Assembly: GCA_031761405.1 (NCBI GenBank)
Contig: JASEVX010000010.1
Location: forward strand, 15,433,800 to 15,497,799
Length of the DNA: 64,000 nucleotides
Source of the DNA: Serripes groenlandicus
Lineage: Eukaryota > Mollusca > Bivalvia > Cardiida > Cardiidae
Direction of reading: 5' to 3'
The notes under the pieces are model-generated. The model was not told the origin of the DNA and ran no database searches. It saw only the letters and a list, made by a program, of their open reading frames with translations. Below are positions 1 through 64,000 of this stretch, one piece after another (positions within the stretch are counted from its first letter, which is position 1; each line of letters opens with the position of its first letter). A program made the position numbers and the translations under genes.

Positions 1-582
1 CAAGATATAGGTAATGAAACGTATTTCATAAAACAAGTAAAACAAAGATTAAAAGACTGTTCCTTTCAAATGTGGCATAATGATATAAATACTTCTTCAA
101 GGTGTGATTTGTACAGAAATGTGAAAACATTATTAAATGTTGAAAAATATTTAAATTTAGACATTAAACCCTACTATAAACGTTCTCTGTCGCGTTTTAG
201 ATGCTCAAGCCACAAACTTAACGTTGAACTTGGTCGTCATTTTAATATTGAAAGAGAAAATCGAATTTGTGTATATTACTTTATGCAAAAAGATGCCTTA
301 GTTATCGAGGATGAGTTTCATGCCTTCTTTGTTTGTGAACAGTTTAAGATTATTAGAGATTTGTATCTAAATACGTGGTTTAATGCGTTACCAAGCTTAC
401 AGAATTGTTATTGTCTTCTTCAAAATGAAAATCCATTAGTTATTAAAAATATAGCCATTTATGTTTCAAAGCTTTTTGAAGAAATTTGATTGTGCACATT
501 ACTACATTGTAAATTGAATGTAATATAATATGTATGTATTAATTACGCAAATAAACTATTGTATTGTATTGTATTGTATTGT
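1..582 (+). mobile_element. 3' end of a non-LTR (LINE) retrotransposon
   Basis: The reading frame is open from base 1 to the stop at 487-489, so this is the C-terminal part of a longer ORF that begins before the window. The protein has the layout usual for the end of LINE reverse transcriptases: a conserved stretch SRFRCSSHKLNVELGRHF, then a degenerate zinc-knuckle-like C...DEFHAFFVC. The second Cys expected after RICV is Tyr. After the stop, an AATAAA-like signal ('aaataaac') is followed by a pentamer tail (TTGTA)n at 557-582, which is how several non-LTR families end. The RT and endonuclease domains are not in the window. Clade not assigned. Confidence 0.72.
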
Positions 583-1370
583 AGGTAGCAAACTGACAGA
601 ATGGCAGAACAAGTAGGTAGCGAACTGACATAATGACAGAACGAGTAGGTAGCGAACTGACAGAATGACAGAACGAGTAGGTAGCAAACTGACAGAATGG
701 CAGAACAAGTAGGTAGCGAACTGACAGAATGGCAGAACAAGTAGGTAGCGAACTGACATAATGACAGAACGAGTAGGTAGCAAACTGACAGAATGACATA
801 ACAAGTAGGTAGCGAACTAAAGTATGACATAACGAGTAGGTAGCAAACTGACAGAATGGCAGAACAAGTAGGTAGCGAACTGGCAAATTGGCAGAACGAG
901 TACGTGGCGAACGGACAGGATGGCAGAACGAGTAGGTAACCAACTAAAGTATGGCAGAATGAGTAGGTAGCAAACTGACATAATGGCAGAACAAGTAGGT
1001 AGCTAACTAGAGTATGGCAAAACGAGTAGGTAGCAAACTGACAGAACGAGTAGGTAACCAACTAAAGTATGGCAGAATGAGTAGGTAGCAAACTGACATA
1101 ATGGCAGAACAAATAGGTAGCTAACTATAGTATGGCAGAACAAGTAGGTAGCTAACTAGAGTATGGCAGAACGAGTAGGTAGCAAACTGACAGAACGAGT
1201 AGGTAACGAACTGGCAAAATGGCAGAACGAGTATGTTGCGAACTGACAGAATGAGAATGTATCAAACTGACATAATGGTAGAACGAGAATGTAGCAATCT
1301 GGCAGAAAGAGAAGGTAGCGAACTGACAGTATGGCTGACCGATCAGGTAGCGATCTGGCAGTCTGACAAA
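581..1370. repeat. 32-bp minisatellite, about 25 units
   Basis: Tandem units of GTAGGTAGCRAACTGACAGA followed by ATGGCAGAACRA, with period 32 bp at 581, 613 and 645. Variants of 31 and 24 bp appear further right (for example the short unit near 1036), and order decays after about 1240. Because 32 is not a multiple of 3 and the units lack stops on the minus strand, all three minus frames stay open for long distances; the resulting Cys/Phe/Tyr-rich ORFs are artefacts. The array begins directly at the LINE pentamer tail. Confidence 0.95.
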
Positions 1371-1507
1371 ATATGTTCAAAGTCGTCTGCTGCAGACTTG
1401 TCGTATGAGGGAAAGGGTTAAATCCTGTAGAAAACAACAAAGACAACTTTTATTTCATAGATCAGTATCGAGCGGCGCCCTGACTTGTTAAACAATTAGT
1501 CTAATGC

Positions 1508-1712
1508 CTAAATATAAGTTGTAGGATTTTACGCCGTTTTCAACATTATTTCAATTTAATCACGACAACAGTTCACTTATTCATAATTTCTGGGTTAACA
1601 AACCAGTCCTTAGGCTAGAAAACGTGAGTTGCCCAATGTCATTCCACCATGACCTCCGAGCCGCGACTGGGACTTCCAAATCCTCGACACTTGACACTCG
1701 ACCACGGCGGAT
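1508..1712 (-). mobile_element. Degenerate tRNA-derived SINE
   Basis: Read on the minus strand it starts with a tRNA-like head (ccgtggtcgagtg as the A-box region) and ends with the 'gaaaacggcgtaaaatcc' tail shared by SINEs at 24264, 33339 and 42372. The B box is damaged, so this is an old copy. Confidence 0.6.
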
Positions 1713-1719
1713 TCTTAAA

Positions 1720-2750
1720 CATATACGTTAAACCAAGATCAATCTTTTAATACATGATCTTTAATCTTTGTCTACAAAGTCCACCATTTTGTATTTCTCA
1801 AATCATTTCCAACTTTGGGGCTGATCAGGCTATCGAGCGATCTCTATCTCCGAGCAATACTGGCGTAAACATAAGCTAGTGTTGTCGCTGTCCGCTTGAC
1901 TTTATCAGATCAGATAAGCTAAAGTAATGTATTGGGGACATACAAAGTTCTGTTTTATTATGTTCTCAGTCTCGATTTATTCCCGAAGAGTGAACATTTT
2001 GATATTTGTCTATTTAAGGCTTTGACGAAAATTAGTACTGCTGTATTTTCTTAACGTCCAATGCGCGTATACAAAGAGAAAATATGTTTTGCAATTATAT
2101 GCCTATACTCAAAGGTTGATAGGCAGTCAAGTAGTCTTACATTACTTATACATTAATATCAGCCAAATTTAGATACGTTTAAACGAATTATGTTAAGCAC
2201 ATATACAATTACATTATTATACAATAACTATATTTGTTATCTTTCATAATAATGAATTTAATTATAAAATTTGTTTATTCGTTATGAATGTTGAAAAACA
2301 TGTATTTGTCTATGCTATTAACGTTTGGCTGTAAATGGCTAAAGGCAATTATATGCCTATTTGAAAGTCGAATATATATCACAATCATAAACAATCAAAT
2401 ACTGTAATTCATAAAATCTCTAAAATTGTACAAAACTCAATATGGTCAGCGAACTTCCGTTATCAGAACATAAACGGTGGGATAAGCTGATGGGGTATTG
2501 ATACCCTGCTGAGATGACAGTCATAAAGCAATAGAGCACTCTTCAATAAACTGGCATTTCACCTTTATGAGGCATCTATTTTTGCATAAATGTTTAAAAA
2601 AGACCAAAAATATTTTAGAAATATTTATTTTAATTAGTGCAAATGTAATAGAGAAAATTTCTGCATATTAAACCGTTTAAAATGAAGCGATCGGATGTTT
2701 TACAATACCTTAATAAATCAGAACAATTCTTAGCTCCTTCTTATTTCAAT
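1720..2750. other. AT-rich stretch, no gene seen
   Basis: No ORF of coding character, no splice-consistent exon and no repeat that I can match elsewhere in the window. Confidence 0.6.
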
Positions 2751-2758
2751 ATAACTTA

Positions 2759-2864
2759 AGCTCCTATAGATGTATATAAATGATTTTTACATTTTAGACC
2801 TTTTTTAGGTCTTTGGTGGTCACCACCAAAGACCTAAAAAAGGTCTAAAATGTAAATAGGAGCT
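2759..2864. repeat. Long perfect palindrome (foldback element)
   Basis: Two perfect 35-bp arms, 2786-2820 and 2822-2856, are separated by a single C at 2821. An outer 9-bp pair (AGCTCCTAT at 2759-2767, ATAGGAGCT at 2856-2864) continues the symmetry with an 18-bp asymmetric insertion on the left side. It would extrude as a near-loopless hairpin. Probably a small foldback transposon remnant; no target duplication recognised. Confidence 0.9.
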
Positions 2865-3179
2865 TTCGAGACACCGGAATTCCCGAAAGTTGGCTATGAT
2901 CAAGTTAAATCACGGTACATTAGATGTACAAGAAATCAAGGATGACAATATCGATAAACCCTTTACCCCATACAGACACAATTTGACATATATGAAGCTG
3001 ACAACTTTTCAAAACATTGTGGCAAAAGGAGAAATTGTCCCTATTGAGACATTTCTTCATGTTTAATAATGTATTTTAATTTATTTACTTTTATTTCACA
3101 AACCTTTATTTTTTTGTCTTTAATTGGACAACTAAATAAATAAAGGTCAAATAAGTGGTGACCCCACTGTTAGAATTAA

Positions 3180-3935
3180 CAAGCATTGCAAAACACCATC
3201 ACTCCGACATACGCCACTGCCATGGTACCGATCCGGTCCCTCCGTTGTAGTAGTGCTTCAGATACAGTCTCTGTCTCTTCGCCGCCCTGCAAATGCGTTG
3301 TCCCCGATGATGAAATACAGCATCTGACGGTCGTCGGCAGGCAGATGTTGAGGTTCGTGGATGCCGATGGTGTTGGAGATAACCGCATCTCGCAGAGCAG
3401 ACTCGTTCCACAACTGGGCATCAGATACTGCCCCTGGGGCACCGACTTGGGCCCTAATGAACCTGTAGTTCGCGCCAGCGAGGGCTAGGAGCACACACTG
3501 GAGTTGTATCCCTTGAAGTTGTAGAACTGAGACCCCCCCGTGGGCAGGACACTAGATGCGTGTGTGCTTTCCATCCAAGGCACCTAGCACACATGGTGAT
3601 AGTTCCATCGGCTTCAGAAGCCTGTAGTGACCTCTTTTTCCACCCCAGCTGTCGTCGGGTTGGTGACCACCTTGTCGCCGTACTCGTCCCAAATTGGTCT
3701 GACAGACATCCCGGACTATAACGGAGATGGTCTTTTGCGTCACATAGAACAGATACATCATCGACTTGTAGCAGTCCCCCGTGGCCAGGTGCCTGAGTGT
3801 GATGGCCACGTTCAGTCCAACCTCATGCGAACCTCTGTACCATGTGTCTTTCTTCTGTTGTCTCGGCTTGAGTCGATTCCCGACGTCTCGAAACATCTCG
3901 GGGAAGAGCTTCGTCGCACAAGAAGTTAATGGAAC
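3180..3935 (-). pseudogene. PIF/Harbinger-type transposase, broken
   Basis: On the minus strand the region from about 3930 encodes FPEMFRDVGNRL, then a helical stretch with ITLRHLATGDCYKSMMY, then VLGALDGKHTRI, which is the first catalytic Asp motif of HARBI1-like DDE transposases. An in-frame TAG (3552-3554) follows, and the frame continues with LLALAGANYRFI, the GAPGAVSDAQLWNES block and YFIIGDNAFAG, the second Asp motif. After about 3270 the frame is lost, and the third acidic residue and C-terminus are not found. At least one stop and one frameshift make it non-functional. In intact family members this is the DDE nuclease; the separate Myb-like partner ORF was not found. Confidence 0.82.
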
Positions 3936-3944
3936 TCAGGAGTC

Positions 3945-4415
3945 CGTAACAATTCGTATTTATCCGTATCTGAAATTAACTATTCGCAATTATCCGCATT
4001 CACCCCCACAAACAGGTATCTGTCAGTATTGGAACGCAAGCTATCCGTATGGAAACGTTTCTTTAGGTAACAGTCCGTAACAATACTTAGAACGAGACCC
4101 GTAATTCACCGTAGCTACATGTTACGATCCGCATGAAACCGTATCAGTCTACAACTTAGGGTGGACCGCGGAATGATAGGTTTAGATACGGATTAGATAC
4201 GGATAAAAATGCCTTCAATTGATCATAACGGTTTACTCGTCCGCGCCTGAATTTTGAAACTTTTCAAAATTTGGACGCGGATCCTGTGGACCCTGCTGAT
4301 ACGATACGGACAGTTACGGACTCTGCGGATGCGATACGGACCATTACGGATAGAAGGGATATATACGGAATAGCCATCCGTAGCCTCCGTAGAAACCGTA
4401 GGTCTGACTAACTTG
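3945..4415. repeat. Cluster of TCCGTA/TACGGA hexamers in mirrored orientation
   Basis: From 3950 to about 4145 the motif appears mostly as TCCGTA or CCGTA (agtccgtaac, tatccgtatc, ctatccgtat, agtccgtaac). From about 4185 to 4370 it appears mostly as TACGGA (gatacggatt, gatacggata, atacggacag, ttacggactc, ttacggatag), with a final CCGTA group at 4375-4410. It lies directly upstream of the Harbinger-like ORF, where subterminal transposase-binding repeats would be expected. Confidence 0.7.
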
Positions 4416-4429
4416 ATATTCTTGGAACG

Positions 4430-4647
4430 TAACGCTTTCCCACATACATACGCTTTCTGAAGCAGACACATTTTGAAAACATTGTGGCAAAAGAAGAAAT
4501 TGCTCATACTGATTAATTTCTCCCTTAGCCACAATAATTTCATCTAGATACAAAATATACCCTTTCATTTATAGAGATTTCCATATTTTCGCCTTTATGT
4601 TTTTAAAGTCGTCTGCTGCAAATTATATGGTGTGCGGGAAAGGGTTA
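4430..4647. mobile_element. Family A TTAA foldback MITE
   Basis: Nearly complete copy: left end cgctttcccacatacatacg, internal inverted arms 'ttgaaaacattgtggcaaaa' and 'ttagccacaataatttca', right end cgtctgctgcaaat to gggaaagggtta. The left TTAA is decayed. Confidence 0.75.
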
Positions 4648-4877
4648 TATGAAATAGTCTCCAGTCACGCTTCAGTTTCCGTGATGTCCGCGTCTTTGAC
4701 ACCAATCCGCGTTCTGTTTATTCGGATAACGGTTGTGTAACTTCGAACGTGAAACCAAAATATTTATCACGTCAAGCTGTTGTTTTTAACACGACGACCA
4801 GATACCTTTTGAAGAAATCCTACTTCAGTTTTCACAAAACGGAATTAACCTCGACGCCTTTGCAACAGAAAACATGC

Positions 4878-4990
4878 TCAATGTGTTCAACTCTTTACAA
4901 AATATACCCTTTCATTTATAGAGATTTTCCATGTTTTTGACTTTATCTTTTCAAAGTCGTCTGCTGCAAATGTGTGGTATGTGAGATTGA
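4878..4990. mobile_element. Family A MITE, right half
   Basis: Carries the 'ttcatttatagagattttcc' spacer and gtcgtctgctgcaaatgtg end region only; nearly identical in its spacer to the copy just upstream, suggesting a local duplication. Confidence 0.6.
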
Positions 4991-5029
4991 GCTATATAAA
5001 TTCGAATGTAAAACCAATATATGAGCCCT

Positions 5030-5954
5030 TGCAAATAACGGCAAATAACTCTGATGATACTCAAATCTGGAAATTCCAAAAGGTTCTATAAATAGCTCGC
5101 GAGACTCTGGTGTTCTTAAATCTCAATATTATAAACGCTTTATTTTGTAGTTGTTTAAATATATGAAAGCGTCTAGATGATAAGACACGATGTCAGTGTG
5201 TACACACGTTATGTATATACGTCTGCACGTTCTAGAGTCAATTAGCAATCAATGCTGAAAGTGTAGCCTAATTTAGTTTGGAGATCGAGCATTATAATAT
5301 ATGCCTATATTTTTATAAATTGAACAGTTTGGCAAATAGTGAAATTGTGCTTTTTGAACATGTTTTGTGTTTGTTTTTGCACTCACATTATTCGAAGCAG
5401 TTTAACAACCTCAGAGACATATAAATACACTGTGTTTATATATCTCTGACAACCCTCAATCATGCAATGTGAAGGGACTAAATTGAACGGACCTGTTTAA
5501 TATCGGACATCATTGAAACAAACACCAAACTAATGGGTACTGTTTTCTCTCATTTCTTGATAATTTAGTCATTTCTAAAGTGTAAAAATATTTGATCTTT
5601 ATATGGCCTAGCGACCTGGCGATAAAATATGTGATTACCCGAACAATTTAGATTACAAATAGCCATTCTAATGAGCTAAAACGGTAGTCTATCGAATACC
5701 AACTAGATTTGTCATAACTTTGGAATGGCCTAATTTTGAACACATCATGACCAATTTCAGAACGTAACTAAAACATCACCAAGACAACATTCTGGCAAAC
5801 TAACATTATTATTCTGTCAAAAGATGCAGGGTTGATACATTCTCAAATATACCCGCACCAGAGTCATCGCAACCCCTACACCGATATACTGCTTGTTACT
5901 TTGCAGGAGTTTCCATACGATCGCCACTACAATGCCATTGGCGCTTTGATTTTG
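5030..5954. repeat. Dispersed repeat D, long copy
   Basis: About 920 bp, closely matching 16405-17247 in the same orientation, from the 'caaatctggaaattcc' region to the end 'gatcgccactaca' to 'ccattggcgctttgatt'. A 115-bp version made of only the two ends lies at 8846-8960. The right end can fold (CGCCA paired with TGGCG). No ORF; probably a non-autonomous transposon of unassigned class. Confidence 0.8.
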
Positions 5955-7212
5955 TATCGTATTTGAGATAAGTAATAATTTTAAAGCAAAACTTGGTTTA
6001 TTTAACGAACTCGCTGACTAATAATACAGTTATTACCTTACGTCTAATTTACTAACAAAAACATGCCCTAGATATTTCTTTTAAAAGAATTATAATCCAG
6101 AACACCATTATTTCTCCAATTTACTCAAATTTGTTGGAAATATATAGGGCGGACTTTTAGTAAAACGCTTTATGCCGTAATACTGCTGACGTGCGCCGGT
6201 ACGCGCATTGTGGAACTGAACATGAAACACAGCCACCCACCCCTTCTTCTATCTTAATTGTTTTACTCCATATGTCCCCGTTATTTTAAAACTACCGATA
6301 CTTTGTTTTGTCTTGAGAATTGTTTTTTACCCTTAACCCAAATTTCAAGACAAACTATCGGGTGAATTTTAAGTAAATCACAATGCCATAACACCGTAGA
6401 AGATCACACTTTTGGTCATATGTTCGTAACTTATTACTTGTGTTGTCAACACACTTCCAATTATAAAACAAAATGTATCATTACCCGACTATAAACTGTC
6501 TACATTTCTAGACACCTGTGCAATGACATCGAAGACTCACTACATAGTGCAGACAACGATGTGATAGCAATCTACGGGATATGTATGTAGACAATAATAG
6601 TGGGTTATTTACCTAAACTATACAGGAAAATATTGTTAATAAACACCTGCATTCAAACAGCTCTAGGTTGAATTGAACTGCGGAGCTGTGTGAATACAAT
6701 CAAGTCAAAACTTTCATAAAATCTTGTACAAAAGGTTTTCCAAAGGGAAGAAAGTCAGATAGTTCTTCTCGATGTTTTATCATATAAAGTGTTTCCTTAA
6801 ATAACAAAAGCATGATCACGGATAGAATAGATAGAAAGCTTTGCATGACAGTTATAATCTTTGAAGTTCTGAAACTTGCTCTTTGCCTGATTAAGAGAAA
6901 CGCATTCTGTATGCACTGTTATCTGAAGATACATTACAAAATACCTAGAGTGATTTATGAAAAATCGGGAGTTCATTTTAATAACCCTGGGTACGTTTCA
7001 ATTTAAATTCCGCAGTGTACGGTTTATCGCGTGACAGAGCTTTAACGTCATTACGATTTACTAAAGATCTGCACGATGGATTTTCTCAAAACTTTAGTAA
7101 ATGGTGGACAAAAGGTTGTTCTAAATTATATAAGGTTTTAAAAAAAATCTCTCGTGCGAATTTTAAATAAATTTGAAATAACCGAATTACTGTTAAAATA
7201 TTTTAGCGAAAG
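5955..7212. other. AT-rich stretch, no gene seen
   Basis: Only short ORFs, none with recognisable residues; no repeats matching elsewhere in the window. Confidence 0.55.
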
Positions 7213-7535
7213 TTTCATTTTTGTGGCGATTGGTTGACAATCGCCACAGTGCTACCAAAACAACAACAACGAAAAAAAAATTATATAGTCGTATTTGAAC
7301 AATCGGTTGGATATTTCTGCAAAGGCAATTTACTCACTTCCGTTAAACCGCCATATATATATATAGTTCCATCAGTGATGCAGGCACACGATTAATAATG
7401 ATAATGTTAGTGCTACTTTGATACCGGATTGGTACTAATATTTGAGATTTATCGAGAAAATATCTAAATAGAGTTAAACTATTTACATATTATCTTTCTT
7501 CATGTTTGGGCAGATAATAAATATCATCGGGCGTC
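7213..7535. repeat. Dispersed repeat E
   Basis: Matches 16085-16398 in the same orientation. It starts with a hairpin, gtggcgattg to caatcgccac (about 7223-7247), and ends near 'gggcagataataaatatc'. At 16 kb this repeat lies directly next to repeat D, so the two may be parts of one element. Confidence 0.75.
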
Positions 7536-7787
7536 TTGGGTACGCTATGCAGAGTATCATGATACTCCTGTGCCTCGTTTTATTTTTACTGTAGTCAACC
7601 GTAACCTTTTGTGCCTTTAACCTGATTCGGCAGGAGTTGGTTGTACTCTGAAAGTACCTCGCCAAAATAAAACGGCCAATTAACTTCTTTTGTAATTTCT
7701 GAAAAGACCTACAAGTTTAACAATCATGGTCCGTGAAAAGTGCTTATTTCGTACCTGGTCCCGTTTTCAATAACATTGCAAAATTAT

Positions 7788-7996
7788 AGAGTGGCATAGG
7801 CTAAAACGCAAATAAATAAATAAAGTCGGCTCACGAAAACAACATGACTGTCACAAAAGCATGTGCACAAACATATAACGATAATTTTAAAAGTATGTAA
7901 TAGTGTTTTTTGTACTAATTACGCGAAATAGAAAACTTAGAGAGTGGCGTAGGCTAAAACGCATATAAATAAATAAAATCGGCTCACGAAAACAAC
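7788..7996. repeat. Local direct duplication
   Basis: The segment agagtggcataggctaaaac to cggctcacgaaaacaac at 7788-7843 recurs at 7941-7996 with a few substitutions. Confidence 0.75.
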
Positions 7997-8159
7997 TCGG
8001 CTGCCGCGAAAACAACTTTATTTACGACAATAATCCCATATTACCATATTATGGTTGTTACGAAAACAACTTTTTATAGTTGTATGTCTTCATAATTTTT
8101 TAAATTAGGAACAAATGATTGATTAACATTTTTTTAGAAAAGATATTGTCCTACGAAAA

Positions 8160-8720
8160 TGACATTTTCTCACAACGTTTTCAACTCTTACAGTGTTCTA
8201 TTAGCGATCATTTTCTCACAATGTTTTCAACTCTTCACTATTTTATCATTATTTTCTCACAATGTTTTCAACTCTTCACTATTCTATCATCATTTTCTCA
8301 CAATGTTTTCAACTCTTAAAACTGTTCTTCTCACAATGTTTTCAACTCTTCACTATTATATCATCATTTTCTCACACTGTTTTCAACTCTTCACTATTCT
8401 ATCATCATTTTCTCAATGATTTCAACGCTTCACTATTCTATCATAATTTACTCACAATGTTTTCAACTCTTCACTATTCTATCATCATTTTCTCACAACG
8501 TTTTTAACTCTTACAACTGTTCTATCTTACATTGTGATAATTCTCGTTTTCTCACAATGTTTTCAACTCATACAAATGCTATATCTTACATTGTGATAAA
8601 ATGAGAAATTTCACATTTTCTCACAATGTTTTCAAGTCATACAAATGCTATATCTTACATTGTGATAAAATGAGAAATTTCACATTTTATCACAATGTTT
8701 TCAACTCATACATATTCTCA
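8160..8720. repeat. 41-bp tandem array
   Basis: Unit TTTTCTCACAATGTTTTCAA followed by ctcttcactattctatcatca; period 41 bp at 8221, 8262 and 8303. About 12 units, degenerating to the right where longer units (with 'catacaaatgctatatctta') take over. The 'cacaatgttttcaactc' core is the same as the internal arm of family A. Confidence 0.92.
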
Positions 8721-8845
8721 CAATGTTCCAACTCTATCAACAAACAATAGCCGGTGTGTAGAACACCCGTTGAGACCTTTATGAGTCATATAAAAAGTTG
8801 TTTTCGGTATCTAGCTATACCGACCTAAAAACGGGAAGCTGGAAT

Positions 8846-8960
8846 TTTATCAAATCTGGAAATTCCGAAAGGTTTTTATAAATATTTTGAACGCTTTATT
8901 TTGTAGTTGTTGCAATATATGAATACGATCGCCACTACAGTGCCATTGGCGCTTTGATTA
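8846..8960. repeat. Repeat D, internally deleted copy
   Basis: Joins the left part of repeat D (aaatctggaaattccgaaag) to its last about 40 bp (cgatcgccactacagtgcca to ggcgctttgatt), skipping about 800 bp present in the copies at 5030 and 16405. Confidence 0.75.
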
Positions 8961-9159
8961 CTCCTATTATGTTACGTTAATTGTCTTGGCAGTTGTATGA
9001 AAATTACATTACTACGTACATGTAGGTAATTTTATTCTCTTCGGTCTGGTGTTAAATCTTTCCAAATACCACTTCAAACGAGCAAGTCATGGTGATTTCT
9101 TTAACAACACTGTCATTGTCGCAAAAAAAACGTACGTTTTGACGTCAAAACGACGTTAT

Positions 9160-9460
9160 TTCAAAGGTATGATTCCACCTTAAATGTGGTTTTAAGGCGC
9201 GCTTCACACGCCAATCATTATTTATATTTCATGTTAAATAATGTTATTTCGTTATTTAAAATAAAGACTTTTGTATAGTTTTTCTTTATTCGGTCTTAAA
9301 AGTTATACATGGTATATCATAAATGGAAAATTGTGTTGCATAAGCGATACATGTTTTAGTATTGTCTACTCGGGGCGTGGACAATTAGACATCGAGATAT
9401 CAATTGTTCACGCCCCTCGTAGTACAGTACTGTAACCTGTATCGCTACAGCAACATAATA
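9160..9460. repeat. Dispersed repeat with foldback end
   Basis: 9160-9325 resembles 21085-21235 (shared 'cttcacacgccaatcat' and 'gtcttaaaagttataca'). It is followed by an imperfect inverted repeat of about 115 bp centred near 9397: ggggcgtggacaatt pairs with aattgttcacgcccc, and gcgatacatg near 9346 pairs with the reverse of cctgtatcgc near 9440. Confidence 0.6.
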
Positions 9461-9654
9461 TACCTTCTGTAACAAACGTTAGTACTGTTGTTTCAATACA
9501 ACCCTAAAGTAAACAACAAGAACAACTTGAAATTTATAGATCCGTATCAAGCTGCGCTCTGACGCTTTAAATAATCAGGAAAATACCAAGATATAAGTTA
9601 TATACGGAGCTTTAGATCAGAAGAGTATTTCACATCCCCGAATCTGAATCGTCT

Positions 9655-9700
9655 CATTGAGACAGTTCTTTTCAGTACCCACATCGTAGGGTTTAGTTGA
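9655..9700. repeat. Half copy of the GTACTCAAAAG foldback family
   Basis: Contains 'cttttcagtacccacatcgtagggttt', matching one arm of the foldback at 41942-42008. Confidence 0.5.
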
Positions 9701-9872
9701 GTAATAAGAGATATATCTGTTGGGATAAGACCAGTTTATTCTCCCTATCTAATCCTCTGTATATACATTTCAGATCAAGTTCAAACAATGATTAAATTAA
9801 CTCTAATTTTGGTCTACAAAGTAAACCACTTTATATTTCTTATAATTTTAGGTAAAATCTACGGTGGCACAG

Positions 9873-9982
9873 AGGTGACATGTGTATGTTTTTATTTATC
9901 TCGTGCGCACGACATAGTATCTCGTGCGCACGACTTAGTATGTCGTGCGCACGAGATAAATAAAAACATACGCATGTCACCT
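9873..9982. mobile_element. 110-bp foldback element
   Basis: About 41-bp terminal inverted arms, beginning AGGTGACATGTGTATG and ending CATACGCATGTCACCT with one or two mismatches. Three copies of the self-complementary 12-mer TCGTGCGCACGA lie within it: one in each arm and one in the centre. Target duplication not evident. Confidence 0.85.
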
Positions 9983-10007
9983 TTGGCGTGTATGCGTGTA
10001 TATTTTT

Positions 10008-10085
10008 CAAAATATTTTAGCAAAAGTAGAAATTGCTCATAATGAGGAATTTCTCTTGTCACAATGTTTTCAACTCTTTTTAATA
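10008..10085. mobile_element. Family A MITE fragment
   Basis: Internal hairpin only: 'caaaagtagaaattgctcat' opposite 'gaggaatttctcttgtcaca'. Confidence 0.6.
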
Positions 10086-10096
10086 ACCTTTCCTTA

Positions 10097-10437
10097 CAGG
10101 GGCGTAGCTCCCTTAAGGCACTGTAGGCACGTGCCTACACATTTGCTCTAAAATGTCCCAAAATGCAGCTGCGGCGATACACATCTGCGTAATGTATCGA
10201 CCAGATCAGCCTGCGCTGTCCGCGCAGACTGATCCGGCCGACACATTCCGTCTAAGGGCGGATAGATAGAGTATTGATTCCTGAAACAGAAAATCCACAG
10301 GAGGCGAAAAGTGTATATCCGGGTACGCCTTTGTGGCATACTTAGGCTGATCCGGGTCGACACATTACGCAGAGTCCACAATGTTGGTTTTCTCACGAGA
10401 CGGCCTACACATTGATTATTGCCAAGCTACGCCCCTG
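10097..10437. mobile_element. CAGGGGCGTAGCT-ended element carrying family B
   Basis: 341 bp, ends CAGGGGCGTAGCT and AGCTACGCCCCTG, flanked by direct CCTTA on both sides (5-bp target duplication). The inside contains a family B body (ccgacacattccgtctaagg; ggaggcgaaaagtgtat; atgttggttttctcacgaga). CAG/CTG ends and a 5-8 bp duplication are typical of hAT transposons, but no transposase is present. Confidence 0.85.
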
Positions 10438-10439
10438 CC

Positions 10440-11870
10440 TTACATCGGAGATATCTTCAAAGGCGTGTGGTGCAGATTTTCTGTATGATGGAAAGGAGAA
10501 CCGTGTTTTATAAGAGGTGTGTTATAAGAGGTGGCGACACTGTTATAAAAGGACGTGAGCGTCATTGGCGAGCGTCAAATACGAGTGAGACTTCGGTGGT
10601 GTGGGAACCTCGAGTATTATTTCATGTCCAGGATTCAAATCATCAGGTAGGGTTATTAAACGTTTCTTTTTTTTAAATAAACTAGATTTAGTTTATTCTA
10701 ATTCTTTCAAACGTACGAAAAATCTTCTGCAGATAACTTCGAAAACTTCTATATTAAATTACCAAAAACTCTTCAAGTATGAACGAAATATCAATTATTG
10801 AATAGAGACAAAAGGGGAAAATACCTCGAATATTATTTACTGAATGAGCAGGTACAGTAGATAAATACTCATTGTTTATATAACGTCAACAAAATCCGCA
10901 GCAAACGACATTTAAACAATTTACATAAAATTAAAAACATCTTTTTTAAAACGAACAATCAATTATTGAATATATTTGTAAAACAAATTGGCATAGGGGT
11001 AAGCAAGCGTCAACATGTTGGAAAGGGTCAATTTATAGATGCTAAATATGTAAAAGATAGTTGTCATTTGTATTGTTAAACAGTGCTGAATGTAAAACAG
11101 TGCTGAATGATTGTTGGTTTGCATGGTTTTTTTCGTCGCTTTGAAAATGTTCTAGTTATACCACGGCGTTACTTCGGTAAGTTTCCAGTACTACTGGTCC
11201 ATTTTATCCAGCGAGTCCTTCGTATGTTGTTGTTTGTTTGGTTCGTTTTATGATCTTTTTCCCCAAATACATGGAAACAATTATATGGAAACCTAAAAAA
11301 CATCAACCATAAAAGAAAACCGCAATTCCCATGTTTTACAGTGTATTTTTTTTACTTTCGGATGGCTTTTCATAGAGAATAACATTAGAAATTGTATTTT
11401 CAATGCTTCCTTTGTAAATTTATAACACATCATTATTTCTATGAACCAAACACAGATTAACAAAATACAAAATGATAGATTGTAAGGAATGTGGGAGGAT
11501 GGCTACGACCTTCACATACCTATGCACGTAACGATAACTACTGTGAACGCACAAGTCTCTCTTTCGCTCTCCTTCTACATGTGTAATTGTGTAAAAGAGT
11601 AAGAACTGTAACTCTATCAGTTGTACGCCCAATTACCGTTGTATGTCCCCATTACGGAGAACCAACAGGAGCCTAATTAGTGAGACGCGATTTATGTCAT
11701 TAGGCCAACGACCCATTGTACTAAAAACATTCGATTTAATTAACATTATAGTTCTGAGAGTGATGTCCTAAATAGTTTTTCATTAAAAAATATATACTGT
11801 TGATAAAATGTAATAACGTCTAAAAGTCAGTAATGTTGGTGCCGCCAGGATACCAAATGGAATATAAATA
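10440..11870. other. No gene seen
   Basis: AT-rich with short ORFs only. 11150-11225 holds a decayed SINE-body fragment ('ataccacggcgtt' to 'ccagtactactggtccattt') also seen at 32785, 33895 and 48015. Confidence 0.55.
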
Positions 11871-11877
11871 CAGTTCT

Positions 11878-12115
11878 TACTAAACAGTTGAAAAAATCAA
11901 ATAAAACATGAAATACAAATTCAATAATGTATTTTGTTGAACTAATGAAAACACTAAACATATGAGTCGCCAAATGCAAACTACAGAACACAAAAAGTAA
12001 ATATTTATCTCTTGAATTATCCTCCCTAAGATCTTAAATGGAGGTTGAACGTACATGCAACTTACATTTTTTCTATACATCTTATTTTTTAACAATTGCT
12101 ATTACTTAAATTTAC
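11878..12115 (-). mobile_element. Dispersed repeat, probable LINE 3' remnant
   Basis: The reverse complement of 11975-12115 matches 34005-34142 with very few differences ('gtacgttcaacctccattta'; 'ttcaagagataaatatttac'). The 34-kb copy ends in a pentamer tail, which suggests a non-LTR origin. Confidence 0.6.
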
Positions 12116-12687
12116 AGACATATCTAGGTTAAATAAAGTCTAGAATGTCATATCAGAGATTCAACATTGAATATAGCTGTGTGATTAATTCCTTTATCAA
12201 AATATAATTTTTTTTATTTTTTAAAAGTTATAATATAATAAATTTGAATGTGCTAACTATTTAAAAAAAAAAAAAGTTTGAAAAAGAAAATTGCACACAG
12301 AGCATGTTAAGACCTTAAATATCGGTTTAAAAAACGGATTGACAAGACGGTGATAATGATCAATTGTGTTTTTGCATTATATCTATATATTTAGATATGT
12401 ATTGTTGTCGTCAATTATGAAGTACGGAAAATAATAATAAATATACATAACACATTTTAAACCCCTTAAAGTCTTTATTTTTTTTTATAATTATTTGTCA
12501 GAATATAAGTTAACAAAACTAATAACAAATTTTTATTTCCATAAATATCGATTTTGAAAAAAATTACTAGACGACGATACATTTCAATCTGCGTTTTTTG
12601 CATGACCGCTATTTCATATCCGAATTGGCGGCCCCCTACGCGAGCCGCGCTTATTAGGGGACACGTTTCATAGGTTATTGATTTTTC

Positions 12688-12696
12688 TATAAAAAA
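12688..12696 (+). promoter_or_regulatory. Possible TATA box of the SMB-like gene
   Basis: TATAAAAAA lies 55 bp upstream of the first ATG at 12743. If used, transcription would start about 25-30 bp downstream, leaving a short 5' leader. Position and sequence fit; no other core element seen. Confidence 0.4.
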
Positions 12697-12742
12697 TCCT
12701 GCGTGTTACAATAATTTCAACCTTCCGAAGGACGGTTATCGT

Positions 12743-13302
12743 ATGGCGTGGATTATATCTAGATTTATCATTCGTTTCGTTCAGGTTTCCATCGGCATCA
12801 TGACTCGAGTGAACCGGATGTATATGCTTCTACCAATAGTGCTGCTACTTACCGTTAACTCCTTTGACATTACTTTAGACGTGTGGCAAAACGAATGTCC
12901 GTTCAGTAACTTCTGTACCACTGAGAGCCTGGAGAAGATCAATGAAACTGCTGACCTGACATTACAGCCTTGCTGCCAAAGCTGTTCTTGTGACAAAGAT
13001 TGTTTTGTATTCGATAACTGTTGCCCGGATGTTCGTATCGGGCCACCTGTCGACTTACAGAAAGCAAACTGTACACAGTTAAAGATTACTAATGAATTGG
13101 CCGGAATGAATTTTGCTGACGAATACCGAGTAATAAACTTTTGTCCACGTGGCTATGACGTCATTGACCAACGATTAGTCGATCAATGTGAAGAAAGATA
13201 TGTAAACGACTTGAACGACGTAGTGGCCGTTTCTGATATTAAAAACAGAATCTTCAAAAATAAATACTGCGCCCTATGCCAGGGAGTCCCTGCTTTTGTG
13301 AG
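12743..13302 (+). CDS. SMB-like gene, exon 1
   Basis: Encodes the signal region and the SMB-like domain. It ends TTTGTGAG|GTAGGG; the reading frame would otherwise hit TAG at 13304, which supports the splice. Phase 2 at its end. Upstream context supports the first ATG only weakly, and Met20 is an alternative start. Confidence 0.78.
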
Positions 13303-16300
13303 GTAGGGTGTTAACATTTTGACTTTCTCGCCTCTATTTTTGTCTCTATCTTAATATTATAACTTATCAAGTTGAAGAGCGGAACTTATTTGAACTCTGC
13401 AAGCCTAAGGCAGTTTACATATTCCCATAATGCCTCTTATGTTGAGGTCATCGTAAAGAAATTATATTTACGATCTTTCATTAAGGTTTTCGCTGCCGAA
13501 TTTCACAAAGTCGATTCTACCATGTTGAAAATTGGACCACTCCATTTTCATCCAACAGGAAATTTGGTAACATTTTTAAAATATCTAAGTGGCAAACAAT
13601 GCAGATTTCAGAAGAGACAGATCGTTACGAGGTGTCTCACCTGAATCTGAATTGTTTGCAAAAACCTTTAATTACCTTTGACATCGAAAGGGTTAAGACT
13701 GTGCAGATTTATGGCAAGAAATGAAATTCCTATAATTATGAGGATGAAATCAACTTATATTTTCTTTTTAACATAGTAATTCATTGGCGATGCTTCAACT
13801 ATGCATGTATTTGCCACAAAGTGTATGGTCAAACTGTCCCGACCTTGTTCGATACGTCAAGCTTGATCAGGCAGGATGACATTTTAGGATCACTTAAACC
13901 ATTCGTCTATTTTATATAAAAAACATTTTGTTTGGAATGCGCCAGGCCCAACGCGGGGGACAGGAAAGGTGATATTGGTTCAACAACTTATATTAACATC
14001 GATATTTTACTTCTGTCTGTACAACCATATTTCTCTTGGATGTTCTTGGCCTACTCTGCTCGCTACTGCAATATGGTTGTTTATTGCAGAAAGCCGCTCA
14101 TATAATCCTATTAGTTTAAACTAGGGATGTCAATGATTACCGATATCAATTACCGGTTAATCGTTTGATCTTCTTATCGGTTAACCGGTTAACCGGATAA
14201 AACCATAGATATTCACTTACTTCTGTGTACATATTTTATATAATAACGAACCAATTAATCGTATACCAAGCGTGGGTGGATAAAGAATAAATGTTGGGTG
14301 GGGCACTAATTTAATTCCCAATTATTAGTACACACTGTCAGTCCGAAATTATAACTCGTTCAAAAATGGAAACAGTCCTTTGCTTTGAAAGTAGAGGCAT
14401 TGATGAAGTATGTTTCTATTGATGTAGCTCATAGGTGAAACCAAAATAATCGATTTAATTTTCATCTTTAGCTGGACACTTAAGTTGGTTGCTTGTAGTG
14501 AAAGTTTTTACAAAACAACAGTATCGGCATCCGAAGTCACACAGGCCATTCTGAACCAGTGTGCACTACATTCCGTTCCACCGGATGATGGTGGGCAATA
14601 TGACACGATGGTATGTGGCCGTTCTGTCATTTCATCATGTAGAACAACAACGAATGGCTCCGATTCGGATGTTGAGGATATCAGGGAAAGGTGCCTCAAC
14701 GGACCATGTATGTATAGGCAGAAATTAGTTTAATTCCTTATATTTTCCGTATTAAAGTCAAACCTATGCTAAAGACCATCTTTGTTTAACAATATCCTGA
14801 CTTTAGAAACCACACTTTTAATTCCCCTATTACTTATTTTCTGCATGGATTACCCTGTTATTAAAGACCACTTGTGAACAAAGAAAATATGTGACATGAA
14901 CGTGTTTATTAGTTTCACTTGTTACATGTCATTGTACATCGTAAAATGGGCCGGTGGCCTAGATACTAGAAATGAAGACGTCTATGTCTACTGATTTAGC
15001 CGTTGGCATATTTGTCTTTAAAGAAAAATAACCCGATTCTGTCTTATTTTAACGGAGACCTTATTTTAACGTTGTAACTAACACCCACGGATACAATGTT
15101 ATTCAAGCATTCGAGTTTTGTTTCTGTTTTTAGATTTACCATTCAAGCATTTGGCGCTTTACAACCGGCAAATGTTGGTGTACAAAAATGTGTTCTGCTA
15201 TTTGTGTGAGTACGGGGAGGTTGAACGGCACATGTGTTCCAGATCAGAAGGCGGAATCACAAGGGGTCAGCAATCCACCTTTAGCTTATTACTAAGAATG
15301 CAACTTGGTACTACAAACCAGCCACAAGTGAAATCGGAAACGCCATATCAATGTGGTGAAACAGCGATATATGACCATGTAAAGGTAACGTATGTTTAAA
15401 TTAATTCATCTTACATCAATAGAGAAACAAGCGAACGGCTTATATTAATCACGCTCGATATCTGCTTCCTTGAAGCTCATTACGAGATTCGAACCCGGGA
15501 TCTTTGGTACGAGATACCGAGGCCCTAATACTTTATATGGGTCGCAGTCTACACTTAATTGATTGGAGATCACGGCCGTTTTTCAACACTTTTTCAGTTA
15601 TATGAAGGCGGCCACATTATCACGTGTTTCATGGCTTCCTTGTTACAGTGCTCAACACACCAATCTTCCCCAGACAACTTCACCACATAAACTATTTAGC
15701 CCATTGGTTGAAGACGAATGACGTTAGTCACAATGACTTTTGTCAATCACCGTAAAGGTTTATTATACGAGCCAGTGTTCGAACTACCGACTCCTTGATT
15801 GAAAATTCTCGTCGTTGCCAACTTGGCAATCGCCGATGTACGAAAATCAGCCTTAGAGCTTTATTGACAACGATAAATGTGCATACCCATACTTTGTGAT
15901 CTACATATACCGCACTGTAATATGTCAAACGCTTCTTGACTCATTATCGAAGGGTACAGGTCCAAATCTGACTTTACGGATACGTATAATGATCTTATTC
16001 TACGTTATTCGCCAATGTCCAGTGGTTGGATCACATGTTACGCCTCTCAGATATGTTTGGCATGTCAGGATCTTAGATATAAACTTTACTTTTTGTGGCG
16101 ATTGGTTTGACAATCGCCACAATGCTAACAGAAACAACAACAACGAAAAATATTTACATAGTCGGTTTTGAACAATCGGTTGATATTTGTTTTTTTTCTT
16201 ACTGCAAACTAATTTACTCACATCCGTTATAGTTCCATCATTGATGCAGAGACGTGATTAATAATAATTATGTCAGTGCTACTTTGGTACCGGATTGTTA

Positions 16301-18674
16301 CTAATATTTAAGTTTTATCGAGACATTATCTACATAGAGTTAAAATATGTAAATATTATCTTCGTCGTGATTGGGCAGATAATAAATATCATTGCGCGTT
16401 CTGCCTTGCAAATAACTGATGATACTCAAATCTGGAAATTCCAAAAGGTTCTATAAATAGCTCGCGAGACTGGTGTTACAAAGGTTTAAAGGACACACGA
16501 TGTCAGTGTGTACACACGTTATGTATACACGTCTGCACGTTCTAGAGTCAATTAGCAATCAATGCTGAAAGTGTAGCCTAATTTAGTTTGGAGATCGAGC
16601 ATTATAATATATGCCTATATTTTTATAAATTGAACAGTTTGGCAAATAGTGAAATTGTGCTTTTTGAGCATTTTGCACTCACATTATTCAAAGCAGTTTA
16701 ACAACCTCAGAGACATATAAATACACTGTGTTTATATGTCTCGGACTACCCTCAATCATGCAATGTGAAGGGACTAAATTGAACAGACCTGTTTAATATC
16801 GGACATCATTGAAACAAACACCAAACTAATGGATACTGTTTTCTCTCCTTTCTTGATAATTTAGTCATTTCTAAAGTGTAAAATATATTTTATCTTTATA
16901 TGGCCTAGCGACCTGGTGATAAACATGTGATTACCCGAACAATTTAGATTACAAATAGCCATTCTAATGAGCTAAAACGGTAGTCTATCGAATACCAACT
17001 AGATTTTTCATAACTTTGGAATGGCCTAATTTTGAACACATCATGACCAATTTCAGAACGTAACTAAAAAATCACCAAGACAACATTCTGGCAAACTAAC
17101 ATTATTCTACTGTCAAAAGATGCAGGGTTGATACATTCTCAAATATACCCGCACCAGAGTCATCGCAAGCCCTACACCGATATACTGCTTGTTACTTTGC
17201 AGGATTTTCCATACGATCGCCACTACAGTGCCATTGGCGCTTTGATTATCATAAGGCATGCAACTATCAGAGAGCACCTTCTAACTGGTCATAATAAATA
17301 GATCCGAGTGAACGACTCACTCATACATAATACTTTAAACATGGTAATAATGGCTGCCCTCTTTGGCGCCCAGGGTTGCGGGTTTAGCATTACGATTGAC
17401 AGGATGGTGTCAGGATAAACTGACCAGTATAACTGGTAACCTACCAAGGAAACGCCGTGATATAACTGAAAATGTGTTGAAAGCTGCGTCTACCACTACA
17501 CCACAGAGACGGTCGTTTAAAATTGAACAACCTTGAATAATAAATAACAAGAACAATCTTTAAAAAAGATAAACGGCGATCAATATGAGAAAACACTAAG
17601 AAATGGAACACGCGCATATTATTTGACTTGAAGATCCGAAAGGTTTTGTTAGTAATCAAAACAATCAGTAGTTTTCCATGAATTATAAGATTTGTGCAAT
17701 AATGTTGTATATCTAAGAATTTCGACAGCTCCTTGAATTGGTAATGCATTATAATCGTGAACCAGTTGGAACATTGTTCGATTAGAACATTGTTCTTTAA
17801 AAATAAAGAATCGGTAATCGAGTGTAGCTTGCACGTCACATGACTGGAGATTACGCGAGGCTCCCAAGAGGTGTATCAAATTCAATTAACTGAAAACTTA
17901 TCATGTTTCAAAAATAATTAATATTTTGCTCTTGAATATTATATCACTGAAATTTATTGTTTAAAGAAAACAATTAAAGGTTAGTATGCAGGACATTTCA
18001 TTTTAAAACTTCACATTATAAGTGCCTCTCGTAGGATCGCCAACTTAACCATGAACCAATTAGAACGTTTCATTTCATTTGTTTCTTCGACATTATTCAA
18101 TAAATACAACATTTGATTGGTCTACAATCTAGATCATTTGTTTAACATCTAGGTCAAAACCCACGTGAAGCAGCTATCGCCGAAAAAAACTAAAACAACA
18201 CAATCCCATATATATCCTCTTAAATATTCAAACGTAATGACTTCCATGCTTGACGCTAGGAGTTGCGAGGATAGCAATACGATCAGTGTCGAGATAAATT
18301 ATACCGATAGTACTGGTAAATTACACAGGAAACGCTGTGATGTAACTGAAATACTGTTGAAAAAGGCTTAAGACATCATTAAAAAATAATACCAAAACCT
18401 CATATATTTGTCTTTAAAATACTAAGTTGAACATTCCTACATAGACTACAATATGATCTTTAGATCTTTCTAATATTTCTTGTCACTGGTTCAAGACATT
18501 GACAGCATTCAATTTCGAATATATCTCGGCAATATTATCTCGAAATCTCTAGAAATCTCTAGAGAGGAAAGTATAATTATTGAATGCAGGTGCATATTGA
18601 CGCATCTTCAGCAGACGACTTTTGAATATATATAGGCAAAAATACGGAAAATCTCTAGAAATAAAAGACGACTT

Positions 18675-18711
<37 letters not shown>

Positions 18712-20697
18712 CAAAATTATAGAAAATCTCTAGAAATAAAAGACGACTTTTAAAGAAAAGAATATTGCAAAACGAAAAACTGTTAGTTATGCGCAATTCA
18801 TCCTCTTGCCACAATCTTGTCCTGGTGGGAAAGTGTTTTTAAAATTAGTAGTGTGACATTGTTAGTGCATTAGTGTATTAAAAATAACGTCAAAGCATTG
18901 TTAAAAAGCGCAAGTTTAACCATTTCCCACATATAGAAGGTTGCTGACGCTTCTGCAGAAGACGACATTTGAACAGAATGTGGCAAAAGAATAAATTGCT
19001 CTTTAGAGTGTTTAATTTAATTAATCAAAATACACGCCTAATAACATTAAACCGCTGACCATTGGATATCGAAATTTAACCCGGAATAAAACCTATATTC
19101 CCGTAACAATTTCTCACGTTTTTTTTCTCACATATGATAAAGTTCCATACGCTGCTGTTGTGAACGAATATGACACGAACGTACCATATTTCTGGTCCAC
19201 AGTTTTTAATTAACTTTATTACAATACTCGCCTTATTACATTAACCCGTTGACCAGTGAATATGATAATTAGTCTCAAGAAACTTAATGATATGATTTTT
19301 CTTGTTTTCCTTTGTGAATTTAAAATTTAACTACTAGATTTAGAATTTTCCCTCATATGAACGCATCTGCAGCAGAAAACTTTTTGAATACATTGGGACA
19401 AAAGGATAAATTGCTTTTAAAGATAAATTTTTCCATTTGCCACAATGTTTTCAACTTTTTTGAGTAATTATGATATTATCTATAGCGAATTTCCATATTT
19501 TTGTTTCGATTTCGATTTATCTGCAGCATACTACAGTCGAACCTCTGCTTAAGACCAACTTTGAATAGCAATTCCCTGTTTATTACGACCATACTTTTAG
19601 TTTCGAAAATACTCATTTTCTGTATTAATGACCCTGCAATTAAATACCACCTGTGAACAAAGACCATATTGTTCACTACTCATGGGTGGTCATTAATTAA
19701 ACACTGTAAACTGTAGTATGCTGCAGATATTTGGTATGTGGGAAAGGTGATAACTGAATAACCAACAAAGTAGATTATTATCATACTGCGTTGATTCGTA
19801 GGCTGATCTGATTCATCTTGACCCGCAGTCTTTCAAAAGTCAGTTTACCCATTACGTGGCTCAGAAACTATTTTACCTTTTCAGGGGAATTGCAGACGGG
19901 TATTCTGTCCACCTTACCATGCTGTCTTCTATGGGCGATGTTTGGGATTAGGCGAGTTGACCCATTACGGTACCAAACTTCGAATACAGTCCACACCCAA
20001 TGATTCGATTCTTTTTGCGACAGATTTAAATATGTTTGAACAGGAGGCGTCGAAAGCTTACGCCCGAAATGTTATACATGAATACGGACTCGAACACTGT
20101 GATCTCGTCTCCTTTAGTCTGATAGCCGTTGTTGATAAAAAGACCGACACAATTGCTGTTATGGAAACTCAAATGTCTATTTCATTTAATGACATATGTG
20201 ACGCGACGTTTATTTCTCACAAAGTCAGAACGAGGCTCTCGGAGCGCCATGACACTTCAATTGTCATCAATACCACTAAAGTCAATTTATCCGGGCAAAT
20301 TACATTTTACGATCAATCATTGGCATTGTATGCAACATCGGCCGTGCATGACAGTAGGGCACTGATATATATTCAAGGAACATTTAATTTCCGTTCAACC
20401 ATGACGAACGACTTCTTTCTTTGTCCACATTTCATTGTCGATATTCAACAATATAATGCTATCACCACTGACGTAATCAGGGACGGAAACGAACGAAACC
20501 TGACGGAAATATCCGAATTTACACGACTTGTAAACGGATTTTACTCTTTAACAAATGACAGCATTGCCGTATGTATTGATACTTATTTTGAGTTGTACGC
20601 GAAAAGTAGGGGCCTAACAGTAATGGTCGCCGGGTCTCTGTTTCATGGATTTTTGTTATCATCATCTACTTTTCTGATATATGCGTTGATTAATTGA
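12743..20697 (+). CDS. Secreted SMB-like, receptor-ectodomain-like protein (4 exons, 619 aa)
   Basis: Exons 12743-13302, 14472-14707, 15134-15384 and 19885-20697 join in phases 2, 1 and 0 with no stop, giving 619 codons plus TGA-independent stop TAA/TGA at 20695-20697. A signal peptide is likely from the internal Met20 or Met26 (hydrophobic MLLPIVLLLTV); the first 19 residues may be leader or a longer signal. Residues 77-94 match the core somatomedin-B pattern C-x-C-x3-C-x5-CC (CSCDKDC then CCPD). Further Cys motifs are NKYCALCQG (about 174), KNVFCYLCEYG in exon 3, and CPPYHAVFYGRC (357-368). Several N-glycosylation sites (NET, NCT, NLS, NLT, NDS). This order (SMB-like, CALC motifs, CPPY motif, then a transmembrane segment) is what I recall from expanded molluscan adhesion/secretin-type receptors. 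Here the protein stops after one C-terminal hydrophobic stretch (about 600-619), so it may be GPI-anchored, single-pass or a truncated receptor. Ligand unknown. Introns 1 and 2 are short; intron 3 holds repeats D and E. Confidence 0.8.
14472..14707 (+). CDS. SMB-like gene, exon 2
   Basis: Acceptor 'ttcatctttag' and donor ccat|GTATGT. The junction codons read AGC (Ser) with exon 1 and TAT (Tyr) with exon 3. Contains VACSESFYKT and two Cys (NQCALHS, MVCGRS). Confidence 0.75.
15134..15384 (+). CDS. SMB-like gene, exon 3
   Basis: Acceptor 'tttctgttttttag'-like polypyrimidine tract and donor AAAG|GTAACG, phase 0 at the end. Encodes FCYLCEYG and a basic, Ser/Gln-rich segment. Confidence 0.75.
15395..15545 (-). 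mobile_element. SINE fragment with antisense tRNA head
   Basis: Shares the 'cgaaacaagc...gcttatattaatcac' body with 23611-23822, and the tRNA B-box complement 'attcgaacccgggatct' at 15486-15502. It lies at the start of intron 3 of the SMB-like gene. Confidence 0.6.
15575..15830 (-). mobile_element. Degenerate tRNA-SINE
   Basis: Body words 'tagcccattggttgaagac' and 'gacttttgtcaatcaccg' are the same as in the well-preserved copy at 43378-43678; the tRNA head is at the right side, in minus orientation ('gttcgaactaccgactcctt'). Confidence 0.6.
16085..16398. repeat. Dispersed repeat E, second copy
   Basis: Same hairpin start (gtggcgattggtttgacaat, then cgccac) and same end as 7213-7535; directly followed by repeat D. 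Confidence 0.75.
16405..17247. repeat. Dispersed repeat D, second copy
   Basis: About 840 bp, close to 5030-5954 but lacking about 60-80 bp near its left end (after 'gcgagactggtgtt'). Lies in intron 3 of the SMB-like gene. Confidence 0.8.
17395..17470 (+). mobile_element. SINE body fragment
   Basis: Contains 'caggataaactgaccagtat' and 'gaaacgccgtgatataactg', the reverse complement of the decayed body at 33895-33960. Confidence 0.5.
17550..18190 (-). repeat. Dispersed repeat G, inverted partner of 25055-25650
   Basis: About 600 bp that matches 25055-25650 in reverse orientation: the end word 'cggcgatcaatatgag', the middle 'ctcccaagaggtgt' and the end 'catctaggtcaaaacccacg' all recur. Short inverted ends around CGGCGAT. 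No coding content; the similar small ORFs in both copies (IHLLGASRNLQ) reflect the repeat. Confidence 0.75.
18675..18712. repeat. (TA)n microsatellite between two decayed family A pieces
   Basis: About 15 TA units, flanked on both sides by 'aaaatctctagaaataaaag' and 'acgacttttgaatatatata', so the surrounding 70 bp is duplicated. Confidence 0.8.
18915..19020. mobile_element. Family A MITE, left half
   Basis: ttaaccatttcccacatata, then 'ctgcagaagacgacatttga', then the gcaaaagaataaattgctct arm; right half missing. Confidence 0.6.
19346..19752. mobile_element. Family A MITE interrupted by another MITE
   Basis: Left end ccctcatatgaacgcatctg, internal arms at 19388-19455, right end ctgcagatatttggtatgtg then ggaaaggt. 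The TA-flanked element at 19531-19716 sits inside its right arm. Confidence 0.65.
19531..19716. mobile_element. TACAGT-type MITE (Tc1/mariner-like)
   Basis: Imperfect inverted ends CAGTCGAACC and ACACTGTAAACTG with TA on each side; the surrounding CTGCAGCATACTACAGT and ACTGTAGTATGCTGCAG form a 17-bp perfect inverted pair. Similar pieces: 14750-14895 and 44456-44632. The TA target is characteristic of Tc1/mariner elements. Confidence 0.6.
19885..20697 (+). CDS. SMB-like gene, exon 4
   Basis: Acceptor 'accttttcag', in frame with exon 3 at phase 0. Encodes CPPYHAVFYGRC, a 200-residue extracellular region with NTT, NLS, NLT and NDS glycosylation sites, VCIDTYFELY, and the terminal hydrophobic SLFHGFLLSSSTFLIYALIN followed directly by the stop. 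A frame one base off (19884) is open for 40 codons but does not match the incoming phase. Confidence 0.8.
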   Translation, partial: GNCRRVFCPPYHAVFYGRCLGLGELTHYGTKLRIQSTPNDSILFATDLNMFEQEASKAYARNVIHEYGLEHCDLVSFSLIAVVDKKTDTIAVMETQMSISFNDICDATFISHKVRTRLSERHDTSIVINTTKVNLSGQITFYDQSLALYATSAVHDSRALIYIQGTFNFRSTMTNDFFLCPHFIVDIQQYNAITTDVIRDGNERNLTEISEFTRLVNGFYSLTNDSIAVCIDTYFELYAKSRGLTVMVAGSLFHGFLLSSSTFLIYALIN

Positions 20698-20699
20698 TC

Positions 20700-21085
20700 A
20701 TGTGATGAGCGGATTTTGTCTTTTAAATTTGTCCACGCACATGGCGCGAGTGTACCGGTTAATGATACAGGAAGCAGATGTCGGGCTTGGTAAATTTAAC
20801 CTGAAAGCTTGTTTCGCAATCGATGTGAAATACGTAACTAATTGATAACTTAAAATCGGGATCAAATCAGGTTAACAAGTGGGCCATACTGATCATGTAT
20901 TATATATTATATACCTGTACACTTTCCGGTGCAAATACATGCAGCTGCTAATGCTCGGTTCAAACATGAAGGATTAAAATTCCGTTTTAGACTAGGTCAA
21001 ATACGGTACCAAATATGATAATGGTACGTCACTGAAATATGAAAATATGAAATATGAGGTGACGTCAAAATATGAATTTGCGTCA
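20700..21085. other. 3' flank of the SMB-like gene
   Basis: No canonical AATAAA within the first 250 bp; an ATTAAA lies near 20974. Nothing else recognised. Confidence 0.4.
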
Positions 21086-21589
21086 TTAAAAATGAGGAGG
21101 TGGGGAGTGGTTCACACGCCAATCATACTTTTTACTTTATGTGTAAATTGTGTTATTTAGTCATTTAAAATTAAGAAATGTGTATATATTTTCTTTACTC
21201 TGTCTTAAAAGTTATACAAAGCTTATAAAAATAAAAGGGAAATTTAAATGCAGTAGCGAGACATGGTTTTTTATTGTCTATTGGTACGACATTTCCAAGA
21301 ATAGTACGAAATTGCAGTGGTACGATATTGAAGTGGTGCGAAGTCTCCGTCAACTATTGCAGACATAGCGCCGTGATCACAATTACTCACATATCATTTT
21401 GTGCTCGGTAGAGCTAAACGTTAATTTGTGAAGTCTTTGGAATGTCCTGAACACTGTAAATTGTAAAAAAACAGGATAGTGCGTATAAAACATTCTTCTC
21501 TGGTTACGCCCTTGTTAAATCCATTGTTGGCGCATAAAGAACATCGGAGGGCGGAAACTTTGAAAACACATTGAATAAGCTCTTCAAAG

Positions 21590-21705
21590 GAACGTTTAAT
21601 CAGTGAAAACATTGTGATAAAAGGGAGAAATGTGTTCATTCTGAGCAATTTATCCTTTTGCCGCAATGTTTTCGATAGGTTTCTGCTGCAGAGGCGTCAA
21701 AATGC
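21590..21705. mobile_element. Family A MITE fragment
   Basis: 'gtgaaaacattgtgataaaa' and 'tttgccgcaatgttttcgat' arms plus ctgctgcagaggcgtc. Confidence 0.6.
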
Positions 21706-21724
21706 GTGTACATGTTGGAAATAT

Positions 21725-22015
21725 TTAATGCCATTTTCAACGATATAACAGTAAAATCACGGCGATCCTTTCACCTAACGAGCGTTTCCCGGCTTTCTTG
21801 CACCTGTATTCCACATAACATTCTACCCGGGAAACTGGCTACCGTCCAATATGGACTATAAGTTAACCATAAGTTTTGTAAATCATCGGAAAAGATTGAA
21901 TGGCTGAGCCGGGGAATCGAACTCGTGGCCGCTGAATTTTAAAGTCCGTGACTGACTGATCTATAGCGTCTCAACATTACCGTCTACAGGAACCGTCCAT
22001 GCTCGTATTATAATT
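21725..22015 (-). mobile_element. tRNA-SINE, first of a tandem pair
   Basis: Minus-strand SINE: tail end 'atgccattttcaacgatata', body 'ctacccgggaaactggctac', B-box complement 'gggaatcgaactcgtggcc', A-box side at right. The segment recurs at 22080-22375. Confidence 0.72.
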
Positions 22016-22079
22016 TGAGCCCATCTTTGCGAAATTTATCCTTTTTGCCACAATGTTTTCAATAGTCATAATGTGGAAA

Positions 22080-22375
22080 AGGGTTTATACCATTTTCAAC
22101 GTTATTCCAGTTATATCACGGCGGTCAGTTCACCTAACGAGCGTTTCCTGACATTCTCGCACCTGTATTCCTCAAAACATTCTACCCGGGACACTGGCTA
22201 CCGTCCAATATTTACTATCACCATGATTTTTTGTAAATCAGCGAAAGAAATGAATGGCTGAGCCGAGGTATCGAACTTTTGGCCGCTGAATTTGAAAGTC
22301 CTAGTCGTTATCGACTGATCTATAGCGACTCAACGTTACCGTGTCACCCGGAACCGTCCATACTCGTTTGATGAT
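22080..22375 (-). mobile_element. tRNA-SINE, second of a tandem pair
   Basis: Same as the preceding copy, including the unusual right flank 'ggaaccgtccat(a/g)ctcgt', so the pair arose by segmental duplication rather than two insertions. Each is preceded by a 'tttgccacaatgttttc' family A fragment. Confidence 0.72.
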
Positions 22376-22464
22376 GTAGTAGTGTGGTCTGTCCCATAGA
22401 TAGACAATATGTAGGTATGTGTTTGTATACGGTGATACTTATAATCGCTCTGCCCTTGAGCTAT

Positions 22465-22560
22465 TTTTTTGTAGCGACGTGATAGAGTGTTCGCCTCCGG
22501 GACGAGAGGTACCGAGTTCGAGCCCTATTCGGGTCGGACTCTTTCAGCTGAGTTTCAATG
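22465..22560 (+). mobile_element. tRNA-like SINE head
   Basis: B box-like gagttcgagcc and an A-box-like gtgatagagtg region. No complete acceptor stem, so not called as a tRNA gene. Confidence 0.5.
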
Positions 22561-23054
22561 CTATAAGTCTGTCTGTGCGAAAAGATACGCGTTGACAATT
22601 ATGAACAGTGTAAGCTCAGATGAGCCTGTGCATCTGGTCCGTTTTATCTTCATCTATACCATTTGACAGAAGATTTTTTATAAAACATGTTCGTGTTAGT
22701 AATATGTGAACAATGCGGATGCACAAGTGTGATCTGGATCTGTACATCACAAGTGCCAACCTGTACCTTTTCCCATGGACAGTTTAAAGTTAAGTCCAGT
22801 TAACTGACTTCCTTCCCAAATAGAATTCTAGTCCAATGAAAAAAGACGAATGACGCATGTCAGCATACATGCCCTTTTGTCGGGAACAATAAGTGATTCT
22901 AGTTGACAATCCTAGGATGATAATCCTTGCCGCTACAAACAGAGCTATTTTCGCTCTACTCAAACGGTTTGACATAAATATTGAAATAGCGCATGGTAAT
23001 AGGGCGTTCACCAATGTTCGTAAAAGATAATAAAATATGAAAAGCTTTGGTATG

Positions 23055-23230
23055 TGGATTAATGCCATTTTCAACAATTTTAAGGCACATCACGGTAGCC
23101 AAGTCATCAACCAATGGGTTTCCTGGCGTCCTCGCATCAGTTCTTCCCAAGCAACTTTACTATGCTGTTCCATATTTAATAGACTGTTAGCCCATTGGTG
23201 GAAGACGATTGACGTCGGAAAGAAATGAAA
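23055..23230 (-). mobile_element. SINE body, head missing
   Basis: 'taatgccattttcaacaatt', 'cacggtagccaag', 'gttagcccattggtggaaga' match the 43378-43678 copy; truncated before the tRNA part. Confidence 0.6.
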
Positions 23231-23360
23231 GAATGTAAGATGGGAGAAAACTTTTATATGCTATACCTTAATTACCATAGTATGGCTATAACATAGACAT
23301 ATATCCACGTACATAGGAAGTAAAGGTACAATTTGGCATTCATAAACAGAATAATTGAGA

Positions 23361-23606
23361 AGTCCAGCGAGAAAACCATATTTTGGACTCGACCCAGATC
23401 AGCCTACGCAGTCCGCGCAGGCTAATCCGATCCGACACATTCTGTCTCAGGGAGATATATGTATAGAGTAATGATTCCTGAAACAGAAAATCCACAGGAG
23501 GCGAAAAGTTTCTGACCGGGAAAGCCTGCGTGGCATGCTTAGGCTGATCCGGGTCGATACTTAAAAACGCAGAGTCCATAATGATGGTTTTCTCGTGGGG
23601 CAGCCT
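23361..23606. mobile_element. Family B MITE
   Basis: Inverted ends agtccagcgagaaaacca and ggttttctcgtggggcagc; body with 'cgcgcaggctaatccgatcc' and 'aaaatccacaggaggcgaaa'. Confidence 0.75.
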
Positions 23607-23610
23607 TAGT

Positions 23611-23822
23611 TTAAACTTATTTATTTTACATCGATTGCGAAACAAGCCTTTGGCTTAGATTAATCACTCTCGATGTCTGCTTCCTGGAGACTTAACCAGT
23701 ACTCGCGCCGTTTGTGTGGAAAAATCCCAAAGTCAGGACCCGCTCATCACGGGACTCGAACCAGGGACCTTTGATACGAGAGGCCGACGCTCTACCTCTG
23801 CACCACTGTCTTCCACAGATCA
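23611..23822 (-). mobile_element. tRNA-derived SINE (second SINE family)
   Basis: Minus orientation: tail 'gtttaaacttatttatttta' at left, B-box complement 'gggactcgaaccagggacc' and A-box side 'ctctacctctgcaccactg' at right. The ORF beginning SRDSNQGPLIREADALPL is a translation of this antisense tRNA and not a gene. The same tail is found at 15400 and 55379. Confidence 0.75.
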
Positions 23823-24263
23823 GCCTTCACATTTGCTGTGTCTTATCAGAATCTACAAACGTTAACAGAAAATTCTCACAAGCTTATATTCATGTATGTA
23901 TTATATATATTACGTTAATGTTGCTGTTGGAGAGATTTCCAGTGAACATGTTCATAACTGCGTTATGCCCTTTAACATTCATTAACCGTGTTGGAATTAG
24001 AAACTCAGTCTGTGGAAATGGGTGGGGAAGTGATGTCATCGATTGGTTACGTCACGTGACTTCATTCGTAAAATGTCAAGCCCAGCGTAGAAACACATGC
24101 GCACTAAGAAGCGTTGTAAGAAAAATACACAGGAGGGAACTTCAACAGCTAAAAATAGTTCCGGGAAGTCATAGTGATATACTGTAAGGTATATCACGCT
24201 CAAATCCCTCTTTGCGTATAGTAGAGAAATTGTCCATTGTGTTAGAATTAATATTTAGGAATC

Positions 24264-24430
24264 CACCTTGGCCGTGTGGTTAGCGTCGCTGATTTGGAAC
24301 CCGGCCTCTCGTGTTCGATCCCCATTCGCGGCTCGACGGCCATTGGTCCAGGGACCATGCATAATTGAACTGTCGCCCTGATATGACTGAAATAATGATG
24401 AAAACGGCGTAAAACCTCAATAAAATGATA
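24264..24430 (+). mobile_element. tRNA-derived SINE
   Basis: A box gtgtggttagcg, B box gttcgatcccc, then 'tgatatgactgaaataatga' and the tail 'ggcgtaaaacctcaataaaa'. Lies just downstream of the GDAP1 stop codon, in the opposite orientation. Confidence 0.82.
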
Positions 24431-24448
24431 TTAAAATTAAAATTCAAT

Positions 24449-24555
24449 ACTTATACGTTCTTTCATAGAGAGTGCTCATAGTTTATCCTCTAAACGAATG
24501 ACGATGTTTTCAAAGTGGTCTGCTGCAGGTGAGAAGTATGTGGGAAAAGGGTTAA
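24449..24555. mobile_element. Family A MITE right part, ending at the GDAP1 stop codon
   Basis: Ends gtctgctgcaggtgagaag, gggaaaagggttaa. The terminal TTAA (24552-24555) contains the TAA stop of GDAP1 on the minus strand. The left half is missing, possibly replaced by the neighbouring SINE. Confidence 0.7.
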
Positions 24556-24895
24556 ATATTGCCGGGACCAGTTTTTCCCTTGTACATTTCACGCGCAGCA
24601 AGGACACCAAGGACAGCAACCCCAATAAGTAACCCAACTTTGGCGACTTTCAATGCTGCTATTTTAGCAACATACGTGGACGTAGAATCTGACGTTTCTA
24701 TGGCCTTTTTCATAGACGGTCTCGCCAACAAACGAGTGTAATATTCCTTTACAAGTGTTCGCTTTGTGCTGGAAAAGTAGCGTTCGTCAATGCCTAGCAC
24801 GTAAAGTCTGTATATTAGCACAGCGGCTGTTATATCGACGGCTGTAAACGTTTTACCCATCAGCCAAACAGCATCGTCTCCGGAACCGGAAGTGT
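24552..24895 (-). CDS. GDAP1: GDAP1 last exon
   Basis: Acceptor 'ctttctattttag'; joins phase 1 to give Asp. Encodes the C-terminal GST helices and the tail anchor. The stop TAA is inside a TTAA that is the boundary of a family A MITE. Confidence 0.93.
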
Positions 24896-27800
24896 CTAAA
24901 ATAGAAAGATTTTTTTTTGTTTTAATTTATTTTCAATGTTTCAGAAGATTTTTAAGCCTATACAGAAAACGACCTTTGAGGTTATTGTGGGAAGGCAGAA
25001 ATCGCATTGTCTCTTTGACCCTGTATCTACTTTTACCTAAATGGCAACTATCTGTTTTATTCGGCGATAGACGATTAACGTGGGTTTTGACCTAGATGTT
25101 AAACAAATGATCTAGCTTGTAGACCAATCAAATGTTGTATTTAATGAATAATGTCGAAGAAATAAAGCAAATGAAACGTTTTGATTGGTTCTTAGATAAG
25201 TTGGCGATCCCACGAGAGGTACTTATAAGGTGAAGTTTTAAAATGAATATTTTTTTTTTTTTGAGATATGACAAGTTTTCAGTTATTTATCGTCAATTGA
25301 AACTTAAACTGTGTTACATAATACACCTCTTGGGAGCCTCGCGTAATCTCCAACCATGTGATGAATTCTCGGCTTTGAACGTATTAACGTCATGTCGTGC
25401 TAGTGTAATGAATGTTGACTTGGATTGGCAAGTGAAAGGTCTGTGGTTCGCTTCCCGGCAGAAGCAAGCTCTTTTTTCTCTCTTTCATTCATATCAAAAC
25501 CAAAGTATATAAATAAAACAAATATTACATATTTAACATTGATTTCCGTCATTCTAATAAGTAAGACAAAATATCAAATAATATGCGCATGTTCCATTTC
25601 TTAGTGTTTACTCATAGTGATCGCCGTTTATCTTGTTTAAGGATATTTCTTGTCTGTCTAAATTACACTTACACGTCTCGTCAATACTCGTCAATACTAC
25701 CTGCATACCGGCCTCTGCGTAATATATCGACCCAGATCCGGGCCGACACATTCGTCTCAGGGGCATAGAGTAATGACTCCTGAAACAGAAAATCCACAGG
25801 AGGCGAAAAGTGTCTGTCCGGGTTAGTCTGCGCGGCATGCTTAGGCTGATCCGGGTCGATAATTTACGCAGAGTCCACACTGTTGGTGTTCTCGTTGGAC
25901 GGCTCATTTCATTTTGCTGAATAAACTAGGGATATCAACCGGCTTTTGATTTTCTAATAAGTTAATCGTTATACATAATAAGTAGATTTGTCAAATTTGA
26001 CTTGTGATTCCTCATCTTTTAGAAACAAGGGGAACAAGAGATCATATGACACTCACCAGTGTACCATTGCTCTGTATGATATAGCGATCACAAACATTGC
26101 GGTAATTTAACCATCTCCCACATATGATAAAGCTGCATTATAAGACTGGATAAAAAATTGAAGACACATATTCTGACAAATATTCACCAGGATCACGTGA
26201 TATTTCTTTACTTTGCCTATCTTTGACTATCCCCGAAAATATCCCCGAAACACTGATCGAAAAGAAGGGACGCCATTACAACCATTTTAAAGCCATTATT
26301 ATGACCCGACCGGGAATCAAATCCTAGTCTTCCGGTCACGAGGCAAACGTTATACCACAGGCGTCCGAGTTTCTTTGAAAAAGAAATAGGAAAAAAACAC
26401 ACAATACCTCGTTAAGTTACTACAAATAGTCTCTCTATAGGTCAAATAGTCCATAAAAAAACTTTGTTTGCGTAGAAATGAGTGTATATTATCACCAAAA
26501 TGCATTGAGTATATGACATTGAGTTTAAATTCATTGTAAATGTGTATAGGATGCACTGGAAATCATTGATCACTTTTAGTATTTTGACCTTGTTTGAAAT
26601 TGAAAGTAGAGAATGCTAAACACTGGTTTTGTGAGGGCTCTTTTTCCAAAATGACGCTTACCTTTTTCGCCTGGTGCATTTTTTCTTGCATAATGAATGA
26701 CCACACATTTTTCTTTGGATTTTTTTAAAGCTTGGAGGTAACTCTTTTCAATGATATTGGTGTTATACATGAGAAACGATTAGAGAGTGAGACAAATGAG
26801 TACTGAAACTGGTCAATTTACATGGAAACACAGAAGGAAATTAGTTGGTGTATTGCAACCTATGTATATTGTCCTTTTGCTATAATGACAATAGCCGTTA
26901 TTTTATCGTATCAAAAAATCGGGGAATCCCACACCGGACCGTGTTACATGTATTATATAAAGAATACTTTTATCGTTATTATTATACTATATATGAACCA
27001 TATAGCTTTTTATAGTAACACGGTTCTTGACGGGTTTCCCCAAATGTTCTCATACGAAAACATTATCATTAAAGCATATCGACATCAAAGCACTGAAAGT
27101 GCTGGCGACCTGGCGGATGCAGGAAGGTTGGAGAAGTAGGGATAATGTGAAAGGAAATAACAACTGCAGCTTATTTTTATGTATTTATTGTTAAGAAGTT
27201 CAAAGATCATATCAAAAATAGTAAATATTATGACACTTGTAATTGGAAAACAGGAAGACCTTGTTGGCCCTTTATCGCTCACAAGTATACCCATTTAATA
27301 CATGAGGAATCAAAGAAAAGATTGACAGCAGGTTTAGGCTGAAACATTTTGAAATTTCTGCCTTATTATATTGAGAAATATGTCAATATTAAATCAACTT
27401 CCATCAAGTAGTTTCTGTGTGTTTTACAAATTGCACCCACTCGAGCAAACTTGGTGGAGGTTCAGAGAGGTTCAGTCAAGGAACATTTCAGAGAAATTAT
27501 TTTTGAAATCCGGCTGGGTCAGTAGTTTCTGACAAAAATAATTTAATAGTTTTTCTTTTTGTCGCCATGGCAACAAGTTGTGCACTGAATGGAATTATGT
27601 GAATAACCGTAAAAGAGTGGCCATGCACGGAACATCCATGCCAACGTTGTTTTCAACTTGCAGATCTTGGGTTTTTAGGAGAGCTACGGACAGTGAGTGA
27701 GTCCGATAGATCATCTAGAGCCTTTGGCTCAGGTGATCTAAAAAAAACTTAGGTTACAAGAAAAACACTAGTATATTGAAAACATAATTTCTTGTTTAAG

Positions 27801-30800
27801 GATGACCACAGTTGTAGTCGAATTTAGCGTAGTATTGGGTAAACATGAAAGTATGTATGCAATTTGATCCAGCAACTAACATAATTAACGCATTAAAAGA
27901 CAAACACTATTACGTACAACTAGTTACAGAACAAGGTGAATGAATGAAAGATAAGACGTTTCATAAAGAGCAATATGCTGCACTCCATAAGCATGTGTTA
28001 CTCCTACACATTGAAAGCATTTATTCAACATGTAATTGGGTCCACTTTTACGTACAGAGTGACAATTGTTTTATTAGCGTGCTGGTAACATGTTAATTTA
28101 TGAAGCAAAGGGATATGTAGCATTTGTGTGATAAATGCACCATGGTCAACTAGTCCCCATAAACCATTATAATGCTTTGACAAATTACCTAGTTTGACCA
28201 TATTGGACAGTTTTGAACAAGGCCCAGAGTACATGAGAAACAAATAGCATGACAAAGTTTCATGCTGATTAAATAGAAAATTAAAATTCTGCACCAATGC
28301 AATTAATTGAACTGGTGATAATGTTGGAAAAATAAGATTTGAAAGAAAATAATTCTGTAAACCTTGGACTAGACTGGCGAAACGTGCTTGATCATGGCTA
28401 TACTGAACATAAAATAAGAAGAAAGTTATTGACAAAAATAAACAGCTCATCGTGATCGAATTAATACAAGAGAAGCACACATTTGCAAAGAAACATAACA
28501 ATCATTTAAATAAGACAAAAAGAACCATGATTGGATCCCCTGCCAATAGCAACTGCTAGAACATACCCGACTGAGTGTCACATCAAGGAACATTTGTGCC
28601 AAATCATATTGAAAGAAGATTCTGTTTTCAGACTTTTCTATAGCACTGGAAGAAAACAGGCTCCAACGACACAGTTTTGTTTTTGGAGGATTTGCACCAG
28701 CTTGAGAAAACTTGCTAGATGAACAAAGAAGGAACATTTCGGCGAAATTTACAATGCACCAGTAGTTTCCGAAAAGACACTTTGCATTTCTTTTTTGCGA
28801 TATTTGCAATAGAAACAAAGTTATGCATTGATTACAATCCAACTCTTGGCATACATTTGAAAGGGGACCATCCAAGGAACAATAGCGATATATGGAAACA
28901 GCCCTGCGGCCATGTTTTAATGAAGCCCAACAGATTAAGCAAACTGTGAAAATGACAAAAACAATTTCAAAGGTGTTCCCTGTTTATTGCCATGGCAGAT
29001 TTTTAGTGAATGGACATATTTTGGAAAACCTATATGGGTAACATGCAAGGAACATCATTGTTCTTTGAAGCCAAAAGTTATCATTGGACAATGACAGATT
29101 GTCTTTCCAATAGATAACATTAAGCCGTCATGTTCAGGTAATTCAGCAATGCACCATGGGTACCGTATATACTAGATTCATAGAAATATCATTCAAAAAT
29201 AACCCTAAAAGTAGGAAAAAAATTATTTTAAATTCCAAAGTGTTTTTTCTTTATCTAAACATAAAGCAATATCCCTGCGTAATTATAAATGAGATCATCA
29301 ATCAACAACAAAATCAATATATCACAGAGCAAAAAAAGCATTTTTTTAAAAATGATTAGTACTCAAAAGCAAATTAAAAGTAAATAAAGTAATTGTTTAC
29401 ATTTGTGTTGCTTAAATAATTTATATTTAATCAAACAAGATCCGAATGTAATAAAAAGTATCTATGGCTTGATGTGAATTTACTAAGCTTAGATGTACAC
29501 TGTGCATACAGATTAAAGCAAAACTAAATTTAATCAAAGTACTGAAAGTACTTAAATGCGAGGGATGTTGGCTCTAGAGTGTACAAAATTTTCCTTCAAT
29601 TTGACCTAGTGACCTACATTTTGACCCAACATGACCCATGTTAGAACTTGACCTAGATATCACCAAGAAAAACATTCTGATAAAGTTTCAACATGCTCAA
29701 GCTAAAAATGCAGAGTGTTAACAAGATTTCCATTCAATTTGGCTGAGTGACCTAATTTTTGACCCGGCTTGACCCATATTCGAACTTAGCCTAGATATCA
29801 TATGGATAAACATTTTGACCAAATTTCAAGCTTCTGTAGCCAAAAAAAGATGCTTCTACAGAGTTAACAAGATTTTCCTTCAATTTGGCCTTGTGACCTA
29901 GATTCTGACCCGACATAACTCATGTTCGAACTTGACTTACATCATCAAGACAAACATTCTGATAAAGTTTCAACATGCTCAAGTTGAAAATGTGGCCTCT
30001 AGAGTGTTAACAATATTTTTTTCCTTCAATTTGACCTAGTGACGTAGTTTTTGACCTCAAATGGCCCAGTTTCGACCTTGTCCAAGATTTGATGGAGATG
30101 AATGTTCTGATAAACTTTCATGAAGATCCGATGCAAAATGTAGCCTGTAGAGTGTTAACAAGGGAAATGTTGACGATGCACGACAGCCGTATTTCCGTAT
30201 TTTTCATTGCAGGGATTTTCTCAAAGGGTTTTTGAACTACCCGCTTTCAAGCTACTCGTTTTCCATATATTTAAAAGAAACATTTAAGATCCTTATGTCT
30301 TACTTAAATTTCTAAATTATGTATACAACGTCATGGATTAAAACTTTACATTGTGTACGTTTACTTTGTATAATGTGCATACTGTTTAGCTTGTTGTGAA
30401 ACGTATTTAACTGATCCGTGGACAATCATGAAAAAATGTCCATTTTGAAAAAACAGAGGGCAGCACAAACAATTCACAAATTGACACTTCCTGAAAACTG
30501 AGCATGACAATATACGGAGGTATTCAGCATAGCTGAATCTCCCGCATAACAAGTGTCTGGATGAATGAGGGATCCCCCAAATATATAGATTTGCCAACAA
30601 TTAGAAGCATTAGTTAAACAACATTGACATTGTGAAAAAATGAGAATTTGTTCATTACATCTCCCTTTGCCACGATGATTTCAAGTCGTACAAAAAAGCA
30701 ATCTCAAAAAAATTATGGGGTAAAATTATCCCTGTTACTTAAATTTAACAAAAATGCAATGTCTGAAAAACAATGGGGTAAATACACGATTCACCAAAAC

Positions 30801-33800
30801 AAAACAGATACTTTCATTTACAACTTTTTACAGCAGAAGGTGAATGGATGAATATTAAAAAGTGCATTACTACGAGAAAGCGATATTAACCCTTTGCCCC
30901 CATAATGCTGCATTTCCCTGCAGCCAATATAGAGCAGGTATTTGAAAACAGTGTACGAAGAGCAATCTGAAATCTTCCGTAAATGTGAGCGTAACTCACA
31001 CATTACTTATAAGTGGGGAATCAATACTTTCAATTTGGAAGAGTCCAAGAAAATGTTTATATAGCAAAGAGTTGCACATTTAGATCCACAAGCATTTTCC
31101 TACCCCTACGCACTCAGAGAATTAAGTGACATTAATTCATCACGTATCAGTTATGGGTGAATTGGGCCACCATTACAGTGTGGAAAACATTGCATGGAGA
31201 GATCATATGACTCATTATGAGCATTCTGAATTCTGCCTTGCCCGTTATGTAATGACCTTCTGTTTTGGGTGCATTAAAGGTGTATTTCTGGAACAAAGTG
31301 TTGAATATTAGACATGCGGAAAATGCACTTTATGGCTTTATGCACTATATGACTGACCGAAGACCGGATCTACCATTGCTATGCTTTATGGCTTTATGCA
31401 CTATATGACTGACCGAAGACCGGATCTACCATTGCTATGTTTTATGGCTTTATGCACTATATGACTGACCGAAGACCGGATCTATACCATTGCTATGCTT
31501 TATGGCTTTATGCACTATATGGCTGACCGAAGACCGGATCTTCCATTGCTATGCTTTATGGCTTTATTCACTATATGACTGACCGAAGACCGGATCTACC
31601 ATTGCTATGCTTTGTGCAGGTGACCTTGTTTTGACACATTTAACAAATATGTAACCCATTTTCATGGACTCATCCAAATTGAAATAAGTAATTCACCACT
31701 TATCAGTAATTGTTGAATTGTGTTTACATTTACTGACATAGTGGTAAACATTGCAGGAAGAGTTCAGACTTGGTTTCATTTTTTTCCTCAAATGAAAACA
31801 CGGACGGCTTAGGTTATACCCACAACACGACGGAGACGGTGACCTCGTTTGGCTGTGTCCATTTTATTCAATGCATGATATGCTAATTGACTCTTCCGAA
31901 CTGAAAACAACTTATAAAATAGGGGGGAAATTATAGTCGAAAGAACATTTGGAGTCAACGGGATTAAAGGTCGGATTTAAAAGGATAATAATTTGTGATT
32001 TCTGATTTTCTCACGATGTTTTGAAAAATCATCCGAAATTAGATGCCGAAACGAGACAGTTTCATTCCTTCAGGCAAAGGGTTTATACATTTCTCACATT
32101 GGATCTACAAGTGCGAAAGGGTTAATATTACAGATCCATGCGACGTTATGGAAACCTTTGTTATACATTCTCCTAAACTTATGTATGGTGATATTGAATG
32201 ATTCACGCCATATGAAAACCCACCTTTGCAAAAAAAAATAAAAATAAAGACCAAAGTCAAATAACAGACTTGAATAATCAGTGCAAAACTTAAAATTCTT
32301 TCGAAATGCGGGTTTGTTGATGACCAAATGGCGAACAGCGATTGATTGGTGGTTATGTGTTGTTTTACTTGCAGGCGACTTTTGAAAACATTGTGACAAC
32401 AGGAGAAAAAGCTCTCAATGAACAATGTTCCCCATGTGTTCAACTCTATTCAATTAGTATACTTTCTTTAACAGAGTCCGTATTTTTGATTGAATGTTTT
32501 TAAAGTCTCCTGCTGAAGATATATTGTAGGCCCTATGTAGAAAAGGTTTAACCCTTTCCCTCATACGACAATTCTGCAGCAGACGACTTTGAACATATTT
32601 CGTAAAAAAATGGAAAATCTCTATAATTGAATGGATAACCTATGACTTAAAGTGGAAAACATTATGTCAAAAGGAGAAATTGCTCTTCTTCTTTTGTCAC
32701 TATGTTTTCAAAAAGCTGTCTGTTGCAGAGGCGTCAGAAAGCGTATTTATGAGGGAAAGGGTTAAACAATTCTTCAATGATAACACGGCGTTTCCAGGGT
32801 AAGTTACCAGGACTACTGGTTCATTTTATCCTAACACAAGTCAGCCAGTCGAAATTCTAGCCCAGCAACCCTGAGCAGCCACTACAACAAGTTTTAAAAA
32901 AGTAAGTATGACCCGGCCGGGGATCAAATCCGCCACCTCCGCACCCAAGGACGAAGTGAATAGGGACGGTCTGATCAGTCTGCGCGAGATCGGGATTCTC
33001 GTGGCGTGGCCCCAAAACACATTGAATATTTGTTTACACCATGCTTTGGTCCAATAATAATATATATGGGCGCGTACATAAATTATAATCTCTTTGCAAA
33101 TTGGACAAATAGGGAAAAACTTTTCATTCACGTTTACCTGTTCAATATGAATTTTAATCTAAAAACTTTTTAATACAAGATGGATTCGGTGTGAACAGTG
33201 TGCAGACAAAAGTTGTAGACGACTCCATGCATACATAATTCCTTAACCTTTTTTCCACCTGCAGACGCATTTTTACGCAATAGCAGCAGACGACTTCTGA
33301 AAACATTGTGGCCAAAGGTGAAAATGCTCATGATGAATCAGCCATGGTCGAGTGGTTAGCGTCGGGGATTTAAAACCGGGTGTCCCGGGTTCGATCCCCA
33401 GTCGCGGCACGACGGTCATGGTGGAGTGCCCTTGGGCAAGGCACATCTTCTAGCATAGAACTGGTTTGTTTACCCAGGGATCATGAATAAGTGAACTGCC
33501 GCTGTGTAGTATAACTGAAATAATGTTGAAAGCGGCGTAAAACCCCAATAAAACAAATCCTTTGACCACACACAATGTTTTCATTTTTATTTAACAATTA
33601 AGCTATCATTTATGCAGATTTTTCAGGTTTTTGTCACTATGTTTTCAAAGTCGTCTGCTTCAGATGTGTTGTATGTGGGACAGGGTTAATAAAAAACAGG
33701 GCATTTAAAGTCAAGAACTGCATGATCAGTTATTTCATTGAACTCACTGAATGCAGACTGAATCTACAGTGTGTGTAATACACTGAATCCTGCCGTTATG

Positions 33801-36800
33801 AGCACGTGTTTTCCATTTTCAAAAATATATTTTAAGAAAGTCGATTATCTTTGGTTGCATGCTGTGTTATACCACGTTCAACATTTGTTTCGTTGTATCA
33901 CGGCGTTTCCTGGGTAAGTTACTAGTACTACGTGTCCATTTATCCTGTAACATTTAGGTCAGTCGTAATGCTTTACCCTACAATTTAGTTTGCACTATAG
34001 GTTAAATTTAAGTCATAGCAATTGTTAAAAAATAAGATGTATAGAAAAAATGTACTGCATGTACGTTCAACCTCCATTTAAGATCTTAGAGAGGATAATT
34101 CAAGAGATAAATATTTACTTTTTGTGTTCTGTAGTTTGCATTTTTTACACATTCACGTATGTTATGTTATGTTAATATGTTTGTACGATGATGATCCGTA
34201 TTTTAGATCAAATCAATAAACTTATGTTCTGTTCTGTTCTGTTCTGTTAAAGATTAGCAATTAAATTCCTTCTTTATTTCATTGTAAATCAACACATTTC
34301 AACCTATCAATTGTCACACTTTCTTCGTGTTTTACAGGTAGATGAGAGTTACCTAACACCTTTAAAATAATCCATAACCCTTTCCATCATACAGACGCTT
34401 TATGACATCTCTGCAGCAGACAGCTTTTTGAAAACATAGTGACAAAAGAAGAAATTGCTCAAAACGTGCAATTTCTCCTTTTGCCACAATGTTTTCCACT
34501 TTTAGTCATAGGTTATCCATTCAATTATAGAGATTTTCTATTGTTTGACAAAATATGTTCATAGTCGTCTGCTGCAGAATTGTTGTATGAGGAAAAGGGT
34601 TAACACAGTGGAGATCATGTTTTATGCACACACAAAAAACGGAATCATTCCGTGAATATGATTCCCGTCATTTTCAGAGAAGATTTTTAATAGTCTTTCC
34701 TTTGCCTGCTATAGCAACCATAATTCTATATAAATCTACATGGAATTGAATTGTTTGAAATATTTTTAAAGAGAAGAACTTAAGGAACATTTGTATTTAA
34801 TTATTGAAAGAAATAACGGACGCACTTCGTGTTCCGGTGAGCTATAATGTTAGTGAGTCTTATTTTCTTTTAAAAGATCCATGGCTTACTACCAAATAGG
34901 TGCTATAACGTAAACAGGGGTTCGATACCAAACAACAAATGTTAACCCTTTCCCACATATAGACGCTTTCTGATGCAGACGGCTATTTGAAAACATATTG
35001 ACAAAAGAAGAAATTGCACAAAACGTGCAATTTCTCCTTTTGCCACAATGTTTTCTACTTTTAGTCATAGGTTATCCATTCAATTATAGAGATTTTCTAC
35101 TTTTTTTACAAAATATGTTCAAAGTCGTCTTTTTAAAACGATGTGGCAAAAGAGGAAATTGGTCGTGATGAGCAATGTCTCCCTTTTCCACAATGTTTTC
35201 AACTCTATTCAATGATTAAGCTTTCAAGTATGGATTTTTACCAGAAGTTTTCAAAGTCGTCTGCTGTAGATTTGTTGTATGTTGGAGAGGGTTAACACAT
35301 TTCATAGATTACCGGATCTGAGAAATTTGATATGCTCGGTCACAATACATATTTAACTTTAAAGAAGACGAATTTATTGACGATTTGGGCGTTAAGTATG
35401 TTATGGTAAGGAGTGCGTCAATAGTTACGTTCATAAAAAACTCATTTTAACCCTTGTTCACAAACAGACGCTTTCTGACACAACTTCAGCAGACAAATTT
35501 TGACAACACTTTGGCAAAAGGAGAAATTGCTCATAATAAGCAATTTCTTCTTTTGTCACAATGCTTTCAACTCCATATTCAATAATTACATTTTTATTTT
35601 ACACATATTTTCAACAATCTTAACAAGGTGTTTTCAAAATCGTCTGCGGCAGATTCGCAACGAGTCGGAAAGGGTTAAAATCAATAAACATTCAATTTCG
35701 AATCCATAAACTTGATCCATTCACTTTTCTGTATATATATATGCATGCATCCTAACCAAGACGACGGCAGTCGACTGAATGACTTGGAGGAGTAGAGTTA
35801 CTTGATTTGGGATTTTGAAAGATAATCGCATCGTTAATTTTCAGTTCGATTAAAAAAAGTAAGTTGGGTGATTTGTTAGGGAAAATGCGTTATATGTGGG
35901 GGTTTCATTTTTTAATTTCTAACGTAGATTGTGTAAAATTATTTTTAACCGTTTTACATTCTAGACATAAAAAAACTATTTTAACAGTCAGTTGCTTTGA
36001 GAACAGACCGCCTCAATTTAACTAGGAACTAGTATAAATTAAATTTCTATTTTGTTGTGCGCTTGACTTGAAATAATATAAAACAATAATATGAGCCGAA
36101 ATTACCAGAAAACCAACATTGTGGACTCTGCGTAAAGTATCGACCCGGATCAGCCTTAGCATGCCGCGCAGACTTACCCGGACAGACACTTTTCGCCTCC
36201 TGTTGATTTTCTGTTTCAGGAATCACTACTCTATCTATCCCCCCTTAGACGGAATGTGTCGGCCGGATCAGTCTGCGCGGACAGCGCAGGCTGATCTGGT
36301 CGATACATTACGCAGATATATTGATATGAGCCGTCCCGCGAGAAAACCAACATTGTGGACTCAGCGTAAAGTATCGACCCGGATTTTAAAAATGGTTGTA
36401 GTGGCTGCTCAGGACTGCGCATGCTGATCTGGGTCGATACATTATGCAGAGTCCATAATGTTGGTTTATTCGTGGAACGGCTCATATTTAGTTAGAAATT
36501 ATTAATTGAAATTACTAACAGGTGTGTTGCTAGGCAACTGAAAAGGTGTGCCAACTTTTTAGAAAACAGATTATAATATACATGTAATTTGAACAAATCG
36601 TTCATAATATAATGATACTTTTTTTTTCTCGCTTTTAATGGCTTTGGATAGAAGTAATTGTTATTCGTGGTATACAGTTATAAGCATTCTTCTTGGGTAA
36701 AACCTAGCCGGTAGAGCGTTTTCAAATAGTGCATTATAGAACACAATTCAACATTTATTATCTATAATCATAAGTATGGTGAAAAACAATATACCGTATA

Positions 36801-39800
36801 ATATGATAAGTATGTATACAAAGAATAGAATGTTTCGATATGCACACCGATCTCAGTCCACACTGTTCTCAGTCGAGTTTTGTTTCATGTAGTGCAGGAT
36901 AAGTCTTAAAGTAAGGATATACGATTTATTTACTAGCGGGATGTTTACATCTAATCATGAATGAGCGCGACTTCCCGTGTAAGGGTACATCGTCTGCCAA
37001 AAGGCTAGACAGTTCGTTTAATCCTTCCCCCTGGTACTGACGAATTTACACGCCTTTGTAGCAGCTAGACGTCTTTTATTGATATTGTGAGCAAAGGGGG
37101 GAAATTTCGCTAAACCAGCAGTTCCCGTTTTCTAACAACGACACTTATTTAATATAATACGTCTTCTAAAATATTCTGGAGAATAATGCGATGAATCTGT
37201 TAATATAAAATCCGCATTTTTGGAATAGTGTTGAAAACAGTGTGGCAAAAGGAGAAATTTCGAGCACTTTCTCCTTTTGCCTCAATGTTTTCAAATGCCG
37301 TCTGCGTTAGAGTGTGGGAAATTATAAAAATCAATATTATCATTATAATTATTATTATTCATTATTATTATTTTTATTATAATTATTATTATTCATTATT
37401 ATTATTCATTATTATTATTTTTATTAAAAATATTATTAATATTATTATTATCATTATTATTATTTTTATTATAATAATTATTATTATTCATTAATATTAT
37501 TATTATAATTATTAATAATATTATTATTATCATTATTAATAATATTATTATTATCATTATTATAAATATTAATAATATTATTAGTATCATTATTATAAAT
37601 AGTATAATGATCATCATAATTATAAATAGTATAATGATCATCATAATTATTATTGTTAATACAAAACAAATAATAATTATAATTATTTATTATTATCATT
37701 ATTATAATTATTTTTATTATTTTAATGCAATACAAATAATAATCATAATTATTTATTATTATCATTAATATAAATATTATTATCATCATTATTTTTATTC
37801 CAAAACAGATTTCCAAAAAAAAAGCAGCCATACCAGAATAATGGGTGCGTGTCACAGTATGAAAAAGATTGTAAAGTGCGGTGGGGACAAACCGGGGAAA
37901 GGTCATGGGAGAAAAGGGTCCGCTGACTCCCATCACTCCCATCACTCCCATCATTCCCATCACTCCCATAAAGGAAAAGGGCACGGTAGGCGGGGTTCCA
38001 AAGATTCTGACGATTCACACCACGGAAAAGGAAAGAAGAAGGGACACGACTAGCCAACTCTCTGCCAGTTTATTATTCACCGTCTATAGTTTTAATTATT
38101 TTCCAGACATTTCTATCGAATGTTCGATCTGCATTGAGATTCAACAAAACAACAAGGATTCCACGAAAGAGACAGTTTACAAAATGTATATTGAACTAAG
38201 TTATTATTTAAACATATATATGTACTGTTGTCCGAAACCTCGCTATGTATTTATACTATGCTTTTGAGATAAGATGTGAGTTCCTGAATGGCGGCACTGT
38301 ATAGGTTTTTTTTATGTTGATGGTGTGTTTTTTGTTGTTCTTTTCTTCAAACATGTATGAACAAATACTAACATCGTTCAGAAATAACATGTATAATTTT
38401 TCTAACATTACTATTTGAACCTGTTGTCGTATTTGTGTATTAAAACCTGTCATTGCATAACATTGATATTTGATTGTATATATGTTTTTGTAACATTGTG
38501 TGTATATATAGTCCGAAGGTCTGATTATGCAATACAACTTTCGTTTCGTTTCGTATATACATATCTTTGTCATTGCTGTGTCTCCTGCTTTAGGAGGGTG
38601 GCACCTGGCGATAATTTCTACGTCGACTGTCCGTCACGCGTTCGTTTACCAACAGTATGCTAGGAGACACGTGTGTGCTTTCTACGATATATCTGCAATA
38701 GGTGTTCGGGGGAAGGAATGATTGCACCGACAAAGTTTTCATTTACAATACATTTCTGTTGTTTTTTCCAGGGTTTAAGATTACGTACAATGCGTGTTTT
38801 TTTTTATTATTATTGCAATAAACTGTTATCGGGGGCGTAGCTTGGCAATAATCAATGTGTAGGCCGTCTCGTGAGAAAATCAACATTGTGGACCCTAAGC
38901 ATGCCACAAAGGCGTACCAGGATATACACTTTTCGCTTCCTGTGGATTTTCTGTTTCGGGAATCACTACTCTATCTATTCCCCCCTTAGACGGAATGTGT
39001 CGGCCGGATCAGTCTGCGCGGACAGCGCAGGCTGATCTGGTCGATACATTACGCAGATGTGTATCTCCGCAGCTGCATTTTGGGGCATTGTTAGAACAAA
39101 TGTGTAGGCACGTGCCTACAGTGCCTAAAGTGAGCTACGCCCCTGGTTATATATCGGGTAGTTCGAGCATCTTTTATACACATGTTTATTTATTCTTCTC
39201 ATCCTTTCGTTTTATATAAAAAGAAGGTTTTTCTATGGTTTGGTGTTAGAGTTTCTGTATTTTGTTCCGACTTCTTATAATACTATTTCCTTTGAAATTA
39301 ACCGATTTGTAAAATTAATGGGTTCTTTTTCAACAAGATTTCAGTTCTATTACGGCGACCAGTTCACATACCCATGTGGTTCCTGGCTTACATGCGCTGG
39401 TCATAACTCCACGAACATAATAGTCACCGCCAAGATGGTTACCGTTCTAGCCAGTTGGTGGTTGACGCATGGCACATGGATTTATGTCAACCATCAGATA
39501 AATTAAATAGATAGGTGTTGTTCGCGATATACTGAGATACAGTATAAACTAAGACCCGCCCGGGTAAATGATTCATTTATATTGTTTCGTTTGTTACTAT
39601 ATTTCTTATATACCATACAAAGGCTACAGACATATTTCTGAGCAATTTCTTCATTTTCCACAATACTTTCAAAAGCCGTCCGTTTTAAAGAGCTTCAGAA
39701 GTTGTCCATATAAGGGAAAGAGATGACTAATCTAAATAACGTACCACGAAATATCACGTGCTAGATCACATCCGGGCCTCTACATGTTAAATTTTTAACA

Positions 39801-42800
39801 TGTACTTGCTTAAACAAAGCAGACGGCATTTATTCGGCTGTTTACGAAAATAATTCAAGTTCAGAATATAAACCAAATACTGAGTTCATCATCAACAATT
39901 TCTCAGTATGCTCTACACAGCTTTCAATTGTCGATTGCTGCAGATGCTTCAAACTTCGTCTGTATGTGGGAAAGGGTTAATATCACTGACGACGATACAA
40001 GGAGTAGGAAATCAGCGGGATAAGGGTAACATAAACACGTGAGCCGTTCCGCGAGAAAACCAACCTGCTGGTACTTGCATAATGTGTCGATCCAGATCAG
40101 CGCAGGCTAATCCGGGCAGACACATTCCGTTTTCAGGGGGATTGAGGTATAGAGTAATGATTCCTGAAACAGAAAATCCACAGGAAGCGAAAAGTGTATG
40201 TCCGGGTTAGCCTGCGCGGCATGCTTAGGCTGATCCGGGTCGATACAATGTTTGTTTTTCTCGTGGGACGGCTCATGTTGAGTTAGAAGGCAACAGGATA
40301 GAGCATGGTCAGACGGCGTAGAGCAGACGGCTAGCCTGGCTCTAAACTGGTGGCACAGGGTTCACAAAATCGGTCCATCCGAAAACGGTAAATCAAGTTT
40401 TAAACACTTAACTGTTCGTGTTTAACACATACATGAGTCGACCTGAGTACAGAAGGTTTACCCTAAGGGGGGGGGGGGGGGGGGGGGGGGGTATCGTCGA
40501 ATGGGCTCAGGTACAGGCATACACCAATCATGGCGGCGCCCCCTGGACATGGTGAAGCAACCAACCAACTGTAGATACAACACGTGTGTGGACCAACCGG
40601 CTAACATTTCAAACTTTGAAAGTAGGTTGCTTCATTACTAATGAGCCATCCCGCGAGAAAACCAACATTGTGGTCTTTGCGTGAAGTATCGACCCGGATT
40701 AGCCTAAGCATGCCGCGCAGGCTTACCCGGATAGACACTTTTAGCCTCCTGTGGATTTTCTGTTTTAGGAACCATTACTATATACCTCTATCCCTCTGAG
40801 ACGGAATGTGTCGGCCCGGATCAGTCTGCACGGACTGCGCAGGCTGATCTGGGTCGATACATTACGCAGAGGTCATATGTTCGTTTTCTCGCAGGACGGC
40901 TCATTTATGTATTGCTTCCAATAATCAAGTTGTAATGGTCCACTTACTTTAGAGTTTGCGAAAGATATATCGGTATATAAGGGGAGCTGACCAATCTAGT
41001 CGCCATTGTTGGTTCATGCCAGACGTACCTTTGATTGACTGTTCTAATCGGTTCTCTATCGTATCGAAGACTTTCTCCAGGTCGTCCAAGACTTTTGACA
41101 TCGCTTCCTCGTTCACCACTACGGCCAGTCGCTCCTCTGAGGTTTTAATCTTCGCGGTCATTTCCGCCTGACTCTCCTTGGGCAACTTCTTCTGCGCTGC
41201 TTTCATACCGTCTATCATGCCCTGCAGTCTTTTAACTGTTTAAAAAAATGGAGACTTTTGTATCACTGAGTTTAGAAAGAAAATGGCAAAGATTGTATCC
41301 CTTTCCTACGCTTTCTGACACCTCTACCGTCAGACGACATTAGAAAAGAAGTGGTAAAAGTAGAAATTGTTATATTCGATAATTATGCTTTCATTTATAG
41401 AGCTTTCCAACGTTTTTGCCGAGACGGTATCAAATTCGTCTACTGCAGATTTTTTTGTATGAAGGAAAGGTTTTTTTGTATGAAGGAACCTATGCTTTTC
41501 ATTCAAATCTGATAGACCTTGATCAGGGTCCATATTGACTAACCATTCTAAATTGCTTCTAGTTATAAAACTAGCAAAATTATCATAATTAGATGGATAC
41601 AATATGTCGTATTGACTAACTATGTTTATAACAATAACAGGTCTGTATTTGAGCCGCGTCTAGCGATGTTGGCACTAAAGGCAATCGCGTACAGAGAAGA
41701 CTCGGGGTGCATCCGCACAGTCTTACCAGGGTCTTCATCGTCCGCATATAGGTCATATATACCTAAATTGACCGTCGGGGAAAGAAACTTGAAGTGAATC
41801 CCCACAAGTTCTATGTCAATATAGTTTAAAAATGATGTCATAGGCTATACACCTAATTGGATGATACATTTTGTATTGATTGGGAATGCAGAGCTGTAGA
41901 TAAAGGGCATTTCTTCTAAAATCCTTATCTAACACTTAAATCCTATGTTGTGGGTACTCAAAAGAATCGTCTTAGTCAGACGATGCTTTTGAGTACCCAC
42001 AACATAGGCTTTGGTTAAGTAGTAAAGATGATATTGTGGGGGAAAGACCACTTTTCCTTATCTAGTGAATGCGTGTTTGCACAGGCTTACACCAATCTCC
42101 GATGTTCGGATGGGCAACTGGACCAAGTGCGGTAAACGTATTCGCTTTAGAGCCGACATGTCGATAGTTCGAATGTTGAATATATAGATGTACATACAAT
42201 GATACATATTGTGGAAAATAATTAATAGCGTACAAGCACATAAAACAATCGGTCCAATGCACGCGAAATGAGGTAGACTCGGTACCAGAATGCTCGTATA
42301 ATCAATTTTAGCTATGTACACAAACCAACGCATATTCACGAAGGAACCGTGGGGACATTTGTTTGTTTGTAATATTGGGGTTTTACGCCGTTCTCGACAT
42401 TATTTCAGTTGTATCACGGCGATAGTTCACTTGTTCATCATCTCTGTGCCAGGGAATTCCAACTTAACCGTTGCGCCGCGACTGGGGATCGAACCCGGGT
42501 CGACCGGTTCCTAATCCCCGACGCTAACCACTCGGCCATGGCGGGTTCAAACCGTTTGATAAACTTTCGAGAGCAATGGACTGATTGTCTGCGCTTTACA
42601 TCAGTCAATACATTTTCAAAATAAATGTTATTTTGTCCTCACCTGCGCCAGCTTTGTTCATCATCTTCGACACAACTTTAGGAAGACGCAATTCATTTGT
42701 ACAGAACTGGCGATTGGCCAAAATGCCGTATGAGATATGGTCAATTGGTACCCGATGTAACAATTGCCGTAATTCACGTACGTCCTGTCCTATGGGCGTT

Positions 42801-44951
42801 GATTCGTCAGGCGCCAGTCTGGGACCTTAAAATGTAAAAAGATATTATCTCAGGGGTATTTAATGGTGGCGGTTGTTACTATTGCTCTTTTGACGGTCAG
42901 TAGTGCTTCCGTTAAAACTTTGCGACCTCAATTTTACCAACTACAGTAGATTCGCAGATAGTCTGGTTCCCGACTTCCTATGATATTACATAGTTATAAG
43001 GGGAAGGAACTCCAGACTAGTTCGCAGAGTGTTGGTTGTTTATTTAATATGAACCCGTCCATGGGAAAAGGTACACGTCGGTCTGCAGAAGACGGCTTTT
43101 TGAAAACATAGTGACAAAAGAAGAAATTGCTCAAAACGAGCAATTTCTCCTTTTGCCACAATGTTTTTCACCACTTTAAGTCATGGGTTATCTATTCAAT
43201 TATAGAGATTTTCTATTTTGTTATTAAATATGTTCAAAGTCGTCTGCTGCAGAATTGTCGTTTGAAGGAAATGGTTAAAAGCTTCTGTCAACATGTGTAG
43301 AGTCTGCAACAGACGACTTCTGAAATCATGGTGGCGCCAATCAGAGATTAACCTGCTATTGACTAGGTATAGAGTAGATTGATTGATTGATTGTTTGGGG
43401 TTTAACGCCGTTTTTAACAATTTCTCAGTTATATCACGGCGGCCAGTTCACCTACTCATGCATGTCCTGGTTTTCTCACACCAGAACTCCACACAACAAT
43501 CTTCCCAAGCAACTGGCTGCTTTTCCACATAGACAGAGCCCATTGGTGGAAGACAAATGACGCATGTCGCATTGACTTTTGTCAATCGTCGGAAAGAAAG
43601 TTGGCCGAGCCGGGATTCGAACTCACAACCCCTGGATTGACAGCCCGCGTCGCTACCGACTGAGCTACCGGGGCTCGGCAGGTATAGAGTAGAAACACGC
43701 AATACAATTTTACTTTTTTAGAAAAAACAAATGCGTTGTTAACCTTGAATGAACTCTACACAAATCAAGACATCTCTTTGAACTTGAAAAGAACTTTCAG
43801 CAATGTGGAGCTACTACTCATAAGACAAATGAGCCGTCCCGCGAGAAAAACATTGCGGGCTCTGCGTAAAGTATGGACCCGGATCAGCCTAAGCATGACA
43901 CGCAGGCTGACCCGGATGGACACTTTTCGACTCCTGTGGATTTTCTGTTTCACGAATCATTACTCTATACCTCTATCCCCCTGAGACGGAATGTATCGGC
44001 CCGGATCAGTCTGCGCGGACAGCGCAGGCTGATCTGGGTCGATACATTACGCAGATGCCATAATGTTGGTTTTGTCTCGGAACGACTCAAAGGACGTTAG
44101 TTAATGCTGATATTGTAATGGTATTTAAACATCAACGTTTGCCGCATGTCTAAACAGGGACGAGTAAATACTCACAAATAGCATGTAAAAACAGAAATAC
44201 GAGTTAATGGCGCACAAACTTAAAACATTGGAAACATGAATCTATTTTCAAATGTATCATAGGTCAGATCGTGTACTTTAGTCAGATTGATGCAAAAAAC
44301 AACATAGATTGTGGCAAAAGTAGAAATTGCTCAACTTTCTCTTATAATTAACCTACTATGTGTTCAACTCTTTTCAATAATTCTACTTTCATTTTATATA
44401 AACTTTCCGTATCTTTACCCGGATCCTTTCAAAGTCGACTGCTGCAAAAGTGTTGTACAGTCCAACCTGTGGTTAAGGACCACCCATAGGAAGAGAACAA
44501 TCTGGTCTTTGTTCAAATGTGGTCATTAATTACAATTTATGCAGAAAATGAGTAATGTTAAAGTTTAAAGAGTGGTTGCTAAAGACAGGGAATTGCTAAA
44601 CAAATGTGGTCTTTAACACAGGTTCGGCTAAAAGTGTCTAATCCGAGTAAGCCTGCTTAGGCTGATCCGGATCGATACTTTACGCACAGTCTACAGTGTT
44701 GGGTTTCCTCGCATAGGTTCGGCTGTACGTGATAAAAGGTTACGATTCTCGGTTATACCTTCAGGGCAGTGTTGATCGAGGTAGTCAATGATTGCCTCTG
44801 AATCGGGCGTGAACTTTGACCCATGTTGTAACACAGGGACCTCTCCTTTAGGGTTCAGTTTCAGGTACCAATCCTCCTGTTGCTCTTGAGTCATTATGTT
44901 GACGATTCGTTCCGTAAAAGACACGCCTTTCTCCTGCAGCGTAAGGTACGC
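24552..44951 (-). CDS. GDAP1: GDAP1-like mitochondrial GST-family protein, 5' exon missing
   Basis: Four exons join in phase: 44951-44729, 42825-42643, 41235-41029, 24895-24552 (junction codons CGT, GTT, GAC), 318 residues plus stop. The first shows the GST N-terminal (thioredoxin-like) fold: AYLTLQEKGVSF, WYLKLNPKGEVPVL, SEAIIDYLDQHCP. The second gives RELRQLLHRVPIDHISYG, typical of GDAP1. The third is the Lys/Glu-rich helical loop plus VLDDLEKVFDTIENRL. The last has GDDAVWLMGKTFTAVDITAA (GST C-terminal signature) and a tail anchor KVGLLIGVAVLGVLAAREMY followed by basic residues. GDAP1 sits in the mitochondrial outer membrane and affects fission and redox balance; its human gene is mutated in Charcot-Marie-Tooth disease. 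Human GDAP1 has about 358 residues, with a first coding exon of about 39, so only that exon is missing here; it should lie in or beyond the N gap. The GDAP1L1 paralogue is a less likely alternative. The intron between the last two exons is 16 kb. Confidence 0.93.
25055..25650 (+). repeat. Dispersed repeat G, partner of 17550-18190
   Basis: Inverted with respect to the first copy; begins 'ttcggcgatagacgattaac' and ends 'agtgatcgccgtttatctt'. Contains a tRNA-unrelated insertion around 25370-25560 not present in the first copy. In the GDAP1 16-kb region upstream of the last exon. Confidence 0.72.
25708..25908. mobile_element. Family B MITE, left end lost
   Basis: 'aaaatccacaggaggcgaaa', 'gcatgcttaggctgatccgg' and the right end gttctcgttggacggctcat. 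Confidence 0.72.
25910..27440. other. GDAP1 intron, mostly unassigned
   Basis: 26285-26372 carries an antisense tRNA-like piece ('gaccgggaatcaaatcctag'). A 105-aa ORF at 26822-27139 (+) has hydrophobic stretches but no recognisable family, splice context or start context; not called. Confidence 0.45.
27460..27750. repeat. Mollusc-type dispersed repeat
   Basis: 'caaggaacatttcagagaaa' and the end 'gagcctttggctcaggtgat' (a small hairpin GAGCC/GGCTC) belong to the same kind of repeat as the 49.2-kb array. Confidence 0.5.
28530..29150. repeat. Diverged repeats with AAGGAACAT words
   Basis: 'caaggaacatttgtgcca', 'gaaggaacatttcggcgaaa', 'ccaaggaacaatagcgata', 'gcaaggaacatcattgttc' recur at about 145-bp spacing. 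No coding gene supported; ORFs here are shadows. Confidence 0.5.
29160..29560. other. AT-rich intron stretch
   Basis: Nothing recognised. Confidence 0.5.
29570..30165. repeat. About 145-bp diverged tandem repeat, four units
   Basis: Units start with 'ccttcaatttgacctagtga' or variants at 29593, 29730, 29877 and 30023; each continues 'tttttgaccc...gacccatgttcgaacttgac' and 'aaacattctgataaagtttc'. A related unit lies at 52975-53110. Confidence 0.85.
30165..31320. other. GDAP1 intron, no gene seen
   Basis: Only a family A fragment at 30622-30690 ('acattgtgaaaaaatgagaa' with 'cctttgccacgatgatttca'). Confidence 0.5.
31325..31612. repeat. 56-bp tandem repeat, five units
   Basis: Unit TTTATGGCTTTATGCACTAT followed by atgactgaccgaagaccggatctaccattgctatgc, starting at 31331, 31387, 31443, 31501 and 31557. 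Units are almost identical (one 2-bp insertion), so the array is young. Confidence 0.95.
32372..32551. mobile_element. Family A MITE, left-truncated
   Basis: Ends aaaaggtttaa; its terminal TTAA (32548-32551) is also the first TTAA of the next element. Confidence 0.7.
32548..32765. mobile_element. Family A MITE, complete, reverse type
   Basis: ttaaccctttccctcatacg at left and tgagggaaagggttaa at right, with TTAA on both sides. Left arm has the 'cagcagacgactttgaaca' word that is at the right end in the other orientation. Confidence 0.85.
32770..33000 (-). mobile_element. SINE remnant
   Basis: 'aacacggcgtttccagggta', 'ccaggactactggttcattt' and an antisense tRNA-like 'cggggatcaaatccgccac'. Confidence 0.55.
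33243..33689. mobile_element. Family A MITE split by a SINE
   Basis: Left half 33243-33338 and right half 33560-33689 make one element bounded by TTAA at 33243 and 33686; the SINE at 33339-33559 sits in the internal hairpin. Confidence 0.8.
33339..33559 (+). mobile_element. tRNA-derived SINE, well preserved
   Basis: A box tggtcgagtggttagcg, B box ggttcgatccc, unrelated body with 'cttgggcaaggcacatcttc', and tail 'gcggcgtaaaaccccaataa'. About 220 bp. Best copy for defining this SINE family. Confidence 0.88.
33970..34255 (+). mobile_element. LINE 3' end with (TTCTG)n tail
   Basis: 34005-34142 matches the reverse complement of 11975-12115. It ends 'caaatcaataaacttatg' followed by about five TTCTG units. 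Confidence 0.6.
34374..34603. mobile_element. Family A MITE, complete
   Basis: ataaccctttccatcatac to gaggaaaagggttaa. The hairpin tip reads gctcaaaacgtgc, so one stem pair is mismatched. Confidence 0.82.
34942..35295. mobile_element. Family A composite
   Basis: TTAA at both ends but contains two internal hairpins in a row (gcacaaaacgtgc near 35020; a worn one near 35165), joined at a 'gtcgtctttttaaaacgatg' junction: two elements merged. Confidence 0.78.
35447..35678. mobile_element. Family A MITE, complete
   Basis: ttaacccttgttcacaaac to cggaaagggttaa, hairpin tip gctcataataagc. Confidence 0.8.
36091..36486. mobile_element. Two family B MITEs in tandem
   Basis: The first (36091-36326) has the left end atgagccg and full body but lacks its right end; the second (36327-36486) has both ends (atgagccgtcccgcgagaa, gtggaacggctcat) but a body replaced by 'aaaatggttgtagtggctgc'. 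Confidence 0.75.
36500..37015. other. GDAP1 intron, nothing recognised
   Basis: AT-rich, no repeat or ORF of note. Confidence 0.5.
37018..37327. mobile_element. Family A MITE, worn and internally expanded
   Basis: Left end ttaatccttccccctggtac; hairpin 'gtggcaaaaggagaaatttc' with 'ctttctccttttgcctcaat' at 37240-37290; right end cgtctgcgttagagtgtggg. Confidence 0.6.
37327..37800. repeat. (ATT)n trinucleotide-rich tract
   Basis: About 470 bp of ATT/TTA/AAT units with occasional C. Long Asn/Ile ORFs on both strands here are artefacts. Confidence 0.95.
37841..38053 (+). CDS. Candidate 70-aa myristoylated His/Ser-rich small protein
   Basis: Not recognised from a known family. A single uninterrupted ORF. 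The start has a strong Kozak context (A at -3, G at +4). The protein begins MGACHSMKK: Gly2 with Ser6 fits the N-myristoylation pattern, and Cys4 could be palmitoylated. A Lys/Gly-rich stretch follows, then a DSHHSHHSHHSHHSHK repeat, a second GKGHGRRGS and a Lys-rich end. Expected to be very basic and to bind divalent metals if folded at the membrane; this is inference. It lies in the antisense direction inside the 16-kb GDAP1 intron, 40 bp after the ATT tract. The two other frames are also open across the repeat, which lowers confidence; the start and myristoylation motif argue for this frame. No promoter recognised. Confidence 0.45.
   Translation: MGACHSMKKIVKCGGDKPGKGHGRKGSADSHHSHHSHHSHHSHKGKGHGRRGSKDSDDSHHGKGKKKGHD
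38420..38560 (+). mobile_element. Possible LINE tail (TTTCG)n
   Basis: 'gattatgcaatacaacttt' followed by three TTTCG units resembles the pentamer-tailed LINE ends at 557 and 34234. No upstream coding part recognised. Confidence 0.35.
38831..39145. mobile_element. CAGGGGCGTAGCT-ended element, inverted orientation
   Basis: Ends CGGGGGCGTAGCT and AGCTACGCCCCTG, flanked by GTTAT on both sides. Family B body inside, in the opposite orientation to the copy at 10097. Confidence 0.83.
39318..39505 (-). mobile_element. SINE body fragment
   Basis: 'attacggcgaccagttcaca', 'tggttcctggcttacatgcg', 'agccagttggtgg' are decayed matches of the 43378 SINE. Confidence 0.5.
39640..39982. mobile_element. Two family A fragments
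   Basis: 39640-39725 ('gagcaatttcttcattttcc' to 'ccatataagggaaaga') and 39900-39982 ('ctcagtatgctctacacagc' to gtgggaaagggttaa). Confidence 0.55.
40041..40276. mobile_element. Family B MITE
   Basis: gagccgttccgcgagaaaac to ctcgtgggacggctcat; right body 'ccgggttagcctgcgcggc'. Confidence 0.8.
40467..40491. repeat. G25 homopolymer
   Basis: Twenty-five consecutive G on the + strand; exact length is likely unreliable in an assembly. Confidence 0.9.
40641..40904. mobile_element. Family B MITE, complete
   Basis: atgagccatcccgcgagaaa to ctcgcaggacggctcat, with the full body including 'gagacggaatgtgtcggccc'. It ends about 125 bp before the GDAP1 exon 3 donor. Confidence 0.85.
41029..41235 (-). CDS. 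GDAP1: GDAP1 exon (helical loop)
   Basis: Acceptor 'tttttttaaacag', donor AAAG|GTACGT. Encodes KRLQGMIDGMKAAQKKL through NRLEQSIK. Phase 1 in and out. Confidence 0.92.
41290..41475. mobile_element. Family A MITE, worn
   Basis: 'tatccctttcctacgctttc', 'gtggtaaaagtagaaattgt', 'cgtctactgcagattttttt' and 'gtatgaaggaaagg', the last word duplicated. Confidence 0.6.
41942..42008. mobile_element. 67-bp foldback element
   Basis: Arms CCTATGTTGTGGGTACTCAA and the reverse at 41987-42008, with a smaller nested pair ATCGTCT/AGACGAT in the middle. Related copies or arms at 56953-56975, 63119-63169, 9655 and 52265. Confidence 0.85.
42372..42546 (-). mobile_element. tRNA-derived SINE
   Basis: Antisense: 'ggggttttacgccgttctcg' tail at left, B-box complement 'ggggatcgaacccgggtcg', A-box complement 'cgctaaccactcggccatgg'. 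Lies 97 bp downstream of the GDAP1 exon 42643-42825 (in its intron). Confidence 0.82.
42643..42825 (-). CDS. GDAP1: GDAP1 exon (middle)
   Basis: Acceptor 'tttacattttaag', donor GCAG|GTGAGG. Encodes RPRLAPDESTP to KVVSKMMNKAGA; phase 1 in and out. An ORF at 41626-41841 on the same strand is not an exon: this exon joins 41235 directly and in frame. Confidence 0.92.
43053..43277. mobile_element. Family A MITE
   Basis: Left end worn (catgggaaaaggtacacg); perfect hairpin tip gctcaaaacgagc; right end gaaggaaatggttaa. Confidence 0.78.
43378..43678 (-). mobile_element. Long tRNA-derived SINE, full length
   Basis: About 300 bp. On the minus strand: tRNA head with gtagctcagtcggtagcg (A box) and gttcgaatccc (B box), the body 'gtctatgtggaaaagcagcc', 'ggcgttaaaccccaaacaat' and a (CAAT)n tail. 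This differs from the 33339 family in body and length. Confidence 0.87.
43829..44089. mobile_element. Family B MITE, complete
   Basis: atgagccgtcccgcgagaaa to gtctcggaacgactcaa; body carries 'aagcatgacacgcaggctga' and 'cagcgcaggctgatctgggt'. Confidence 0.82.
44262..44455. mobile_element. Family A MITE, left-truncated
   Basis: 'gattgtggcaaaagtagaaa' to 'agtcgactgctgcaaaagtg'; its right end is cut by the TACAGT-type MITE that follows. Confidence 0.6.
44456..44632. mobile_element. TACAGT-type MITE
   Basis: Ends tacagtccaacctgtggtta and taacacaggttcggct, with an inner word 'gtggtcattaattacaa' shared with 19685-19700. Confidence 0.65.
44640..44728. mobile_element. Family B end fragment touching a GDAP1 exon
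   Basis: 'gcttaggctgatccggatcg', 'cagtctacagtgttgggttt', 'cctcgcataggttcggctg' end one base pair from the donor of the exon 44729-44951. Confidence 0.6.
44729..44951 (-). CDS. GDAP1: GDAP1 exon (GST N-terminal part)
   Basis: Acceptor 'taactacctattacag', donor TTTATCAC|GTACAG; starts at phase 0 with AYLTLQEKG, ends at phase 1. It corresponds to the second coding exon of vertebrate GDAP1 (VRLVIAEKAL). Its acceptor and first 27 bases are the end member of the 64-bp array. Confidence 0.92.
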
Positions 44952-45560
44952 CTGTAATAGGTAGTTAAGCAATTATTGATAAACATACGCCTTTCTCATG
45001 CAGCATTAGACACGCCTGTAATAGGAAGTTAAGCATGTATTGATAAACATACGCCTTTCTCCTGCAGCGTAAGGTACGCCTGTAATATGAAGTTAAGCAT
45101 GGATTGATAAACATAAGCCTTCTCCTGCAGCGTAAGGTGCGTCTTTAATAGGTAGTTAAGCAATTATTGATAAACATACGCCTTTCTCATGCAGCGTAAG
45201 GTACGCCTGTAATAGGTAGTTAAGCAATTATTGATAAACATACGCCTTTCTCATGCAGCGTAAGGTACGCCTGTAATAGGTAGTTAAGCAATTATTGATC
45301 AACATACGCCTTTCACCTTCAGTGTTAGGTGTTCCTGTAATAGGAAGTTAAGCATTTATTGATAAACATACGCCTTTCTCCTTCAGTGTTAGGTGTTCCT
45401 GTAATAGGAAGTTAAGCATTTATTGATAAACATACGCATTTCTCCTTCAGTGTTATGTGTTCCTGTAATAGGAAGTTAAGCAATTATTGATAAACATACG
45501 CCTTTCTCCTTCAGCGTAAGGTACGCCTGTAATAGGCAGTTAAGCAATTATTGATAAACA
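44951..45560. repeat. 64-bp tandem array of a GDAP1 splice acceptor and exon start
   Basis: Ten units start (as CCTGTAATAG or a variant) at 44951, 45015, 45079, 45142, 45206, 45270, 45334, 45398, 45462 and 45526. On the minus strand each reads branchpoint-like CTTAAC, 'tacctattacag', 27 nt of coding type, then GTATG. The coding part is AYLTLQEKG in the exon itself; other units give ACLMLHEKG, AYLTLQEKG, AYLTLHEKG (twice), EHLTLKVKG, EHLTLKEKG, EHITLKEKC and AYLTLKEKG. The unit at 45142 has lost one base and its splice sites. The array is followed within 30 bp by the N gap. Confidence 0.93.
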
Positions 45561-45587
45561 TGCTCAACTTTCACATTTCTTTAAATG

Positions 45588-45787
45588 NNNNNNNNNNNNN
45601 NNNNNNNNNNNNNNNNNNNNNNNNNNNNNNNNNNNNNNNNNNNNNNNNNNNNNNNNNNNNNNNNNNNNNNNNNNNNNNNNNNNNNNNNNNNNNNNNNNNN
45701 NNNNNNNNNNNNNNNNNNNNNNNNNNNNNNNNNNNNNNNNNNNNNNNNNNNNNNNNNNNNNNNNNNNNNNNNNNNNNNNNNNNNNNN
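45588..45787. other. Assembly gap (200 N)
   Basis: Exactly 200 N, a common placeholder for a gap of unknown size. ORFs through it are meaningless. The GDAP1 first coding exon or more array units may be hidden here. Confidence 0.98.
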
Positions 45788-46150
45788 ACTTTCATTTCCC
45801 GTAGTCTGGACTATATGGTTTCAAGGTTGCCGGTTACATATGTTCTGTATGGGGAAAGGGTTTAATCAGACGCACAAAACACTGATTGCATTTTTAGTAG
45901 AATTGCATATCAAGGCTAGCATAGTTTACATGCAGCTTCTTTTCAACACGTGTAATAATTACTTTAGGGTTGGTTTTCCTTGAGAACCGATCAATTGTTG
46001 AATTAACATCGAAAAACTTACAAGGTTATAAGTGCATGTCTTATTTATATCTACAGTTGTCATTTCTTCCAAATGCCAGCTTAATGCAAGTTTACTATAC
46101 TCTTTCACTTGTTGTCAGCATTGTTCGCGCTTAGGATTTCAAGGACTTGC

Positions 46151-46346
46151 ACTAACCCTTTTCGACCATAGCAAAAGGATAAATTGCTAATCAACAGCAA
46201 TTCCTCCAATTTTCCACAATGTTTTCAAATCTATTTAATTATTATACATGTATTTAATTATTTTACTTTACAAGATTTTTAAATATTACTGCCTAGATGT
46301 CCTCATAGTCGTCCGCTGCAGATTTGGTCTATGTGGGAAAGGGTTA
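46151..46346. mobile_element. Family A MITE
   Basis: ctaacccttttcgacc to gtgggaaagggtta; hairpin tip worn (gctaatcaacagc). Confidence 0.7.
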
Positions 46347-46405
46347 CGACTGATGAACCGGTCTAAAGGCAAACTGATCAGAAGTTACCGGTAATGCACC
46401 ATAGC

Positions 46406-46437
46406 TGGGACAACTAATACGTATTAGTCGTCCCAGA
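46406..46437. mobile_element. 32-bp palindrome with 7-bp target duplication
   Basis: CTGGGACAACTAATAC and GTATTAGTCGTCCCAG are complementary with one mismatch, flanked on both sides by ACCATAG (46399-46405, 46438-46444). Confidence 0.8.
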
Positions 46438-46538
46438 CCATAGCAATGTCAAAATATAACGGAACCTGTTGATAGTGGCGTAAACAATCAAACACACGAT
46501 CCGTAAGGGATTTTTGCATCACCAAACACGCTTGATGA

Positions 46539-46759
46539 TTAACCCTTTCCCTCATAGAGACGTTTTTTAACGCCTCTGCAGCAGATGGCTTTTGAAAACA
46601 TGGCGATAAAAGAATAAATTGCTCAAACCGAGCAATTTCTCATTTTGTCACTATGATTTCCTTTCTATTTTAAAATAATTGTACTTTCATTTAAAGGGAG
46701 TTGCCAATTTTTGTTTGGTTAAGTCTGCTGCAGTTTTGTTGCATATGGGAGAGGGTTAA
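46539..46759. mobile_element. Family A MITE, complete
   Basis: TTAA at both ends; left ccctttccctcatagagacg, right gcatatgggagaggg; hairpin tip gctcaaaccgagc. Confidence 0.84.
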
Positions 46760-46778
46760 ACATCCACAGCTTTCGGTT

Positions 46779-47004
46779 ATAACTCTTTTCCCACATATAA
46801 CAAATCTGCAGCAGACGATTTTGAAAACATCTAAGGGGAAATATGGAAAGTCCCTGTAAATGAAAGTTAGTATTGAAAAGAGGAGAAAACATTTTGGCAA
46901 AAGGTTTAAATTGCCCAAAAGACCAATTTCTCTTTTTGCCACAATGTTTTCAAAAGGTCATTTGTGCCAGGTGCAAGAAAGTGTGTCTGCATGTGGGAAA
47001 GATG
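46779..47004. mobile_element. Family A MITE, reverse type
   Basis: 'taactcttttcccacatata' to 'gcatgtgggaaagatg'; its right end runs into the 34-bp array. Confidence 0.72.
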
Positions 47005-47650
47005 TTGATCGTGTGGGATATTATTAATGAGAAAGATGTTGATCGTGTGGGAAATCATTAATGAGAAAGATGTTGATTGTGTGGTAAATCGTTAATGAGA
47101 AAGATGTTGATTGTGTGGTAAATCGTTAATGAGAAAGATGTTGATTGTGTGGTAAATCAATAATAAGAAAGATGTTGATCTTGTGGTAAATCATTATTGA
47201 GAAAGATGTTGATCTTGTGGGAAATCGTTAATGAGAAAGATGTTGATTGTGTGGGAAATCATTATTGAGAAAGATGTTGATTGTGTGGTAAATCGTTAAT
47301 GAGAAAGATGTTGATTGTGTGGGAAATCATTAATAAGAAAGATGTTGATCTTGTGGGAAATCATTATTGAGAAAGATGTTGATCTTGTGGGAAATCGTTA
47401 ATGAGAAAGATGTTGATTGTGTCAAATCGTTAATGAGAAAGATGTTGATTGTGTGGGAAATCATTAATAAGAAAGATGTTGATTGTGTGGTAAATCATAA
47501 ATGAGAAAGATGTTGATTGTGTGGTAAATCATTAATGAGAATTAAGTTGATTTTGTGGGAAATCATTAATGAGAAAGATGTTGATCTTGTGGGAAATCGT
47601 TAAAAAGAAAACTGGTGATTGTGTGGTAAATCGTTAAAGAGAACGGTGTT
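46995..47650. repeat. 34-bp tandem array, about 19 units
   Basis: Unit GAGAAAGATGTTGATTGTGT followed by ggtaaatcgttaat. Variants at gattgtg/gatcttg and gtaaatc/gggaaatc alternate in blocks of more than one unit, so higher-order duplication occurred. Confidence 0.94.
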
Positions 47651-47786
47651 GATCGTATGGGGGAAATTGTTAGTGATATTGAAATACAACCCGTATATAG
47701 ACATCAAGACAGATCTTTTAAACCACTGGCTTCTTCTACGTTCTAATTAGTATTATAATTATATTACAAGCGTTATGAGAATTGAC

Positions 47787-47860
47787 ACACAGTAGCTCAA
47801 TCGGTAAGGAAAGTGCCACCGATCCAGAGGTCGCGAGTTTAAATCTTAGCTCCGACCTTC
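47787..47860 (+). mobile_element. Decayed tRNA-like SINE head
   Basis: 'agtagctcaatcggtaagga' and 'ggtcgcgagtttaaatctta' fit A and B box positions, but the B box is damaged. A SINE body follows at 47972-48060. Confidence 0.5.
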
Positions 47861-48247
47861 ATTCTTTATGATGATCAACAAGAGTCACCGAGACTAGCAC
47901 AGTTCATCTTACAACTATGGGTTAAAAGTATATAAGGGAAGAAAGCCACTGGAAGAACGCTGTGTAGAAATGATTGTTTTGGCGTTTAAAGCCACTTTCG
48001 CCATTTTTTCCGGTTATATCACAGCGTTTCGTGGTTAAGTTACCATTACTACTGGTCAATAAATCATAGTCAGTCGTTTTTCATGACTATCAATTGACAG
48101 TTTTTCAACATTTACTGCCAAAATAGTTTAGAACTACTTATTACTACTTTGTTGTCACTATTAGCAATATTTGCAGAAGTTTCAACATTTCAAACGTTCG
48201 ATCTCCATCTGGAGTTCAGCACCTTTAACTCCAATTAGCATAATCAC

Positions 48248-48479
48248 TTAACCTTTCCCTCATATAAACGCTTTTGGACACCTCTGCAGCAGACGGCTTT
48301 TTTTTGAAAACATAGTGACAAAAGAAGAAATTGCACAAAACGTGCAATTTCTCCTTTTGCCACAATGTTTTCCACTTTTAGTCATAGTTTATCCATTCAA
48401 TTATGGAGATTTTCTACATTTTGACAAAATACATTCAAAGTCGTCTGCTGCAGAATTGTCATATGAGGGAAATGGTTAA
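48248..48479. mobile_element. Family A MITE, complete
   Basis: Hairpin tip gcacaaaacgtgc (paired A-T version); ends ttaacctttccctcata and tgagggaaatggttaa. Confidence 0.83.
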
Positions 48480-49164
48480 TGAATATTTTCTCTGGTTCTT
48501 AGAATTGACTACAGATACCTACAACTGTAACATACCAAACAGAAAACGTCAACAAAGTTTAATTAACATTAGAATATATTATAATGTATATGTTTTACAG
48601 CATTAAATCTCATTTATATACATAAACCAGGTACAACAAATGTTCAGCAGATGACTGAAAACATTGAGGTAAACATACCGAAAATCTCTTTAAATTTAAA
48701 TCATGATTGTTAAATAGCAGAGCATTTTTTCCCTTTGCCAAAATGTTTTCGTAAGTAACAGTCTGCTGTTAATCTGTGCGTAAAAATACCTCTACTCGAT
48801 AAGGGTTAAATAATTATCTAAGAAACATCTAATTCAACATATTTCATTATAAATCAAACATTTTGGCAACTTGGATGTTATCTGTGATTACTCGTCCACA
48901 TGAGATTGCAATAAGATTATTTTTTATTCTCTCCAGAAATACATATTTTAGAGTTGTTTGCTTTGAAAAAATGGAGAGGAAAATTTCTCGAAATTAGTAT
49001 GTATAATTTTGAAAATATTGATGGATACAGAGTCAAATGTTGTCCACATTAAGTAAAGGGTTAGTTTCAGATCTAACAGAAATTCATATATTCTGTATTT
49101 GATGAATATCATAAAAATTTACAAACACTTTTATCTTTTATGAATTATGGACACATGAAGAACA

Positions 49165-50175
49165 AGAGGCCCAAGAGGGCCAGTATCGCTCCACTGCCAT
49201 TAGGCAAAAATTAAATCTCCAAACAGCCCCGTCCCCTGGCAGCCATATTTTAAGACCAATCAACATGGCTTGGTGGAATGTGATAGAGAGTCACACAAGG
49301 AACGTTTCTACAAAATAATTTGAAAATCGGCCAGATATTTTCGAAGGAGAAGATTTTTTAAGTTTTCACTATAGCCATATAGTGCAAAACAGCCCTAGCC
49401 CCTGGCGACCATGTTTTTCGACCAATCAACATTTCTTAAAGGAATCTAATAGAGGGTCACACTAGGAACATTTCTACAAAAAATCAGCCTCACTATAGCC
49501 ATATAAGGCAAAATAGCCCCGCCCTCTGGTGGCCATGTTTTTTGACCAATCAATATGGCTTGAAGGAATCTGATAGAGGGTCACCCAAGGAACATTTCTA
49601 CAAAATTATTTGAATCAACAGGTCTTGAAGGAATCTGATAAAGATATATTATTTGAAAATCGGCTTGACACTATCAGAGGAGAAGATTTTTTAAGTTCTC
49701 ACTATAGCCATATAAGGCAAAATAGCCCCGCCCTCTGGCGGCCATGTTTTTTGACCAATCAATATGGCTTGAAGGAATCTGATAGTGGGTCACCCAAGGA
49801 ACATTTCTACAATTTTTTTGATTCGACAGGTCTTGAAGGAATCTGATAAGATATATAATTTGAAAATCAGTCCAACACTTTCAGAGGAGAATTTTTTTTT
49901 TTAAGTTTTCACTATAGCCATAAAAGGCAAAATAGCCCCGCCCCCCTGGCGGTCATAGTTTTCGACCAATCAACATGGCTGGAAGGAATCTGATAGAGGG
50001 TCACCCTAGGAACATGTCTTCAAAATTATTTGAAAATCGGCAAAGACACTTTTGTCTGAGAAGATTTTTTTAAGTTTTCACTATAGCCATGTAAGGCAAA
50101 ATAGGAATCTGATAGAGCATCACCCATGGAACAATTCTACACAATTATTTGAAAATCGGAAGAATTTTACAGTTT
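49165..50175. repeat. Diverged 125-210 bp tandem repeat, five units
   Basis: Starts 'aagaggcccaagagggccag'. Units carry 'caaaatagccccgccctctg', 'ggccatgttttttgaccaat', 'gaaggaatctgatagagggt' and 'aggaacatttctacaaaatt', beginning near 49203, 49383, 49507, 49716 and 49926. Any ORF inside is by chance. Confidence 0.85.
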
Positions 50176-50930
50176 ATTCTTTCGTTGCCATGGAAACTAT
50201 AATTTTGCTTTCAGCCAGTGGAGCTAAAAATGAAATAAATAAAACCATAGTAAACCATAATGATATGTTAACAAAGAGGAAAGCAGCATTAACCTGTGCA
50301 TATAATTATGTCTGTCAGGTCAGATTAGTGACCTATCATTTTGTTGAAAGACACATCTGCTCTGGCCTTTGAAAGCAGATAAATTTCTTTTCTAAATATG
50401 TTTTCAATTTTATTTTTGACAATATCATAACAGTAAATTACTATATTTCAAAATATATATGTACTCCAGCTGTTTTAAACTTTTGCAGATGTTTTGTCAT
50501 AACCTATAATGTATCAATTTGATGAGTTCACACAGAGCGGTTGTAACTACATCTTGTAAAATTCTTGGATACAACAGTTTTGCACTGAGCCAAAAATATA
50601 CTTTTGCATAGGTGATTGGAGTATTGTGCTCAAGAGATGACCAATTGTAAGGCATTTGGGACCAGTGTAGGTTTATACCAACCTGCACAGTAAAACAGTC
50701 TGATCTAAACTGTATAGTTTGCCAATTAGAAACAGAAAATGTCACAAAAGCAGTTGAAAAACAGTATTAATCATTTTCCAAAGGCAGAAACTTTTTGATT
50801 GACAAGTTTTGTAAAAATTGTGTCAAAAGGAGAAATATGCTAATGCTCATCTTTTGCCATAATTTTTTCAATTCATTTAAATAATTATGCTTCCATTTAT
50901 AAAGATTTTCCATATTTTTTACGCTATTAT
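50175..50930. other. No gene seen
   Basis: Only a family A fragment around 50800-50910 ('ttgtgtcaaaaggagaaata'). Confidence 0.5.
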
Positions 50931-50933
50931 GTT

Positions 50934-51163
50934 TTAACCCATTACTTCACACAGATGACATTTGACGCCTGCCATTGAAGACGACTTTTGAAAACATTGC
51001 AATAAAATGTGAAATTGCTCAAAATGAGCAATTTCACCTTTTATTGCAATATTTTCAATTCTTTATCAATACAAATCTTTCAGTTTTCTAGATTGTTGAA
51101 ATTGTTCGTCTGATGATTGTAAAGCAGACGACCTTTGAAAAGTCATGTGAAGTAATGGGTTAA
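50934..51163. mobile_element. Family A relative (subfamily A2)
   Basis: TTAA-bounded, but ends CCCATTACTTCACA and TGTGAAGTAATGGG instead of CCCTTTCCC; same architecture with a very long internal hairpin ('aaaatgtgaaattgctcaaa' against 'gagcaatttcaccttttatt'). Confidence 0.82.
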
Positions 51164-51716
51164 AAGCCAACTGCTGCAGATTCTCTCTATGTGGTAAATG
51201 GTTAATTGGAATCTTTCAGCGCTAATGACAAAATTGAGGTTTTTGCAAACAATACAGATCCATACGAGTCAGCTCGTAACGAGCTGTCTCACCTGAAATC
51301 AGCATTGTTTGTTCTTTAGCTATCAAATTATTCCAAAACTCTTATTGTTATATGAAAAATGGAAACGCCTGATTTTTAACATGGATGAGTTTACTTTAAA
51401 CAGTTCGGCGCTGAAAGAGTTTTTTAAAAATTGTCACAGCTACCCTACGGTTGATTCTCCCTTCAAACAAACAAGTTACAGAGCATTGTAGGCAACGCAG
51501 AATTCCCCTTCTCTTTCAGGGGCAAAATCACAGACTCAGAAACTGTGACCTAGACCCTCATGTTAACAGAAAATTAAATAACATGCATAATCTACTTATT
51601 GTCCTCTATGCACACACCAAGTTTCCTAGATCTATAGTATACATACATATGTATCTATTTTTTTTCTCCTCCAGAGTAATTGCATAAACCACCTAATCAG
51701 ACAGACTGAGGGAGAG

Positions 51717-51984
51717 TTAACCCTTTCCCTCATATAGACGCTTTCTAACGCCTCTGCAGCAGACGGCTTTTTGAAAACATAGTCTGACACCTTTGCAGCA
51801 GATGACAGTTGAAAACAATGTGACAAAAGAAGAAATTGCTCAAAACAAGCAATTTCTCCTTTTGCAACGATGTTTTCCACTTTTAGTCATAGGTTATCCA
51901 TTCAATTAAAGAGATATTCTATTTTTTGACAAAATATGTTCGAAGTCGTCTGCTGCAGAATTGTCGTATGAGGGAAAGGGTTAA
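51717..51984. mobile_element. Family A MITE with an internal duplication
   Basis: The 'ctgacacctttgcagcagat' left-arm segment appears twice. TTAA at both ends. Confidence 0.82.
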
Positions 51985-52078
51985 CCTATATTCCCCTCCT
52001 TACGGGGACAGGTAAGGTAAGGGATAATGATAACTTGGCACTGACTAGATTTAGGGATATTTTCTGACACATAAAATC

Positions 52079-52209
52079 TCATAATGTTGCTAATATTCTT
52101 GTGTAAGAAAACACCGTAGCAAGGATGGTTTGTCCAAGTCCCCAGAGTAAGGCATTAAATCTGCTCATCTCCACGTCAGATGCCCGGTAAACGCCAGCTA
52201 CAGCTGCAC
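52079..52209 (-). CDS. TMEM170A: TMEM170A exon 3
   Basis: Acceptor 'ttatttgattttccag'; encodes AAVAGVYRA to RILATL, stop TGA at 52079-52081. Confidence 0.92.
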
Positions 52210-55200
52210 CTGGAAAATCAAATAATATACATATCAGGAGTTGACTAGAAAAAGGGGAAGTCTTACCAAGACAATTCTTTTGAGAATCCAAAACACAGGG
52301 TTTGAGTGCCTTATAAGGATTTTAGAATATGCTCAGTCAGTTGCAATGCGGGCTGTCAATCGAGGGGTTGTGAGTTCAACATTCTTTCCGACATTTGACA
52401 AGTCATTGTGACAAGCAGTCTATGTGGAAAAGCAGCCAGTTGCTTGGAAAGAATGCTGTATGAAGTTCTGGAGTAGGTCAACTGGCTGCCGTGATATGAC
52501 TGATTTTTTTTTTTGAAAACAGCGTTAAACCCCAATCAATCAATCAATCGAATATATGGAAAAAGCCCCTTATCTAGAGCTCTGTATCAAGATTTTTGCT
52601 TCTCATTCAACTTAGGTTTTGACATGAAAATAATTAAAATGACCTGCCAGGACTCATATTCAACTTGAAGAGAAATATTCAACAATTAACCCTTTCCCTC
52701 ATATAGACGCTTTCTGACGCCTCTGCAGCAGACGTTTTTTTTAAAACATAGTGACAAAAGAAGAAAGATTTTCTATGTTTTGACAAAATACGTCTGCTGC
52801 AGAATTGTCGTATGAGGGAAAGGGTTAAAAAATGTTTCCACTAGAGGTCCCACAAAAGCACAATGTTATTCTTAAGTTTGACTTTTCAAAAATGACCCAT
52901 ATTAGATTTTAGAAAACAATCATTCTGACAAATATTTATTAAAATAGAGTCATAAATCATGTGCCTTGTAGATTGTCCATTAAACTTTTCTTAAATTTAA
53001 CCTTGTGACCTAGTTTTTGACTCAACATGAATATCCATAATTCATTCTTAGCCTAACTATCATTAACTTGATTACGACAAACATTCTGAATAAGATTCAT
53101 AAAGATTGGATAAAAAAATGTGACATCTACATTGTCCAAAAGCAAATTATTGACAACAAACGGATGACATGTCACAGAAACAGGGCAAACACAATAAAGC
53201 ATCTTGAGCACTTCATGCTAACATCCCCCAAGATGATTTCAAAGTTGTCTGCTGCAGATTTGGTGCATGCCAATGTTTGAAAGGGTAGTAGTAATCCATT
53301 TGGCAGTTTTAACCCTTTCCCACATACACCAAATCAACAGCAGACGATTTTGATACCATCTAGGCAAAAACATGAAAAATCCCGGAAAAAAAAGATATAA
53401 TTAATACTGAAAAAAGTTGAAAACATTGTGGCAAAAGGAGAATTTGCTTGTTTTGAGCAATTTCTTCTTTTGTCACATTGTTTTCAACTGTCATCTGCTG
53501 CAAAGGCGTCAGAAAATGTCTATATATTATATGGGAAAGAGTTTAGCAGACAACTTTTTAAATAAGTTATAAAAAGTCAGAAAATACTGCTTTTAATTCT
53601 TTCTATAATACTTCTACTCTTTTGCAATTAATGTCTTTTGTCAATCTAGATTTAAATTCTTCCTTTCTTAAGGACAAAAAAATAACGGCATATCAGGAAT
53701 GGGCTTTACTTTGTTGAAATGATAAAGAATGAATGATACCCACTGCTTACCACCCCTACAGTAAGGGGAGCCAACACACCCATAGCAAATATCAAAGCAG
53801 GGATCCAGCGTCCAATTTTGTGTTTCCTGAGACGACATATTCCAACAGAAGCAGCAATGATATGTACAAACAGCGATGAAAACAAGGCCCACAGAAATAC
53901 TTGGTACCACATCTCTGAAATATTAAACAACAAAACCTCTTTATATTCTATACTTTCAACCCTTTCCCACATAAAGACCCTTAGTCTGACACCTCTGCAG
54001 CATGAGTACAATAAGCTGACAGCGCTCACGTTAATGGACGTATTGGGCGTTTTTACGCCCGAAAATCGATCCCGTACGCCCAAAATTGACAAGGGAGACG
54101 TCCAAGTACGTCCAGGAATTAAGGGTATACGCCGACAATCAAAACACAGGACGTATATATGTCCACTAGAAATTGTGTGTAATTATCTAAAGACACTGTG
54201 TATTGTGTTTTGTGTCATCTGCAGCATGAGTACAATAAGCAATTACTTCTTTTGCCACTATGTGTTCAAGTTCAACTTTTCAACTTTTATTCCATAATTG
54301 TTCTTTCATTTATTAACCCTTTCCCTCACATAGATGCTTTCCGACGCCTCTGCAGCAGACGGCTTTTTAAAAACAGTGACAAAAGAAGAAATTGCTCAAA
54401 ACAAGCAATTTCTCCTTTTGCCACAATGTTTTCCACTTTTAGTCATAGGTTATCCATTCAATTAAAGAGATTTTCTATATTTTGACAAAATATGTTCAAA
54501 GTCGTCTGCTGCAGAATTGTCGTATGAGGGAAAGGGTTAAGAGTTTCTATACATTTAACTCAATGTTTTCAAAGGCATCTGTTGCATATTTGTCTTAAAC
54601 TCTTATGTAGGAAAGGGTAAACTTAAACTAAGTATTGACAAATATCCGCAGGGGCTTAGCTCCCTTTAGGCACTGTAGGCACGTGCCTACACATTTTTTC
54701 TAAAAATGCTCCAAAATGCAGGTGCGGCGATACACATCTGCGTAATGTATTGACCAGATCAGTCTGCGCTGTCCGCGCAGACTGATCCGGCCGACACATT
54801 CCGTCTAAGGGGGGATAGATAGAGTAGTGATTCCTGAAACAGAAAATTCACAGGAGGCGAAAAGTGTATAACTGGGTACGCCTGTGTGGCATGCTTAGGC
54901 TGATTCGGCTCGATACTTTACGCAGAGTCCACAATGTTGATTTTCTCACGAGACGGCCTACACATTGATTATTGCCAGGCTACGCTCCTGATCCATAACC
55001 CTTTCCTATCCCACAGACAACAAGTCTGCAGCTTACAATCTTGAAAACATCTACGCAAAAACAAATGGAAAATCTTTAAAACTTATTGCATATTTTAATA
55101 ATTTCAACTTTTTAGTAACTACAAGAAATTGCACATTTAGCTGACAATGTCTGCGACTCACAAATATTGAAGACATTGCATATGCCTCAAAATGCATCTG

Positions 55201-56154
55201 CATTTAGTAAAGGACTATCCAAATTATAATCCTATAAATTTACATCTAAAATACAGAAATATTTGAATTTCATGTTGATGTACATCAAATAAAAAAAATC
55301 CCCTCGAAACTATAAACCAAATCGCAATGTTTTCTGAGCCGTATATTCATTTAGGCGTCGCTTGTTAACCATGAGTTAAGTTTAAACTTATTTATTTTAC
55401 ATCGATTGCGAAACAATCCACATATTTTATTTCAAATATTTCCATTTATCTGTAATACCCAAACAAAATCCCCCCCCCAGGTTTTTGGCATAGGCAGACA
55501 CCCCCCCATGATCCCCTAGTGTTTTTACCAGGCGAAGAGTCTCATTCTGGTACCACTTACGTGTGAATTTAATCTTAAAATGTGTTAATAAAAGTGTCAT
55601 TATCATTATTATCAGTTTGCTCTAATTAGTATACTATTTTTTTTAACAGTGGGAATTACTTTCAAATTCTTTAAATCATCATCTTTCATCTTGAAAAAAA
55701 CAAAAACAACTTTAATATTTAATTTAATCTTTTAATATTAATTTTTTTCATGAAGAACATTCAATATTTTTCATATCAGGTCTAATGATTTTACACTTTT
55801 TTTCTATTTAAACATATTACTGTACTTTACACTTTTTTATTTTAACATTTTCATGTTTTATACCTGATGGGGGAGGGAGTTTTATGGGGGGAGGGGTGCG
55901 TTGTCAGCCTGGTAAAAACACTGGGGGGGATTTTTTCTACCTATGCCAAAATCCGGGGGGGGGGGGGGGGGGGATTTTGTCTGTGGTTCGTAACAAGTTC
56001 TCTTTTTTATGATTTTTCTAAGTCGATTCCACCTAATGGCCAACATCAATTGAATGTTTAAATTACCTCCAAATCCTCGCAGTGGGTGGCCTTTCTTGAG
56101 ACCAATCACGCTAATGATGGAGTCCAAGTCTTCTACCTTAAAATCACTTTCCAT
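52079..56154 (-). CDS. TMEM170A: TMEM170A-like membrane protein (3 exons, 129 aa)
   Basis: Exons 56154-56067, 53914-53744 and 52209-52079, joined in phase 1 and 1 (codons GAG and AGT). The protein starts MESDFKVEDLDSII, a poorly conserved cytosolic or lumenal end, then EMWYQVFLWALFSSLFVHII (first membrane segment), RLRKHKIGRW, a second hydrophobic segment PALIFAMGVLAPLTVGVVSS, AAVAGVYRASDVEM, and a third segment ending FSYTRILATL. EMWYxVFLWAL, AxAGVYRA and RILATL are hallmarks of TMEM170 proteins. The human protein (144 aa) shapes ER sheets and the nuclear envelope. TMEM170B is an alternative, but the neighbouring CFDP1 supports TMEM170A. Human TMEM170A and CFDP1 are also neighbours on chromosome 16. 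Confidence 0.93.
52333..52552 (+). mobile_element. tRNA-SINE, 5'-truncated
   Basis: Starts in the B-box region ('ggggttgtgagttcaac'), body 'gtctatgtggaaaagcagcc', tail (CAAT)n: the same family as 43378-43678, opposite strand. In TMEM170A intron 2. Confidence 0.72.
52687..52828. mobile_element. Family A MITE, internally deleted
   Basis: 142 bp: both TTAA ends intact but the second half of the hairpin is gone ('gacaaaagaagaaagatttt'). Confidence 0.8.
53309..53545. mobile_element. Family A MITE, reverse type
   Basis: ttaaccctttcccacataca to atgggaaagagttta; tip gcttgttttgagc. Confidence 0.78.
53744..53914 (-). CDS. TMEM170A: TMEM170A exon 2
   Basis: Acceptor 'ttgtttaatatttcag'. The donor that keeps the frame is AAGCA|GTGGGT at 53743-53742. 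The stronger-looking GTG|GTAAGC seven bases upstream would give VVQL and a stop. Confidence 0.88.
53958..54312. mobile_element. Family A MITE carrying a 201-bp insertion
   Basis: The insertion 54017-54217 is flanked by a 23-bp direct repeat (53994-54016 and 54218-54240, ctgcagcatgagtacaat...). The inserted DNA contains a hairpin gggcgtttttacgccc and several acgtcc words; origin unknown. Confidence 0.7.
54313..54540. mobile_element. Family A MITE, reference copy
   Basis: 228 bp including both TTAA. Left: ccctttccctcacatagatg, ctctgcagcagacggctttt. Middle: hairpin 'gacaaaagaagaaattgctc' against 'gcaatttctccttttgccac'. Right: 'gtcgtctgctgcagaattgt', cgtatgagggaaaggg. Outer ends and the ctgcagcagacg/cgtctgctgcag words are also inverted, so the whole element folds twice. 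No ORF. TTAA target and CCC/GGG termini match piggyBac rules. Confidence 0.88.
54649..54990. mobile_element. CAGGGGCGTAGCT-ended element
   Basis: Ends CAGGGGCTTAGCT and GGCTACGCTCCTG, flanked by ATCCG and ATCCA. Body as in 10097-10437. In TMEM170A intron 1. Confidence 0.82.
55377..55425 (-). mobile_element. SINE tail fragment
   Basis: 'gtttaaacttatttatttta' and 'catcgattgcgaaacaa' match 23611-23660. Confidence 0.55.
55465..55980. repeat. Inverted repeat with G/C runs in TMEM170A intron 1
   Basis: The left arm (55465-55535: C10 run, aggtttttggcataggcaga, acccccccatgatcccctag, tgtttttaccagg) is complementary in blocks to the right arm (55903-55980: cctggtaaaaacactggggg, ctacctatgccaaaatccgg, G19). 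Additional G runs at 55868-55890 give G-quadruplex potential. Confidence 0.8.
56067..56154 (-). CDS. TMEM170A: TMEM170A exon 1 (coding part)
   Basis: ATG at 56152-56154, MESDFKVEDLDSIISVIG, donor TTTGGAG|GTAATT, phase 1. An in-frame upstream Met 19 codons earlier (MLDDSTKG) is possible, but its leader is not conserved with the family. Confidence 0.8.
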
Positions 56155-56688
56155 GGTAGACAAATATATCAAGCAATGAAACAAAATACCCTTAGTGCTG
56201 TCATCTAACATTCACACCATCCTGTGTGTGAGGCGGAAAATGAGCTAAGACACTTGAAATGACATGGCTAGGTGGTAACCTATCGTTTCATTCTGAACTG
56301 AAATTAAAGCTGTTTTATTTCAAATCATGTGAATTTCTTATTTTCACTTTCAAATTTCCACCATCTTGATTTTTTAGGTACACTTGATTAGTGAGATGGT
56401 ATTTTGAATTACAAATTCGAGGTAGTATGCATATATACAATGCAAAGATAAATTAGTGATAATTTGTAAATAGTAAAATGTTACATGAATTAATGTTTAT
56501 TGTGACTTTATCAATCTATCAGATTTTGTTCAATGAATTTAATACAGGAAAATAGAGATTTTCGTAACAAGAACAGTATTCTGATTATTTTTTCTCCAAC
56601 TGTATTTGGCAAACAAACAAATGTATTGATGAAAGAACGTATCCATGTGAAAAGGAACTTCATTATTTAAACAGCATTAGTATAAATC
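56155..56688. promoter_or_regulatory. Shared TMEM170A/CFDP1 intergenic region
   Basis: 534 bp between divergent start codons, with no family A, B or SINE copy although these crowd the flanking introns. No clear TATA box for either gene; a bidirectional promoter is the simplest reading. Confidence 0.6.
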
Positions 56689-56743
56689 ATGTCAGACGAC
56701 GAAGATTACCGTTCTTCTGAAGATGAAGAATATGTTCCAACAG
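56689..56743 (+). CDS. CFDP1: CFDP1 exon 1
   Basis: ATG after 'tataaatc'; ends CAACAG|GTGAGA, phase 1. Acidic N-terminus. Confidence 0.9.
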
Positions 56744-59700
56744 GTGAGAGTTCTATAAGGACAATAAATAATGGACCTTGCCAAACTGTATCGAGTTCTT
56801 CCACTTCATGTACAATGATCAAAGAACTAGAAGTACTGTAGCACCTTGCTCAATGGATAATTTATAAAAAAAAATATTCCCTTAAAGTTGAATGAGAGAA
56901 AGGGCTCACATGTTATGCCCAGAACTGTGACATATATCCTTACCTGACCAGATGTTGTGGGTACTCAAAAGAATCATCTCAGCTTAATAAGTGTAATGTG
57001 TACCCAGTCCTTCATGGAGTTGAGCCATCTTGGGTCACCCATCCAGGCACTTACTGAGATGTATGTTGCTTAACTCAGTGAAAAAGCCAACCACTCTTCC
57101 AACGTCTCTATAAAAACCGGCTTCCACACCAAGACTGTAGAAGTGGTATTTGTGTACCTTAGTCTAGCTATACCACATTCCCGTAACATTATATAATCAG
57201 ATAAATTAGTAATAAAACGAAGATATATTGAGAGGTGAAGACTCATAACTCAATCTTATATAGGTCTCTGATATTTGCCTTACATTTTTAATATACTTTA
57301 TCTATCACAGTTGGCGAAGAAGTGTCCGAAGAAGAGAACTCCGGAGAAGAGGAGAACCTTGATGCATTGAAGGACGATGGGGAACCAGTGACTCTTGGTA
57401 AACGTAAAAGAAAATTCTCCAAGAAATCGCCAAAGAAAGCTGAAGGTCCAAGGTAATTGGTTTTGACTGTTCACCTGATATGATTGGGAACATAAGAAAT
57501 TGCTAAACTTTCTTGTAGCAATTAATATTTATTTCTTCTTTTTCAACAATGTTTTTATAATTAACCCTTTCCCTCATATAGACGCTTTTGCCACAATGTT
57601 TTCCACTTTTAGTCTTAGGTTACCGGTATCCATTCAATTGTGGAGATTTTCTATGTTCAAAGTCGTCTGCTGCAGAATTGTCGTATGACGGAAAGTGTTA
57701 AGAAATAGCCTGATGCTGACCTCATTGAATTAAGTTACTGAATGCATCAGATGTCGCTATAGCAGGAACAATTGAGTCTCTTGTCCAAACAAGGTCAGTG
57801 TTTTTTTTTCTTTGAAGGAAAGACGTAAAGTTATCTTTTTTGTTAATTTATAGAATAAGATAAAAAAAAAATAGTGTTCTTGAATGCTTTGATTATTTTT
57901 TCCAAAAGTTATAGTAGACTAGAGGATTTAAACTGTGAGATTATGTGTTGATAATCACTTCAGCTTTCAGACACGTTTCAGTCATCTTACATGATAATAT
58001 ACTGACTACTGAGTTGTCTGCTTTAAATAGACATTGAGTAGCTAGGTATTAATTAGCAGATAGTTATACTGCCTAACTACTGATCTAGCTTTTGTTGCAA
58101 TGTGTCAGCTCTGGTCAGGTTTTAACCCTTTCCCTCATACAACAATTCAGCAGAAGACTACTTTGAAAACATTGCCGCAACAGTTTGGAAAATCTCTGTA
58201 TAAGGAAGTATGATTATATAAACGAGTTGAAAACCTTGTGGCAAATTCTCCATTTGCCACAATGCTTTCAAAATGTGTCTGCTGCAGAGACGTCAGTATG
58301 TGTCTTTATGAGGGAAAAGCTTAAAGAAACAGACCAATTCTGCTCGCCAAATAGTTAATTCTGAACGGCGAGGGTAAAGAATAACAAAGAATAATAAAAT
58401 AAATAATACAGCAATCAGATTCTTTGCCCATCTTTTGCCGGCGTAAAACCCCAATAAATAAATAAATAAATATTGACCATCTTTTGATGTTACTTATTTA
58501 AGGAAGCGCACAGGGGGTATAAAGCTGGAAGGGGATACCACAACAAAAATAGAGGAAAAGGATGAAGCAAACAAAGAACTAGGAGTACAAATTAAATTAG
58601 AACAAGAAAAAAAGAAAGAAGAAAACGAAAAGAAAAGAGCTAATGATCTCTGGTCCAGTTTTATGAGTGATGTAGGTAAACCATCTCCGAGAAAACCAGG
58701 TGCAGCTTCATCTGGTTTAGGATCTTTGACGACAGTTAAAAAGGTTATTTATTTTATTTATTAGGGTTTTATGCCACTCTAAACAGGTTTTCTGCTATAT
58801 CACAGTGATTAGTTCATCTAGCCATGTTTTTCCTGGTTTGCTTGCACCAGTACTCCACACAAATGTCTCCCTTTTCCAAGACAGCTGGCTACCTTCCCAT
58901 GCATACCATATTTAGCCCATTGGTGGAAGACAAATGATTCTAGTCTAGGGACTTCTGTCAAGGTAATGTCCCCTGGGTTGATACTAAGCCTTGTTGCTAC
59001 CTTCTGACTTTATAATATTGCAGTTTGTCTAGAAAGGTAATGTAAGACGACCTGAGTGAGTCAACAAGTGGAAGCCAAAGCTAGCAAGTACATTGTGAAC
59101 ATTAACTGTTTCCTACATATAGACACTCACTAATGCCTCCGAGGCAGACAACTTTTGAACAGAACACTGGCAAAAGGAGAAATGGCTCATAATGAGCACT
59201 TTCCCCTTTTGCCACAATATTTTCAACTCTATATATAATATATATATATATAAACATTTAATATCTTCTATTTTTCCTGTTTTTGCCTCTGTGCTTTAAA
59301 TGTTGTCTGCTGCAGAATTATTGGGAAGGTTACCCATTTGCCTGATGAATAACTTTAACCCTTTTCCACATACAACAAATTTGCAGCAGATGACTTTGAA
59401 ACTGTACCGCAAAAATATGGAAAAATCTCTTGAAATGAATGTGCAATAATAGAAAAGAAGTGAAAACATGGTGTTAAAGAGAAGAAATTGCTCGTTTTGA
59501 GCAATTTCTTCTTTTGTCACCATGTTTTCGAAAAAAGCTGTCTGCTGCAGAGGTGACAGAAAGCGTCTATATGAGGTAGAGGGTTAATAAGGATGTTTTG
59601 ATAGTGGTTTTTATCATGGAAAATGTTGATAACCATTGAAAGAAAAAAATTGATTTAAATATTAAAATGCTTTTCAGCCTACCTCATCCGAGCCTAAAGC

Positions 59701-62700
59701 CCCTGTATTGTTAAGCCTACCAGCTTCTTCTACTAGCCCAGCAACAAGTTCACCAGTCTCTTCTACTACCACAACAACAAGCTTACCAACTTCCTCTACT
59801 AGCCCAGCAACATGTTCACCAGTCTCTTCTACTAGCCCGGAAACAAGCTTACCAGTCTCTTCTACTAGCCTGGCAACAAGCTCACAAGCTTCTTCTACTA
59901 GCCTGGCAACAAGCTCACCAGCTTCTTCTACTAGCCTGGCAACAAGCTCACCAGCCTCTTCTTCTTCTAAAATTACAGTAACAAGGGTGTATGATTTTGC
60001 AGGCGAAGCAGTCAAGTAAGTTGTAAAAAATACAGGAATTCTTTTAACCCTTTTCCTGATCAAAATGACTTAACCCTTTCCCTCATACGACAATTCTGCA
60101 GCAGACGACTTTGAACATATTTTGTCAAAACATAGAAAATCTCCATAATTGAATGGATAAACCTATTACAAAAAGTGGAAAACATTGTGGCAAAAGGAGA
60201 AATTGCATGTTTTGTGCAATTTCTTCTTTTGTCACTGTCTTCAAAAGGCTGTTTGCTGCAGAGGCATCAGAAAGCGTCTATATGAGGGAAAGGGTTAATA
60301 TAACATTGCAAAAAAAAAAATGAGCAAATTCTCATTTTCACACTATGTTTTTTACTTATTATAAAACCCGGCCGGGTAGCTCAATTGGTAGCGTATCTGA
60401 CTCGTGATCTGGAGGTCACGGGTTCGATACCCGGTTGCGGCGACATTCTTTCGGGCGATTTTTCCATCGCCTCTCACCTCTGATCTATGTGAGAAAGTAG
60501 TCAGTGGCTTCGAAAGAATGTTGTGTAAGTACTGGTGTAGGAAAGCCAGGAACACATGGGTAGGTGCACTGACCGCCGTGATATGACCAAAGCTGTTGAA
60601 AGCGGCGTTAAACTCCAAACAAACAAAACTTATTATAAAAGGATAGGTCCCGTTTTTCCAGGCATAACATGCTTATCTGCAGATATCTTTCGAAAATTAT
60701 TTGCTCTTACAATAATATATAAGACAAATGGTAAATATTTATTTACTACCTATGGACTTTTTATTTAGAGCAATATTGTTGTAACAAACACGAATAATTC
60801 AAGCCAAGCCTAGAGTCGAAGCCAGGACAGTCTAAATCATAACAAGTACTACAGCAATTTGTAAATGCACTCGAAAAGTAGCAAAGCACACATTAGAGGG
60901 GTGTGTGGGAATTTTTCCTCACAACTTTTATTTAACCCTTTCCAACATAAAACAAGTCTGACGAAGATGACTTTATTAAAAAACACCCTTTCCAACCTGC
61001 AGACACATTTTGACGCATCTGCAGCATTGTGGCAAAAGGAGAAATTGCTCTTTATTAACGAGAATTTTCTCATCTTTGCCTAGATATTTTCAAAGTAATC
61101 TGCAGCAGATTTGTTCTATGTGCAAAAGTGTTGAAATTATGTGCATAATATACATGTATTTTCTAAAGAAACCAAGATCCTTAAGCCTTCTCACATTAAA
61201 AGATTTTTATTAGCGGCAGATGACTTTTGAAAACATTGTGGTAAAAGGAGAAATAATGAGCAATTTCTCCTTTTGCCACAAAGATTTCAATTATATATCT
61301 ATATCATCTTTATAGAGATTTAACATATTTTAACATAAAATAACTAAATTGAAGATGATGATAATGATGATAATGTATCAACATAATATTTTGGTTCTGA
61401 AATTTAAAACAATTGGACAATTGTACAAGCAATACTATGTTTGGTAATTTAAAGCGAACTTTCATTGCAGAGTCACAAAAGAGCTAGATGTCAATTCTAA
61501 AGAAGGTAAAGCTGAATTAAAAAGACAACAAGAGGAAAAAACTCAAGAAGATTCACCAGCCCTTAAAACTAGCGCAGTTGGTACCAGGTTTGTTTTTAAT
61601 ATTTTTACAGTCCTTTAACCGTTTTGTATGGGGATGGGGGTATGAACAGAATTTCAGTTATAGCATGGTCACCATCATTATTCTTGGGCACTCCATGACC
61701 ACCATAAGCAGGTATTGAGCCTGGTATACCAGGTCTCACATCCCCCATGCTAACTACTTTGACATGGCAGATTCCTCTTTCTTCCATAGAACAAACTCTA
61801 AACCTTTCCCGAATACAACAAATCTGCAGCAGACGACTTTGAAAATATCTAGACAAAAGCACAGAAAATCCCCTTAAATGAAAGAGCAATAATTGAAAAG
61901 GGTTGAAGACATGGTGACAAAAGGGGAAATTGCTCGTTTTGAGCAATTTCTTCTTTTGTTGCCATAATTTCAGTCGTCTGCTGCAGAGGCATCAGAAAGC
62001 GTCTATATCAGGGAAAGGGTTAAAGAAAGTGTCTTTTAGAATTGTAATACAGGTATTGATACTTAAAAAATGGATTGTTGTGAAATGATGTGTCATTGTT
62101 AGTACAGTTCCTGTTTTAAACCAATGGCAATGCATTGCATAGGAGATATAGTATCGGTGCCATGCTTGTGTGTGTGTCTGTCTGTGTACATCATGGTATA
62201 AGCATGATTAAGTGAAAACCAAAAGACTGTGGATAATCAAACATGGCATACTTGTTCCACATTATAAGAGGATTGTGTCCTATTGATTTTCAAGGTCACA
62301 TGTCAAGGTCGTTAGAGGCAATTATTAAAAGCATGATTAAGATAAAAAAAAAAAGGACCACTGAGGATAATCAAACTTGACAAAGTTGTTCCTCATACTG
62401 AAAAGATGTGTCTTATTGATTCTTTGGGTCATGGTCATTGGTGGAAATTATCAAAAAAAATTGTAAGCATGTTTCAGAGATAACCATACCAACAAGGTTT
62501 ATCAAACTTGGCCTACTTGTTCGTCACTATTAGAAACTGCCTTATTGATGTGCAGGGTAAGAGATCAAAGGTCAAGGTCACTGGAAGCAATTATCAAAAA
62601 AAAAATGTTTTCATAATTGAGAGAAATCTTTACCACTGAGGATAATTATACCTGGTATAATTGTTTCCCATTATGAGAAGATGTCCTCTATTAATTTTCA

Positions 62701-63461
62701 ACGTCAAACGTCAAAATAACTAAGTCGAAAGACAAACATATGCTTCGAGGGGATGCCCTTCCTTGCAATGCTCTTGTTCTACAATGCTTTCCAATCTTCC
62801 ACAACGTTAAATTCTCTAAACAGACTGTATAAGCAGTAGGTAAATGTAGCTCAATTGCACATTCTTATGATGGTGTCCTACTTTGTTGTCCTTTGAGATT
62901 GCTTTATTTCAGAAAAATACAAATTTCTACATCCTCTAGAAGTTTCTTATTTTTTGTAAAAAATTATATATTGGCCGGAAAGATTTTACTTGTTAGAGAG
63001 GTTTTTCCATATTCAAGCATTTTAGGAAAATTATGTAAAAATTGAAATCAGATGTCTACAAAAGGAGGAGTAAACTAATCTTTTCCCACCAATATCTCTA
63101 TTATGACTCAACCAAACCCTATGTTGTGTGTACTCACTGAGACGACTCTTTTGAGTACCCATAACATTGTGTTTCAGTTTTGTAATGCACCTTATCTAGA
63201 GTTCTTATTTTAATATAGTGTTGAAAACATTGTTGGAAGAGTAGGAATTTCTCAATTGGAGTAATTTCATCTTTCGCGACAAAAGTTTTAAAATTTTGAC
63301 TGTGATATATTGTGTTAAGTGTGCATTTAGACACAAATCAATGTTTTACATATTTAACTAATCCATGTTACAGTGGCATGAAAAGGACAATTGGTGGATT
63401 AAGCGGTGGACTAGGTGGTGTGTTAGACAGAATCAACAAGAAACCCAAAATGGGAACTTTA
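56689..63461 (+). CDS. CFDP1: CFDP1 / BCNT protein, 3' end beyond window (6 exons seen)
   Basis: Exons 56689-56743, 57311-57452, 58503-58743, 59678-60015, 61471-61587, 63374-63461: 327 codons, all junctions in phase. The N-terminus is acidic (MSDDEDYRSSEDEEYVP), followed by a basic KRKRKFSKKSPKK, a charged helix ending KKRANDLWSSFMSDVG (the family motif LWxxFxxDVG), a Ser/Thr/Pro repeat, then KITVTRVYDFAGEAVKVTKELD (family motif KITKVFDFAGEEV), a Gly/Lys linker and PKMGTL, where the conserved BCNT-C domain should begin. That domain, about 80 residues, is not in the window. BCNT/CFDP1 is the metazoan counterpart of yeast Swc5, part of the SRCAP/SWR1 remodeller that deposits H2A.Z in chromatin. 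Introns hold at least eight family A copies and two SINEs. Confidence 0.93.
56953..56980. repeat. Single arm of the GTACTCAAAAG foldback
   Basis: 'gatgttgtgggtactcaaaa' then gaatcatct, one arm only, in CFDP1 intron 1. The rest of intron 1 (56744-57310) shows nothing recognised. Confidence 0.55.
57311..57452 (+). CDS. CFDP1: CFDP1 exon 2
   Basis: Acceptor 'actttatctatcacag', donor CCAAG|GTAATT, phase 2. Acidic stretch then GKRKRKFSKKSPKK. Confidence 0.92.
57561..57701. mobile_element. Family A MITE, internally deleted
   Basis: Both TTAA present; left hairpin strand lost (gacgcttttgccacaatgtt). In CFDP1 intron 2. Confidence 0.8.
58122..58324. mobile_element. Family A MITE, reverse type
   Basis: ttaaccctttccctcataca to tgagggaaaagcttaa; hairpin loop mostly deleted. 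Confidence 0.75.
58435..58485 (+). mobile_element. SINE tail fragment
   Basis: 'gccggcgtaaaaccccaata' and (AATA)n, 20 bp before the acceptor of CFDP1 exon 3. Confidence 0.6.
58503..58743 (+). CDS. CFDP1: CFDP1 exon 3
   Basis: Acceptor 'gttacttatttaag', donor TTAAAAAG|GTTATT, phase 0. Contains ANDLWSSFMSDVGKPSPRKP. The donor is weak and its last bases may come from the SINE that follows. Confidence 0.88.
58744..59005 (-). mobile_element. Degenerate long SINE at a splice donor
   Basis: Antisense tail 'ttattagggttttatgccac' begins within a few bases of the exon 3 donor; body 'atatttagcccattggtgga' as in the 43378 copy; tRNA head decayed at right. Confidence 0.7.
59102..59332. mobile_element. 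Family A MITE
   Basis: ttaactgtttcctacatata to ttgggaaggtta; hairpin 'ggcaaaaggagaaatggctc' against 'gcactttccccttttgccac'. Confidence 0.75.
59355..59587. mobile_element. Family A MITE, reverse type, complete
   Basis: ttaacccttttccacataca to tgaggtagagggttaa; tip gctcgttttgagc is perfectly paired. Confidence 0.83.
59678..60015 (+). CDS. CFDP1: CFDP1 exon 4 with Ser/Thr-rich repeat
   Basis: Acceptor 'aaaatgcttttcag', donor GTCAA|GTAAGT, phase 2. About 85 residues are an 11-residue repeat of the type PASSTSLATSS in eight diverging units (33-nt DNA unit, 59720-59970), followed by KITVTRVYDFAGEAVK. Confidence 0.92.
60070..60298. mobile_element. Family A MITE, reverse type, complete
   Basis: TTAA at both ends; tip gcatgttttgtgc. 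A spare 'ttaacccttttcctgatc' end piece lies just before it at 60043. Confidence 0.84.
60368..60629 (+). mobile_element. tRNA-derived SINE, full length
   Basis: A box tagctcaattggtagcg, anticodon-like arm gactcgtgatctgg, B box gggttcgatacccgg, body 'gtcagtggcttcgaaagaat', tail 'gaaagcggcgttaaactcca'. The head is nearly a whole tRNA, but the fused body and tail show it is a SINE. In CFDP1 intron 4. Confidence 0.87.
60932..61134. mobile_element. Family A MITE, rearranged
   Basis: Two left ends in a row (ttaaccctttccaacata; caccctttccaacctgcag), then 'ttgtggcaaaaggagaaatt' and a worn right end. Confidence 0.65.
61210..61330. mobile_element. Family A MITE, core only
   Basis: 'ttgtggtaaaaggagaaata' against 'caatttctccttttgccaca', ends missing; 140 bp before CFDP1 exon 5. 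Confidence 0.65.
61471..61587 (+). CDS. CFDP1: CFDP1 exon 5
   Basis: Acceptor 'aactttcattgcag', donor GTACCAG|GTTTGT, phase 2. VTKELDVNSKEGKAELKRQQ to KTSAVGT. Confidence 0.92.
61798..62023. mobile_element. Family A MITE, reverse type
   Basis: Left 'taaacctttcccgaataca', right TTAA; tip gctcgttttgagc. Confidence 0.78.
62095..62760. repeat. About 150-bp diverged tandem repeat, four units
   Basis: Units share 'taagcatgattaag', 'actgaggataatcaaacttg', 'acttgttcctcat', 'gtcttattgattttcaaggt' and 'caaggtcactggaagcaatt'. A common mollusc-type repeat; in CFDP1 intron 5. Confidence 0.8.
63119..63169. mobile_element. Foldback of the GTACTCAAAAG family
   Basis: ctatgttgtgtgtactca against ttgagtacccataacattg with a 15-bp centre; the left arm has a small deletion relative to 41942. 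Confidence 0.7.
63374..63461 (+). CDS. CFDP1: CFDP1 exon 6
   Basis: Acceptor 'aatccatgttacag', donor ACTTTA|GTAAGT, phase 0. GMKRTIGGLSGGLGGVLDRI, then NKKPKMGTL. Confidence 0.92.
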
Positions 63462-63484
63462 GTAAGTGGCTTTGAAATATTTGT

Positions 63485-63985
63485 TTAACCCTTTCCCTTT
63501 ATACAGAGTATTTTTGCACACATCTGCAGCAGACCTTGTAGGATCATGAGCAAGTTTTCCTTGTTACAGAAATGTTTTAAACTTAATCCATTAATTAGCT
63601 GTACTTTTATTCAAAGAGATTTTCCATATTTTTCAAAAGTCATCTGCTGCAAATTGCAGACCTGCAGACAAGGTTTGAAAACAGAGTGTAATAGTGAGAA
63701 ATTGTTAATGAACTGATATTAATTAAACTTCACAGGAATATACCTGAGGTGGTCCTTTTTCCTTGTTCAAAGATTGAATGCCTTATTACATTCAAAAGGC
63801 TGTTCCACCATATTTTTCATTTTCAATTTCTCAAGATGTTTTTAAAGAAGTAGCGAACAAATGTTATGTTTTCAACTCTATTTAATAATAATTAATTTCA
63901 TTTACCTGGATTGTTTTAAGATTTTTTTACGAAATGTTTTCAAAGTCATCTGCTGCGGATATTTTGTATGAGGGAAAGGATGAAC
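63485..63985. mobile_element. Family A composite
   Basis: Starts ttaaccctttccctttatac and ends ctgctgcggatattttgtat, gagggaaagga, with a second set of arm words near 63640 ('gtcatctgctgcaaattgca'); two elements recombined. Confidence 0.65.
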
Positions 63986-64000
63986 ATCACATTTGAAAAT

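Follow-up and report, generated by a model that had tools for sequence, protein, structure and literature searches.

A 64-bp minisatellite across the exon 2 acceptor of a Serripes groenlandicus GDAP1 gene resembles the mirage arrays of amphioxus

Results

The window, the whole 64,000-nucleotide stretch of Serripes groenlandicus DNA that was analyzed, carries on its minus strand a gene identified as GDAP1, which encodes a mitochondrial outer membrane protein. The identification is based on a PDB match to GDAP1 (E 1.1e-34), with GST N- and C-terminal domains both present and GDAP1 the best match over most of the length. For exon 2 taken alone, the match to LigF was slightly better than that to GDAP1. 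NCBIfam returned five bacterial GST-type matches, each far under its cut-off. Exon 2 starts at phase 0, and for the last exon the acceptor was taken as the first of two in-phase AGs tried. The exons reconstructed in this way were as follows.

44759..44951, minus strand: GDAP1 exon 2, 193 nt, of which the first 27 nt serve as exon part in unit 10; donor GAAG/GTATAA
42643..42825, minus strand: GDAP1 exon 3, 183 nt; acceptor TTTTAAG
41029..41235, minus strand: GDAP1 exon 4, 207 nt
24552..24895, minus strand: GDAP1 last exon, with the stop codon

No convincing candidate for exon 1 was found, as judged by eye, among the ATG frames in 45535–52078 or in a motif search to position 64000, nor was the exon recognized in the visible sequence between the repeat array described below and TMEM170. 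ARAGORN detected no tRNA.

Across the exon 2 acceptor lies a tandem array, which Tandem Repeats Finder reported at window positions 44923–45561 with a period of 64, 10.0 copies, 90% matches, 0% indels, and a score of 942. The last unit, number 10, comprises the true 3′ splice site and the first 27 bases of GDAP1 exon 2 on the minus strand. The ten 64-bp units described in the sequence-only reading thus form a real array, although one of them is the real exon and only nine are extra. Each extra unit joins 37 nt of intron tail to 27 nt of exon start, the exception being unit 7 with an exon part of 26 nt, so the repeat spans an exon–intron boundary, as expected of a mirage minisatellite.

44923..45561, minus strand: tandem array, 64 bp × 10, across the GDAP1 exon 2 acceptor (Tandem Repeats Finder and unit counts)
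45500..45526, minus strand: unit 1 exon part, AYLTLKEKG
45436..45462, minus strand: unit 2 exon part, EHITLKEKC
45372..45398, minus strand: unit 3 exon part, EHLTLKEKG
45308..45334, minus strand: unit 4 exon part, EHLTLKVKG
45244..45270, minus strand: unit 5 exon part, AYLTLHEKG
45180..45206, minus strand: unit 6 exon part, AYLTLHEKG
45117..45142, minus strand: unit 7 exon part of 26 nt, with TTAAAG as acceptor and TTATG, which is no donor, at the joint
45053..45142, minus strand: combined reading of units 7 and 8, 90 nt, in frame and without a stop up to the donor of unit 8, which is intact (THLTLQEKAYVYQSMLNFILQAYLTLQEKG)
45053..45079, minus strand: unit 8 exon part, with no difference from the start of the real exon
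44989..45015, minus strand: unit 9 exon part, ACLMLHEKG
44952..44988, minus strand: unit 10, genuine exon 2 intron tail, with the GTATG joint of unit 9, CTTAAC, and TACAG
45588..45787, no strand: assembly gap (200 N) at a distance of 26 bp from the array

Searching the window with the 37-nt intron-part pattern (up to 3 mismatches) gave nine matches, all inside the array, and none in 100 shuffles. Among nine boundaries tested for copies elsewhere in the window, only the exon 2 acceptor had any (58/60 matches); the others, including one of TMEM170 (30/60), reached best matches of only 30–33/60. No copies of the array were found in viral contigs. Pairs of units show 1 to 13 differences over 64 positions, the gap being ignored, from which an identity of 80–98% was computed. 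The array is partially homogenized, as mirage minisatellites are: the neighboring units 3/4 and 5/6 differ at a single position and units 2/9 at 13.

Motif counts bore out much of what had been read from the letters. The gene, its exon boundary, and the phase 0 start were upheld by the PDB match and exon reconstruction, and the 37-nt spacing between adjacent units was as described. The branch-like CTTAAC is present in all ten units and the TACAG acceptor in nine, unit 7 having TTAAAG. A donor-like GTATG occurs at 8/9 joints, with TTATG at that of unit 7, and is absent from the real exon (unit 10), which reads GTGTC there. AG is therefore kept in all nine extra units and GT at eight of the joints, matching the mirage pattern of many units with AG/GT. 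The 27-nt exon part is free of stops in the exon frame in nine of ten units, as is the 26-nt part of unit 7, and an in-frame nine-residue insert, as had been proposed, could be encoded by 8/9 extra units.

The GTATG is the duplication joint itself, at which exon sequence ending in GGCGT meets intron sequence beginning with ATGTTTATC, so that the donor needs no special origin. The anatomy common to 8/9 joints, GCGTATG, is explained by the outer edge (GAGCATG) together with the exon (GGCGTGTC).

Unit 7 behaves differently. Since it lacks a donor and is also one base shorter, it reads open and in frame to the donor of unit 8 (63 + 27 = 90 nt), the new frame being open because the TAA expected from the usual spacer reads TCC there. 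The frame loss earlier attributed to one unit of nine therefore holds if unit 7 splices at its own joint, which has lost the GT, and not if it is read through to unit 8. Reading past the joint meets a stop in the other eight extra units, at codon 12 in unit 4 and codon 17 in the remaining seven, and none in unit 7.

For analysis of selection, simulations were run on most-parsimonious trees rooted at unit 10. Of 150 random-addition replicates, 41 reached a score of 29, and the changes were divided 18/11 between exon and intron parts in all of the first six. In the exon part, 5 of 17 substitutions were synonymous against 5.0 expected under neutrality, so that this small sample gave no sign of purifying selection on the encoded residues. 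The sequence-only reading had named equal synonymous and non-synonymous rates as half of what would speak against it, and across units this half came out neutral. The open frame was inherited from the exon, and its presence is thus no evidence of use; the absence of stops was likewise set aside as uninformative, the chance of no stop in 17 events being 0.378. Indels numbered 0 in 9 × 37 intron positions and 1 in 9 × 27 exon positions (P = 0.42). The argument that a varied coding part with little frame loss points to use was for the most part unsupported, because intron indels are equally rare and substitutions fall at neutral proportions.

Competence of the units was simulated on one tree with the array-edge column −36 left out (28 events instead of 29). 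Under a strict definition (frame, AG, own GT), 8/9 units are competent, an outcome seen in 17–20% of neutral runs with one indel and 24% of runs without; with the intron part also free of indels, frame conservation in its simple form was rejected as evidence of selection. When competence was defined as a stop-free in-frame path to a GT, 9/9 units qualified, for which the neutral P was 0.044–0.058 with one indel and 0.088 without, a borderline result. A condition based on the lost donor gave P = 0.002–0.004, having been chosen after the data were seen, and was absent from simulated runs without an indel; this test was also run on two trees, with equal branch counts.

With 11 events in 37 positions, the intron part changed less than the exon part with its 18 in 27 (P = 0.038; Fisher 0.035; P = 0.034 without the array-edge column), which could reflect constraint on splice signals. 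The difference weakened to P = 0.098 without four CpG columns and to 0.060 when the array-edge column was also removed. Two further patterns were set aside, a shortage of changes in core splice signals relative to chance (2/10; one-sided P = 0.077) and a clustering of changes around units 7–8 (P = 0.029 in a test chosen after the fact).

Splice-site strength was predicted with weight matrices of mammalian type, not fitted to this animal. By these, the acceptors of units 1, 2, 3, 4, and 9 score 3.58 to 5.10 versus 2.78 for the real exon. The array donor (−1.27; unit 2, −2.65) about equals the real exon 2 donor (−1.55), but exons 3 and 4 have donors that score much higher on the same matrices (8.88 and 5.10).

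Discussion

The array is probably a young exon-boundary minisatellite, a "mirage" of the kind known from the amphioxus genes Adh3, globins BflGb6 and BflGb9, TnC, and PGBD5 (PMC3087553, PMC3902484). The amphioxus arrays are likewise tandem duplications of an intron–exon boundary in which many but not all units retain AG/GT, and that of BflGb6 also combines a 3′ intron end with an exon start. Its unit identity of 81–100% (PMC3087553) is close to the 80–98% found here, and the 10–72-bp units of Adh3 include the present 64. Unlike them, the array described here lies in GDAP1, with nine extra copies and a 27-nt exon part in phase 0. No mollusc or GDAP1 exon-boundary minisatellite appeared among the literature matches listed, as judged from titles and the beginnings of abstracts. 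Regular splicing is reported to be undisturbed in the Adh3, globin, and TnC cases (PMC3087553, PMC3902484), which suggests that the present array is largely a curiosity whose copies have a small chance of being used.

Its history would run as follows. The first tandem duplication, as read from the sequence, linked base 29 of exon 2 to intron position −35, whereby the exon start was duplicated along with the acceptor and the branch-like site, and a GTATG donor arose by chance at the joint. Unequal exchange or slippage then presumably amplified the 64-bp unit to ten, and the exon parts appear to have diverged at near-neutral proportions, within the limits of the counts. Splicing would normally use the acceptor adjoining the long exon 2. 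Any units of the array that were used would mostly add nine in-frame residues rather than break the frame, because 27 is divisible by 3 and GT stands at 8/9 joints, so that leaky use would be tolerated. On this reading the last acceptor would dominate, and leaky in-frame microexons would be possible. Counting against the mirage reading are the AG and the stop-free in-frame path to a GT in all nine extra units, the slower intron part, and the five acceptors scoring above the real one.

The same features would fit a working cassette of alternative exons, in which units are included singly or alternately, neighbors 37 nt apart being too close to splice together, and supply GDAP1 with a variable nine-residue insert (30 residues for units 7 and 8) in the GST N-terminal domain, within its first helix. 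The retention of motifs by almost every unit, the competence of all nine once read-through is allowed, and the joint loss in unit 7 of the donor and one base with a new frame left open speak for it, whereas the neutral proportions of amino-acid change, the frequency of the strict 8/9 outcome in neutral runs, the weakness of the array donor beside those of exons 3 and 4, and the after-the-fact choice of the lost-donor condition speak against it; we regard it as unlikely. In its stronger form, a living cassette selected as harmless or useful, in which donor-less unit 7 would have been kept coding by its one-base deletion and open spacer and units 7 and 8 would act as a single 90-nt exon, the reading is slightly less likely still. 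In tandem mutually exclusive exon clusters, tandem exon copies lie too close to be joined. The exon-like copies here are likewise too close to join to each other, but they reproduce no more than the first 27 nt of the exon, and the real exon remains necessary. Single-copy precedent with RNA support comes from a potato RdRp gene (PMC4974935), where an intron was gained through a tandem duplication that covered a 3′ splice site, passed on acceptor, branch site, and exon start, and recruited a new donor. That case differs in its one extra copy, 106 RNA reads, and GTAAG donor from the upstream exon; the present one has nine extra copies and a GTATG made at the joint. Boundary minisatellites able to give new introns and alternative splicing are also described for human segmental duplications (PMC2812944), from paralog comparison with transcripts rather than a single locus.

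It is improbable that the array acceptors act as decoys, competing with the real one so that a missed weak donor keeps the spacer, brings in a stop, and lowers GDAP1 output. Most of these acceptors do score well, and eight of nine units would meet such a stop, but unit 7 would not, and among competing acceptors the one defining the longer exon is usually favored. Least probable is an assembly artefact in the number or order of units, although the gap begins 26 bp beyond the array and a globin mirage was assembled aberrantly in the amphioxus draft (PMC3087553). Every unit differs from every other in its 64 positions, so they are not copies of one unit made by the assembler, and the outer flank before the gap is a different sequence.

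Exon-boundary minisatellites are natural experiments on the origin of new introns and exons. With nine extra acceptors each followed by a piece of exon, eight of these pieces being in frame through their own donors, and with a donor created at the joint, the GDAP1 array directly raises the question of whether such copies are ignored, tolerated, or used by cells. If units were used, minisatellite instability would be tied to GDAP1 isoform variety; were the living cassette real, the first helix of the thioredoxin-like domain would vary among isoforms by 9 to 30 or more residues, a variety produced by minisatellite mutation. Tandem Repeats Finder gave eight further tandem arrays of more than 200 bp in the window, counted after overlapping rows had been merged by eye, so repeats of this sort are abundant in the region.

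The GDAP1 gene of the window

GDAP1 lies on the minus strand of the window, with exon phases that agree with one another; upstream of it on the same strand is a TMEM170-like gene.

44951-44759, minus strand, GDAP1 exon 2
42825-42643, minus strand, GDAP1 exon 3
41235-41029, minus strand, GDAP1 exon 4
24895-24552, minus strand, GDAP1 last exon
53751-53914 and 52079-52209, minus strand, TMEM170-like gene (Pfam PF10190, E 4.8e-20)

The top match of the 308-residue joined protein was to solved GDAP1 chains (8exz_A, E 1.1e-34, residues 3-280 aligned to 42-313), and exon 2 by itself matched LigF (1.2e-10) slightly ahead of GDAP1 (2.7e-9). Both the N- and C-terminal GST domains scored above the Pfam cut-offs in the joined protein, among the five of seven families listed and with rougher joins used. 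By extrapolation from the GDAP1 chain alignment, exon 2 would start at human residue 40; human exon 1 presumably ends at residue 39. No GDAP1 exon 1 was recognized in the visible sequence between the array described below and the TMEM170 gene, and this exon may lie inside the 200-N assembly gap or further upstream. The gap (45588-45787) starts 26 bp beyond the array.

Anatomy and origin of the array

The array at 44923-45561 is composed of ten 64-bp units, in each of which 37 nt from the intron tail precede 27 nt (26 in unit 7) from the start of the exon; unit 10 holds the genuine exon 2 acceptor, and units 1-9 are extra copies. CTTAAC is present in all ten units, TACAG in nine, and the donor-like GTATG at eight of the nine joints, where the exon part of one unit meets the intron part of the next. 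At a joint, exon sequence ..GAGAAAGGCGT runs into intron sequence ATGTTTATC... The genuine exon continues as GGCGTGTC at this point, and the intron reads GAGCATGTTTATC at the array's outer edge; the donor-like GTATG was thus created by joining exon to intron. Read from the joint, the first duplication fused exon sequence GAGAAAGGCGT to intron sequence ATGTTTATC. The sequence-only reading had taken the units as possible in-frame microexons of 27 nt with a frame nearly always kept. They owe their open frame to the exon they copy, and just two coincidences are required: that the joint has a GT and that 27 is divisible by 3.

The array fits with the tandem repeats over intron–exon boundaries known as mirages. 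As described in the amphioxus reports, such repeats occur in the globin genes BflGb6 and BflGb9, Adh3, TnC, and PGBD5, the term mirage being applied to the globin, Adh3, and TnC repeats; BflGb6 has 6 units in one haplotype and 3 in another, somatic instability is reported for Adh3, and the Adh3, TnC, and globin data reportedly give no sign of disturbance to regular splicing (PMC3087553, PMC3902484). A similar duplication in a potato RdRp gene is reported to have added an intron plus a further piece of exon, with 106 RNA reads (PMC4974935), and human boundary internal tandem repeats are described as able to form new introns (PMC2812944). Judged by titles and the starts of abstracts among the matches listed, no exon-boundary minisatellite in GDAP1 or in any mollusc was found in the literature.

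Splice signals

Acceptors were scored with mammalian matrices, which may not suit this bivalve, giving 5.10 for units 2, 3, 4, and 9, 3.58 for unit 1, 2.78 for units 5 and 6 as for the genuine exon 2 acceptor, 2.72 for unit 8, and −3.58 for unit 7, the lowest among the ten; exons 3 and 4 and the last exon scored 0.41, −0.39, and 3.38, respectively. By the same matrices, the array donor scored −1.27 (unit 2, −2.65; unit 7 has no donor), and the donors of exons 2, 3, and 4 scored −1.55, 8.88, and 5.10. The genuine exon 2 donor at 44759 (GAAG/GTATAA) is weak-scoring, near the array donors. Successive units are separated by 37 nt, and the donor lies 23 nt from the branch-like A, so that splicing of a unit to its neighbor is unlikely.

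Tests for selection

On most-parsimonious trees (score 29), the 27-nt exon part shows 18 events, including a single deletion, and the 37-nt intron part shows 11. Five of the 17 exon-part substitutions were synonymous (two changes of CTT to CTA, one of ACG to ACA, one step within GCG to GAA, and one within TAC to TGT) and 12 non-synonymous, the neutral expectation being 5.0 synonymous. Indels numbered one in 9 × 27 exon positions versus none in 9 × 37 intron positions (P 0.42). In neutral simulations, the mean number of competent units of nine was 5.39 to 5.65 with one indel and 5.82 without. Eight units competent by their own donor (AG, frame, and joint GT kept) were reached in 17–20% of neutral runs (24% without the indel), and nine competent by read-through (a stop-free in-frame path to a GT donor) in 4.4–5.8% (8.8% without). 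By these counts and simulations, the encoded residues show no sign of constraint, and the sign that competence of the units has been retained is borderline.

The read-through of unit 7 is the best argument for use of the units, and it was noticed after the fact. Unit 7 has lost the acceptor C (TTAAAG), the donor G, and a single A from its exon part. Past its joint, it continues in frame for 63 nt into unit 8, up to the intact donor of that unit, so that the two form a 90-nt open segment; in the eight other units, read-through meets a stop at codon 12 (unit 4) or codon 17 (the remaining seven). In the frame of unit 7, spacers like those of units 5 and 6 would give CAA TAA; the spacer gives CAA TCC before unit 8 and CAA TAC before unit 9 (columns −23 and −22). 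The unit 7 acceptor is not necessarily dead, since the genuine exon 3 acceptor likewise has A at −3.

Other features of the window

GDAP1 intron 3 contains a near-perfect inverted repeat (41938-42012; two 35-nt arms, 94% complementary, 5 nt apart) and a tRNA-like stretch on the minus strand (42440-42545) with a GGGTTCGATCC box, perhaps a SINE; ARAGORN found no tRNA. Besides the exon 2 array, eight arrays of >200 bp are present in the window, overlapping rows having been merged by eye. A 33-bp tandem array (59719-59962) lies within a 117-codon, Ser/Thr/Ala/Pro-rich open frame for which a Pfam search gave no match, and a 34-bp array of ~20 copies (46997-47661) lies between the gap and TMEM170.
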